Source: Pseudonocardiales bacterium
Lineage (GTDB): Bacteria; Actinomycetota; Actinomycetes; Mycobacteriales; Jatrophihabitantaceae
Length of the DNA: 38,480 bases
Assembly: GCA_030840445.1 (NCBI GenBank)
Contig: JAVEEN010000344.1
Location: 1 to 38,480 of the forward strand
Direction of reading: 5' to 3'
The notes beneath the pieces were generated by a model that saw only the letters and a list, made by a program, of their open reading frames with translations, searched no databases and was not told the DNA's origin. Below are positions 1-38,480 of the stretch, piece by piece; the first letter of the stretch is position 1, and every line of letters starts with the position of its first letter. The translations under genes were made by a program, and so were the position numbers.

Positions 1-2
1 AA

Positions 3-167
3 CCCAGCCAGCTGGAGACTTGGAGCCGGCGGGCTGGTCGTACAGCCGGCATCCTTGTCGCTGGCAAACCGCATTCTTTGGACGCTGCAATGCTGTTCGC
101 CACGTGTGAATATGCTGAAAGCATGAACGGGATGACACCGTGGCGCCCCTCCGTCCCGGCGGAGTGA
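3..167 (+). other. Possible C-terminal end of a gene entering from the left edge
   Basis: One frame is open from the window edge for 54 codons and ends at a TGA at 165-167. Its translation has ordinary composition (it ends in ...WRPSVPAE), but I recognise no family. Two other plus-strand frames are also open for 35-42 codons from the edge, so this may be chance in GC-rich DNA. The rest of 1-271 shows nothing I can name. Confidence 0.2.
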
Positions 168-271
168 CGAACCCGGCCGGCTGTCGGTCGCCGCGATGCC
201 TCTCCCAGGCTGGCCCTGCCCCACCGGCCGGACTTTGATGATGTTTCATGGCCAGAATGGGGTGATCCAGG

Positions 272-1231
272 TCATTCTCCTGAGGTGATCCGGTCGATCT
301 CAGCCTGGTCCTCAGCGCTGGGCTGCCACTGACCGGCCTTGACGTTGGCCGCGACCTGCTCCGGTGAGGTGGCGCCGGCGATGACTGAGCTGACGGTTGA
401 CCGCGCAGCGAGACCGCCGATGGCCACCTCGAGCATGGTGATCGAACGCTCGGCGGCGAAGGCCTCCAGCTTTTCCAACATGTCGAAGGTCTCGTCGGTG
501 AGCACCGATTCGCGTTTCCAGGCTTGGATCCGGCTGCCCTGTGGCGCGGCTTCGCCACGGCGGTACTTGCCGGTCAGTAGGCCGCTCGCCAGTGGGAAGA
601 AGGGCAGCAGGCCGATCTCGTACCGCTCCAGCGCCGGCACAAGGTCGGCCTCGATCCCGCGCTCCAGCAGGCTGTACTCGTTCTGTGCGCTGATGAAGCG
701 CTCCAGGTTGCGAGTACGCGCGGTCCACTCCGCATCCGCGACCTGCCAACCACTGAAGTTCGAATGACCTAGGTAACGGACCTTGCCCTCATGCACGAGA
801 TCATCCAGCGCGGACAGGGTTTCGTCGATCGGGGTGGCCGGGTCAGGACGGTGGATCTGATACAGATCGATCCAGTCGGTGCGCAGCCGGCGCAATGAGT
901 TTTCGACCGCACGGCGGATGTAGCGGCGCGAGCCGCGCGCGCCCCAGTCAACGCCGTTGTCCTGTCCGAGCCGCCGGACGTCGCTGCCGAACTTGGTCGC
1001 GATCAGGACGTCGTCCCGTCTGCCCTGAAGGATCTCACCGAGGCGTTGCTCGGAGTCACCGTAGGAGTCGGACGTGTCGAACAGATTGATGCCGTTATCG
1101 AGTGCGGCGTGCACCACGGCCCGGCTCTGCGCGAGATCGAGCTTCATTCCGAAGTTATTGGTACCGAGACCGACGGTTGAAACGGCGAGTCCGGAGTTTC
1201 CGATACGGCGTAGCGAAGAGGAGTCATTCAC
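272..1231 (-). CDS. Aldo/keto reductase
   Basis: NAD(P)H-dependent oxidoreductase of the aldo/keto reductase superfamily, cytosolic, about the usual length (319 residues). The catalytic tetrad is visible: Asp52 and Tyr57 in FDTSDSYG, Lys80 in IATKFG and His127 in QIHRPD. The barrel strand LGHSNFSGW and the C-terminal cofactor-binding segment SSVIAGATSPEQV (consensus IPGA.....) are also present. The substrate cannot be predicted. The start is GTG. A -10-like TACTGT (plus-strand 1240-1245) lies 8 nt upstream on the minus strand, so the mRNA may be nearly leaderless. It is divergent from the metal-sensor gene at 1345, with about 113 bp between them. No catalytic residue is missing. Confidence 0.92.
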   Translation of the reverse strand: MNDSSSLRRIGNSGLAVSTVGLGTNNFGMKLDLAQSRAVVHAALDNGINLFDTSDSYGDSEQRLGEILQGRRDDVLIATKFGSDVRRLGQDNGVDWGARGSRRYIRRAVENSLRRLRTDWIDLYQIHRPDPATPIDETLSALDDLVHEGKVRYLGHSNFSGWQVADAEWTARTRNLERFISAQNEYSLLERGIEADLVPALERYEIGLLPFFPLASGLLTGKYRRGEAAPQGSRIQAWKRESVLTDETFDMLEKLEAFAAERSITMLEVAIGGLAARSTVSSVIAGATSPEQVAANVKAGQWQPSAEDQAEIDRITSGE

Positions 1232-1239
1232 GTGTACCC

Positions 1240-1245
1240 ACAGTA
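1240..1245 (-). promoter_or_regulatory. Candidate -10 box of the aldo/keto reductase
   Basis: On the minus strand the hexamer reads TACTGT (TAnnnT) and sits 8 nt before the GTG start at 1231. No good Shine-Dalgarno is seen, so the mRNA may start at or very near the start codon. No convincing -35 box was found. Confidence 0.35.
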
Positions 1246-1315
1246 GTCACGGCTCACCGGCGGGATACATCGGGACCCGCGCTCGAACTCAGCCGGTGGC
1301 AGCCTACCGGCGTAT

Positions 1316-1338
1316 ATATCGGTGACGTCCGCTATCAT
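1316..1338 (+). promoter_or_regulatory. Candidate metal-sensor operator overlapping a -10 box
   Basis: An imperfect inverted repeat, ATATCGG (1316-1322) and CCGCTAT (1329-1335), matches at 6 of 7 positions with a 6-nt spacer. It overlaps a TATCAT -10-like hexamer at 1333-1338, which lies exactly 6 nt before the ATG at 1345. A repressor bound here would block its own promoter, as ArsR/SmtB sensors usually do. The assignment to this regulator is inferred from position and symmetry. Confidence 0.45.
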
Positions 1339-1344
1339 CGTCCA

Positions 1345-1722
1345 ATGACGATGACGAACGGTCGATCGCAATCGTGCCGGCCGGCCCATCCTGGCCACCT
1401 CGGCCCGGGGGTGGCGTTGTTCCGCAGCCTCGGAGATGAAACCCGGCTGACCATCTTGCGGACCCTTGCCGGGGGAGAGCAGCGGGTCCGGGACCTCACT
1501 GCCGACCTCGGGCTTGCCCAGAGCACCGTCAGCGCGCACCTGGCCTGCCTGCGCGACTGCGGTCTCGTCGACTGCCGCCACGAAGGTCGACAATCGTTCT
1601 ACTTCCTAGCCCATCCCGAGCTGCTAGATCTGCTGGCCACTGCCGACGCGCTGCTGTCCGCAACCGGTGAAGCGGTCGCGCTGTGCCCGAGGTACGGCGC
1701 CGACGCAGCGGCCGGCGCGTGA
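1345..1722 (+). CDS. ArsR/SmtB-family metal sensor, CmtR-like
   Basis: Winged-helix repressor of 125 residues, expected to release DNA on binding a soft metal ion. The recognition-helix segment reads STVSAHLACLRDCGLV. It contains the Cys-x3-Cys pair that in mycobacterial CmtR supplies two cadmium/lead ligands, and a further Cys near the C-terminus (VALCPRYG) is placed like CmtR's third ligand. These are the basis for calling it CmtR-like rather than arsenic- or zinc-sensing. I chose the ATG at 1345 because a TATCAT box ends 6 nt upstream, suggesting a leaderless mRNA, and because an upstream extension would be unlike the family. Its stop overlaps the GTG start of the next gene, an exporter, as GTGA, so the pair is translationally coupled. 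Confidence 0.85.
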   Translation: MTMTNGRSQSCRPAHPGHLGPGVALFRSLGDETRLTILRTLAGGEQRVRDLTADLGLAQSTVSAHLACLRDCGLVDCRHEGRQSFYFLAHPELLDLLATADALLSATGEAVALCPRYGADAAAGA

Positions 1723-2351
1723 GCACCGTCCAGATCGGCCTCACCCCGTCACGGCGGACCCGCCTCGGACGTCGGGCCCAGCTGTTCGCCTCGATTTCCG
1801 TCGCCTACAACGTCGTCGAAGCAGCGATCGCTGTCACCGCCGGTACCGTCGCCGGTTCGGCGGCACTCGTCGGATTCGGCTTGGACTCGATGGTCGAGGT
1901 GTCCTCCGGGCTGGTCATCCTGTGGCAGTTCCGGCATCGGCTCCCCGAGACGCGGGAACGCCTCGCGCTACGACTCATCGCCGTGTCGTTCCTCGCCCTA
2001 GCCGCCTACGTCAGCGTCGAATCCGTCCGGTCCCTTCTCGACAACACGCCAGCACGGCATTCCCCGGTCGGGATTGGCCTGGCGTCGGCGTCCCTGGTCA
2101 TCATGCCGCTGCTCTCGCTCGCCCAGCGGCGCACCGGACGCGCGTTGGCATCGGGCAGCGTCGTCGCCGACTCGACCCAGACCCTGCTGTGCACCTACCT
2201 GTCCGCGGTACTGCTCGCCGGGTTGCTCCTGAACAGCACCCTCGGCTGGTGGTGGGCGGACCCGGTTGCCGGACTCGTCATTGCCGCCGTCGCGGCCCAG
2301 GAAGGCCGAGAGGCGTGGCGGGGCGAGGACTGCGGCTGCTCGCCGCGGTAG
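1719..2351 (+). CDS. CDF-type cation efflux membrane protein
   Basis: Integral membrane protein of 210 residues with about six hydrophobic segments and no large cytoplasmic C-terminal domain. The segment GFGLDSMVEVSSG and the later GSVVADSTQTLL resemble the paired transmembrane metal-site helices of cation diffusion facilitator proteins, which export divalent metals in exchange for protons. The C-terminus EDCGCSPR has a short Cys-x-Cys that could bind soft metals. The GTG start at 1719 overlaps the preceding sensor's stop by 4 nt. With a CmtR-like repressor in front, cadmium, lead or zinc export is the likely job; the ion is inferred from the neighbour. The classical partner of CmtR is a P-type ATPase, so a CDF exporter here is a variant. 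Confidence 0.82.
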   Translation: MSTVQIGLTPSRRTRLGRRAQLFASISVAYNVVEAAIAVTAGTVAGSAALVGFGLDSMVEVSSGLVILWQFRHRLPETRERLALRLIAVSFLALAAYVSVESVRSLLDNTPARHSPVGIGLASASLVIMPLLSLAQRRTGRALASGSVVADSTQTLLCTYLSAVLLAGLLLNSTLGWWWADPVAGLVIAAVAAQEGREAWRGEDCGCSPR

Positions 2352-2365
2352 CGGGCGAAACAGTC

Positions 2366-2899
2366 TTAGCGCGGTTCGGTCGGGGGGTCTTCCGCGGATC
2401 CGATATCCCTCTGGAACCAGGCGACATCGTGCCAGGAGTTCTGCTTCCAGCCCACGCGCCGGTAGACGCCGGCAGGCTCATATCCGAGTGCCCGGTGCAA
2501 TCTGGCGCTGGCCTCGTTGGGCAGCGTCATGCCGGCCAGTGCTGTGCGGTAGCCGCGCTCGGCGAGTCGAACGAGGAGCGCTTGGTAAAGCGCCCGGCCG
2601 ATGCCCGCGCCTCGGTGACCGCGGTCGAGATAGATGCTGGTCTCACATGACCATCGGTACGCCGCCCGGGACGCAAAGGGCCGGCCATAGGCATAGCCGA
2701 TGACCTGGCCTTCGACCTCGGTCACCAGCCATGCGTGGGTGCGCAGCGCCTCGGTCATGCGCAACCACATCTGGGACGCAGATGGCGGCGTGGTCTCGAA
2801 GGATATGACGGTCTCGCGGACGTACGGCGAGTAGATGGCTGCGCAGGCCTCGGCGTCCCGGGCGGCGGCGTCACGGATCTGAGGGGCTGCGGGGTTCAT
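2366..2899 (-). CDS. GNAT N-acetyltransferase, phosphinothricin acetyltransferase type
   Basis: Cytosolic acetyl-CoA-dependent N-acetyltransferase of about 177 residues. The segment CETSIYLDRGHRGAGIGRAL carries the R-G-x-G-I-G acetyl-CoA loop in the form typical of the Pat/Bar/MddA group. That group acetylates phosphinothricin or methionine sulfone/sulfoximine. IYSPYVRETVISFETTPPS near the N-terminus is also characteristic. I use the ATG at 2899, with AGGA 9 nt upstream. A TTG start at 2944 would add 15 residues and overlap the end of the methyltransferase gene upstream. It runs in the same direction as that gene and probably shares its transcript. It is convergent with the exporter, leaving only 14 nt between stops. 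Confidence 0.85.
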   Translation of the reverse strand: MNPAAPQIRDAAARDAEACAAIYSPYVRETVISFETTPPSASQMWLRMTEALRTHAWLVTEVEGQVIGYAYGRPFASRAAYRWSCETSIYLDRGHRGAGIGRALYQALLVRLAERGYRTALAGMTLPNEASARLHRALGYEPAGVYRRVGWKQNSWHDVAWFQRDIGSAEDPPTEPR

Positions 2900-2936
2900 G
2901 TGACTCGGTCCTAGGTTCGGCGGGCGGTCCAAGGGA

Positions 2937-3758
2937 TCACTCAAGGCTGCCGATGACGACGGTAGCGTCCAGTTCAGCAGAATTGGCTACTCGCGCGGTC
3001 AGTCCGCTTTGGGCGAACATGCCCACGGTGCGAGGCGCCTGATCTTCGCTCGTCTCTACCAGCAGATGCCCGCCCGGAGCGAGCCACCGAGGGGCGTGGG
3101 CGATCACCTTCCGTTGAACGTCGAGGCCGTCCGCCCCACCGTCGAGGGCCACCCGCGGCTCGTGGATGCGGGCCTCCGGGGGCATCAGTCCGATCGCCTC
3201 GGTGGGTACGTAGGGCGCGTTGGCGACAAGGACATCGATGTGGCCGCGCAGGGCGGCGGGCAGCGGTTCGTAGAGGTCACCCTGGTACACCTGCCCCCGA
3301 GCAGCGATATTGCGCCGGGCGCATCGAACCGCGCCCGGGTCGATATCGGCCGCCGACAACTCGATCCCATCCAGAACTGCGAGCAGTGCGGCCCCCACGG
3401 CGCCCGAGCCGCAGCAGAGGTCGACGATGACACAACGCCTTTCGGTTCCGGCCTGACGAGCCATGGCGGTGGCGTGACGGGCCACGGCGGCGGCCTGGTC
3501 GACGAGAAACCCAGTGCGCCGGCGTGGCACGAACACACCGGGATCCACGGCTATCCGCAGGCCGCAGAACTCCGCCCAGCCGAGGAGTTGTTCGAGGGGG
3601 AAACCGGCAGATCGGCGGTCCACCATCGTCGCGAGGTGGTCCGGGGTCCGCGCTGCGGAGACGAGCAACTGTGCTTCGTCCTCAGCGAAAACGCAGCCGG
3701 CGGCCCGAAGGCGGGTGACGATGGAGGACAGCTTGCAGGGTGACGCGAATGCAGCCAA
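2937..3758 (-). CDS. PrmC/HemK-related glutamine N5-methyltransferase, NAPY variant
   Basis: SAM-dependent methyltransferase of 273 residues with the layout of PrmC/HemK: a small helical N-terminal domain, then a Rossmann domain with motif I VDLCCGSGAVGAAL, the acidic AADIDPGAVRCARRN and the substrate motif region VLVANAPYVP. PrmC methylates the GGQ glutamine of release factors and has NPPY at this point; here it is NAPY. That replacement fits, from memory, a separate actinobacterial PrmC-related group of unknown substrate (TIGR03704-like). The start is TTG at 3758, supported by AAAGG 5 nt upstream. A structured, gene-free leader of about 300 nt precedes it. It is probably co-transcribed with the downstream GNAT gene. 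Confidence 0.83.
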   Translation of the reverse strand: MAAFASPCKLSSIVTRLRAAGCVFAEDEAQLLVSAARTPDHLATMVDRRSAGFPLEQLLGWAEFCGLRIAVDPGVFVPRRRTGFLVDQAAAVARHATAMARQAGTERRCVIVDLCCGSGAVGAALLAVLDGIELSAADIDPGAVRCARRNIAARGQVYQGDLYEPLPAALRGHIDVLVANAPYVPTEAIGLMPPEARIHEPRVALDGGADGLDVQRKVIAHAPRWLAPGGHLLVETSEDQAPRTVGMFAQSGLTARVANSAELDATVVIGSLE

Positions 3759-3803
3759 GAGAACCTTTCACAACTGCCGAAGGCGCTCTTTGGCGGTCAT
3801 CTA

Positions 3804-3818
3804 CCGGTGTGGAACCGG
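3804..3818 (-). repeat. 5-bp stem-loop in the methyltransferase leader
   Basis: CCGGT (3804-3808) and ACCGG (3814-3818) form a perfect 5-bp stem with a 5-nt loop. It lies about 46-60 nt before the TTG start of the minus-strand methyltransferase gene and next to a larger inverted repeat. Confidence 0.4.
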
Positions 3819-3828
3819 AAGGCCGTGC

Positions 3829-3870
3829 GGTGAGAGCACCAAGCCTGAGATGGCGGTAATTGCTCTCACC
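3829..3870 (-). repeat. 10-bp perfect inverted repeat in the methyltransferase leader
   Basis: GGTGAGAGCA at 3829-3838 is exactly complementary to TGCTCTCACC at 3861-3870, with 22 nt between. It lies 71 nt or more upstream of the minus-strand methyltransferase start. On that strand an AGGAGGTGA sequence, a near-perfect anti-16S match, overlaps its first arm with no ATG following at normal distance. It could be an RNA stem controlling a leader, an operator, or a transcription-stop element. No T-tract follows. Confidence 0.45.
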
Positions 3871-4065
3871 TCCTGCGTACGTCAACTGCTTGGGATGGCA
3901 ACGTTACCCGAGTTCCGCTGCCGCGCACAGGGAGAACCCCGGGCGGCGGATCATGCGTCGAGGATCACCAGGTCGAGTTCGTCCTGATGGTAGGCGTCGG
4001 CGCCCTTTACCTGTGGCTGGATCACCGGCTGGCCAAGGCGCCCGCAGTTGAGCGTGAGACCGCGC

Positions 4066-4482
4066 CTATTCGTTGAGCTTGCGCAGGATCCGGGTCAGGT
4101 GGCGTCGATCGGTGTCGCTCAATACGCCGAAGAAGCGTTCGGCCTCCGCCGTCCGGGCCGACCTGATGGCCTCGCCCGCGTGCTTGCCCCGGTCGGTCAG
4201 GCTCACCAGAATGGCACGCCGGTCGTGCGGGTCCGGGTGCCGTTCCAGAAAGCCGTGCTCCTGCAACCCGTCGACGACTTCGGTGGTCGAGCGCGCCGCG
4301 ATCCGAAGGTGCTCGGACAATTCGCTGAGCCGCATCTCCCCGTGCCTGATCAACACCCCGAGCGCTCGTGAATGCGATGGCGAGATCTCCCAAGGCGCCA
4401 GCGTCTCACGTGAAATTCGCCGCAACCGGCGCGCGACGGCCCAGAACGTCTCCGACAGCGCCTCGTCGCGATCATCGGCCAC
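4066..4482 (-). CDS. MarR-family transcriptional regulator
   Basis: Dimeric winged-helix repressor of 138 residues, the usual MarR length. The central MRLSELSEHLRIAARSTTEVVDGLQEHGFLERHPDPHDRRAILVSL region gives the recognition helix followed by the D-x-R wing, the most conserved MarR signature. Flanking helices form the dimer interface. The start is GTG at 4482 with no clear Shine-Dalgarno. It is divergent from an ABC exporter, with a 140-bp spacer that carries a strong inverted repeat at 4520-4536. The likely role is ligand-relieved repression of the exporter and of itself. The ligand is unknown. Confidence 0.9.
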   Translation of the reverse strand: MADDRDEALSETFWAVARRLRRISRETLAPWEISPSHSRALGVLIRHGEMRLSELSEHLRIAARSTTEVVDGLQEHGFLERHPDPHDRRAILVSLTDRGKHAGEAIRSARTAEAERFFGVLSDTDRRHLTRILRKLNE

Positions 4483-4513
4483 CGGAATAGCGTACCAGCG
4501 AGTGCTGTTGTAC

Positions 4514-4536
4514 CCTCATGTTGAGGTAACCTCAGC
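4514..4536. promoter_or_regulatory. Candidate MarR operator between regulator and exporter
   Basis: GTTGAGGT (4520-4527) and ACCTCAGC (4529-4536) form an inverted repeat around one central base, with one mismatch in eight. CCTCA at 4514-4518 makes a second, overlapping inverted repeat with TGAGG at 4522-4526. Three TGAGGT-type half-sites in 23 bp, midway between divergent starts, is the expected form of a MarR operator. Which promoter elements it covers is unclear. Confidence 0.6.
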
Positions 4537-4622
4537 ATTCCTACTTCTGGAACGCAGGTCACAAACTTAGAGTTCTCGCCTCGAGCCGAACTCGCCCCTG
4601 AGAGAAACGGGGTGATTCCCCT

Positions 4623-6425
4623 TTGGAATCCACCATCACACAGCGGGTCCGCAGATCAGACGGCCCGGCCAAAGTCACCGCCGCCGAGAAGGCCCAGGCC
4701 CGCGAGGTCTCCCTGCGCCGGATCGGTCGGCTGTTCGCGCTCTACCGCTGGCCGCTCGCGGTCGTCGTGGCCATCATCGTCGCGTCCTCCATCGTCTCCA
4801 TGGCGTCGCCGTTCCTGTTGAGATCGGTCATCGATACGGCATTGCCACGGCAGGACGTAGGACTGCTGGTCTGGCTCGTCGTCGGCATGCTCGTCGTCGC
4901 CGCGATCACCTCGGCGCTGGGCGTCGTCCAGACCTGGATCAGCACCAAGATCGGGCAGCAGGTCATGCACCGGCTGCGGACGGATGTTTTCGCCCACCTG
5001 CAACGCCAATCCATCGCCTTCTTCACCCGGACGCGCACCGGTGAGGTGCAGTCCCGCATCACCAACGACATCGGCGGTATGCAGTCGGTCGTCACCTCTA
5101 CGGCGACTTCAGTGGCCTCCAACCTGACCACCGCGGTCGCCACGGCCGTGGCGATGGCCGCGCTGTCCTGGCGACTGTCCCTGATCTCGCTTCTCGTGAT
5201 GCCGCCGGCCATCCACCTCACCCGGCGGGTGGCCCGGATGCGCCGCGAGATCACCGGCCGGCGTCAGCGCGAACTGGCAGACCTGAACGTGACCATCGAG
5301 GAGGCCCTGTCGATCAGCGGAATCCAGCTGAGCAAGACCATGGGCACCGGGCCCGCGCTCGTCCGCCGCTTCACCGAGTCCTCGATCCGGCTCATCGACC
5401 TGGAATTGCGCTCAGAGCTCGCCGGACGCTGGCGAATGGCCTCGATGAGCATTCTCTTTGCTGCCATCCCCGCCATCATCTACCTCAGCGCCGGCCTGCC
5501 GATAACGGCCGGCACCATGACCATCGGGACGCTCGTCGCCTTCACAGCCCTGCAGGCCGGGTTGTTCCGACCGCTCATGGGGCTGCTGAACGTCGGCGTA
5601 TCGATCACCAGCTCGCTCGCCCTGTTCGCGCGGATCTTCGAGTACCTGGACCTGCCGGTCGAGGTCGACGACCCGATCGACCCCGTCGAGGTGACGCCCG
5701 CGCAACTTCCGGGCCGGGTCCGGTTCGAGGACGTCAGCTTCCGTTACCCGGGCAGCGACTCTGCCGCCCTGGCCGGGATCAGCCTTGACCTACCGGCCGG
5801 AACAACCCTGGCTTTGGTCGGCGAAACCGGCTCAGGCAAGAGCACCCTCGCGTCGTTGGTCGCGCGCCTGTACGACCCCACCTCCGGACGGATCACCATT
5901 GACGGTATCGACCTGAGGGACCTACGGCTGGCCGATCTTGCCGCCATCGTGGGCGTGGTCAGTCAGGAGACCTACCTGCTGCACACAACGGTCCGGGAGA
6001 ACCTCCGCTACGCCAAGCCGGACGCAACGGATGCCGAGATCGAGGACGCCGCGCGGGCCGCGCAGGTCCATGAGCTGATCGTGAGCCTGCCGGACGGCTA
6101 CGACACCATGGTGGGTTCCCGCGGCCACCGGTTCTCCGGCGGCGAGAAACAGCGGATCGCCATTGCCCGAACGCTGCTGCGCAACCCCCGGGTCCTGGTC
6201 CTCGACGAGGCCACGAGTGCACTCGACACCGAAACCGAACGCGCGGTCCAGCAGGCCTTGGACCTGCTCGCCGTCGGGCGGACCACCATCACCATCGCGC
6301 ACCGGCTCTCGACCGTTCGGCATGCCGATCAGATCGTCGTGCTCGACCACGGTCGTCTCGTCGAGACCGGAACGCACTCCAGTCTGCTGGCCGAGCAAGG
6401 CAGGTATGCCGCGTTGGCTGCCTGA
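4623..6425 (+). CDS. ABC exporter half-transporter (fused permease and ATPase)
   Basis: Cytoplasmic-membrane ATP-driven exporter of 600 residues, the usual length for a homodimeric MsbA/LmrA-type half-transporter. Residues about 35-320 form six membrane helices. The ATPase follows with Walker A GETGSGKS (400-407, Lys406), signature FSGGEKQ (504-510), Walker B VLDEA (Asp528, Glu529) and H-loop His560, all intact. The TTG start at 4623 is supported by GGGGTGAT at 4609-4616, six bases upstream, a good anti-16S match; no in-frame ATG or GTG lies near. The divergent MarR gene and the shared operator suggest drug or toxic-metabolite efflux. The substrate cannot be read from the sequence. Confidence 0.93.
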   Translation: MESTITQRVRRSDGPAKVTAAEKAQAREVSLRRIGRLFALYRWPLAVVVAIIVASSIVSMASPFLLRSVIDTALPRQDVGLLVWLVVGMLVVAAITSALGVVQTWISTKIGQQVMHRLRTDVFAHLQRQSIAFFTRTRTGEVQSRITNDIGGMQSVVTSTATSVASNLTTAVATAVAMAALSWRLSLISLLVMPPAIHLTRRVARMRREITGRRQRELADLNVTIEEALSISGIQLSKTMGTGPALVRRFTESSIRLIDLELRSELAGRWRMASMSILFAAIPAIIYLSAGLPITAGTMTIGTLVAFTALQAGLFRPLMGLLNVGVSITSSLALFARIFEYLDLPVEVDDPIDPVEVTPAQLPGRVRFEDVSFRYPGSDSAALAGISLDLPAGTTLALVGETGSGKSTLASLVARLYDPTSGRITIDGIDLRDLRLADLAAIVGVVSQETYLLHTTVRENLRYAKPDATDAEIEDAARAAQVHELIVSLPDGYDTMVGSRGHRFSGGEKQRIAIARTLLRNPRVLVLDEATSALDTETERAVQQALDLLAVGRTTITIAHRLSTVRHADQIVVLDHGRLVETGTHSSLLAEQGRYAALAA

Positions 6426-6462
6426 TTCATTGTTGCCGTCCGGACGCCTAGGCTGCATCCGG

Positions 6463-6468
6463 CAGACT
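6463..6468 (+). promoter_or_regulatory. Candidate -10 box for threonine dehydratase
   Basis: CAGACT (nAnnnT) ends exactly 6 nt before the GTG at 6475, the spacing expected for a leaderless mRNA. No Shine-Dalgarno is present. A TAGGCT at 6449-6454 could serve instead, giving a short leader. Confidence 0.35.
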
Positions 6469-6474
6469 GCACGT

Positions 6475-7719
6475 GTGACGGTTGACGCGGCGATGGTGGA
6501 CGCGGCCTCGGGGCGGCTCGCTGAGGTGGTGGCGAACACGCCCCTGGAGCGCAACGCCAGACTGTCGGAGCAACTCTGCGCCGACGTCTGGTTGAAGCGC
6601 GAGGACCTGCAGCCAGTGCGGTCCTACAAGCTCCGGGGCGCGTACAACCTGATCGCTCAGCTCGACGCCGAAACCCGGGCGCTGGGCGTCGTCGGGGCAA
6701 GTGCCGGCAACCACGCGCAGGGACTTGCGTACGCCTGCGCCGCTCTGGGGGTCCAGGGGCGCGTATACCTCCCGCGGACCACACCGCGACAGAAACGGGA
6801 TCGGATCGCCGTGCTCGGTGGCGACATGGTCGAGGTGATTCTCTCCGGTGACACCTATGACGACGCGTCGGCCGCGGCCTCCGTGGACGCGGCCCGTTCG
6901 GGCGCCCAACTCGTCCCCGCTTTCGACGATCCCCGCACCATCGCCGGCCAGGGGACCGTCGCCAAGGACATCGTCTCGCAATTGGGCTTCGCCCCTGACG
7001 TGTGGGTGGTTCCTGTCGGCGGTGGTGGCCTGCTGGCCGGTACCGTTGCGTGGCTGGGCGAACGGCACCCCGGCGTTCGGATCGTCGGCGTGGAACCGGC
7101 CGGGGCCGCGTGTGTGGCGGCCGCATTGCACGCCGGTGGACCGGTCACGCTGCCCGAACTGGACAGCTTCGTGGACGGAGCCGCGGTGCGCCGGGCCGGT
7201 GACGTCACCTACCCCTTGATCGCGGCGTCGTCGGCCGAATTGGTAGCGGTGGACGAGGGCCGGGTGTGCACCGAGATGCTGGCGCTCTACCAGTCCGACG
7301 GCATCATCGCCGAGCCGGCCGGAGCGTTGGCCACCGCGGCGCTCGGTGACAGCGTGCAGATCGCGGCGGGCACGTCGGTTGTCTGCGTGGTGTCCGGTGG
7401 CAACAACGATGTAAGCCGGTACGCCGAGGTGGTCGAGCGTGCGCTGGTCCACGAGGGACGCAAGCACTACTTTCTGGTCGACTTTCCCCAGGAGCCAGGA
7501 GCCTTGCGGCGCTTCCTCGACGAGGTGCTCGGGCCTGATGACGACATCACGTTGTTCGAGTACGTCAAACGCAGCAATCGCGAAACTGGACCGGCGCTGG
7601 TCGGCATCGAACTGTCCCGGCCGGAGGATCTGCCGGCCTTGCTCGCGCGAATGGAAGCCTCACCGCCGCACATCGAGCAGGTGTCGACCACGAGTCCACT
7701 GTTCCGGTTTCTCCTTTAG
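6475..7719 (+). CDS. ilvA: Threonine dehydratase with C-terminal ACT-like domain
   Basis: PLP enzyme that converts threonine to 2-oxobutyrate and ammonia, the first committed step to isoleucine. The 414-residue protein has the PLP lysine in SYKLRGAYN (Lys52), SAGNHAQG for substrate binding and the phosphate loop VGGGGLLAG. A single ACT-like domain (about residues 325-414, starting HYFLVDFPQEPGALRRFL) makes it the short actinobacterial biosynthetic type rather than the two-ACT E. coli form, so isoleucine feedback may be weaker or different. I place the start at the GTG at 6475. The frame is open further upstream inside the ABC exporter gene, but that part reads as shadow sequence. It is followed by a hairpin and a convergent HIT gene. 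Confidence 0.93.
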   Translation: MTVDAAMVDAASGRLAEVVANTPLERNARLSEQLCADVWLKREDLQPVRSYKLRGAYNLIAQLDAETRALGVVGASAGNHAQGLAYACAALGVQGRVYLPRTTPRQKRDRIAVLGGDMVEVILSGDTYDDASAAASVDAARSGAQLVPAFDDPRTIAGQGTVAKDIVSQLGFAPDVWVVPVGGGGLLAGTVAWLGERHPGVRIVGVEPAGAACVAAALHAGGPVTLPELDSFVDGAAVRRAGDVTYPLIAASSAELVAVDEGRVCTEMLALYQSDGIIAEPAGALATAALGDSVQIAAGTSVVCVVSGGNNDVSRYAEVVERALVHEGRKHYFLVDFPQEPGALRRFLDEVLGPDDDITLFEYVKRSNRETGPALVGIELSRPEDLPALLARMEASPPHIEQVSTTSPLFRFLL

Positions 7720-7721
7720 CC

Positions 7722-7738
7722 AGCAGGCTTGTCCTGCT
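7722..7738. terminator. Hairpin between convergent ilvA and HIT genes
   Basis: AGCAGG (7722-7727) and CCTGCT (7733-7738) form a perfect 6-bp stem with a 5-nt loop, starting 3 nt after the ilvA stop and just before the HIT stop. There is no T-tract, as is common in high-GC actinobacteria, so termination is inferred from position and shape. Confidence 0.5.
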
Positions 7739-7745
7739 ACCCGTG

Positions 7746-8207
7746 CTAGCTGTGCTGGCTCTGCAGCAGGGCCAGCTGCTCGGCGAAGATCTCGGGGGCC
7801 ACCGGCACCTCGGTGAAGGGATCGAGCGGCAGGCCGGGAGAGGGATCGTCGACATAGCGCGGAAGCAGATACGTGTGGACGTGCGGAACGCTGTTGCCGA
7901 AGGTCAGATAGTTGAGCTGCGCGGGCTGGAACACCGCGTTGAGCAGTCGTCCCACCTCGACGACCTCACTGAAATAGTTGCGCGCCTCGTCATCGGTCAT
8001 CTCGGCCGGATCGGCAACATGCCGACCGCGCCAGACGACCAGGGAATAGCCAGGCAGCGGCCCGCGATTTCGCAGATAGCCATCGGTGTAGCGCCCCTCG
8101 AAGAAGCGCCTGCCGCTGGCCGTCCGGTCCGGCCGCCGTTGCAAGCACAACCGGCAACCCACCCCTCGTCGGCGGTCCTCCCAGTCCGATGGCCAGGTTC
8201 TGCTCAT
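7746..8207 (-). CDS. HIT-family nucleotide-binding protein
   Basis: Small cytosolic hydrolase/transferase of the histidine-triad superfamily, 153 residues. The triad region reads PHVHTYLLPR: His109 and His111, the position of the nucleotidyl-accepting His, are present, but the third histidine is Tyr113. The N-terminus has CRLC (Cys18, Cys21), a possible half zinc site. LPGYSLVVWRGRHVADPAEM is the typical HIT strand-helix region. The start is ATG with AAGGTGA 4 nt upstream, a strong Shine-Dalgarno. It is divergent from the FKBP gene, with about 65 bp between. The substrate is unknown; family members act on nucleotidyl compounds such as AMP-amidates or dinucleoside polyphosphates. Confidence 0.85.
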   Translation of the reverse strand: MSRTWPSDWEDRRRGVGCRLCLQRRPDRTASGRRFFEGRYTDGYLRNRGPLPGYSLVVWRGRHVADPAEMTDDEARNYFSEVVEVGRLLNAVFQPAQLNYLTFGNSVPHVHTYLLPRYVDDPSPGLPLDPFTEVPVAPEIFAEQLALLQSQHS

Positions 8208-8260
8208 CCGGTCACCTTGTCAGTCCAGTACTGGCGGGGCAACGTCCGACATCAAACCGG

Positions 8261-8266
8261 TAGGCT
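8261..8266 (+). promoter_or_regulatory. Candidate -10 box for the FKBP lipoprotein
   Basis: TAGGCT ends exactly 6 nt before the GTG at 8273, placing the likely first transcribed base at the start codon. No Shine-Dalgarno precedes the gene, consistent with a leaderless mRNA. Confidence 0.45.
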
Positions 8267-8272
8267 CTCGCG

Positions 8273-8914
8273 GTGCATTCCTTCATTCGTCCCCACCGGA
8301 CAACCTCGTCGAACACCGCCCGTCGTACGCTCCGGGTCCAGACGGGCTCGGCCGGGCTCGCCGCAGTGATCGCGCTGCTTGCCGGTTGTTCGAGTTCATC
8401 GCCTTCCACGGCCTCCGCTGCCGGCCCGTCTGCTTCCGTGGGCTCGTCTGCTTCCCTGGGAGGATCCTCCGCGGCCGGCGCCGGGACGCAATCCCTCGAT
8501 GGGGTGACCGTCTCGTCGGCCACCGACCTGACCAAGAAGCCCGTGGTGAAGTCGTCGTCCACCAAGGCGCCGTCCATCATCGCGGTCAAGGACTTGGTCA
8601 CCGGTACCGGAGCGGCCGCGTCGCCGTCCTCAACGGTCAAGGTCCAATACGTCGGAGTTCGGTACGCGGACGGGTTCCAGTTCGACGCATCCTGGGATCA
8701 CGGCGGAGCGATCAGCTTCTCACTCGCCCAGGTGGTACCTGGTTTCACTCAGGGCATCGGGGGCACTGACGGTATTGCACCGATGAAGATCGGCGGTCGG
8801 CGCCTGATGATCCTGCCCGCCGCGCTCGGTTACGGCGCCCAGGGAACGAGCGATGGGAGCATTCCACCCAACGCGCCGATCGTGTTCGTCGTGGATCTGG
8901 TCGGCATCGGATAG
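8273..8914 (+). CDS. FKBP-type peptidyl-prolyl isomerase lipoprotein
   Basis: Extracytoplasmic folding factor that speeds cis-trans isomerisation of proline bonds. The 213-residue protein has an Arg-rich N-terminus, a hydrophobic stretch and the lipobox LLAGC (Cys39), then a Ser/Ala-rich linker typical of surface lipoproteins. The FKBP domain occupies about residues 100-213, with KVQYVGVRYADGFQFDASW, FSLAQVVPGFTQGIGG and the closing GYGAQGTSDGSIPPNAPIVFVVDLVGI. This is nearly a full FKBP consensus, so catalytic activity is likely. The GTG start is chosen from the -10 spacing and signal peptide. It probably acts outside the membrane, as the lipobox implies. Confidence 0.92.
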   Translation: MHSFIRPHRTTSSNTARRTLRVQTGSAGLAAVIALLAGCSSSSPSTASAAGPSASVGSSASLGGSSAAGAGTQSLDGVTVSSATDLTKKPVVKSSSTKAPSIIAVKDLVTGTGAAASPSSTVKVQYVGVRYADGFQFDASWDHGGAISFSLAQVVPGFTQGIGGTDGIAPMKIGGRRLMILPAALGYGAQGTSDGSIPPNAPIVFVVDLVGIG

Positions 8915-8984
8915 GTCTGGCCCAGCTGTCGACTGTCGCGCCGTTCGGCATCGTCGTCATGGTTGGTTCTGTCATGGTTTGCTG

Positions 8985-9386
8985 TCATTGATTGCTTCTG
9001 ATCCGTCTGAGTGGCCAGCGTGGCGGGCAGTGCAGGACCACACATAGGTCGACCCCGACCCGCACTACTTGGCCGTGGACCCAAACTTGACGGCCGTTCG
9101 CGGTAGCCCGCCTGACGAAGCGGCGGTATCCCCGGGTGACCGCCGGATCGAGGAAGCCGACCACGGTCACGCCGTGCATCAACACCTCGATCTCGTCTCT
9201 GTCGTTGGCCGGGTCGACGAGCCGGAATTGGGTCGGCGAGCGTTCAGCGGCCCCCAGCTCCACCTGTCGCTCAGCCGTTCCGTCCAGCCAGATTTCGTCC
9301 GTGGTCGGCGGGATGGTGATCCGGCCTCCGGCCGGGTCGCGGGAGCTGCGCCGAAACGGACGCCAAGGGGACCGGGTCAACCACAT
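8985..9386 (-). CDS. Hypothetical protein, 133 residues
   Basis: I do not recognise this gene with confidence. The core, from about residue 45 (AAERSPTQFRLVDPANDRDEIEVLMHG) through VGFLDPAVTRGYRRFVRR to VDLCVVLHCPPR, looks like a compact alpha/beta domain. The pattern resembles small HIRAN-like domains of actinobacterial proteins (V-x-V-x-x-x-G-x-x-V-G-x-L, then a Tyr-containing helix), but that is a guess. The N-terminus is very Arg-rich and may be mis-started. The ATG at 9386 has no clear Shine-Dalgarno. It is convergent with the FKBP gene and lies beside a transposase graveyard, so it may be a remnant or acquired gene. Confidence 0.5.
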   Translation of the reverse strand: MWLTRSPWRPFRRSSRDPAGGRITIPPTTDEIWLDGTAERQVELGAAERSPTQFRLVDPANDRDEIEVLMHGVTVVGFLDPAVTRGYRRFVRRATANGRQVWVHGQVVRVGVDLCVVLHCPPRWPLRRIRSNQ

Positions 9387-9529
9387 GACGTTCTCAGATC
9401 CGGTTCATCGTGACACCGACCGAAAGCTGTGCACGCCGTTGAGTATTGCAAACGGTGGACCTGCGTAGCGACCTAGTTACGGCCTGCTTGGTGAGGAATG
9501 GTTCTGGCCCGCGTGATCCTCGCTGGTTC

Positions 9530-9709
9530 GCCCTCGGCATTCACCGCCGTGGCGACCAGCGCGTGCACGTTCACCGTGCGCCCGCGCTCACGCACCTTCA
9601 GCACCAACGCGTCGGCGGCGAGGAAGGTGTACGGGCCAGCATCGAGGGGCCGGGTGCGGAACGCCTCGACCTGGCGGTACAGATCCTTGGCCATCTCGCT
9701 GACCTGCGA
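9530..9709 (-). pseudogene. IS256-type transposase fragment
   Basis: The minus-strand translation SQVSEMAKDLYRQVEAFRTR, continuing through LDAGPYTFLAADALVLKVRE to TVNVHALVATAVNAEG, is an internal piece of an IS256 (mutator-type) transposase, including the segment with its first catalytic Asp (AADAL). The N-terminal third is missing. The right part is cut off where the family continues (usually ...GHREILG). The remaining about 18 codons to a TAA at 9473 look unrelated. It is fused in frame to the end of an IS3 piece at about 9710-9712. Confidence 0.82.
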
Positions 9710-10026
9710 CTGGCGTTTTCGGCGACGCCGGACCGGGCCCGCAGCCCCTCCTCGCGCCAGAGCCGCTGGACTTTCTTGTGGTTGACGAGCCAGCCCTCGG
9801 CGCAGGCGTCGTGGTAGGCGCGCCGGAAACCCCACCGCGGATGCGCCTTGGCGTAGGCCCGAAGCCACACCCCCAGGGCTGCGTCGGGGTCGGCCGGCGA
9901 CTCGGCTTCGGCCCTGATGACGTTGGGTCGTCTTGTTCTGCCCGGTCACGCGGCAGGCGAACCGCTCCGACACACCCATCGACTTCATGAGGTGGCGCCC
10001 GGCCGCGCGCCTTCGCGCCCGGCTCA
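9710..10026 (-). pseudogene. IS3-family orfB fragment with two frameshifts
   Basis: On the minus strand, RHLMKSMGVSERFACRVTGQ, then (in another frame) WLRAYAKAHPRWGFRRAYHD...EGWLVNHKKVQRLWREEGLR, then (back in the first frame) VRRRRKR make up the N-terminal HTH_21 part of an IS3-family OrfB transposase. Compensating frameshifts lie near 9912-9917 and near 9733-9740. The DDE integrase core is absent, replaced by the IS256 piece. It is clearly non-functional. Confidence 0.85.
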
Positions 10027-10119
10027 GAATTTCCCCTTGGCGATCTCCTTCACCGCCGCCTTCTCCAGCTCCGCGTCGGCCAGCAGCCGTTTCAGCGTCG
10101 AGTTCTCACACTCGGCGCC
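10024..10119 (-). pseudogene. IS3-family orfA C-terminal fragment
   Basis: The minus strand reads ENSTLKRLLADAELEKAAVK then EIAKGKF and TGA. This is the well-conserved C-terminal coiled coil of IS3-family OrfA, overlapping the beginning of the orfB remnant as in intact elements. Its 5' part is missing and abuts an IS1182-type fragment at about 10119. Confidence 0.82.
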
Positions 10120-10247
10120 AGATCAAGTCCGGCGAGCGTGTCCAGCACGAACCACACCAGATGATCAGCAGGCAGCCACTCGCGCATGTCCGGAGCCATC
10201 AAGAACTGCTGATCCCGGTCGATGGGTCGAGATCCGTAAGCCACCAC
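10120..10247 (-). pseudogene. IS1182-type transposase N-terminal fragment
   Basis: The minus strand reads GSRPIDRDQQFLMAPDMREW then LPADHLVWFVLDTLAGLDL, the N-terminus of IS1182-like transposases. It stops after about 40 codons at the join with the IS3 orfA piece. A GTG at 10247 or 10244 may be the original start. No terminal inverted repeats could be identified. Confidence 0.8.
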
Positions 10248-10322
10248 CAGATTCTCCCAACTCCCGCGACCACCACCGGCAGACACACCGATTACGCAAC
10301 AGGCTCCTGAGGGGTCGCGACT

Positions 10323-10339
10323 GATGATGCGTCATCATC
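10323..10339. repeat. 7-bp inverted repeat beside the IS mosaic
   Basis: GATGATG (10323-10329) and CATCATC (10333-10339) are exactly complementary around a 3-nt loop. It lies between the IS1182-type fragment and the lipoprotein gene. It could be an operator or a remnant element end. The rest of 10248-10428 shows nothing further I can support apart from a weak TACGCT -10-like box at 10378-10383. Confidence 0.4.
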
Positions 10340-10428
10340 GGGTCCGATGACACTCGTACCTCAAGAGGCCTGCGTCCTACGCTCTGCTCTGGCCGCCTTG
10401 CCCCCACGTGACTAGCCGAGGGAGTTTT

Positions 10429-11418
10429 GTGTTCGAGCAACGGACCACCTGGAGGCGACGGGGAGCAGCAGCGTGCCTGTTCCTCAGCGCCGCAGTCGCA
10501 ACAAGCGCGTGCAGCAGCGGGAAGTCGGTGCACCCACTCCCGACAACCGCGTCACCCATCTCGATAACCACAACGGCGACATCCACCTCGATAACCACAA
10601 CGACCACACCGGCTATGTCGGCCTATTGCAGCAAGGTGGTTACCGGCGGCCCGATTCCGGAGTGCACGGTCGGTTTCCGCAGCGGCGGCGCAATCCACTT
10701 GCCGCCGGATCCGAGCACGTCGGTGCAGTTGGGCGCGTTCACCAGTGGCGCAAGTAGGTTCGTCACCCGCCACGGCAGTTTCGCGCTCAACGACTCGCTA
10801 CGGTCGGCATTGAAGTCCGAGGCCGACCAGCACCCGGCCAACCCGCCATACGCCAACCTTGTCTACTCGGCAACGATCACCGGCGGCAAGGTCGCCGCCG
10901 TCCGGCGGGTGCTCAAGGTCGCTACCCGCGTGATCATCAACGCAGCGTTCGGCGGCAGAACGCTGCAAGGCAAGATCTCGACCACTACCGGCTCAGGGGA
11001 CTATGGCTCGACGCCGACCCTACCAATCCAGATTAAGCTGGCCCAGGCAGCCAACATAGTTAAGGACAGCGTGGGTGGCGCTGAACTGGTCGGCACGATC
11101 ACCAACGCGAAGAAGCCGGTGAGGCTGCCGGGCGGCTCGACCCTGCCCGCCCTGTCCAGTAGCTCGCACAACCCGCTCACGGGGCCCTATACCGAGCATA
11201 TTGCTCTGTTGCGGTTCCCATCGATGCACGCGGCCTTCGCCGACCAGATGGTCCTCAGCTGGGCTCCAGGCGGCCCGACCGGCATGGGCCCGGAGTTCTT
11301 TCCGAGCGTCGGCACCGTGCTTGGACTAGATCCGCTCGGCAAGACCTGGAACATCGTGCTGCACGGCGTCCCCTGGCGCGGGCCGTCGCTGTCGCTGTCA
11401 GCCAGCACACCGAGCTAG
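10429..11418 (+). CDS. Putative lipoprotein of unknown function
   Basis: I do not recognise the family. The 329-residue product starts with an Arg-rich end and hydrophobic stretch, then TSAC (Cys28), an imperfect lipobox with Thr at -3. A Thr/Ser/Ile-rich linker (about residues 40-65) tethers a globular part of about 260 residues. That part holds two cysteines (YCSK and PECTVGF) which could form a disulfide. I use the GTG at 10429 because AGGGAG lies 4 nt upstream; an in-frame GTG at 10408 would add seven residues. It precedes the telA operon by 78 nt on the same strand, so co-transcription is possible but unproven. Gene and export are likely; function unknown. Confidence 0.75.
   Translation: MFEQRTTWRRRGAAACLFLSAAVATSACSSGKSVHPLPTTASPISITTTATSTSITTTTTPAMSAYCSKVVTGGPIPECTVGFRSGGAIHLPPDPSTSVQLGAFTSGASRFVTRHGSFALNDSLRSALKSEADQHPANPPYANLVYSATITGGKVAAVRRVLKVATRVIINAAFGGRTLQGKISTTTGSGDYGSTPTLPIQIKLAQAANIVKDSVGGAELVGTITNAKKPVRLPGGSTLPALSSSSHNPLTGPYTEHIALLRFPSMHAAFADQMVLSWAPGGPTGMGPEFFPSVGTVLGLDPLGKTWNIVLHGVPWRGPSLSLSASTPS
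10560..10602 (+). repeat. Direct repeat in the lipoprotein linker
   Basis: CTCGATAACCACAACG occurs at 10560-10575 and again at 10587-10602, with a 27-bp period. It encodes part of the Ser/Ile/Thr-rich tether, which probably grew by slippage or duplication. Confidence 0.7.
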
Positions 11419-11496
11419 CTACTTCTTCGACCTTGAAACCGCTCGTCGGCGACCTTCCTGCGATGAGAACAAACCGTGTCAAGACGAGGAGCCTGC

Positions 11497-12714
11497 ATGA
11501 CCGATGTCGCGGCCGCTGCGCTCACCCCGCCCAGTTCCCTGACCTTGCAGGCCCCCGAGCCGGTCCCGGAGGTCGCTCCCGGAAAGGCCTGCCCGATGGT
11601 GCCGATCCCGACCGCCGCCTTGCCGAGCCTGGACGAGAAGGTCGCCGAGTACGTCGACAACATCATCACCCTGGACGTGCACTCCCCCGCGTTCACCAAG
11701 AAGGTGGATGACGTCCGGGCCTTGGGCAACGACGAGATCCGCGCGTCGTCGGAGACCTCGAACAAGCTGTTGCAGTCACCGGTGCGGGCCGTGCAGAAGA
11801 CCTCGGAAACCGGCACGGTGGCCAGCACGCTGCTCGATCTGCGCCGCACCATCGAGGATCTGGACCCCAAACAGGCCACCGGGGTCAAGAAGCTGCTCGG
11901 CATGATTCCGTTCGGTGACAAGCTGCGCGACTACTTCCACAAGTACGAGAATGCCGAGTCCCACCTCAATGCCATCCTCAGGGCGCTGCTCGACGGCCAG
12001 GACGAACTCCGCAAGGACAACGCCGCACTCGAGCAGGAGAAGGTGCACCTATGGGAAACCATGCAGCGCCTCGCGCAGTACTCCTACGTGGCCGAGCACC
12101 TCGACGCCGCAGTCGCCGGCAAGCTGACCCAGATCGAAGCAACGGACCCCGACAAGGCAAAGGTGCTTCGGGACGAAGTGCTGTTCTCCGTCCGGCAGAA
12201 GCACCAGGATCTCCTCACCCAACTGGCCGTGTCCATCCAGGGCTACCTCGCCATCGACTTGGTGCGTAAGAACAATCTCGAACTGATCAAGGGCATCGAC
12301 CGCGCCACCACCACGACCATCGCGGCGCTGCGGACCGCAGTCATCGTCGCTCAGGCTCTGGCCAACCAGAAACTCGTGCTCACGCAGATCAGTGCGCTCA
12401 ATACGACCACGTCCAATCTGATCGAATCCACGTCGCAAATGCTGGCGACCCAGGGTGTCGCCATCCAAAGACAGGCGGCCGACGCCTCGGTCAGTGTGGA
12501 ATCCCTGCAACGGGCCTTTGCCAACGTCTACCAATCCATGGACGCGATCGACACCTTCAAGGTGGCAGCGCTGGACTCCGTGCAGAAGACCATCGTCAGC
12601 CTGCAAACGAAGATCACCAAATCACAGGCCTACCTCAGCCAAGTCCGGGCCCCCGACGCCGGCACCGACGACGGACCGGGCGCGCTGACCCTCGATTCCG
12701 GGCCACCGGCCTGA
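11497..12714 (+). CDS. telA: TelA/KlaA-family toxic anion resistance protein
   Basis: Long alpha-helical cytoplasmic protein of 405 residues in the TelA (YaaN/KlaA) family, linked to tellurite and other envelope or anion stresses; its biochemical activity is not settled. The family core is unmistakable: SIQGYLAIDLVRKNNLELIK, the run of threonines in IDRATTTTIAALRTAVIVAQ, ALANQKLVLTQISALNTTTSNLIE and a helical YQSMDAIDTFKVAALDS. The first 60 residues are Pro-rich and probably flexible. The ATG at 11497 has AGGAG 5 nt upstream. It opens the same-strand run leading to pknG; the next gene starts 61-76 nt downstream. In this context it may be an effector or membrane-associated scaffold of the signalling system. 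Confidence 0.93.
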   Translation: MTDVAAAALTPPSSLTLQAPEPVPEVAPGKACPMVPIPTAALPSLDEKVAEYVDNIITLDVHSPAFTKKVDDVRALGNDEIRASSETSNKLLQSPVRAVQKTSETGTVASTLLDLRRTIEDLDPKQATGVKKLLGMIPFGDKLRDYFHKYENAESHLNAILRALLDGQDELRKDNAALEQEKVHLWETMQRLAQYSYVAEHLDAAVAGKLTQIEATDPDKAKVLRDEVLFSVRQKHQDLLTQLAVSIQGYLAIDLVRKNNLELIKGIDRATTTTIAALRTAVIVAQALANQKLVLTQISALNTTTSNLIESTSQMLATQGVAIQRQAADASVSVESLQRAFANVYQSMDAIDTFKVAALDSVQKTIVSLQTKITKSQAYLSQVRAPDAGTDDGPGALTLDSGPPA

Positions 12715-12775
12715 GTACCGCAATCGAGCCGCGCGCCGCCACCGGTCGGGACGCCGTCCGGCCAGAAATTGCGCC

Positions 12776-13291
12776 ATGCGAAGTCGTCCCATGGGATTGC
12801 TGAAGTCGCTCTTGGCAGCGTTTGGCCGCACGTCGAGCGACACCGCTGTAGTACCGCGTTCGGACGACGACGAAATCCTGGCTTCCCTGGATCGACTGCA
12901 GATCGTGGTAGCCGGCAGGGTGCCGGACCTGGTTGCGGCTCGCATCGACCGGATCGCCGACGTGGTTCGAGAAACCGTGCCACGCCTGGGCAATCTCGGC
13001 CCCGGCAGTCTCACCGCGCACGATGTGCTGCGGACCGCGACCAGCTATCTGCCGGAGGCGGTCGCGGCCTACCTCCGACTGCCGCGCAGCTTCGCCGACA
13101 CCCGCCCGGTGAGTAAGGGCAAGACGTCGCTGAGTGTGCTCTGCGACCAACTCGACCTGTTCGCCTCCAAGATGGACGATGTGTTCGACGCGGTCTGCCG
13201 CGCAGACGCCGACGCGCTGATCGCTCACGGTCGGTTCCTGGCCGAGAAGTTCGGCTCCGGGGCCCTTGCCATCAATCCGGAACTGCGATGA
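12776..13291 (+). CDS. Helical protein, possible XpaC-like TelA partner
   Basis: The product is 171 residues from the ATG at 12776, or 166 from the ATG at 12791; neither start has a clear Shine-Dalgarno. It is mostly helical. The central TATSYLPEAVAAYLRLPRSF, followed by a helix LSVLCDQLDLFASKMDDVFD, recalls the C-terminal part of XpaC proteins, encoded next to TelA homologues (xpaC-yaaN) in Bacillus. That resemblance, plus the position directly after telA, is why I suggest a TelA partner. The similarity is weak and by eye. Its stop overlaps the next start (ATGA), so at least the following genes are translationally coupled to it. Confidence 0.78.
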   Translation: MRSRPMGLLKSLLAAFGRTSSDTAVVPRSDDDEILASLDRLQIVVAGRVPDLVAARIDRIADVVRETVPRLGNLGPGSLTAHDVLRTATSYLPEAVAAYLRLPRSFADTRPVSKGKTSLSVLCDQLDLFASKMDDVFDAVCRADADALIAHGRFLAEKFGSGALAINPELR

Positions 13292-13482
13292 CCGCCTCCG
13301 AACCGTTGGTGGCGGGCTATGTCGCCCAGACCGCCATCAAGACCGCCGAGCTGATCGCCCAGGCCATCGGTGGCGTGCTGTTTTCGACGGCCGTTCGGCA
13401 GGCGTGGCGACTGCGCGAACTTCCGGACCCCTCGGTCGCACCGCTACCCGAGCTGATCCCAGCGGACCTGGCCACGTCATGA
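13288..13482 (+). CDS. Small protein of unknown function, 64 residues
   Basis: Unrecognised. The evidence that it is real is architectural: its ATG overlaps the preceding stop as ATGA, and its own stop overlaps the glnX start as ATGA, so it fits exactly into a chain of coupled genes. It begins with a helix-forming stretch (VAQTAIKTAELIAQAIGGVL, mildly hydrophobic) and ends in a Pro-rich tail (LPDPSVAPLPELIPADLATS). It has no cysteine and no convincing membrane span. It could be an amphipathic membrane-binding peptide or a small adaptor; neither is shown. Confidence 0.72.
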   Translation: MTASEPLVAGYVAQTAIKTAELIAQAIGGVLFSTAVRQAWRLRELPDPSVAPLPELIPADLATS

Positions 13483-14801
13483 CCGCTCCCACCTTGACCG
13501 ACCAGCATGAGCAGGCATTGGCCGCCCGCCGGCCACCGACCACTAGCGACGCCCTGACGCGGCTGCTGGGCCGCGCGTTCGAAGGAACACCAGGCCGGCT
13601 CCGGCTGCTCGGCATACTGTCCGTCCTCGCCTGCGGCCTCTTCAGTGTCTTCGCCTTCGCCGGCGCGACCACGCGCTCCGGCGCGCTGGCCAACGCGAGA
13701 GCAGACGCGAACCAGCTCGTTCGGATCCAGACGATCCACACCAATCTGGTCGCGGCGGACGCCAGCCTGACAAATGCCTTCCTGGTTGGTGGACTGGAAC
13801 CAGCCGGCGAGCGCAACGCCTACCAGCAGGGCATCGCCACCGCGTCGAAGACCTTGTCCGAGGCCTCCGGTGCCGACGCATCCGACGCCGCGGTTCTCGC
13901 CGACGTCAACGACGTCATCACCTCCTACTCCGGACTGGTGGAGTCGGCCCGCTCGTACAACCGCCAGGGCCTCCCGGTGGGTGCCGCCTATCTACGTCAG
14001 GCCATCACGCTGCTGCACGACAAGGCCTTGCCGCTCCTGCAATCTCTCGGAGTCAGCGAGCAAAACCGCGTCGACCACGCCTATGCAGCCAGTGCTCATG
14101 CGGTCTACTGGCCGCTCGCCGGCCTCGTCACCGCCCTCGCGGTGCTGCTGTACAGCCTGATCTGGGTAGCGCGGCGGACGAATCGGGTCATCAATGTCGG
14201 CCTGGCGGGAGCGGCGGTCACCGTCCTCGTGGTCGGCGCGTTGCTGACCGGCCTGATGGCATGGAGCCAATCGAAGGCGAGCCGGACAAGGGACGGTTCG
14301 TACTTCGCGACCCTCGAACTGGCCAGCGCCCGGATCGTCGCCTTCGACGCCAAGAGTGCCGAGAGCCTTACCCTGATCAATCGCGGTTCTGGGCAGTCCG
14401 ACGAGGCGGACTTCGCCACCCTGGCCGCGAATGCCACGCTCGTCCTGCAGGACGCGACTGACCGCGGTGGCGCTGCGGAGGCCGCGGCGTCGCACGCGTT
14501 CACCGCCTACACGTCGGTGCACAAGAGGATTCGGGCCTTTGACGATGGGGGGAAATGGGACCAGGCCGTCGCGCTCGCGACCGCTCCGATCGGAAACCTG
14601 GACACCGCCAACAGCACATTCGCCGCGTTCGACCGGACGTCTGCCGAGGCCCTCAATGCCCGAGCGGCGCGGGCGAATTCTGAGTTCAGCGCGGCCCGTT
14701 CCCCGCTGACCTGGTTCGGCTGGATCGCCCTGCTGCTGGGCCTGGCCGCGGCGGTCGCAGCCTGGCGAGGTATAGCCGACCGATTGCGAGAATACCGATG
14801 A
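13479..14801 (+). CDS. glnX: GlnX-like four-helix membrane signalling protein
   Basis: Integral membrane protein of 440 residues, matching mycobacterial GlnX in length and plan. Four hydrophobic segments are visible at about residues 41-62, 209-230, 236-258 and 409-431. They leave two large helical extracytoplasmic domains (about 63-208 and 259-408), a short cytoplasmic N-terminus and a short Arg-rich C-terminus. In mycobacteria and corynebacteria GlnX passes the signal from the lipoprotein GlnH to the kinase PknG. Here glnH follows at once (ATGA overlap), with pknG one gene further. The ATG at 13479 overlaps the preceding 64-residue gene by 4 nt. Identification rests on topology, length and neighbours more than on residue motifs. 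Confidence 0.85.
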   Translation: MTAPTLTDQHEQALAARRPPTTSDALTRLLGRAFEGTPGRLRLLGILSVLACGLFSVFAFAGATTRSGALANARADANQLVRIQTIHTNLVAADASLTNAFLVGGLEPAGERNAYQQGIATASKTLSEASGADASDAAVLADVNDVITSYSGLVESARSYNRQGLPVGAAYLRQAITLLHDKALPLLQSLGVSEQNRVDHAYAASAHAVYWPLAGLVTALAVLLYSLIWVARRTNRVINVGLAGAAVTVLVVGALLTGLMAWSQSKASRTRDGSYFATLELASARIVAFDAKSAESLTLINRGSGQSDEADFATLAANATLVLQDATDRGGAAEAAASHAFTAYTSVHKRIRAFDDGGKWDQAVALATAPIGNLDTANSTFAAFDRTSAEALNARAARANSEFSAARSPLTWFGWIALLLGLAAAVAAWRGIADRLREYR

Positions 14802-15778
14802 CCGTCCGAGGCCGGTTGCAGGTCGGCCTGGCTGCATTGGCCACTGCTCTGGCGCTTGTGCTGACCGGGTGTGCCGGCGGTACCACCCGCGCTCTGCCGT
14901 CCGCGTCGGCCGCCTCGCCGAGCAGTGTCGCTGCGGCCCCGTCGGCGTCGCTGTTACCCGGGTGTAGCGACGGCAACGGCACCCGGGTGGCCTCCTATCG
15001 GCCAGATGGCCCGCTGCCCTCACCGCAACGGTTGCCGCCAACCTCGACGATGGCCGACATCAAGCACCGTGGACGGCTGATTGTCGGTGTCTCGGCGGAC
15101 AACCTGCTCTTCGGCTTCCGGGACCCCATCACCGGAACACTCGAGGGTTTCGACATCGACATGGTCGACCAGGTGGCGAAGGCCATCTTCGGTACCACCA
15201 GTGACCGCGTCGAGTACCGGGTGGTCACCTCCGCGCAGCGGATCCCGGCGCTGGCCAGTGGGCAGGTGGATCTGGTCGCCGACATCATGACCATCAACTG
15301 CTCACGGTGGACCCAGATCGCCTTCTCGGCGGAGTACTTCCACGCCGGCCAGCAGATTCTGGTTCGCAAGGATTCTGCCGCGGCCGGCATCGCCGACCTG
15401 GACGGCAAGAAGGTCTGTTCGTCCACCGGCTCGACCGGTAGCGAGAACCTGAAGAAGTACCCCGAGGTGGTTCCCGTGCTCGTCAAGGCCATCAGCGACT
15501 GCATGGTTCTGTTCCAGCAAGGCAGCGTCGCTGGGATCATCTCCGACAACACCGTGGTGGCCGGTTTCGAGGCTCAGGATCCGTACGCCAAGGTCGTCGG
15601 CCCGCAGATCACCGACGAGCCGTACGGGCTGGCAATCCCCAAGCAGAACCGGGACTTCGTCAAGTTCGTCAACGCGCTGCTCGCCCAATTGCGGGCCGAC
15701 GGCACCTGGAAGCAGATCTATTCGCGCTGGATCACCGGGCCGGTGCCGAACCCGCCGACACCGGTCTACGGCCGATGA
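14798..15778 (+). CDS. glnH: GlnH-like amino-acid-binding lipoprotein
   Basis: Family 3 solute-binding lipoprotein of 326 residues. The lipobox is LTGC (Cys25), followed by a Ser/Ala/Pro linker and the binding domain from about residue 85 (GRLIVGVSADNLLFGFRDP, then LEGFDIDMVDQVAKAIFG), with the hinge SAQRIPALASGQVDLVADIM. In M. tuberculosis the homologue binds acidic amino acids and glutamine and acts as a sensor rather than a transporter part. No ABC permease or ATPase gene for it lies nearby, which supports the sensor role. The start overlaps glnX as ATGA and the stop overlaps the next start. Ligand preference cannot be read safely. Confidence 0.93.
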   Translation: MTVRGRLQVGLAALATALALVLTGCAGGTTRALPSASAASPSSVAAAPSASLLPGCSDGNGTRVASYRPDGPLPSPQRLPPTSTMADIKHRGRLIVGVSADNLLFGFRDPITGTLEGFDIDMVDQVAKAIFGTTSDRVEYRVVTSAQRIPALASGQVDLVADIMTINCSRWTQIAFSAEYFHAGQQILVRKDSAAAGIADLDGKKVCSSTGSTGSENLKKYPEVVPVLVKAISDCMVLFQQGSVAGIISDNTVVAGFEAQDPYAKVVGPQITDEPYGLAIPKQNRDFVKFVNALLAQLRADGTWKQIYSRWITGPVPNPPTPVYGR

Positions 15779-16977
15779 TGGCGCTCATGTTGGGTCTTCC
15801 GCCAACCGCACCGGGATCGCTGACCGCGCCGCCGAATCCCCGGGAGGCCTTGTCGTATCTTCATGAACTGCGTCGGTGGCGCGATGATCTGCGAACCGTG
15901 CTGAACTCCGCCGACCGACGGGCCCAGGTGGCGAGCGCGACCGACGAGTTCACCGGGGACCTGACGCTGGCCATGTCGCTCGCCGAATCTATCGCCCGGC
16001 GTACCGAGGAGCTCATCCTGGTGTGGGATGGCGGCCGGGTCGGGCCGCAACAGCTCGCTAGCCTGGCTCAGCTGATCTGGGGCAGACTGCCAGATTCTCT
16101 AGGTAATCCCTCGGCATTCTCGCTCAGCGAAGCCACTACTCTGGCCGCGGCACTCGAGGCTCGGCTGGAGTCCCGGCTGGCGGCGGACTCGATCGCGGGC
16201 TCCGGGGCCGCTGATCTGATCGAACCGTTGCGCGACACACTGCAACGATGCCGGACGCTGGCCGAGACGCTGGGCCGGCGGGCCGGTGAGGCCGACGATC
16301 TCACCCAGCAGCTCGAGGCCGCCCTGGCCGGCACCGGCGGACCGGCGCAGGTGGGTGCGGTCGTGACCCGAATCTCCGAGACGGCCGACCTTCTGGAACG
16401 TGACCTGATCAAGCAGACGTCGCTGCGCACCTCGGTGCAAAGCCAGGCGGCCGAGCTTACCGCCCGGCTCAGCGCCTTGACCGAACTCGAAGTCCAGGTC
16501 CGTGAGCTCGCTGGTCGCTGCCGCGACAAGATAGCCGACCCGCCACGCCTGGCCGTTCCCGATCCGACTGTCCTCGGCTGCGTACCGCCGATACCGGACG
16601 GCCCGGCCGAACCGGGGGCCTGGACGAAGTCCAGAGCTGAACTCGACACCTACCGAAGGCGGGTCGACCAGGTCGAGGCCGCGCTCACCGAGGCTCAGCG
16701 GCGGTTCGCCGCGCCGCTCACCGAACGGGCGGAGCTGCGCGGACTGGCCGACGCCTACCGCACCAAGGCCGGAGCACAGGGCCTGGCCGAGGACAGCGCG
16801 CTCGGGGCCAGCTACGAACGCTTGCGGGCGGTGCTGTGGCACGCTCCGGGTGACCTCTCCGTTGCCGGTCCGCTCGTCCGGAGCTACGTTGCGCTGGTGC
16901 AAGAGGCCCTGCTGCTCAAAGGGAAACAGGCCGGATCGGCTGCGCCCGAGCTCGGGATGAAAGGGGAAGTCCTTTGA
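15775..16977 (+). CDS. Coiled-coil protein between GlnH and PknG, unknown function
   Basis: Unrecognised 400-residue protein, acidic and almost wholly helical. Long heptad-like stretches run over about residues 30-90, 140-250 and 285-340 (for example SETADLLERDLIKQTSLRTS and RRVDQVEAALTEAQRRFAAP). They are interrupted by a Pro-rich hinge near 258-285 (DPPRLAVPDPTVLGCVPPIP). There is no signal peptide, membrane span or cysteine cluster, so it should be cytosolic. The ATG overlaps the glnH stop and its own stop overlaps the TTG of pknG (TTGA), so it is made in step with both. Its place between sensor and kinase suggests an adaptor or filament that couples GlnX to PknG. It is absent, as far as I recall, from the mycobacterial glnX-glnH-pknG locus. 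Confidence 0.88.
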   Translation: MMALMLGLPPTAPGSLTAPPNPREALSYLHELRRWRDDLRTVLNSADRRAQVASATDEFTGDLTLAMSLAESIARRTEELILVWDGGRVGPQQLASLAQLIWGRLPDSLGNPSAFSLSEATTLAAALEARLESRLAADSIAGSGAADLIEPLRDTLQRCRTLAETLGRRAGEADDLTQQLEAALAGTGGPAQVGAVVTRISETADLLERDLIKQTSLRTSVQSQAAELTARLSALTELEVQVRELAGRCRDKIADPPRLAVPDPTVLGCVPPIPDGPAEPGAWTKSRAELDTYRRRVDQVEAALTEAQRRFAAPLTERAELRGLADAYRTKAGAQGLAEDSALGASYERLRAVLWHAPGDLSVAGPLVRSYVALVQEALLLKGKQAGSAAPELGMKGEVL

Positions 16978-19193
16978 CCGCGGCGGTATGTACTCAACCC
17001 GCCTGCACCGGCCAGTTCGAGGACGGCTACTGCGACGTATGCGGAACCCCGGCCGAACCACGCTTCGGCAGCGGACCGGTAAGCAGCGCCCCGACGGCAG
17101 GGGTCCGATCGGCGAGTGCCCGGACCGGAGCCTCCTCGCAGCTGCTGAGTTCACCGATCGGTTCGGCGCGGGTATCCGGAAGCCGCCCGGCCAGGCGCAT
17201 CGGCTCGAGCCGGACCCGATCCCAACGACTCGGCGCTGGCATCACGTCAGTTCCCTCCGCGCCGCTGCCCGATCCGCGATCGGTGCTGATGGCCAAGGCC
17301 GAGGTGGCGGAGGACAAGCGTCTCTGCTCATCCTGCGGAGCGCCGGTAGGTCGATCTCGGGATGGCAAGCCCGGTCGTACCACCGGGTTCTGCGCCAAGT
17401 GCCGCACCTCGTTCTCCTTCGAACCCAAGCTCGAGCAGGGTGACCTGGTGGGTGGCCAGTACGAGGTGGTCGGTGCGCTGGCTTACGGTGGCCTGGGCTG
17501 GATCTACCTTGCACAGGACCGCAATGTCTCCGATCGCTGGGTGGTCCTGAAGGGATTGCTGAACACCGGCGATGCCGACGCCTACGCCGCGGCGGTGGCC
17601 GAACGGCAGTTCCTGGCCGAGGTGCAGAACCCGCTCATCGTCGGTATCTACAACTTTGCGCTGCATGACGGTGCCGGCTACATCGTGATGGAATACGTCG
17701 GGGGCAGCTCGCTGAAGCAGCTCCTCAAGAACCGCCAGCAGGCCAACGGCGGTCACCACGACCCGTTCCCCGCTGAACAGGCGATCGCCTACATCATCGA
17801 GATCCTGCCAGCGTTCGGTTACCTGCACAGCCAGGGCCTGATCTTCTGCGACTTCAAACCGGACAACGTTATCCAGTCTGGTGATTCGATCAAGCTGATC
17901 GACCTCGGCGGGGTACGGCGGGTGGCGGACCACCAGAGCGCCATTTACGGCACAGTGGGCTTCCAGGCACCGGAGGTGGCCACGCTCGGCCCCAGCGTGG
18001 CCAGCGATATCTACACCATCGGGCGAACCCTGGCGGTGCTGGCCATGGAGTTCCGCGGCTACCAGTCCACCTACGTTGCCAAGCTGCCCCCCGTGCAGGA
18101 TGTCCCGCTGTTCCAGCGCTATGACTCGCTGTACCGGGTGCTGGCCAAGGCGACCGCCGCTGACCCGAACGACCGGTTCCAGTCCGCCGATGAGCTGCGT
18201 GAGCAGTTGCTGGCGGTCCTCCGCGAGATCGTCGTCACCGATGGGCTTGGCGAACCGGCGCATTCCGCTACGCCCTCGGCGCTGTTCGGGCCGCCCGCGG
18301 CTACCGGATCGGCCTTGGAATGGAACGAACTGCCGCCGCTGCTGGTCGACCCGGCCGATCCCGCGGCGGCGTGGCTGGCCGGCGTGTCGATCGAAGATCC
18401 GCAGCGGCTGCTGGGCGCCCTGGATCGGGCTCCGCAGGAAACTGTCGAGATCATCCTGGCCCGGGCGCGGGCCGCCATCGACGCAGGTCGGTTCGACTTG
18501 GCCGAGGCCGCCATCGAGAAGCTGCTGACCGACGATCCCTGGGAATGGCGAGCGGTCTGGCTGTCAGGGTTGAGCGCGCTTGCACGGCTGGACGCCGGCG
18601 CCGCGACCACGGCGTTCAACACGGTGCTCGGCCAGGTACCGGGCGAACTTGCGCCGAAGCTAGCCCTCGCCCTGGCCTGCGAGCACGCAGGGGAACGACA
18701 ATTGGCCCAGGGCCTCTACCGGACCTGCACGATTGTCGACGCCAACTTCGTGGCTCCCGCAGCCTTCGGCCTGGCTCGAACCCGGCTTGCCGAAGGCGAT
18801 GTCCGATCAGCGCTGGCCGCGCTCGACCTGATCGGACCGACCAGTGGTTCCTACGTGACCGCGCGGCGGACCCGAGCCGAGGTGCTGGCCGGCAGTGACG
18901 CCGGGTTGGCGGCCCTGTCCGAAGCCGTCTCCACGCTTGCCCGGATCCCGATCGATCCGCTCGATCGGCAGCAACTGGTGGTCAGGGTGCTCAACCTGGC
19001 CCTGGAGCACGTGCGGAACACCGGCCGGGACGAGCCGTCGGTGCGGGTCGCCAGTGTGCCAGCGGCAGAACGGGATCTGCGGCAAGGCCTCGAGCGGGCC
19101 TACCGCGAATTGGCTGCCCTGACCTCGGACCGCGCCGAGCGGGTGCGCCTGGTCGACGCGGCGAACGACGTCCGGCCTAGGACTCTGTTATGA
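16974..19193 (+). CDS. pknG: PknG-type serine/threonine protein kinase with extra zinc ribbon
   Basis: Soluble Ser/Thr kinase of 739 residues. The order is: an N-terminal zinc ribbon (Cys6, 11, 20, 23), a Ser/Arg-rich disordered stretch, the PknG rubredoxin-like site (Cys118, 121, 140, 143), the kinase domain (about 160-425) and TPR-like helices to the end. Kinase residues are present: Lys193, Glu210, catalytic Asp293 in FCDFKPDN and Asp310 in DLG, the variant PknG also has in place of DFG. In mycobacteria and corynebacteria PknG controls 2-oxoglutarate dehydrogenase through the FHA protein GarA/OdhI. The TTG start is supported by AAGGGGA six bases upstream and the TTGA overlap. The first ribbon is not in mycobacterial PknG as I know it. 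Confidence 0.95.
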   Translation: MTAAVCTQPACTGQFEDGYCDVCGTPAEPRFGSGPVSSAPTAGVRSASARTGASSQLLSSPIGSARVSGSRPARRIGSSRTRSQRLGAGITSVPSAPLPDPRSVLMAKAEVAEDKRLCSSCGAPVGRSRDGKPGRTTGFCAKCRTSFSFEPKLEQGDLVGGQYEVVGALAYGGLGWIYLAQDRNVSDRWVVLKGLLNTGDADAYAAAVAERQFLAEVQNPLIVGIYNFALHDGAGYIVMEYVGGSSLKQLLKNRQQANGGHHDPFPAEQAIAYIIEILPAFGYLHSQGLIFCDFKPDNVIQSGDSIKLIDLGGVRRVADHQSAIYGTVGFQAPEVATLGPSVASDIYTIGRTLAVLAMEFRGYQSTYVAKLPPVQDVPLFQRYDSLYRVLAKATAADPNDRFQSADELREQLLAVLREIVVTDGLGEPAHSATPSALFGPPAATGSALEWNELPPLLVDPADPAAAWLAGVSIEDPQRLLGALDRAPQETVEIILARARAAIDAGRFDLAEAAIEKLLTDDPWEWRAVWLSGLSALARLDAGAATTAFNTVLGQVPGELAPKLALALACEHAGERQLAQGLYRTCTIVDANFVAPAAFGLARTRLAEGDVRSALAALDLIGPTSGSYVTARRTRAEVLAGSDAGLAALSEAVSTLARIPIDPLDRQQLVVRVLNLALEHVRNTGRDEPSVRVASVPAAERDLRQGLERAYRELAALTSDRAERVRLVDAANDVRPRTLL

Positions 19194-20326
19194 CTGACGG
19201 TTCTGCTACGGCGGGGGAATCTCCCGTGACCAACCGGTTGAGCTGTCCGTCCTGTGGCGAACACGCCGGCACCACTGATGCCTTCTGTGAGAGCTGCGGT
19301 TCACTGTTGAAACCTCAATCACTTCCTCCGCAAAGGGAATCAGCCGGCATCCAAACCAACCCGTCAGATCGGCCGTGCCTAGCTTGCGCTGGCAAGGTCG
19401 GTTCGGACGGCTGGTGCACGGTATGCGGGATGAAGGTGTCCAACGGGCGCGAACACGTAATCGAGCAGCCCGCATCGATGGTGGCCGGCGTGAGTGACAA
19501 GGGGATCGTGCATCCGCGCAACGAGGATGCCGCTGCTCTCGCTGCGGACCCGGACATCTGCTGGGCGGCGCTGGTGGTCTGTGACGGAGTGACCACGGCG
19601 GCCGACAGTGACGTCGCCTCGCTGGCGGCGGTCAATGCGGCCCGCGCGCTGCTGGCTGCGGCGCCGCGGCCACCGAACACCTCAGCTGAAGCCAGGATCG
19701 CCCATTGGTCCGAGCAGTTGATCGCCGCGGCCGCGGCGGCCAACCGGGCCGCGACCGAGACAGCCCACGCGATCGGCGATGTCGAGAACCCACCGTCGGC
19801 AACATTCGTGGCGGCAGTGGCCGACCGGGACGTCCTGGTGGCGGCGTGGATAGGGGACAGCCGGGCGTACTGGTTGCCTGAAGCGGGGCCGGCCGAGCAG
19901 CTGTCCGTCGACGACTCCTGGGCCACCGCCCAGATCAACATTGGCGTGTCACGAGACGTGGCCGAGGCCAGTCCGCAGGCCCACGCCATCACCCGCTGGA
20001 TCGGTCCGGACGGACCCAGCGGCGACGCCTCGACCTCGGCCACGACGGCCCGCTCGCCGGGCTGGCTGATGGTGTGCAGCGACGGATTGTGGAACTACTG
20101 CTCGGAAGCGTCCGAGCTGGCGAAGCTCGTTTACTCGCTGGCTGATTCCTCGGCTGCGCACGAGCCGCTGCCACTGGCCGAGTCGCTGGTGACCTGGGCC
20201 AACGAGCAGGGTGGGCACGACAACATCACCGTCGCCCTTGCGTTTGTCGACCCAACCGCCGAAATAGCCCCAACTGCCGAAATAGACCCAACCGCCAGCG
20301 AAGTCGAGATGAAGGAGTCATTCTGA
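19190..20326 (+). CDS. PP2C-type Ser/Thr phosphatase with two zinc ribbons
   Basis: Metal-dependent protein phosphatase of 378 residues, the expected eraser of PknG phosphorylation. Two N-terminal Cys4 ribbons (Cys19, 22, 33, 36 and Cys63, 66, 76, 79) precede the catalytic domain (about 95-355). Metal-binding motifs are intact: RNED (Asp113), CDGV (Asp132), SDGLW (Asp298) and GHDN (Asp344). The C-terminal tail holds a hexapeptide repeat, DPTAEI/APTAEI/DPTASE. There is no membrane segment, so it is cytosolic like PknG. Its ATG overlaps the pknG stop (ATGA) and its TGA shares a base with the next ATG. Dephosphorylation of PknG, the FHA protein or the VWA protein is the obvious proposal, from position. 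Confidence 0.93.
   Translation: MTDGSATAGESPVTNRLSCPSCGEHAGTTDAFCESCGSLLKPQSLPPQRESAGIQTNPSDRPCLACAGKVGSDGWCTVCGMKVSNGREHVIEQPASMVAGVSDKGIVHPRNEDAAALAADPDICWAALVVCDGVTTAADSDVASLAAVNAARALLAAAPRPPNTSAEARIAHWSEQLIAAAAAANRAATETAHAIGDVENPPSATFVAAVADRDVLVAAWIGDSRAYWLPEAGPAEQLSVDDSWATAQINIGVSRDVAEASPQAHAITRWIGPDGPSGDASTSATTARSPGWLMVCSDGLWNYCSEASELAKLVYSLADSSAAHEPLPLAESLVTWANEQGGHDNITVALAFVDPTAEIAPTAEIDPTASEVEMKESF
20249..20297 (+). repeat. 18-bp tandem repeat encoding the phosphatase tail
   Basis: Units start at 20249, 20267 and 20285. The first two are full 18-mers of the form GACCCAACCGCCGAAATA with two differences; the third is partial. They encode a Pro-Thr-Ala-Glu hexapeptide tail just before the stop, likely a slippage-prone, variable-length tether. 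Confidence 0.75.
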
Positions 20327-21612
20327 TGGCCACCTGGACCGCTGAGGTCTTCCAGAACGAATACCTGCCCGACGGTGCGACCGACGTGCACGCGATCATT
20401 ACCGTGACCTGCGCCGATTCCGGTCAAGCCGGCGATGACGGCTCCGGCGCGGCCGAGGCGATCATCATCGACTGCTCGGGATCGATGGACGGCCCGCAGA
20501 CGAAGATGATTGCCGCCCGGCAGGCCGCCGCGGCGGCGATCGGCGAACTGTCCGACGGCACCTGGTTCGGAGTGGTGGCCGGCAACGGCGGCCCGGTCAT
20601 CGCCTATCCGCCGCCGGCCCTGGAAGTCGGGGGAATGGTGCAGGCGGACACTCGGACGCGGGCCCAGGCGAACTACGCGGTGTCCCAGCTGCGGGCGCGC
20701 GGTGGCACAGCGCTCGGTATGTGGCTGATGGCGGCCAACGATCTGTTCGCCCGCACGCCGGCCTCCCAGAAGCACGCGATCCTGCTAACCGACGGCAAGA
20801 ACGAGGGCGAGACCGAACAACAACTGGCGGTCGCAATAAGCCGCGTGACCGGCCAGTTCCAGTGTGATTGCCGAGGCGTCGGCGCCGACTGGGATGTCAA
20901 CGAGCTGCGTGGCATCGCCACGGCAATGCTCGGTTCGGTCGACCTGATCGCCGATCCGGCGGAGATGGCCGCCGATTTCCGCACCATGATGCAGACCGCG
21001 ATGAGCCGGGGCGTGGCCAATGCCAAGCTCAGGGTATGGGCGCCGCTGGGCGCGGAGGTCCTGTTCGTCCGGCAGGTCGAGCCGACCATCGACGAGCTAT
21101 CGGCGCGTCGGGTCGAGGTGACCAACCTGATCTCGGAGTTCCCCACCGGGGCCTGGGGGGATGAGTCCCGCGACTACCACGTGGCGGTGCGGGTGGCCGC
21201 CAAGCCGTTGGGATCCGAACAGCTGGCAGCCCGGGTCCAACTCGAGGTCGGCGGTCAGGTCGTGGGACAAGGACTGGTCAAGGCGCTGTGGTCTGACGAC
21301 AGCGCCCTGACGACCCGGATCAATCCGGCGGTCGCGCACTACACCGGCCAGGCCGAACTGGCCGACGTCATCCAGGAGGGACTCGCGGCAAAGGCGGCGG
21401 GTGATGAGGTGACAGCAACCTTCAAGCTGGGCCGCGCCGCCCAACTGGCCGCCGAGACCGGCAACGACGAGGCCACCAACAGATTGAAGAAGGTGGTCGA
21501 CATCGAGGACGCCGAGACCGGTACGGTGCGGCTCAAGCGCGCGGTGTCCAAGCTGGACGAGATGGCCCTGGATACGAGTTCCACCAAGACCACCCGGGTC
21601 CGACCGTCATGA
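20326..21612 (+). CDS. VWA-domain protein with intact MIDAS site
   Basis: Cytosolic von Willebrand factor A protein of 428 residues. The MIDAS metal site is complete: DCSGS (Asp49, Ser51, Ser53), Thr128 in RGGTALG and Asp156 in LLTDGKNE. The N-terminal strand FQNEYLPDGATDVHAIITVT is typical of actinobacterial VWA proteins encoded near kinases and phosphatases. A beta-rich region (about 220-330) and a helical C-terminus follow. VWA proteins bind partners through the metal, and kinase/PP2C/VWA triads are known in Ter-type stress systems (TerY-P). AAGGAG lies 8 nt before the ATG, which shares one base with the preceding TGA. A scaffold or substrate of the kinase/phosphatase pair is the likely role. 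Confidence 0.92.
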   Translation: MATWTAEVFQNEYLPDGATDVHAIITVTCADSGQAGDDGSGAAEAIIIDCSGSMDGPQTKMIAARQAAAAAIGELSDGTWFGVVAGNGGPVIAYPPPALEVGGMVQADTRTRAQANYAVSQLRARGGTALGMWLMAANDLFARTPASQKHAILLTDGKNEGETEQQLAVAISRVTGQFQCDCRGVGADWDVNELRGIATAMLGSVDLIADPAEMAADFRTMMQTAMSRGVANAKLRVWAPLGAEVLFVRQVEPTIDELSARRVEVTNLISEFPTGAWGDESRDYHVAVRVAAKPLGSEQLAARVQLEVGGQVVGQGLVKALWSDDSALTTRINPAVAHYTGQAELADVIQEGLAAKAAGDEVTATFKLGRAAQLAAETGNDEATNRLKKVVDIEDAETGTVRLKRAVSKLDEMALDTSSTKTTRVRPS

Positions 21613-22367
21613 GTTCGGTGTGCTCGCAGGGCCATTCCTCCTCGACCGATGACTTCTGCGACGTGTGCGGAGCCCCGATCGAGGCCACGGTGGTTCTCGC
21701 CGCCGCGCCCGTGGGACCGGCCGAGTCAGCCCAACCCGCCGGACCGCCCCGACCAGCCGAACCCAAGAGATGCCCGAACTGCCAGGCGGCGAACGCCGCT
21801 GACGCCCTGTTCTGTGAGCGTTGTGGGTACGAATTCAACACCGGGCAGCTGCCGCCGCCAGCGGCATACCCGGACCCGGTATCCGGCGTCCTGGTCCCAC
21901 CGGTCGTTGCCGTTCAGCCGGGCGCTCCCGCGGCACCCGAGCTGAAAGGCGTGGCATGGGTGGCAGAAGTCTGGGTGGACCCGGACTGGTTCGCCCACCA
22001 GCAGGCCGAGGGCAGTTGCCCGACCAGCGGATTGCCCGCCGTGGTCCCGCTCATCGGGTCCCGGGCCCTGATTGGACGCCGCTCGCGGAGCCATCAGCTC
22101 AATCCCGAGATCGACTGCGCGAATGACGGCGCCATCTCCCACCGGCACGCCGAGGTGTCACTGAGGGCCGGCAGGTGGTCGGTCAAGGACCTCGGCTCGA
22201 CCAATGGCACCTATGTCGGCAAGCCCGACGGACGGTATCCCGACGACGCTCTCGTTGTGCGGCAACCGCGGGAACTTGCCGACAACGAGCGCGTCTATCT
22301 CGGTGCCTGGACCCGCATCGTCATCCGCCGCGCCACCGATCGGGAGCGCGCCCGCGCCGGCGGCTGA
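21609..22367 (+). CDS. FHA-domain phosphothreonine reader with two zinc ribbons
   Basis: Cytosolic protein of 252 residues ending the operon. Ribbon 1 uses Cys5, His9, Cys17, Cys20 and ends CDVCGAP, nearly identical to the CDVCGTP of PknG's first ribbon. Ribbon 2 uses Cys55, 58, 69, 72. After a Pro/Ala linker and a short beta region, the FHA domain (about 145-245) shows GRRSRS, SHRHAEVSL and the DLGSTNGTYV loop that binds phosphothreonine. GarA/OdhI, the classical PknG target, has an N-terminal ETTS phosphorylation motif; none is present here, so this is a reader or adaptor rather than a GarA equivalent. The ATG overlaps the VWA stop (ATGA). Confidence 0.93.
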   Translation: MSSVCSQGHSSSTDDFCDVCGAPIEATVVLAAAPVGPAESAQPAGPPRPAEPKRCPNCQAANAADALFCERCGYEFNTGQLPPPAAYPDPVSGVLVPPVVAVQPGAPAAPELKGVAWVAEVWVDPDWFAHQQAEGSCPTSGLPAVVPLIGSRALIGRRSRSHQLNPEIDCANDGAISHRHAEVSLRAGRWSVKDLGSTNGTYVGKPDGRYPDDALVVRQPRELADNERVYLGAWTRIVIRRATDRERARAGG

Positions 22368-22459
22368 CCCGCGCTGGCAGCGAGCTGAGATTACCGGCAA
22401 CAAACCGATTTCGACGCTTACAGTGTTACAAAGGCCAAGTTCGATGGTGGGTGGTCGGG

Positions 22460-22873
22460 ATGGGCGATTCGGAATCCAGCCGGCAGGACGCGTCCGTGCT
22501 GCGTATCGGCAATGCGGAACGGGAGCAGGCGGTAAACCTCCTGGGTGAGCATTTCGCCTCCGGGCGCCTGGACGCCGACGAATTCGATGAGCGGGTCGCC
22601 CGGGCCTACCGGGCCAAGATCGAGCATGATCTGCAGCCCCTCTTCGCCGATCTGCCCGCGCCCCGTCCAGTCCGGCCAGTAGTCCCACCGGCTCGACCTG
22701 CCGCCCTGCATACTCGGCGCTCGATCGTGCCGGTGCTGATCTTGATGGTGCTGATCGTCGCCACCGTGGGCTGGGTAGCGCGCGAGCGGGTTCCGCCGCT
22801 CTTCATCTTCCCGCTGATCTGGCTGTTCTGGGCGCGCCGCCGTTCCGGGACGTTTCCCGGCCGCCGCCGATGA
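22460..22873 (+). CDS. DUF1707-domain membrane protein
   Basis: Small membrane protein of about 137 residues. The N-terminal LRIGNAEREQAVNLLGEHFA then SGRLDADEFDERVARAYRAK and LFADLP is a clear DUF1707 module, a short SHOCT-like helical domain common at the N-terminus of actinobacterial membrane proteins. Two hydrophobic helices follow (IVPVLILMVLIVATVGWVA and PPLFIFPLIWLFW) with an Arg-rich cytoplasmic end. I choose the ATG at 22460; an in-frame GTG at 22451 is possible, and neither has a strong Shine-Dalgarno. A TACAGT -10-like box lies at 22419-22424, so it may have its own promoter separate from the pknG operon, which ends 92 nt upstream. Function unknown. Confidence 0.8.
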   Translation: MGDSESSRQDASVLRIGNAEREQAVNLLGEHFASGRLDADEFDERVARAYRAKIEHDLQPLFADLPAPRPVRPVVPPARPAALHTRRSIVPVLILMVLIVATVGWVARERVPPLFIFPLIWLFWARRRSGTFPGRRR

Positions 22874-22943
22874 CTGGCGCCCGCCGCCGGTGGATCTACC
22901 GATCCGGGGAGAGAATGTCGGTGGCTGCGGGTACACCTGAGGT

Positions 22944-24605
22944 ATGACCGAAAAGCCCACAGACCCTGGCAAGTCCGACCCTGGCAAGTCCGACCCTGGC
23001 CGCACCGGCGATCCCCTCCGTGACCTGGAATTGCGCCCGCTACCGGGCAGCGAACGCGAACCAGTCCGCGGGATGGTCCCGGCAGCGACCGCGGTACCGC
23101 CCGATGAGCCCATCGAAGCGACCCTGATCCTGCGTCGCCGAGCCGAGGTGCCCGACGAAGCCCTGACGGCCCCACTGCCGCAACCGGAGTTCGCGGCCAG
23201 GTACGGTGCCGATCCAGCTGACCTCGAGTTGGTCACCGGCACCCTCGAGGGACTGGGGGCGCGGGTTCTCGAGGCCGACGCGGCCACCCGTCGGGTACGG
23301 GTGGCGGGAGACGCCCACCTGCTGAGCCGCATCTTCGGCACGACGCTGGATCGGGTAGCAAGTCCCGATCCGACCGGCGGCACCGTCGTCACCCATCGCC
23401 AGCGGACCGGCGGTCTGAGCGTGCCAGCCGCCCTCGATGGGGTGGTGACGGCAGTGCTGGGCCTCGACGACCGGCCGCAGTCACGAGCCCAGTTCCGGAT
23501 TGCGCCGGCCGCCGCGGTGACTGCCGGCTATACCCCGCTCGAGCTGGGCAGGATCTACCGGTTCCCACCCGGCACCGACGGCAGTGGCCAGACGATCGCC
23601 ATCATCGAGTTGGGCGGCGGCTTCGATCAGGCCGATCTGAACAGCTATTTCTCCGGCCTGGGCATGACCGGTCCGGTGGTGACCGCCGTGGGCGTGGACG
23701 GCGCCGCGAACCAGCCCGGTCAGGATCCCAACGGTGCCGACGGCGAGGTGCTGCTGGACATCGAGGTAGCTGGTGCCCTGGCGCCGGCCGCCTCCATCCT
23801 GGTCTACTTCGCGCCCAACACCGATGCCGGCTTCGTCGACGCGGTGGCCCAGGCCGCACATGCCGACCCGACGCCGGCCGCGATCAGCATCAGCTGGGGT
23901 CAGAACGAGGACCAATGGACGGCGCAGGCCCGTACCGCATTCGACCAGGCGCTGATCGACGCCAGCGCGCTCGGGGTTACCGTGACGGCCGCCGCCGGTG
24001 ATGACGGCAGCACAGACCGCGCCACAGACGGCCGGGCACACGTCGATTTCCCGGCATCCAGTCCGCACGCGCTGGCTTGCGGCGGCACCAAGTTGCTGGC
24101 CGACGCCAGCACCGCGACGGTGACCTCGGAGACGGTGTGGAACAACGGGACGGGTCAGGGCGCCACCGGTGGTGGGGTCAGCGACGCGTTCGATCTCCCC
24201 AGCTGGCAGCAGAATGCAGGCGTTCCCAAGCTGAGCGGCACCGCCGGCAAGGCAGGGCGAGGAGTTCCGGACGTCGCCGGGGACGCCGATCCGCGGACCG
24301 GCTACCGGGTCCGAGTCGACGGCGCCGACTTGGTCATCGGTGGTACCAGTGCCGTGTCCCCGCTGTGGGCCGCCCTGGTGGCCCGGCTGGTCCAGGCGAC
24401 CGGACGCAAGCTTGGTCTGCTGCAACCGCTGCTGTACAGAGCCACCACGGCGGGGACCGCCGCCACGGGGTTTCGCGACATCACCTCAGGTAACAACGGC
24501 GCCTACCCAGCGGGCCCGGGTTGGGACGCTTGCACCGGCCTCGGCGTCCCCGACGGGGTCCGGCTGCTCGAGGTTCTGCAGAACGGGGCGAGCGTCGTCA
24601 CATAG
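22944..24605 (+). CDS. S53-family (kumamolisin-like) serine-carboxyl peptidase
   Basis: Acid-active endopeptidase precursor of 553 residues. Residues about 50-180 are the activation prodomain. The catalytic domain has Glu268 and Asp272 (GEVLLDIEVAG), the oxyanion-hole Asp in AAGDDGS (353/354) and the nucleophile Ser469 in GGTSAVSPLW. The Ca-binding C-terminal region (FRDITSGNNGAYPAGPGWDA) is present, so it should be active. There is no hydrophobic signal peptide: it begins with an acidic, repeated Asp-Pro-Gly-Lys-Ser segment. Some thermoacidophilic sedolisins also lack a classical signal, so export is uncertain. The start ATG is at 22944. Its stop codon overlaps the probable -10 box of the helicase gene. 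Confidence 0.93.
   Translation: MTEKPTDPGKSDPGKSDPGRTGDPLRDLELRPLPGSEREPVRGMVPAATAVPPDEPIEATLILRRRAEVPDEALTAPLPQPEFAARYGADPADLELVTGTLEGLGARVLEADAATRRVRVAGDAHLLSRIFGTTLDRVASPDPTGGTVVTHRQRTGGLSVPAALDGVVTAVLGLDDRPQSRAQFRIAPAAAVTAGYTPLELGRIYRFPPGTDGSGQTIAIIELGGGFDQADLNSYFSGLGMTGPVVTAVGVDGAANQPGQDPNGADGEVLLDIEVAGALAPAASILVYFAPNTDAGFVDAVAQAAHADPTPAAISISWGQNEDQWTAQARTAFDQALIDASALGVTVTAAAGDDGSTDRATDGRAHVDFPASSPHALACGGTKLLADASTATVTSETVWNNGTGQGATGGGVSDAFDLPSWQQNAGVPKLSGTAGKAGRGVPDVAGDADPRTGYRVRVDGADLVIGGTSAVSPLWAALVARLVQATGRKLGLLQPLLYRATTAGTAATGFRDITSGNNGAYPAGPGWDACTGLGVPDGVRLLEVLQNGASVVT
22962..23000 (+). repeat. 15-bp tandem repeat at the start of the S53 peptidase gene
   Basis: GACCCTGGCAAGTCC occurs at 22962-22976 and 22977-22991, followed by a 9-bp partial copy to 23000. 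It encodes Asp-Pro-Gly-Lys-Ser repeats in the flexible N-terminus. Perfect identity suggests a recent, slippage-prone expansion. Confidence 0.85.
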
Positions 24606-24608
24606 GGT
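24603..24608 (+). promoter_or_regulatory. Candidate -10 box for the helicase, overlapping the peptidase stop
   Basis: TAGGGT ends exactly 6 nt before the GTG at 24615. Its first three bases are the TAG stop of the S53 peptidase gene. The spacing suggests a leaderless helicase mRNA with its own promoter, despite the 9-nt gap between genes. Confidence 0.4.
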
Positions 24609-24614
24609 TGCCGG

Positions 24615-27158
24615 GTGACCGACACTGGGCTGAGCCTGGCCCAGCTGCTCGATGGCGGACCGGCAGGCGAGTCAGACCCCGATGCGGTCTACGAGGCGTT
24701 CAGTCAATGGGTCGAGGCCCGCGGGCTCGAGCTCTACCCAGCCCAGTCCGAGGCATTGATCGAGATCGTGTCGGGCTCGAACGTCATCCTTTCCACGCCG
24801 ACCGGTTCAGGCAAATCCCTGGTCGCGACCGGAGCGCACTTCGCTGCGGCAAGCGCTGGACGCCGCAGCTTCTACACCGCTCCGATCAAGGCGCTGGTGA
24901 GCGAGAAGTTCTTCGACTTGTGTGCCATCTTCGACGCCAGCCGGGTCGGCATGATGACGGGTGACGCCAGCGTGAATCCGGCGGCCGAGATCATCTGCTG
25001 TACCGCAGAGGTACTGGCCAATCTCGCGCTGCGTGAAGGCCCGGCCGCCGACATCGGGTTCGTCATCATGGATGAGTTCCACTACTACGGCGACCCGGAC
25101 CGCGGCTGGGCCTGGCAGATTCCGCTACTGGAACTGACTAAGGCCCAGTTTCTGCTGATGTCGGCCACGCTGGGGGATGTGGACTTCTTCGCCGGAGACC
25201 TCACCCGCCGAACCGGACGGCACACGGCGGTGGTGACCTCGGTCGATCGACCGGTGCCGCTGCACCACTATTACGCGGTTACCGCGCTGCACGAGACCAT
25301 CACCGATCTGCTACAGACCCACCAGGCTCCGATCTACATCGTGCACTTCACGCAGGCGTCGGCCCTGGAGCAGGCCCAGGCGTTGATGAGCGTCAACGTG
25401 GCGACCCGGGCCGAGAAGGACCTGATCGCCCAGGCCATTGGCGACTTCCGGTTCTCCTCCGGCTTCGGCAAGGTGCTGTCGCGGTTGGTGCGGCACGGCA
25501 TCGGGGTGCACCACGCGGGCATGCTGCCGAAGTATCGCCGGCTCGTCGAGAAGCTCGCCCAAGCCGGCCATCTCAAAGTCATCTGTGGCACGGACACGCT
25601 CGGTGTCGGCATCAATGTGCCCATCCGTACCGTGGTCTTCTCGTCCCTGAGCAAATACGACGGCAGCCGGACCCGTCAGTTGCAGGTGCGCGAGTTCCAC
25701 CAGATCGCCGGCCGAGCGGGCCGGGCCGGTTTCGACACGGCTGGCACCGTGGTCGTGCAGGCGCCCGAATACGAGGTCGAGAATGTCAGGCTGTTGGCCA
25801 AGGCCGGGGACGATGAGAAGAAGCGCCGCCGGGTCCAGCGCAAGAAGCCACCCGAAGGTTTCGTGTCCTGGAGCAAGGCCACCCACGATCGGCTGATCGC
25901 GGCCCCGCCAGAGCCGCTGACCTCGCACTTCCGGGTCTCCCACGCCATGCTGCTCAACGTGATCGCCCGTCCGGGCGATGCCTTCGCTGCTATGCGGCAA
26001 CTGCTCTGGGACAACCATGAGCCGGTCTCCCGGCGGCGACGCCACGTCCGCGAGGCCATCCAGGGCTACCGGTCACTGTTGGCCGCCGGGGTCATCGAGC
26101 GGCTCGACCCGCCGGACGAGACCGGCCGCACGGTGCGCCTCACCGTCGATCTGCCCATGAACTTCGCGCTCAACCAGCCGCTGTCAACCTTTGCCCTGGC
26201 GGCCATCGAGGTGCTGGACGCGGAATCCGAGACGTTCGCGCTCGACGTGCTGTCGGTGATCGAGGCGACGCTGGAGAACCCTCGGCAGATCCTGTCGTCC
26301 CAGCAGTACAAGGCTCGCGGCGAAGCGGTGGCCGCCATGAAGGCCGACGGTATCGAGTACGACGAGCGGATGGAGCTGCTCGACGAGGTGTCCTATCCCA
26401 AGCCGCTGGCCGAGTTCCTGGACGCCACGTTCGCCATCTACCTCCGTCGCCACCCCTGGTTGACCGACTTCGAGCTGTCCCCCAAGTCCGTGGTGCGTGA
26501 AATGTGGGAACGGGCCATGACCTTCACCGAATACGTCTCCTCCTACGGACTGACGAGATCGGAAGGTCTGGTGTTGAGGTATCTCAGCGACGCCTATCGC
26601 GCGTTGCGGGCCGGCGTCCCGGCCTCGGGCCGGACCGAAACCGTCGAGGACCTGACCGAGTGGTTGGGCGAGGTCGTTCGGCAGGTCGACTCGAGTCTGC
26701 TCGACGAATGGGAGCAGCTCACCGCATTCGACCCGTCGGCGGTCGGTGGCGCGGCCCTCGGTCGCGAGGTCGCGCCACCCACCCGCCGGCTAACCGCCAA
26801 CGTCCGGGCCTTCACCGTCCTGGTGCGTAATGCCATGTTCCGCCGCGTGGAGCTGGCCGCTCGCCGCCGCTACGACGAACTCGGCGAGCTGGACGCCGCG
26901 GTCGGTTGGGACGCCGAGAACTGGGCGCAGGCATTGGCGGAGTACTTCGACGAATACGACCGGATCGGCATCGCCGCCGACGCCCGCAGCCCCGCGTTGT
27001 TACATGTGACGGTGGAACCGGGCCGATGGATCGTCCGGCAGGTCTTCGACGACCCGGACGACGACCACGACTGGGGCATCGCCGCGACGATCGACCTCGC
27101 CGCCAGCGACGAGGCGGGCGAGGCGATCGTGCGGGTCACCGACGTCAACCGCTGGTAG
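24615..27158 (+). CDS. Ski2-like DExH RNA helicase with DUF3516-type C-terminus
   Basis: Superfamily 2 helicase of 847 residues related to Ski2/Mtr4-type RNA helicases. Motif I is TPTGSGKS (61-68), motif II DEFH (153-156), motif III SATL and motif VI HQIAGRAGRAG, all intact. From about residue 450 the protein matches, by its layout and conserved stretches (for example LSVIEATLENPRQIL), the actinobacterial DUF3516 type. It probably acts on structured RNA in turnover or ribosome metabolism, but no specific role is established here. The GTG start is chosen because of the TAGGGT box 6 nt upstream and the lack of a Shine-Dalgarno. The C-terminal tail is very acidic. Confidence 0.93.
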   Translation: MTDTGLSLAQLLDGGPAGESDPDAVYEAFSQWVEARGLELYPAQSEALIEIVSGSNVILSTPTGSGKSLVATGAHFAAASAGRRSFYTAPIKALVSEKFFDLCAIFDASRVGMMTGDASVNPAAEIICCTAEVLANLALREGPAADIGFVIMDEFHYYGDPDRGWAWQIPLLELTKAQFLLMSATLGDVDFFAGDLTRRTGRHTAVVTSVDRPVPLHHYYAVTALHETITDLLQTHQAPIYIVHFTQASALEQAQALMSVNVATRAEKDLIAQAIGDFRFSSGFGKVLSRLVRHGIGVHHAGMLPKYRRLVEKLAQAGHLKVICGTDTLGVGINVPIRTVVFSSLSKYDGSRTRQLQVREFHQIAGRAGRAGFDTAGTVVVQAPEYEVENVRLLAKAGDDEKKRRRVQRKKPPEGFVSWSKATHDRLIAAPPEPLTSHFRVSHAMLLNVIARPGDAFAAMRQLLWDNHEPVSRRRRHVREAIQGYRSLLAAGVIERLDPPDETGRTVRLTVDLPMNFALNQPLSTFALAAIEVLDAESETFALDVLSVIEATLENPRQILSSQQYKARGEAVAAMKADGIEYDERMELLDEVSYPKPLAEFLDATFAIYLRRHPWLTDFELSPKSVVREMWERAMTFTEYVSSYGLTRSEGLVLRYLSDAYRALRAGVPASGRTETVEDLTEWLGEVVRQVDSSLLDEWEQLTAFDPSAVGGAALGREVAPPTRRLTANVRAFTVLVRNAMFRRVELAARRRYDELGELDAAVGWDAENWAQALAEYFDEYDRIGIAADARSPALLHVTVEPGRWIVRQVFDDPDDDHDWGIAATIDLAASDEAGEAIVRVTDVNRW

Positions 27159-27192
27159 CGGCAGCCAGCAGCCCGCGGCGCGCGGGTGGGGG

Positions 27193-27198
27193 CAGAAT
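27193..27198 (+). promoter_or_regulatory. Candidate -10 box for the DUF427 gene
   Basis: CAGAAT (nAnnnT) ends 7 nt before the GTG at 27206. The GAGGA sequence between is too close to the start to act as a normal Shine-Dalgarno, so a leaderless start is likely. Confidence 0.4.
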
Positions 27199-27205
27199 CG
27201 AGGAC

Positions 27206-28006
27206 GTGACCACCTCCAGCTCCGACGCAGCCGCCAGCAACCCGAACGACTACCCGAGGGTGCTGGTCCGCCCGAATCACGTCGAGCGGGTGCCACGCCG
27301 GATTCGCGCAGTCCTGGCGGGTGAAACCATCCTCGACACCACGTTCGCCCACTATGTGTGGGAACTGCCGTTCTACCCGCAGTACTACCTGCCCCTTGAC
27401 TCGATCAGCGCCGAATACCTCGTAGACGACGGCGTGATCGAGCAGACGCCGCGGGGCAGGGTCCGGGTCTGTTCGCTGGTCGTGGGAACCGCGCGCCGTC
27501 CGGGCGCGGCACGAGTACTCGATGAGTCCACGATCACCGGACTCTCCGCCACCGTGCATCTGGACTGGGCCGCGGTGGATGCCTGGTACGAGGAGGACGA
27601 GCGGGTCTTCGTGCACCCTCGAGATCCCTATACCCGCGTCGATGCCCTGCGTTCGACGCGGACCGTCCGGGTGGAACTCGACGGGGTGGTCCTGGCCGAG
27701 TCGTCCTCACCGGTCATGGTCTTCGAGACCGGCCTGCCGACCCGCTACTACGTCAACCGGACCGAGGTGAACTGGCAGTACCTGACCCCGACGGACACCG
27801 AGACGTCCTGTCCTTACAAGGGAACCACTTCGGGATACTGGTCCGCACAGGTCAACGGTGTCACCTACGACGACCTGGTCTGGAGCTATGACTTCCCCAC
27901 CCGGGATCTGTTACCGATCGCCGGGCTCGTCGCCTTCTACAACGAAAAGGTCGACCTCGTTCTCGATGGCCGGGCGTTGCCGCGGCCCCGCACCCACTTC
28001 AGCTGA
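27206..28006 (+). CDS. DUF427-domain protein with two repeats
   Basis: Cytosolic protein of 266 residues containing two DUF427-like beta-rich units. The first (about 20-125) begins RVLVRPNHVERVPRRIRAVL and holds ELPFYPQYYLPLDSI. The second (about 140-245) has VRVELDGVVLAESSSPVMVF, RYYVNRTEVNWQYL and the family's CPYKGTTSGYWSAQVNG. The repeated ligand-like Cys/Lys/Gly motif is intact only in the second unit. The function of DUF427 is unknown. The GTG start at 27206 follows a -10-like box by 7 nt. It is convergent with, and overlaps by 8 bp, the permease gene on the other strand. Confidence 0.88.
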   Translation: MTTSSSDAAASNPNDYPRVLVRPNHVERVPRRIRAVLAGETILDTTFAHYVWELPFYPQYYLPLDSISAEYLVDDGVIEQTPRGRVRVCSLVVGTARRPGAARVLDESTITGLSATVHLDWAAVDAWYEEDERVFVHPRDPYTRVDALRSTRTVRVELDGVVLAESSSPVMVFETGLPTRYYVNRTEVNWQYLTPTDTETSCPYKGTTSGYWSAQVNGVTYDDLVWSYDFPTRDLLPIAGLVAFYNEKVDLVLDGRALPRPRTHFS

Positions 28007-29279
28007 TCCGGCGCCGTCGACGCCCCGCAGGCAGAAACAGCCACAGCACAGCACCGACGATCAGGACGGCCGCGCCGGCCAGGACGGAGGCCCAGGGCAG
28101 CGTGAACGCCATGACCAGGCAGCCGGCGGCGCCTAGGACCGGCAACCAGCGGGGCGGCCGCCTTTCGGCGTCGGTCAGGGTCATGGCAGCTGCGTTGGCG
28201 ATCGCGTAGTAACAGAGGACGGCGAAGGAGGAGAAGCCGATCGCACCCCGGAGATCCACGGTCGCCACGAGCACGATCACCACGGCGGCCACGGCCAGTT
28301 CGGCCCGATGCGGCACGCCGAACCTGGGGTGAACTGCGTTCAATGACGTAGGCAGGAGCCCGTCCCGCGCCATCGCCAGCGTGGTGCGGGAGACCCCGAG
28401 GATGAGAGCGAGCAGCGAACCGAGGGCGGCGATGGCACCCCCGACCTGCACAGCGGGTGCCAGTTCGGACAGCGAACCGGCCCGTACCGCAGCCCGCAGC
28501 GGAGAGGCCGTTGCGGCCAGCCCGGCCGGCCCGGCCGCCGCCAGTGCCGATACGGCCACCATGGCATATACGGCCAGGGCTATGCCCAACGCGATCGCAA
28601 TGGCGCGCGGAATGGTCCGGGCGGGATCGCGGACCTCCTCGCCGAGCGTGGCGATCCGGGCGTAGCCGGCGAACGCGAAGAACAGCAACCCGGCCGACTG
28701 GAGCACGCCGTAGGCAGTTCCGCCGGGGAAGGGCGATAGGTGATCGGCCCGGACTGCGCCGCCGCCCAGGCAGGCGATCACCACCAGGGCCAATGCGGCC
28801 AGGGTGATCAGCACGATCGCCCGGGTCAGCCAGGCCGACTTCTGAACGCCCAGATAGTTGACCGCGGTCAGAGCGGCTACGGCGGCGACGCCGACCAGCC
28901 GGACGTGTCCGGGCGCGGCGTAGGAGGCGAAGGTGAGCGCCATCGCCGCACAGCTGGACGTCTTGCCGACGATGAAACCCCAGCCCGCCAGATAGCCCCA
29001 GAAGACGCCGAGTCGTTGCCGTCCGTAGACGTAAGTGCCGCCGGACTGCGGATAGATCGCCGCCAACCGGGCCGAGGAGGTGGCGTTGCAGTAGGCGATG
29101 ACCGCCGCTATCGCGAGTCCGATCAGGAGGCCGGCTCCGGCGGCTCTCGCGGCAGGACCGAAGGCGGCGAACACCCCAGCGCCGAGCATGGATCCCAGAC
29201 CGATCACGACGGCGTCGAACAGACCCAGCCGGCGGGCCAGTGGCGGTGCGGTGGACACGGTAGCCCCGATGTTCGTCAC
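27999..29279 (-). CDS. APC-superfamily amino acid/polyamine permease
   Basis: Secondary transporter of 426 residues with about twelve membrane helices. GLGSMLGAGVFAAFGPAARA is the signature first helix of the amino acid-polyamine-organocation family, with its unwound Gly-rich segment. FFAFAGYARIATLGEEVRDP is the conserved helix 6 region. The C-terminus is Arg-rich and cytoplasmic. The GTG start overlaps the stop of the small acetyltransferase gene as GTGA, so the two are translationally coupled. The substrate is unknown. It ends 8 bp inside the convergent DUF427 gene. Confidence 0.92.
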   Translation of the reverse strand: MTNIGATVSTAPPLARRLGLFDAVVIGLGSMLGAGVFAAFGPAARAAGAGLLIGLAIAAVIAYCNATSSARLAAIYPQSGGTYVYGRQRLGVFWGYLAGWGFIVGKTSSCAAMALTFASYAAPGHVRLVGVAAVAALTAVNYLGVQKSAWLTRAIVLITLAALALVVIACLGGGAVRADHLSPFPGGTAYGVLQSAGLLFFAFAGYARIATLGEEVRDPARTIPRAIAIALGIALAVYAMVAVSALAAAGPAGLAATASPLRAAVRAGSLSELAPAVQVGGAIAALGSLLALILGVSRTTLAMARDGLLPTSLNAVHPRFGVPHRAELAVAAVVIVLVATVDLRGAIGFSSFAVLCYYAIANAAAMTLTDAERRPPRWLPVLGAAGCLVMAFTLPWASVLAGAAVLIVGAVLWLFLPAGRRRRRIS

Positions 29280-29599
29280 AGCAGGTCGAACGGGCCCCGT
29301 TGGTCGGCAGGCACCAGCTCTACATAGTCCGGGTGCTTGGCGATGAAGGCACGGACGAACGGGCAGTACGGCAGCACCGAGATGCCGCGAGCCCGCATCG
29401 AGTCCAGCGCGCCCTGGATGAGTTGAGACGCCAGGCCGCGGTGCTCGAAGTCGGGCGAAATCTCGGTGTGTACGAAGGAGTAGAGCTCAGGACTGCGAAC
29501 CCGGTACACCGTGAAGCCGGCCAATACTCCGCCGAGATGGATCTCGAAGCGGGTAACGGCGGTGTTCTCGACGATCTCGACCTCGGTCTCGGTGGCCAC
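29276..29599 (-). CDS. Small GNAT-fold acetyltransferase (YjdJ/NATD1 type)
   Basis: Minimal GCN5-like acetyltransferase fold of 107 residues. The pattern FEIHLGGVLAGFTVYR, then HTEISPDFEHRGLASQLIQG, then SVLPYCPFVRAFIAKHPDY is the hallmark of the short YjdJ/NATD1 family, with the acetyl-CoA loop RGLASQ and the conserved Cys. The start is GTG at 29599. It is first in a two-gene minus-strand operon with the permease (GTGA overlap), and is divergent from the ABC ATPase gene, only 33 nt away. The substrate is unknown. Confidence 0.9.
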   Translation of the reverse strand: MATETEVEIVENTAVTRFEIHLGGVLAGFTVYRVRSPELYSFVHTEISPDFEHRGLASQLIQGALDSMRARGISVLPYCPFVRAFIAKHPDYVELVPADQRGPFDLL

Positions 29600-29632
29600 C
29601 GGAACACAGTAGCTTCATGAGAGCATGAGCCC

Positions 29633-30460
29633 ATGGGGGAGGCCGCGGCGTTGTGGGCCAGCGGTCTCGGAGTGCGCCACAAACGCCGTTGGGTGTTCCG
29701 CGATGTTGCCGTCAACCTGCCTGCCGGCCACATCGTCAGGCTCTCCGGAACCCGAGGTAGCGGCAAATCGACTCTGCTCCGAGTGCTCGCCGGCGTGACC
29801 AGGCCGAGCTCAGGGATCGTCCGGCATCGCCCGCCCGTCGTCGGCTACGTCCCACCGCGGTTCCCGGCACCGCCCGGCCTCAGTACCGAGCAGTACCTGA
29901 GACGTTTGGCGCGCCTTCGTGGCCTCTCGGCCAAGGAGGCTTACTCCGGGGCCGAGACGGTGATCGACCGGTTCGCCCTACGCGCTCAGGTCGATCTGCC
30001 CCTGACCGAGCTGGCCGCCGAGGAGCTGCGCCGGGTCGCTGTAGCCCAAGCCCTGCTCGACCCGCCCTCACTGCTGGTCGTCGATGACCCGTGGGCCGAT
30101 CTCAAGGGGCAGATGCAGCTGGTGGCGACCACCGAGCTGAAGCGGCTCGCGGACAACGGCTGTGTAGTGCTCTTCACCGACCGTGGCTGGCGGCTGCGCT
30201 CGGTGGAGATCGACCAGCATCTGTCGCTGTCCGGCGGCATCCTGTTTCCGATGCCGCACGAGGAGCCGAGCGAGCACACCAGCATGAGGCTGGAGCTCTA
30301 CGGATCGGGCCAGCCCTTCGATCACACGGGCGGCATCATCGACTACCGACCGCACCCAGCAGGCCTGACCGTGATTGCTGAGCACGACGCGGCCAACGAC
30401 CTGCTGCGGGTCGCGTTGCAGAACGGCTGGCTGATCCGGCGCGTCGAGCCCAACGCATGA
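29633..30460 (+). CDS. ABC transporter ATPase with degenerate motifs
   Basis: Cytosolic ATP-binding subunit of 275 residues. Walker A GTRGSGKS (39-46) is intact. Other motifs are altered: the Q-loop reads YVPPRF (no Gln, 72-77), the LSGGQ signature is TELAAEE (125-131), the catalytic Glu after Walker B is Asp (VVDDPW, Asp152) and the H-loop region is FTDRGW without His. ATP binding is plausible; efficient hydrolysis is doubtful. The last 75 residues are an extra domain beyond the ATPase core. Its stop overlaps the next gene, a membrane protein, as ATGA. Substrate and role are unknown; it could be a regulatory or very slow ATPase. Confidence 0.85.
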   Translation: MGEAAALWASGLGVRHKRRWVFRDVAVNLPAGHIVRLSGTRGSGKSTLLRVLAGVTRPSSGIVRHRPPVVGYVPPRFPAPPGLSTEQYLRRLARLRGLSAKEAYSGAETVIDRFALRAQVDLPLTELAAEELRRVAVAQALLDPPSLLVVDDPWADLKGQMQLVATTELKRLADNGCVVLFTDRGWRLRSVEIDQHLSLSGGILFPMPHEEPSEHTSMRLELYGSGQPFDHTGGIIDYRPHPAGLTVIAEHDAANDLLRVALQNGWLIRRVEPNA

Positions 30461-31065
30461 CGACCATGATCCGTCAGGAGTTGACCAGCCTGTTCCGTTC
30501 CGGACAGTGGGTCTGGCCCCTGATCAGCTACCTGATCATGCTCGTCGTGCTCACCGCGCTCGCGATCCGTCCCGCCCACGCGGCCTACGGGTTCGTGGCC
30601 CCGGTCCTGCTGATCGGCTCTGCCTGGGCGGGCTGGCTGATCACGTCGAGGACGCAAACCCCGCTCTGGCAGGTCACCATGATTGCCGTCGGCGGACGCG
30701 AGCGGACGCTGGTGGCGCGCTGGGTCTGCGCGCTGCTCGCGGCGGCGCCACTGTTCGTCCTTGCCGTGATCGCAGCCGAGATCGGGCGGCAATCCAACTC
30801 GGACTCTGCCGGCCTCTGGTGGGGCGGCATTGGACTCCATCTGCTGGTCGCCGTCCTCGGGGCGGGGATCGGCACCCTACTTGGCGTGCAGCTGACCGAG
30901 CGCGAGGGGAATCCGGTACCGGCCCGCGAAAGCACGCCGTTGGCCGCACTGGTGATCGTGCTGGTATGCGGAGTCGGCGCGATCGGCCACGCCGGAGCCA
31001 TCGGGGTGCTGGCGCTGGTCCTGATCACCAGTGCGGTCAGTATCGCCGCGGTCACGACAGGCTGA
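30457..31065 (+). CDS. ABC-2-like membrane subunit
   Basis: Integral membrane protein of 202 residues with about six hydrophobic helices (for example WPLISYLIMLVVLTALAIRP and LVIVLVCGVGAIGHAGAIGV) and an N-terminus typical of ABC-2 permeases (MIRQELTSLFRSGQWVW). Its ATG overlaps the ATPase stop as ATGA, so the two form a transporter-like pair. It is shorter than usual ABC-2 permeases (often 230-260 residues). Substrate unknown. The next gene, a GH4 glycosidase, starts 6 nt after its stop and may be in the same operon. Confidence 0.82.
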   Translation: MTTMIRQELTSLFRSGQWVWPLISYLIMLVVLTALAIRPAHAAYGFVAPVLLIGSAWAGWLITSRTQTPLWQVTMIAVGGRERTLVARWVCALLAAAPLFVLAVIAAEIGRQSNSDSAGLWWGGIGLHLLVAVLGAGIGTLLGVQLTEREGNPVPARESTPLAALVIVLVCGVGAIGHAGAIGVLALVLITSAVSIAAVTTG

Positions 31066-31071
31066 TCGGCT

Positions 31072-32415
31072 GTGAAGCTCGCCATCCTCGGCGGCGGCGG
31101 ATTCCGGGTGCCGCTCGTGTATTCGGCGTTGCTGGGCGACCCGCGGCCCGGTGGCGTGACCGAGTTCGTTCTTCACGACACAGATGTCCTCAGACGGTCG
31201 GTCATCGCTACGGTGCTCCGCGAGCAGGCCGCCTCGCGTGCTATGGGGACAGCAGCGGCGCCTCAGGTTCTCCAGGCTCGTTCGCTCGAAGAGGCCCTCC
31301 GGGATGCCGACTTCGTGTTCTGCGCTATACGCGTCGGAGGGGTACGGGCCCGCACCGTGGACGAGCGGGTGGCCATGGAACTCGGCCTGCTCGGTCAGGA
31401 GACGGTGGGCGCGGGTGGCATCGCCTACGGGCTCCGGACCGTCCCAGTCGCGATCGCGCTGGCGCGACGGATCGCCGAGCTTGCTCCGCGGGCCTGGGTC
31501 ATCAACTTCACCAACCCGGCCGGCCTGGTCACCGAGGCGATGCAGCAGGTGCTCGGCGATCGGGTCATCGGTATCTGCGATTCACCCTCCGGGCTGTGCC
31601 GCCGAGCGGCGAGCGCTCTCGGGGTAGACCCGGAACTGGCCACCTTCGACTACGCGGGGCTCAATCACCTCGGTTGGCTCAGGGCGGTATCCATCGACGG
31701 AGTCGAGGTACTCCCGAGGCTGCTGGCTGACGATGTGGCCTTGGAATCGATCGAGGAGGGCCGGCTGTTCGGCGCGGACTGGCTACGCAGCCTGGGCGCC
31801 ATTCCGAACGAGTACCTGCACTACTACTACTTCCATCGGGAGTCGGTACAGGCGGCGTCGAGGACCGCGACGACCCGAGGTGAATTCCTGCAGACGCAGC
31901 AGGACGAGTTCTATGCGGCCCTGCAGGAGGATTCGTCCGGTGCGCTGAGGAACTGGCAGCGGGTCCGGTCCGAACGGGATGCGACGTACATGGCCGAGAC
32001 CCGGTCTGCCGGCGAGCGGGACGAGCGGGATATGTCCGCCGGTGGGTACGAGCAGGTGGCTCTGCGGTTGATGCGCGCCCTCGCCCATGATGAGCGGGCC
32101 AGCCTGATCGTCAATGTCCGTAACGGCGGCCTGCTCAGCCACCTCGATGACGAGGCCGTCATCGAGGTGCCGTGCACGATCACGGCCAGCGGTCCGCAAC
32201 CGTTGCCGGTCAGCCGGTTGACCGATCATCAGGCCGGTTTGGTCTGCGCGGTGAAGGCGGTCGAGCGGTCCGTCATCGAGGCCGCCCGGACCGGGTCCCG
32301 GACGGCGGCGGTGCGGGCGTTCGCCGAGCACCCACTGGTCGATTCGGTCTCCGTCGCCCGGCAACTGGTGGCCGCCTACCAGCGGCGTTTACCGGAACTC
32401 GGCTATTTGCGATAG
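31072..32415 (+). CDS. GH4-family 6-phospho-glycosidase
   Basis: NAD+- and Mn2+-dependent glycoside hydrolase of family 4, 447 residues, the usual length. The N-terminal Rossmann loop is LAILGGGGFRVPLV. VINFTNPAGL carries the conserved Asn-Pro, and CDSPSGLC and GLNHLGW supply the Cys and His metal ligands. Family members hydrolyse 6-phospho-alpha- or beta-glucosides by an oxidation-elimination route. The overall pattern looks closer to the 6-phospho-beta-glucosidase branch, but I cannot fix the anomer. The start is GTG, 6 nt after the preceding stop, without a clear Shine-Dalgarno. No PTS transporter gene lies beside it in this window. Confidence 0.92.
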   Translation: MKLAILGGGGFRVPLVYSALLGDPRPGGVTEFVLHDTDVLRRSVIATVLREQAASRAMGTAAAPQVLQARSLEEALRDADFVFCAIRVGGVRARTVDERVAMELGLLGQETVGAGGIAYGLRTVPVAIALARRIAELAPRAWVINFTNPAGLVTEAMQQVLGDRVIGICDSPSGLCRRAASALGVDPELATFDYAGLNHLGWLRAVSIDGVEVLPRLLADDVALESIEEGRLFGADWLRSLGAIPNEYLHYYYFHRESVQAASRTATTRGEFLQTQQDEFYAALQEDSSGALRNWQRVRSERDATYMAETRSAGERDERDMSAGGYEQVALRLMRALAHDERASLIVNVRNGGLLSHLDDEAVIEVPCTITASGPQPLPVSRLTDHQAGLVCAVKAVERSVIEAARTGSRTAAVRAFAEHPLVDSVSVARQLVAAYQRRLPELGYLR

Positions 32416-32454
32416 CCCAGACCGTGTACGGCCTGAGCGCGCCCGCTGGGCCGG

Positions 32455-32460
32455 TAGGCT
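32455..32460 (+). promoter_or_regulatory. Candidate -10 box for the DEAD-box helicase
   Basis: TAGGCT ends 9 nt before the ATG at 32470. The spacing is slightly long for a leaderless start, so a very short leader is likely. The same hexamer precedes the FKBP gene. Confidence 0.35.
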
Positions 32461-32469
32461 CAGGGTGCG

Positions 32470-34242
32470 ATGACTAACCCCGAAAGCGATCCTCAACCGT
32501 CCTTCGCCGATCTCGGGATCAGTGAGCCGGTGCTGCGTGCACTGTCTGATGTCGGCTACGAATCTCCCTCTCCGATCCAGGCTGCGACGATCCCGCCGCT
32601 GATGGCCGGCCGGCACGTAGTCGGCCTGGCCCAGACCGGGACCGGCAAGACCGCGGCCTTCGCGCTGCCGATCCTGTCCCGGATCGACCTGAGCCAGCGC
32701 ACCCCGCAGGCGCTGGTGCTGGCCCCGACCCGGGAACTCGCACTGCAGGTGTCCGAGGCGATCGGCAAGTACGCCCATTATCTGCCCGGCCTCAACGTGC
32801 TGCCCATCTACGGCGGCCAGAGTTACGGCATCCAACTGTCTGGCCTGCGCCGCGGCGCCCATGTCATCGTGGGCACGCCCGGCCGGATCATGGATCACCT
32901 GGACAAGCGGACCCTGGACCTGACCGAGTTGCGGTTCCTGGTGCTCGACGAGGCCGACGAGATGCTCAACATGGGCTTCGCCGAGGATGTCGAGACGATC
33001 CTGGCCGACACCCCCGGGGACAAGCAGGTCGCCCTGTTCTCCGCGACGATGCCGAGTCAGATCCGCCGGATCGCCAAGAAGTACCTGACGGACGCGGCAG
33101 AGATCACGGTCAAGTCGAAGACCATGACGGCGGCGAACACTCGCCAGCGCTACATCTTCCTGGCCCACGCGGCCAAGATGGATGCGCTGACCCGGATCCT
33201 CGAGGTCGAGACCTTCGACGCCATGATCATCTTCGTCCGGACGAAGTCCGCCACCGAGGATGTGGCCGAACGGCTGCGGGCCCGCGGCCACTCGGCCGCC
33301 GCGATCAACGGCGACCTGCAGCAGGCCCAGCGAGAGCGCACGATCGGCCAGCTGAAGAACGGCACGCTGGATATCCTGGTCGCCACCGATGTCGCCGCCA
33401 GGGGCCTGGACGTCGACCGCATCAGCCATGTCGTCAACTACGACATTCCTCAGGACTCGGAGTCCTACGTCCACCGCATCGGCCGTACCGGTCGCGCCGG
33501 TCGCTCCGGTGAAGCACTGCTGTTCGTCACGCCGCGGGAACGCAATCTGCTGTCCTCCATCGAGCGGGCCACCCGGCAACCGATCACCGAGATGGCGATC
33601 CCGTCCGTCGAGGACGTCAACGCGCAACGGGTGGCGAAGTTCACCGACTCCATCACCGCCAGCCTGGACTCGGCGGAGTTGGGCTTCTTCCGCAGTCTGA
33701 TCACCGACTACGAGCAGGAGCACAACGTGCCGGTGGCCGATATCGCCGCCGCGCTGGCGGTGCTCTCCCAGGACGACAAGTCCTTTCTGCTCAAGCCGGA
33801 TCCGCCGGCCAAGAAGAAGGACCGGGACCGGGAGCGGGAGCGTCCCCGCGAACGCGACGGCGCCGAACCGAGACCGGCCGCCCGAGTGGCCGGTTCGCGC
33901 AAGCACAAGTCGGACGTCCCGATGGCCAAATACCGGATCGCGGTCGGCCGCCGGCACAAGGTGCAGCCTGGTGCCATCGTCGGCGCCCTGGCCAACGAGG
34001 GCGGCCTGAGCCGCGGGGACTTCGGCCACATCGATATCCACGGCGACCACACGCTGGTCGAGTTGCCCGCTGACCTGCCCGACCAGACCTTCCACGCGCT
34101 GGAGCGCACCCGGGTGTCCGGCCAGCTCATCCATCTGACCCGGGACGACGGCCCGCCGCCGCGCCGGCGACCGACCTCCAGCGAACCGACCTACGGCGCC
34201 GGCAAGGCGGCCGGCAAGTTCAAGAAGTCCCGCCACGGATGA
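32470..34242 (+). CDS. deaD: DEAD-box ATP-dependent RNA helicase (DeaD/CsdA-like)
   Basis: Cytosolic RNA helicase of 590 residues. Visible motifs are the Q-motif region (FADLGISEPVLRALSDVGYE, SPSPIQAATI), motif I AQTGTGKT (54-61), PTREL, motif II DEAD (160-163), SATMP and HRIGRTGRAGR. After a charged linker rich in Asp-Arg-Glu-Arg, the C-terminus carries a DbpA-type RNA-binding domain (YRIAVGRRHKVQPGAIVGAL to LVELPADLPDQTFHALERT). Such enzymes help ribosome assembly and cold adaptation. A TAGGCT box lies 9 nt upstream of the ATG. The stop overlaps the start of the penicillin-binding lipoprotein gene (ATGA), an unusual coupling. Confidence 0.95.
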   Translation: MTNPESDPQPSFADLGISEPVLRALSDVGYESPSPIQAATIPPLMAGRHVVGLAQTGTGKTAAFALPILSRIDLSQRTPQALVLAPTRELALQVSEAIGKYAHYLPGLNVLPIYGGQSYGIQLSGLRRGAHVIVGTPGRIMDHLDKRTLDLTELRFLVLDEADEMLNMGFAEDVETILADTPGDKQVALFSATMPSQIRRIAKKYLTDAAEITVKSKTMTAANTRQRYIFLAHAAKMDALTRILEVETFDAMIIFVRTKSATEDVAERLRARGHSAAAINGDLQQAQRERTIGQLKNGTLDILVATDVAARGLDVDRISHVVNYDIPQDSESYVHRIGRTGRAGRSGEALLFVTPRERNLLSSIERATRQPITEMAIPSVEDVNAQRVAKFTDSITASLDSAELGFFRSLITDYEQEHNVPVADIAAALAVLSQDDKSFLLKPDPPAKKKDRDRERERPRERDGAEPRPAARVAGSRKHKSDVPMAKYRIAVGRRHKVQPGAIVGALANEGGLSRGDFGHIDIHGDHTLVELPADLPDQTFHALERTRVSGQLIHLTRDDGPPPRRRPTSSEPTYGAGKAAGKFKKSRHG

Positions 34243-36146
34243 TTCGATGCAGATCGCTGGCCGCAGGCATCCTCGTCGTCCTGCTGGCGGCCGGTGGCTT
34301 GGCGGCGTGCACCAAGGCGAAGAAGACTCCTCCGGAGCAGGTAGCCGCGCAGGCCTTTCTGGATTCGCTGGGCGTTGGCGATACCCAGGCGGCGGCAGCT
34401 AAGACCACCGACGCCACCACGGCCGCCACCACCGTCAAGGCCAGCCTGGCCGGCTTGTCCGGTGCCGCTGCGGGGCTGAAGGGCACGCTCCGGGTCACCG
34501 ATCTGACGGATCGCCAGGCCAGTTCGGCCACCGCCAACTATTCGGCTTCATGGGTGCTGCCCGGAGTCGGTGCACCGTGGACGTATACCGGCTCGTTGCC
34601 GATGGTCAAGCAGGACGGCGCGTGGCTGGTCACCTGGTCGAGTGCGGACCTGCACCCCATGCTGGTGACCGGCTCGCATCTGACCGTCAAGCGCACCCAG
34701 CCGGCCCGGGCCGCGCTCGAGGACAGCGCCGGCAAACCGCTGTTCGCCCCGACACCGGTGGTCACGGTGGGCATCGCCCCGCCGCAGGTGAAGGACCTGA
34801 CGGCGGTGGCCGCCGGCTTGGCCGCCGCCCTGAAGAGCTACGGCATAGCGGCGGCTGACATCGTCAAGAGCGTCAAGGCCGCGCCGAAGAATCAATTCGT
34901 ACCGGTCATCACCTTGCGCCGCAGTGCCTACGAGGCCGTCAAGCCGCAGATCTACAACCTGCCCGGCGTGCAGTTCCCCACGAGCACCCAGCTCCTCGGG
35001 CCGAGCTCCACCTTCGCCCAGCCGTTGCTCGGACGGGTCGGCATCGCGACCAAAGAGATCATCGATGCCTCCAAGGGTCGGGTCCGCGCCGGTGACAACA
35101 CCGGGCTGTCCGGCTTGCAGCTAGCACTGGACTCCCAACTCGCGGGCACCGCGGCCGTCGAGGTCTACGCCGCCGACTCCGCTGGAACGCTGGGGGCAAA
35201 CCTCGGTTCGGTCGTTGCGGCCAAGGCCGGACAGCCGGTCAAGCTGACTCTGGACCGGGCCGCTCAGACGGCGGCCGATGCCGCGCTGGCCTCGGTGACC
35301 CTGCCGGCTGCCGTCGTCGCGTTGCAGCCGTCCACCGGCAAGATACTCGCCGTGGCCAATAGCAGTGGCGCCGGCGAGGACATCGCACTGACCGGCCAGT
35401 ACCCGGCCGGATCGACCTTCAAGATCGCCACCTACACCGCCGAGTACACGGCCAACCCGGCGCTGACCCCGAGCTCGCCGGTCGACTGCCCGGCCACCAC
35501 CCAGGTCAACGGTCAGACTTTCGAGAACGAGAACAAGTTCTCCCACGGCCTGATCCCGATGAGCGCGGCGTTCGCGTACTCGTGCAACACCAGTGCCATC
35601 AACCTCGCCATGAAGTTGCCTGCGGACGCGGTAAGCAAGGCCGCCAGGTCGCTGGGCCTGGGAGCCGACTGGAAGCTGCCGGTCGCTGCCTTCGCTGGAT
35701 CGCTGCCGGCGCCCGCCTCACCCAACGAGCAGGCGGCCGCCGCGATCGGGCAGGGCAAGGTGCTGGTCAGCCCGCTGGTGATGGCGCTGATCGCCGGCGG
35801 CTCGGCGACCGGCAAACCGATCGGGCCGTCATTGGTGGACGGTCAGTCCGGTGCCACGCTGCCCGCGTTGCCAGCCGCCCTGACCGCCAAGATGGATACG
35901 CTGGAGCGGGCCACGGTGGCCATGACCGGCGGCACGGCGAACGCCGCCCTGGGTGATCTGCCCGGCAACGTGAGCGGAAAGACCGGCACCGCGGAATTCG
36001 GGACGGACCAGCCGCCGAAGACGCATGCCTGGTTCGCAGGTACCCGAGGTGACCTCGCGTTCGCGGTGTTCGTCTACGGCGGCGACTCCGGCAAGGTGCC
36101 GGCCCTGCCCATCGTCCATAGCTTCCTGAGCGCGTATCACGGCTAA
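34239..36146 (+). CDS. Penicillin-binding lipoprotein (class B-like transpeptidase)
   Basis: Extracytoplasmic peptidoglycan transpeptidase of 635 residues, a lipoprotein with lipobox LAAC (Cys24). It has an N-terminal NTF2-like/MecA_N domain (about 30-150), a dimerisation region and the transpeptidase domain. The active-site motifs are Ser392-Thr-Phe-Lys395 (AGSTFK), Ser448-Cys-Asn450 and Lys581-Thr-Gly583, all intact. The layout matches mycobacterial Rv2864c-type penicillin-binding lipoproteins. It probably cross-links peptidoglycan and may bind beta-lactams. Its ATG overlaps the helicase stop by 4 nt, and no separate promoter or Shine-Dalgarno is needed. The stop is followed by a 144-nt gap with a 15-bp repeat. 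Confidence 0.93.
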   Translation: MIRCRSLAAGILVVLLAAGGLAACTKAKKTPPEQVAAQAFLDSLGVGDTQAAAAKTTDATTAATTVKASLAGLSGAAAGLKGTLRVTDLTDRQASSATANYSASWVLPGVGAPWTYTGSLPMVKQDGAWLVTWSSADLHPMLVTGSHLTVKRTQPARAALEDSAGKPLFAPTPVVTVGIAPPQVKDLTAVAAGLAAALKSYGIAAADIVKSVKAAPKNQFVPVITLRRSAYEAVKPQIYNLPGVQFPTSTQLLGPSSTFAQPLLGRVGIATKEIIDASKGRVRAGDNTGLSGLQLALDSQLAGTAAVEVYAADSAGTLGANLGSVVAAKAGQPVKLTLDRAAQTAADAALASVTLPAAVVALQPSTGKILAVANSSGAGEDIALTGQYPAGSTFKIATYTAEYTANPALTPSSPVDCPATTQVNGQTFENENKFSHGLIPMSAAFAYSCNTSAINLAMKLPADAVSKAARSLGLGADWKLPVAAFAGSLPAPASPNEQAAAAIGQGKVLVSPLVMALIAGGSATGKPIGPSLVDGQSGATLPALPAALTAKMDTLERATVAMTGGTANAALGDLPGNVSGKTGTAEFGTDQPPKTHAWFAGTRGDLAFAVFVYGGDSGKVPALPIVHSFLSAYHG

Positions 36147-36151
36147 TTGCT

Positions 36152-36213
36152 CTGGTGTCGCGGTGTGCCTGGTGTCGGTTTGCCTGTCGGCGGTTTGCCT
36201 GGTGTCGCAGTGC
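36152..36213 (+). repeat. 15-bp imperfect tandem repeat before the WS/DGAT gene
   Basis: Units start at 36152 (17 bp), 36169, 36184 and 36199. Typical units are CTGGTGTCGGTTTGC, CTGTCGGCGGTTTGC and CTGGTGTCGCAGTGC. They lie in the 144-nt gap between two genes. In the frame of the next gene they would read as Gly-Val-Pro-like pentapeptides, but that gene's conserved start is downstream, so translation of the repeat is unlikely. The remainder of the gap shows nothing further. Confidence 0.6.
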
Positions 36214-36290
36214 CTCCCTCGAGCGGGCTCGCCGGAGACCGGGCGCGGTGCAAGGATGAACCTCCACCGCCGGAGTTGGGGGATCGATTG

Positions 36291-37697
36291 ATGCTGCATC
36301 CCATGTCCCTGACCGACTCGATGTTTCTCACGCTGGAGGCACGGCAGCGGCCGATGCACGTCGGGGGCCTGCACCTCTACCGGCCGCCGGCCGATGCGTC
36401 ACCTGACTACGTGCAGACACTGTTCCGGCAGCTGAGCACGGTGAGCGAGATCGCGCCGCTGTTTCGCAAGCGGCCGGCCCGGTCGCTGAGCACGGCAGGT
36501 CAGTGGGCATGGGAGAACGACGAGCACTTCGACATCGAGCACCATGTCCGGCACAACGCCTTGCCGAAGCCCGGCCGGGTCCTGGAACTGCTGTCGCTGT
36601 GTTCGCGGCTGCACAGCACTACGCTCGACCGCAACCGCCCGCTGTGGGAGGCGCACCTGATCGAAGGCCTGGACGACGGCCGGTTTGCGGTGTACTTCAA
36701 GGTCCATCACGCCCTGCTCGACGGAATCGCGGCGTCCCGGTTGTTGCAGAGTGTGCTGAGCACCGATCCGGACGAACGTGACCAGCCGCCGCCGTGGGCG
36801 GCCCGGTTGCCGAAGCCGCGACCGGTCGCCGAGAGCGTAGCGCTGACCTCGGACCGGACGTTGCTGGATCTGCCCGTGTCGGCGCTCAAATCGGCGTTGA
36901 GCCTGGCGTCCGAGGCGGCGGGATTGCCCAGAGTGCTGGCCACCACCCTGCGGCGGGGGATCCGAGAGGAATCGTCCTCGGTCTCCTTCAGCGCGCCCAA
37001 GACGATCTTCAACGTGCCGATCACCGGTTCCCGCCGGTTCGCGGCGCAGTCCTGGCCGATCGCCCGGATCAGACGGGTGGGTAGGGCCAGCCGCACGACC
37101 CTGAACGACGTGGTCCTGGCCATGTGCTCAGGCGCGCTGCGAACCTACCTGGACACCCTCGATCAGTTGCCGGAGGCGCCGTTGATCGCGATGGTTCCGG
37201 TGGCGCTCAGTCCTCGCGACCTCAATCGCGAAGGGGGTAACGCGGTCGGTGCGGTGATGTGCAACCTCGGCACCCACCTGCCCGACGCCGGCGAGCGGCT
37301 GGCATCGGTGCACCAGTCGATGACGGACGGCAAGGACGCCCTGAGCACCATGACTCCGTTGCAGATCCTGGCCATGAGCGCGCTGGGAACCGGGCCGCTG
37401 TTGTTGCAGTCCATTCCGGGCCTGCAGAACTTCGCCCGACCCCCGTTCAACCTGATCATCTCCAATGTGCCTGGACCCAGGAAAACCCTATATCTCAATG
37501 GGGCGCGGCTGGAGGGCGTGTACCCGCTGTCGATACCCTTCGACGGCCAGGCGCTCAACATCACCTGCGCGACGTATCACAGCGACCTGGCCTTCGGCCT
37601 GACCGGATGCCGCCGAAGCGTGCCGCATCTGCAGCGGTTGCTGGGTTATCTGGACGAGGCCCTGTCCGATCTGGAGAAGGCCGTGGGGGTCGAGTAG
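36291..37697 (+). CDS. WS/DGAT wax ester synthase/diacylglycerol acyltransferase
   Basis: Acyltransferase of 468 residues that esterifies acyl-CoA with diacylglycerol or fatty alcohols to make storage lipid. The active-site motif HHxxxDG is intact (His139, His140, Asp144, Gly145). The N-terminus LHPMSLTDSMFLTLEARQRP then MHVGGLHLY and the later RTTLNDVVLAMCSGALR and FNLIISNVPGPRKTLYLNGA are typical. I use the ATG at 36291; the frame is open upstream to a TTG at 36147, but that stretch is a tandem repeat. A GGGGGATC lies 6 nt before the ATG. Which activity (wax ester or triacylglycerol) dominates is not predictable from the sequence. Confidence 0.93.
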   Translation: MLHPMSLTDSMFLTLEARQRPMHVGGLHLYRPPADASPDYVQTLFRQLSTVSEIAPLFRKRPARSLSTAGQWAWENDEHFDIEHHVRHNALPKPGRVLELLSLCSRLHSTTLDRNRPLWEAHLIEGLDDGRFAVYFKVHHALLDGIAASRLLQSVLSTDPDERDQPPPWAARLPKPRPVAESVALTSDRTLLDLPVSALKSALSLASEAAGLPRVLATTLRRGIREESSSVSFSAPKTIFNVPITGSRRFAAQSWPIARIRRVGRASRTTLNDVVLAMCSGALRTYLDTLDQLPEAPLIAMVPVALSPRDLNREGGNAVGAVMCNLGTHLPDAGERLASVHQSMTDGKDALSTMTPLQILAMSALGTGPLLLQSIPGLQNFARPPFNLIISNVPGPRKTLYLNGARLEGVYPLSIPFDGQALNITCATYHSDLAFGLTGCRRSVPHLQRLLGYLDEALSDLEKAVGVE

Positions 37698-37701
37698 CCG
37701 A

Positions 37702-38480
37702 TCACCGTACCGAGCACTGGGTTCCGGTGAGGTCGAGGACCTGCACAGCACGTGATCCGATCGCGTATGCCGCCTGCAGCCCGGGTACCACCGGGCCGGA
37801 AAGCCCCGGGGTGGTGGACAGGGTGGCACCCGTCAGCTGGGACATGCAGGTTGCTGTCCCGGCCTCGACCACCCAGACGACGCGGTCGCCGGGCCAGACC
37901 TCAACGGCCCGGTCGAGTCGTTGGACACTCGGAGCGGTCGAGATCGGCTGCAGGGTGTGCGGATCGAGCCTGTCCACCATGCCGGATCCGTCCGGGCGCC
38001 AGCCGGCGATCCAGAGGCTGTTCTCGGTACGGGCGAAGGACACATTTCCGACGCTGATCTCCGCTCGCGACAGGACTCGCAAATTCTCCAGGCCGATCGC
38101 CGTCAAGCTCGAGCCGGCGCCGTTGAGACTCCCGGCGATAACCCGGTCGCCGGCCCGGTCCAATAACACCGAGATGACCCAATGACCGACACCGCGAACC
38201 GGCGTCGGCCCGGCACGGCTGTCGGCGTCCGCCGTATAGAGGCCGTCCTGCGAGCCGAGCCAGAGCCGGGAGTTGTAGACCGCGGCGCCCAGCACACCGA
38301 CCGGCAGCAGTCGCCGGCTGAGTTGGCTCAGCGAAAGCGGGTCGTACTCGGTCAGGTACGTGTGCTCGCTGCCGTTGTGCTGAAGTACCCACAGCCGGCC
38401 GGTCTCATGTTCGACCAGCAGCCGGAAGGCACCGGCGGGGATTGCGGTGGAGCGCAGGGTTCGATGCGGTGCGATGGCGT
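37702..38480 (-). CDS. Partial beta-propeller-like protein of unknown function (3' part)
   Basis: The frame is open from the right edge to a TGA at 37702, so about 258 codons of the C-terminal part are present and the start lies beyond the window. Repeating motifs such as GRLWVLQHNG, SRLWLGSQDGLYTAD and NSLWIAGWRPDGSGMVDRLD, with regular small beta strands, suggest a WD40/YVTN-like propeller. Two cysteines (TATCMSQ and GTQCSVR) may form a disulfide, suggesting an exported protein. An internal GTG at 38295 could be mistaken for the start, but the sequence upstream continues the same pattern. It is convergent with the WS/DGAT gene, with only 4 nt between stops. Function unknown. Confidence 0.78.
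   Translation of the reverse strand, partial: AIAPHRTLRSTAIPAGAFRLLVEHETGRLWVLQHNGSEHTYLTEYDPLSLSQLSRRLLPVGVLGAAVYNSRLWLGSQDGLYTADADSRAGPTPVRGVGHWVISVLLDRAGDRVIAGSLNGAGSSLTAIGLENLRVLSRAEISVGNVSFARTENSLWIAGWRPDGSGMVDRLDPHTLQPISTAPSVQRLDRAVEVWPGDRVVWVVEAGTATCMSQLTGATLSTTPGLSGPVVPGLQAAYAIGSRAVQVLDLTGTQCSVR

Follow-up and report, generated by a model that had tools for sequence, protein, structure and literature searches.

Ten adjoining genes in the window (the whole 38,480-nt stretch of DNA that was analysed) form a conserved gene unit. We interpret it, with a probability of about 0.55, as a signalling operon: an amino-acid-gated kinase/phosphatase/VWA switch that resembles TerY-P systems and is coupled to an envelope-stress effector. 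The analysis covered gene content, gene order, conservation, domain and motif integrity, the decay of an AAA+ gene and tree positions; from these we infer a protein complex, its substrates, TelA as an output and the joint function of the operon. In the literature searched we found no paper describing the whole gene set; figure 2B of PMC6069109 (STRING operon conservation) may show some of it.

Gene layout and protein domains

Direct reading of the sequence confirmed ten frames on the + strand at positions 11497-22367, in the order TelA, sm1, AAA+ remnant, GlnX, GlnH, CC, PknG, PP2C, VWA and zinc-ribbon/FHA. Neighbouring genes overlap by 1-4 nt at 8 of the 9 junctions. The exception is TelA/sm1, where the TelA stop at 12714 is followed by a gap of 61 nt (sm1 start at 12776) or 76 nt (start at 12791). 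Overlaps of 4 nt were found at sm1/remnant (13288-13291), remnant/GlnX (13479-13482), GlnX/GlnH, GlnH/CC, CC/PknG, PknG/PP2C and VWA/FHA, while PP2C and VWA share 1 nt. The preliminary description had counted ten same-strand genes, nine of them coupled by such overlaps, and this holds, with eight overlaps read from the sequence. A scan for a Sigma-70-type promoter found none. The ten genes presumably form one transcript.

The first gene (11497..12714) encodes a TelA-family protein of 405 aa (PF05816, E = 1.2e-88), for which no relative was detected among solved structures at E <= 0.01. It is followed by sm1 (12791..13291, start set by alignment with relatives; the frame opens at 12776), a small all-helical protein of no known family and a conserved TelA partner. 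Likewise without a known family is CC (15775..16977), a 400-aa helical/coiled-coil protein whose orthologue directly precedes pknG in Streptomyces-like loci too. Neither protein from the window matched a Pfam family at E <= 1, and some relatives gave weak generic matches. AlphaFold models of sm1 (pLDDT 86.7) and of CC (38 sequences, pLDDT 91.0, mostly helix) found no PDB match with E <= 0.001. Orthologues of sm1 are 41-57% identical; no Pfam family fits more than 2 of the 20 inspected at E <= 1. The XpaC family is missing from the matches of these 20 at that threshold, and we rejected XpaC as an identity for sm1.

GlnX, the membrane signal transducer (13479..14801; hydrophobic segments 39-65, 206-264 and 408-434), scored above the cut-off of NF058618 (1.4e-92; 311 bits, cut-off 250) and below that of the stricter equivalog NF041460 (125 of 780 bits); it is thus a subfamily member and not that equivalog. 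GlnH (14798..15778) is an amino-acid-binding lipoprotein with an LTGC lipobox (PF00497, SBP_bac_3, 5.7e-30), and its best solved relative is GlnH 6h2t (1.4e-66). On a specificity for Asp/Glu the contact residues give mixed signs. Equivalents of R147, R169 and D250 are kept by GlnH in every row compared. Relative to the mycobacterial pocket, with columns assigned by manual count from the alignment, the window protein has I for T162, D for K161 and I for W232. At W232 the residue depends on the group: Mycobacteriaceae-like rows carry W, Streptomyces-like rows Q and 30 of 34 TelA-bearing rows H, against I in the window. GlnH specificity should therefore differ.

PknG (16974..19193) comprises an N-terminal zinc ribbon, an S/T-rich linker, a rubredoxin domain (17217..17432; PF16919, 1.0e-23, the only such match in the genome), a kinase domain (PF00069) and a TPR domain (PF16918). 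Its solved relative is 2pzi (3.4e-131), and the motifs VVLKG, CDFKPDN and LIDLG are present. The PP2C phosphatase (19190..20326; PP2C_2, PF13672, 1.7e-16) has two N-terminal zinc ribbons, seen as two CxxC...CxxCG stretches, and the motifs RNEDA, CDG, GDSR, SDG and DN. An intact MIDAS motif (DCSGS, GGTALG, TDG) and a VWA_3_C domain (PF18571, 2.1e-19) characterize the VWA protein (20326..21612; PF13768, VWA_3). The last gene (21609..22367) encodes an FHA domain (PF00498, 2.9e-10; SHRHA, NGT) together with zinc ribbons. Complete orthologues retain the same signatures: GDSR/GDCR in 77 of 77 PP2C, DxSGS in 79 of 80 VWA, NGT in 64 of 65 FHA and CDFKxDN in 65 of 66 PknG proteins. Among relatives with TelA or AAA+, N-terminal zinc ribbons occur in PknG (35/38), PP2C (36/39) and FHA (34/39), and were found in none of the VWA (0/39), CC (0/38), TelA (0/19) and sm1 (0/37) proteins. 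Outside the TelA-bearing group the three proteins have the ribbon less often (PknG 19/37, PP2C 35/40, FHA 19/38), and all 16 Mycobacteriaceae-like PknG proteins lack the ribbon.

The frame at 13288..13482 was described before as one of two small unknowns. Of these sm1 stands, while the second proved to be a decayed gene: its product corresponds to two non-contiguous segments of an AAA+ ATPase, and searches of this genome (G000) and of the sister genome G406 recovered no intact copy elsewhere. On these grounds we rejected an independent gene. The 64-codon remnant is of the SpoVK/CbbX/EccA type. It has lost most of the ATPase sequence, including Walker A and Walker B, two motifs that the ten aligned relatives contain. 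At the same place relatives carry a full-length gene of ~480 aa with AAA and AAA_lid_6 domains, which matches TIGR02881 at 1.3e-82, yet below its cut-off. The AAA+ gene is dead in this genome and the rest of the operon persists.

Conservation and origin of the operon

Loci of relatives were collected through VWA, 65 of them with ~10 kb of upstream flank. Among these 65, all ten genes are present in 33 and the gene order is collinear in 62. The bearers include Cellulomonas, Promicromonospora, Kineosporia, Nocardioides and Janibacter, and their operons show tight overlaps too. Recurrence of the same order across many unrelated genera indicates that the operon is not a chance neighbourhood. The assembly consists of 402 contigs, which could suggest genes joined by an assembly or binning error, but the gene set and its order recur in many unrelated isolates, and in the sister genome G406, where the genes are split across two contigs. 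This already refutes the explanation, which we consider practically negligible. One gene unit with sensor, kinase, phosphatase, phosphothreonine reader, VWA and TelA, as claimed earlier, is thus borne out by relatives. The sensor is not a constant part, however, since GlnH was not seen at four TelA-bearing loci (L121, L123, L125 and L155, from Propionibacteriaceae MAGs, Micropruina and an unplaced MAG), two of which also lack a recognisable GlnX.

With PknG as anchor, the neighbourhood comparison that the preliminary description had named as a possible refutation came out differently in different lineages. We surveyed 28 PknG loci from a 396-genome draw of the phylum (27 of 31 regions plus this window), leaving out three PknG-like paralogues, one locus with hardly any PknG and the cut-off genome G283. 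PP2C, VWA and FHA adjoin pknG in 12 of the 28 (ten Streptomyces-like loci, G189 and the window), and TelA does so only in this window (1/28). In the ten Streptomyces-like loci, which were retrieved by way of PknG, the last seven genes are preserved (GlnX-GlnH-CC-PknG-PP2C-VWA-FHA), with no TelA at the locus. Mycobacteriaceae-like genomes retain GlnX-GlnH-PknG, and none of 14 such loci has PP2C, VWA, FHA or TelA beside it, L035 and L036 having little downstream sequence. Given 1/28 in the phylum draw and 0/14 Mycobacteriaceae-like loci, the linkage of TelA to pknG is limited to one clade, which comprises Micrococcales, Propionibacteriales, Kineosporiales and related groups and in which this linkage is frequent. 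Likewise, the single occurrence among 28 loci means that PknG in general does not need TelA.

Within its own family, the PknG operon was found in 2 of 24 genomes, and in trees TelA and PknG of the window cluster with operons of distant genomes. Thus, the operon was probably acquired horizontally and is probably foreign to the family. Whether the long or the short operon came first is not settled by the PknG tree, because the rootings disagree: with the paralogues L033, L034 and L055 as outgroup, Mycobacteriaceae-like PknG forms a weakly supported sister group (80/53) of all the others, whereas midpoint rooting nests it inside. The outgroup paralogues likewise carry a zinc ribbon at the N terminus, and a VWA gene follows closely downstream of them; we therefore lean towards the long form as the older. 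The earlier label of an extended PknG operon may be backwards, as reduction may have happened on the mycobacterial side.

TelA, sm1 and the Ter systems

TelA is a sub-membrane Ter component according to PMC7824862, and its mechanism in Listeria is not known according to PMC12791056. In the tree, TelA of the window clusters with operon-type TelA, apart from the TelA proteins of other genomes in its family. In 16 of 22 other family genomes TelA and a small protein instead stand beside TerD, and each of the 16 other TelA loci in the family (16/16) pairs TelA with sm1 and TerD. No TerD was found in this genome (92% complete) or in the sister genome. TerD is present in 18 of the 22 others, a contrast with a chance of ~0.05 by our own arithmetic, although the two PknG-operon genomes are close kin and effectively one event. 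A search covering 47 of 80 VWA-found loci found TerD missing from 36 of 37 TelA-bearing operon genomes and from 5 of 5 other non-Streptomycetaceae genomes, and present in 5 of 5 Streptomycetaceae. Since the other non-Streptomycetaceae also lack it, the absence is partly explained by lineage. TelA was found in all 37 TelA-bearing genomes, as a single match in 35; in the three whose coordinates were compared (L105, L107, L109) the match is the operon copy. Three of the five Streptomycetaceae searched carry TelA elsewhere in the genome.

TelA also occurs in Ter operons without PknG, and the TelA-sm1 pair is common to TerD/TerC/StiP operons. In the actinobacterial Ter operon, whose domains were checked in L098 (TerD, TerC/DUF475, TelA, StiP/PRTase), TelA likewise adjoins a protein related to sm1, but the window operon lacks TerC, StiP and PRTase and its TelA belongs to a separate clade. 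The XpaC-YaaN(TelA) operon of Bacillus and Listeria (PMC12791056) also pairs a TelA-family gene with a small partner gene; sm1 matches no XpaC family, however, and XpaC-YaaN comes without the kinase set.

Proposed function and alternatives

With the GlnX-GlnH-PknG-GarA/OdhI pathway known from Mycobacterium and Corynebacterium (PMC6069109, PMC8546545, PMC9769921) the window shares the sensor, the transducer and the kinase (rubredoxin, kinase, TPR) as well as their order; the window adds CC, PP2C, VWA, zinc-ribbon/FHA, TelA, sm1 and the AAA+ remnant, and differs in the zinc ribbon of PknG and the side-chain pocket of GlnH. The mode of PknG-GlnX interaction is described as still elusive, and in C. 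glutamicum the phosphatase named for this route is Ppp, which is no partner from the operon (PMC9769921). In the TerY-P triad (PMC11090510), VWA, PP2C and a kinase are likewise adjacent, zinc ribbons are present and a SpoVK neighbour is described, matching the SpoVK-type AAA+ of the window's relatives. The TerY-P kinase, though, ends in a C-terminal zinc ribbon or OB fold, whereas PknG of the window has its zinc ribbon and rubredoxin at the N terminus and TPR at the C terminus. The window further adds the GlnX-GlnH receptor and the FHA reader, and its VWA protein carries VWA_3_C.

In our reading, an external amino acid bound by the GlnH lipoprotein would signal through GlnX to PknG, whose TPR domain may dock on GlnX, as proposed for mycobacteria and corynebacteria. 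The operon would add a candidate dedicated PP2C phosphatase, VWA scaffold and FHA reader. PknG, PP2C and FHA, with their similar N-terminal zinc ribbons, probably join CC and VWA in one membrane-tethered complex that would write, read and erase phosphothreonines. Its probable outputs are GarA/OdhI, acting on central metabolism, and the TelA-sm1 pair, a putative envelope-stress effector that the SpoVK-type AAA+ ATPase would remodel in many relatives. Such a switch would operate in the manner of a TerY-P triad, with PknG in the kinase role and an amino-acid receptor providing the input. Here it would work with the AAA+ gene decayed and with no TerD system in the genome, although most family relatives keep one.

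A true GarA/OdhI is encoded elsewhere in the genome (NF041660, 210.5 bits, cut-off 200). It carries a zinc ribbon and an ESTSIF stretch, and its gene follows a frame identified by eye as GcvH-like; the operon FHA protein therefore need not be the sole target. This gene fits the coupled switch and equally an ordinary metabolic switch on GarA/OdhI as in Corynebacterium and Mycobacterium, tuned by PP2C, VWA and FHA, with TelA, sm1 and AAA+ merely co-transcribed outside the phosphorylation circuit. Retention of the system in Streptomyces with no TelA at the locus, the kept operon despite AAA+ loss, the Ter operons with TelA and no PknG, and a TelA-AAA+ pair without PknG (L218) point the same way. 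TelA in every TelA-bearing operon genome, mostly as its single copy, speaks against it, and overlaps at the sm1/AAA (25/37 loci) and AAA/GlnX (30/36) junctions favour a joint unit. We regard this metabolic switch as a serious but less probable alternative to the coupled switch.

Doubtful, in our view, is a Ter/TerY-P-type system of defence or chemical stress (phage, toxic anion, envelope-active peptide) that takes its relevant signal from something other than amino acids. Kinase, PP2C, VWA, SpoVK-type AAA+ and TelA together do resemble TerY-P/CoCoNuT gene sets (PMC11090510); the TelA-sm1 pair shared with Ter operons, the loci without GlnH and the missing TerD fit as well. Yet the amino-acid backbone contacts are kept in the window GlnH, the order is stable across many genera, unlike a mobile defence cassette, and the TerD absence is confounded by lineage, with no matched control. 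PADLOC matched PknG to kinase-domain models and a relative's ATPase weakly to AAA+ models, with nothing more specific, and a known anti-phage system was rejected on these generic matches.

It is possible, if speculative, that PknG was ancestrally part of a multi-protein phospho-signalling complex, made up of the zinc-ribbon kinase, phosphatase, VWA, FHA and coiled-coil proteins, of which the three-gene operon known from mycobacteria and corynebacteria is a stripped-down descendant. TelA-sm1 would then be a plug-in effector swapped between TerD/TerC and PknG front ends, and PknG would control envelope/chemical stress defence in addition to glutamate metabolism. For PknG, a bacterial Ser/Thr kinase that has received much study, the operon names candidate partners (phosphatase, VWA, FHA, the coiled-coil protein and the TelA pair) in many genera, several of them culturable, and gives TelA a testable upstream kinase. 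It links PknG signalling with Ter-type stress systems and suggests that the well-studied three-gene mycobacterial version is only part of a larger device.

Layout and conservation of the operon

The window is contig 366 of a 4.34 Mb genome (402 contigs, 92% complete). Ten reading frames on one strand at 11497-22367, as well as the 1-4 nt overlaps said in the preliminary description to join nine of the genes, are indeed present in the window, with overlaps at 8 of the 9 junctions. The sole gap separates telA from the gene for sm1, a small all-helical protein of no known family, and measures 61 or 76 nt depending on the start codon. Profile matches to curated families identify TelA, GlnX, GlnH, PknG, PP2C, VWA and FHA. 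PknG, which combines a rubredoxin, a kinase and a TPR domain, is closest among solved structures to PknG 2pzi. Catalytic and binding motifs are intact in kinase, phosphatase, VWA and FHA. A scan for a consensus promoter found none in the window, a result of low information value in an actinobacterium. The composition of the operon is certain.

PknG was used as anchor to obtain a set of loci without prior choice of the answer. PF16919 matched in 36 of 396 genomes across the phylum, above cut-off in 27, and 31 PknG regions were compared with the proteins of the window; G283, above cut-off only together with neighbouring hits, was left out. The labels Mycobacteriaceae-like (a family of the same order as the window) and Streptomyces-like rest in part on gene content and on resemblance to named loci. 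Ten Streptomyces-like regions encode GlnX-GlnH-CC-PknG-PP2C-VWA-FHA in this order on a single strand (CC, coiled-coil protein directly before pknG), and L059 (G189, elsewhere in the phylum) has the same seven genes with GlnX-GlnH on the opposite strand. Fourteen Mycobacteriaceae-like regions have GlnX-GlnH-PknG only, with the sequence of L035 and L036 stopping shortly after pknG, and two more carry second PknG copies without partners. In three Streptomyces-like regions (L033, L034, L055) a PknG-like paralogue adjoins a VWA gene. This paralogue, immediately upstream of the VWA gene, has an N-terminal zinc ribbon and a partial rubredoxin match; GlnX and GlnH matches are absent from the pair. Finally, PknG is nearly gone between CC and PP2C in the seven-gene operon of L061 (G369, Streptomyces-like), which is possibly decaying; its GlnX, GlnH and VWA matches are partial. 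No TelA was found in any of the 31 regions.

In a second approach, named genomes were scanned with the window VWA protein, whose presence in the resulting loci is therefore given by construction. At least 582 stretches contained relatives, of which the best 80 were kept (L105-L184). Among these 80, 65 loci had about 10 kb upstream. The complete ten-gene set occurs in 33 of them, the seven-gene Streptomyces form in 21 and other sets in 11. Gene order is collinear in 62 of the 65, the other three being L154, L177 and L126, whose frames are merged in the ORF call. Ten-gene genera among the best 80 include Cellulomonas, Oerskovia, Antribacter, Promicromonospora, Pseudactinotalea, Paraoerskovia, Kineosporia, Marmoricola, Nocardioides, Janibacter and Phycicoccus. 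Overlaps are common in the TelA-bearing loci of this set (AAA/GlnX 30 of 36, GlnX/GlnH 25 of 34). At four further TelA-AAA+ loci, L121, L125 (Micropruina) and the Propionibacteriaceae MAG loci L123 and L155, no GlnH was found, and at L125 and L155 a GlnX match is also missing. All four retain both the TelA-AAA+ and the PknG-FHA parts; part of the gene set can run without the sensor. The whole set is not known to have been described, and no account of it was found in the literature as far as searched. The operon type is real, widely conserved and, within that search, undescribed.

A dead AAA+ gene, shared ribbons and the GlnH sensor

Two small genes had been listed as unknowns. This held for sm1 but not for the second, which alignment to relatives revealed to be a dead AAA+ gene. 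At its position, relatives encode an AAA+ protein (36 within a 440-570 aa filter, 40 with any match, among the best 80 of at least 582) with AAA and AAA_lid_6 domains in 10 of 11 scanned rows, the eleventh being the window remnant. Three scanned relatives were closest to SpoVK, EccA and CbbX models, below cut-offs. In the window, 64 codons align with two separated stretches of the gene, and the ATP-binding and catalytic motifs are lost. The counterpart in the sister genome G406 also spans 64 codons and is 73% identical; the remnant occurs in both genomes, and the loss therefore predates their split. Neither genome yielded another full-length relative; all further hits were weak (E 3.4e-4 to 3.7e-4).

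An N-terminal CxxC...CxxC ribbon recurs in TelA-bearing relatives in PknG (35/38), PP2C (36/39) and FHA (34/39), and in none of the VWA (39), CC (38), TelA (19) or sm1 (37) proteins; outside this group it occurs in 19/37, 35/40 and 19/38 of PknG, PP2C and FHA, respectively. For all these counts start codons were chosen by script, and some absences may reflect wrong starts. The ribbon is missing in 16 of 16 Mycobacteriaceae-like PknG proteins. The GarA/OdhI protein of the window's genome, encoded outside the operon, begins with a zinc ribbon as well. This suggests that the ribbon may be a common docking module. GarA/OdhI (contig 147) has ESTSIF in place of the expected ETTSVF, and by eye lies between a GcvH-like and a MerR-like frame.

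GlnH was aligned to the solved GlnH, with contacts as named in PMC6069109, which lists R169, D250 and S/T164 for the ligand amine and carboxyl groups. The alignment covered the window, L059 and 14 Mycobacteriaceae-like, 34 TelA- or AAA-bearing and 33 Streptomyces-like proteins, and every row retains equivalents of these residues and of R147. At the side-chain contact W232, 14/14 Mycobacteriaceae-like proteins have W, 30/34 TelA- or AAA-bearing ones H and 33/33 Streptomyces-like ones Q, whereas L059 has F and the window has I. The ligand is likely an amino acid.

Origin of the operon

Among 24 family genomes, PknG_rubred, VWA_3_C and a strong GlnX match occur only in the window's genome and G406; G416 has a weak GlnX match. 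TelA is present in 18 of the 24. At all 16 family TelA loci outside these two genomes, the compared stretch also encodes TerD and a relative of sm1. TerC/DUF475 and StiP frequently accompany them (domains verified at one locus, L098), and TelA of the 16 is 48-50% identical to that of the window. A genome search found no TerD in the window's genome or G406. In a tree of 39 TelA proteins, both fall among operon TelA, separate from the 16 (100/100). The PknG tree, built from 56 proteins, places the window with the TelA-bearing group and apart from PknG of its own order (100/100). The simplest reading is that the ancestor of both genomes gained the whole operon horizontally, while an ancient duplication followed by loss is conceivable.

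Operon proteins are 82-95% identical between the window and G406 (AAA+ remnant 73%; CC represented by a contig-end scrap only). Just upstream of telA, 10408-11418 encodes a lipoprotein-like protein that belongs to no family and whose G406 counterpart shows 99% identity over 187 aa. Downstream, the product of 22944-24605 has a weak Pro-kuma_activ match, resembles a kumamolisin-type protease by eye, and is also found downstream of the operon in G406. An ARAGORN tRNA-Ala at 25868-25947 (minus strand), inside an opposite-strand DUF3516 helicase gene, is probably a false call.

Proposed mechanism

According to PMC6069109, PMC8546545 and PMC9769921, PknG activation requires GlnH and GlnX, GarA/OdhI is a phosphorylation target, the phosphorylated N-terminal tail of PknG recruits the FHA substrate, and contact between the TPR domain and GlnX has been proposed. 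The eraser named for C. glutamicum in PMC9769921 is Ppp, not an operon phosphatase. TerY-P systems are kinase/PP2C/VWA triads, some extended operons adding SpoVK-family ATPases (PMC11090510). Sub-membrane Ter structures include TelA (PMC7824862), and nisin sensitivity is raised in a listerial telA mutant (work cited in PMC12791056).

Several observations count against the proposed mechanism. PknG systems in general can do without TelA, the AAA+ gene is dead in the window, no GlnH was found at the locus in four relatives, and L218 (G139) has a TelA-AAA+ pair without PknG. At L218, operon-type TelA overlaps the operon-type AAA+ gene; an sm1 match and nearby PknG genes are absent. TelA has several settings, since a further 18 TelA loci, found in 16 of the genomes sampled across the phylum, differ in their neighbours: L218 is the pair just described, L229 has TerD, TerC and sm1 near TelA, L219 an sm1 relative alone, and L228 a weak, distant PknG match. 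At the remaining 14 of the 18, no query gene besides TelA was found, TelA itself being too divergent to show in five.

The operon type is a PknG signalling variant with a TerY-P-like architecture. Building on the cited PknG, TerY-P and TelA papers, we consider it moderately likely that its products would form a writer-reader-eraser complex tethered to the membrane, with a metabolic output through GarA and an envelope output through TelA-sm1.
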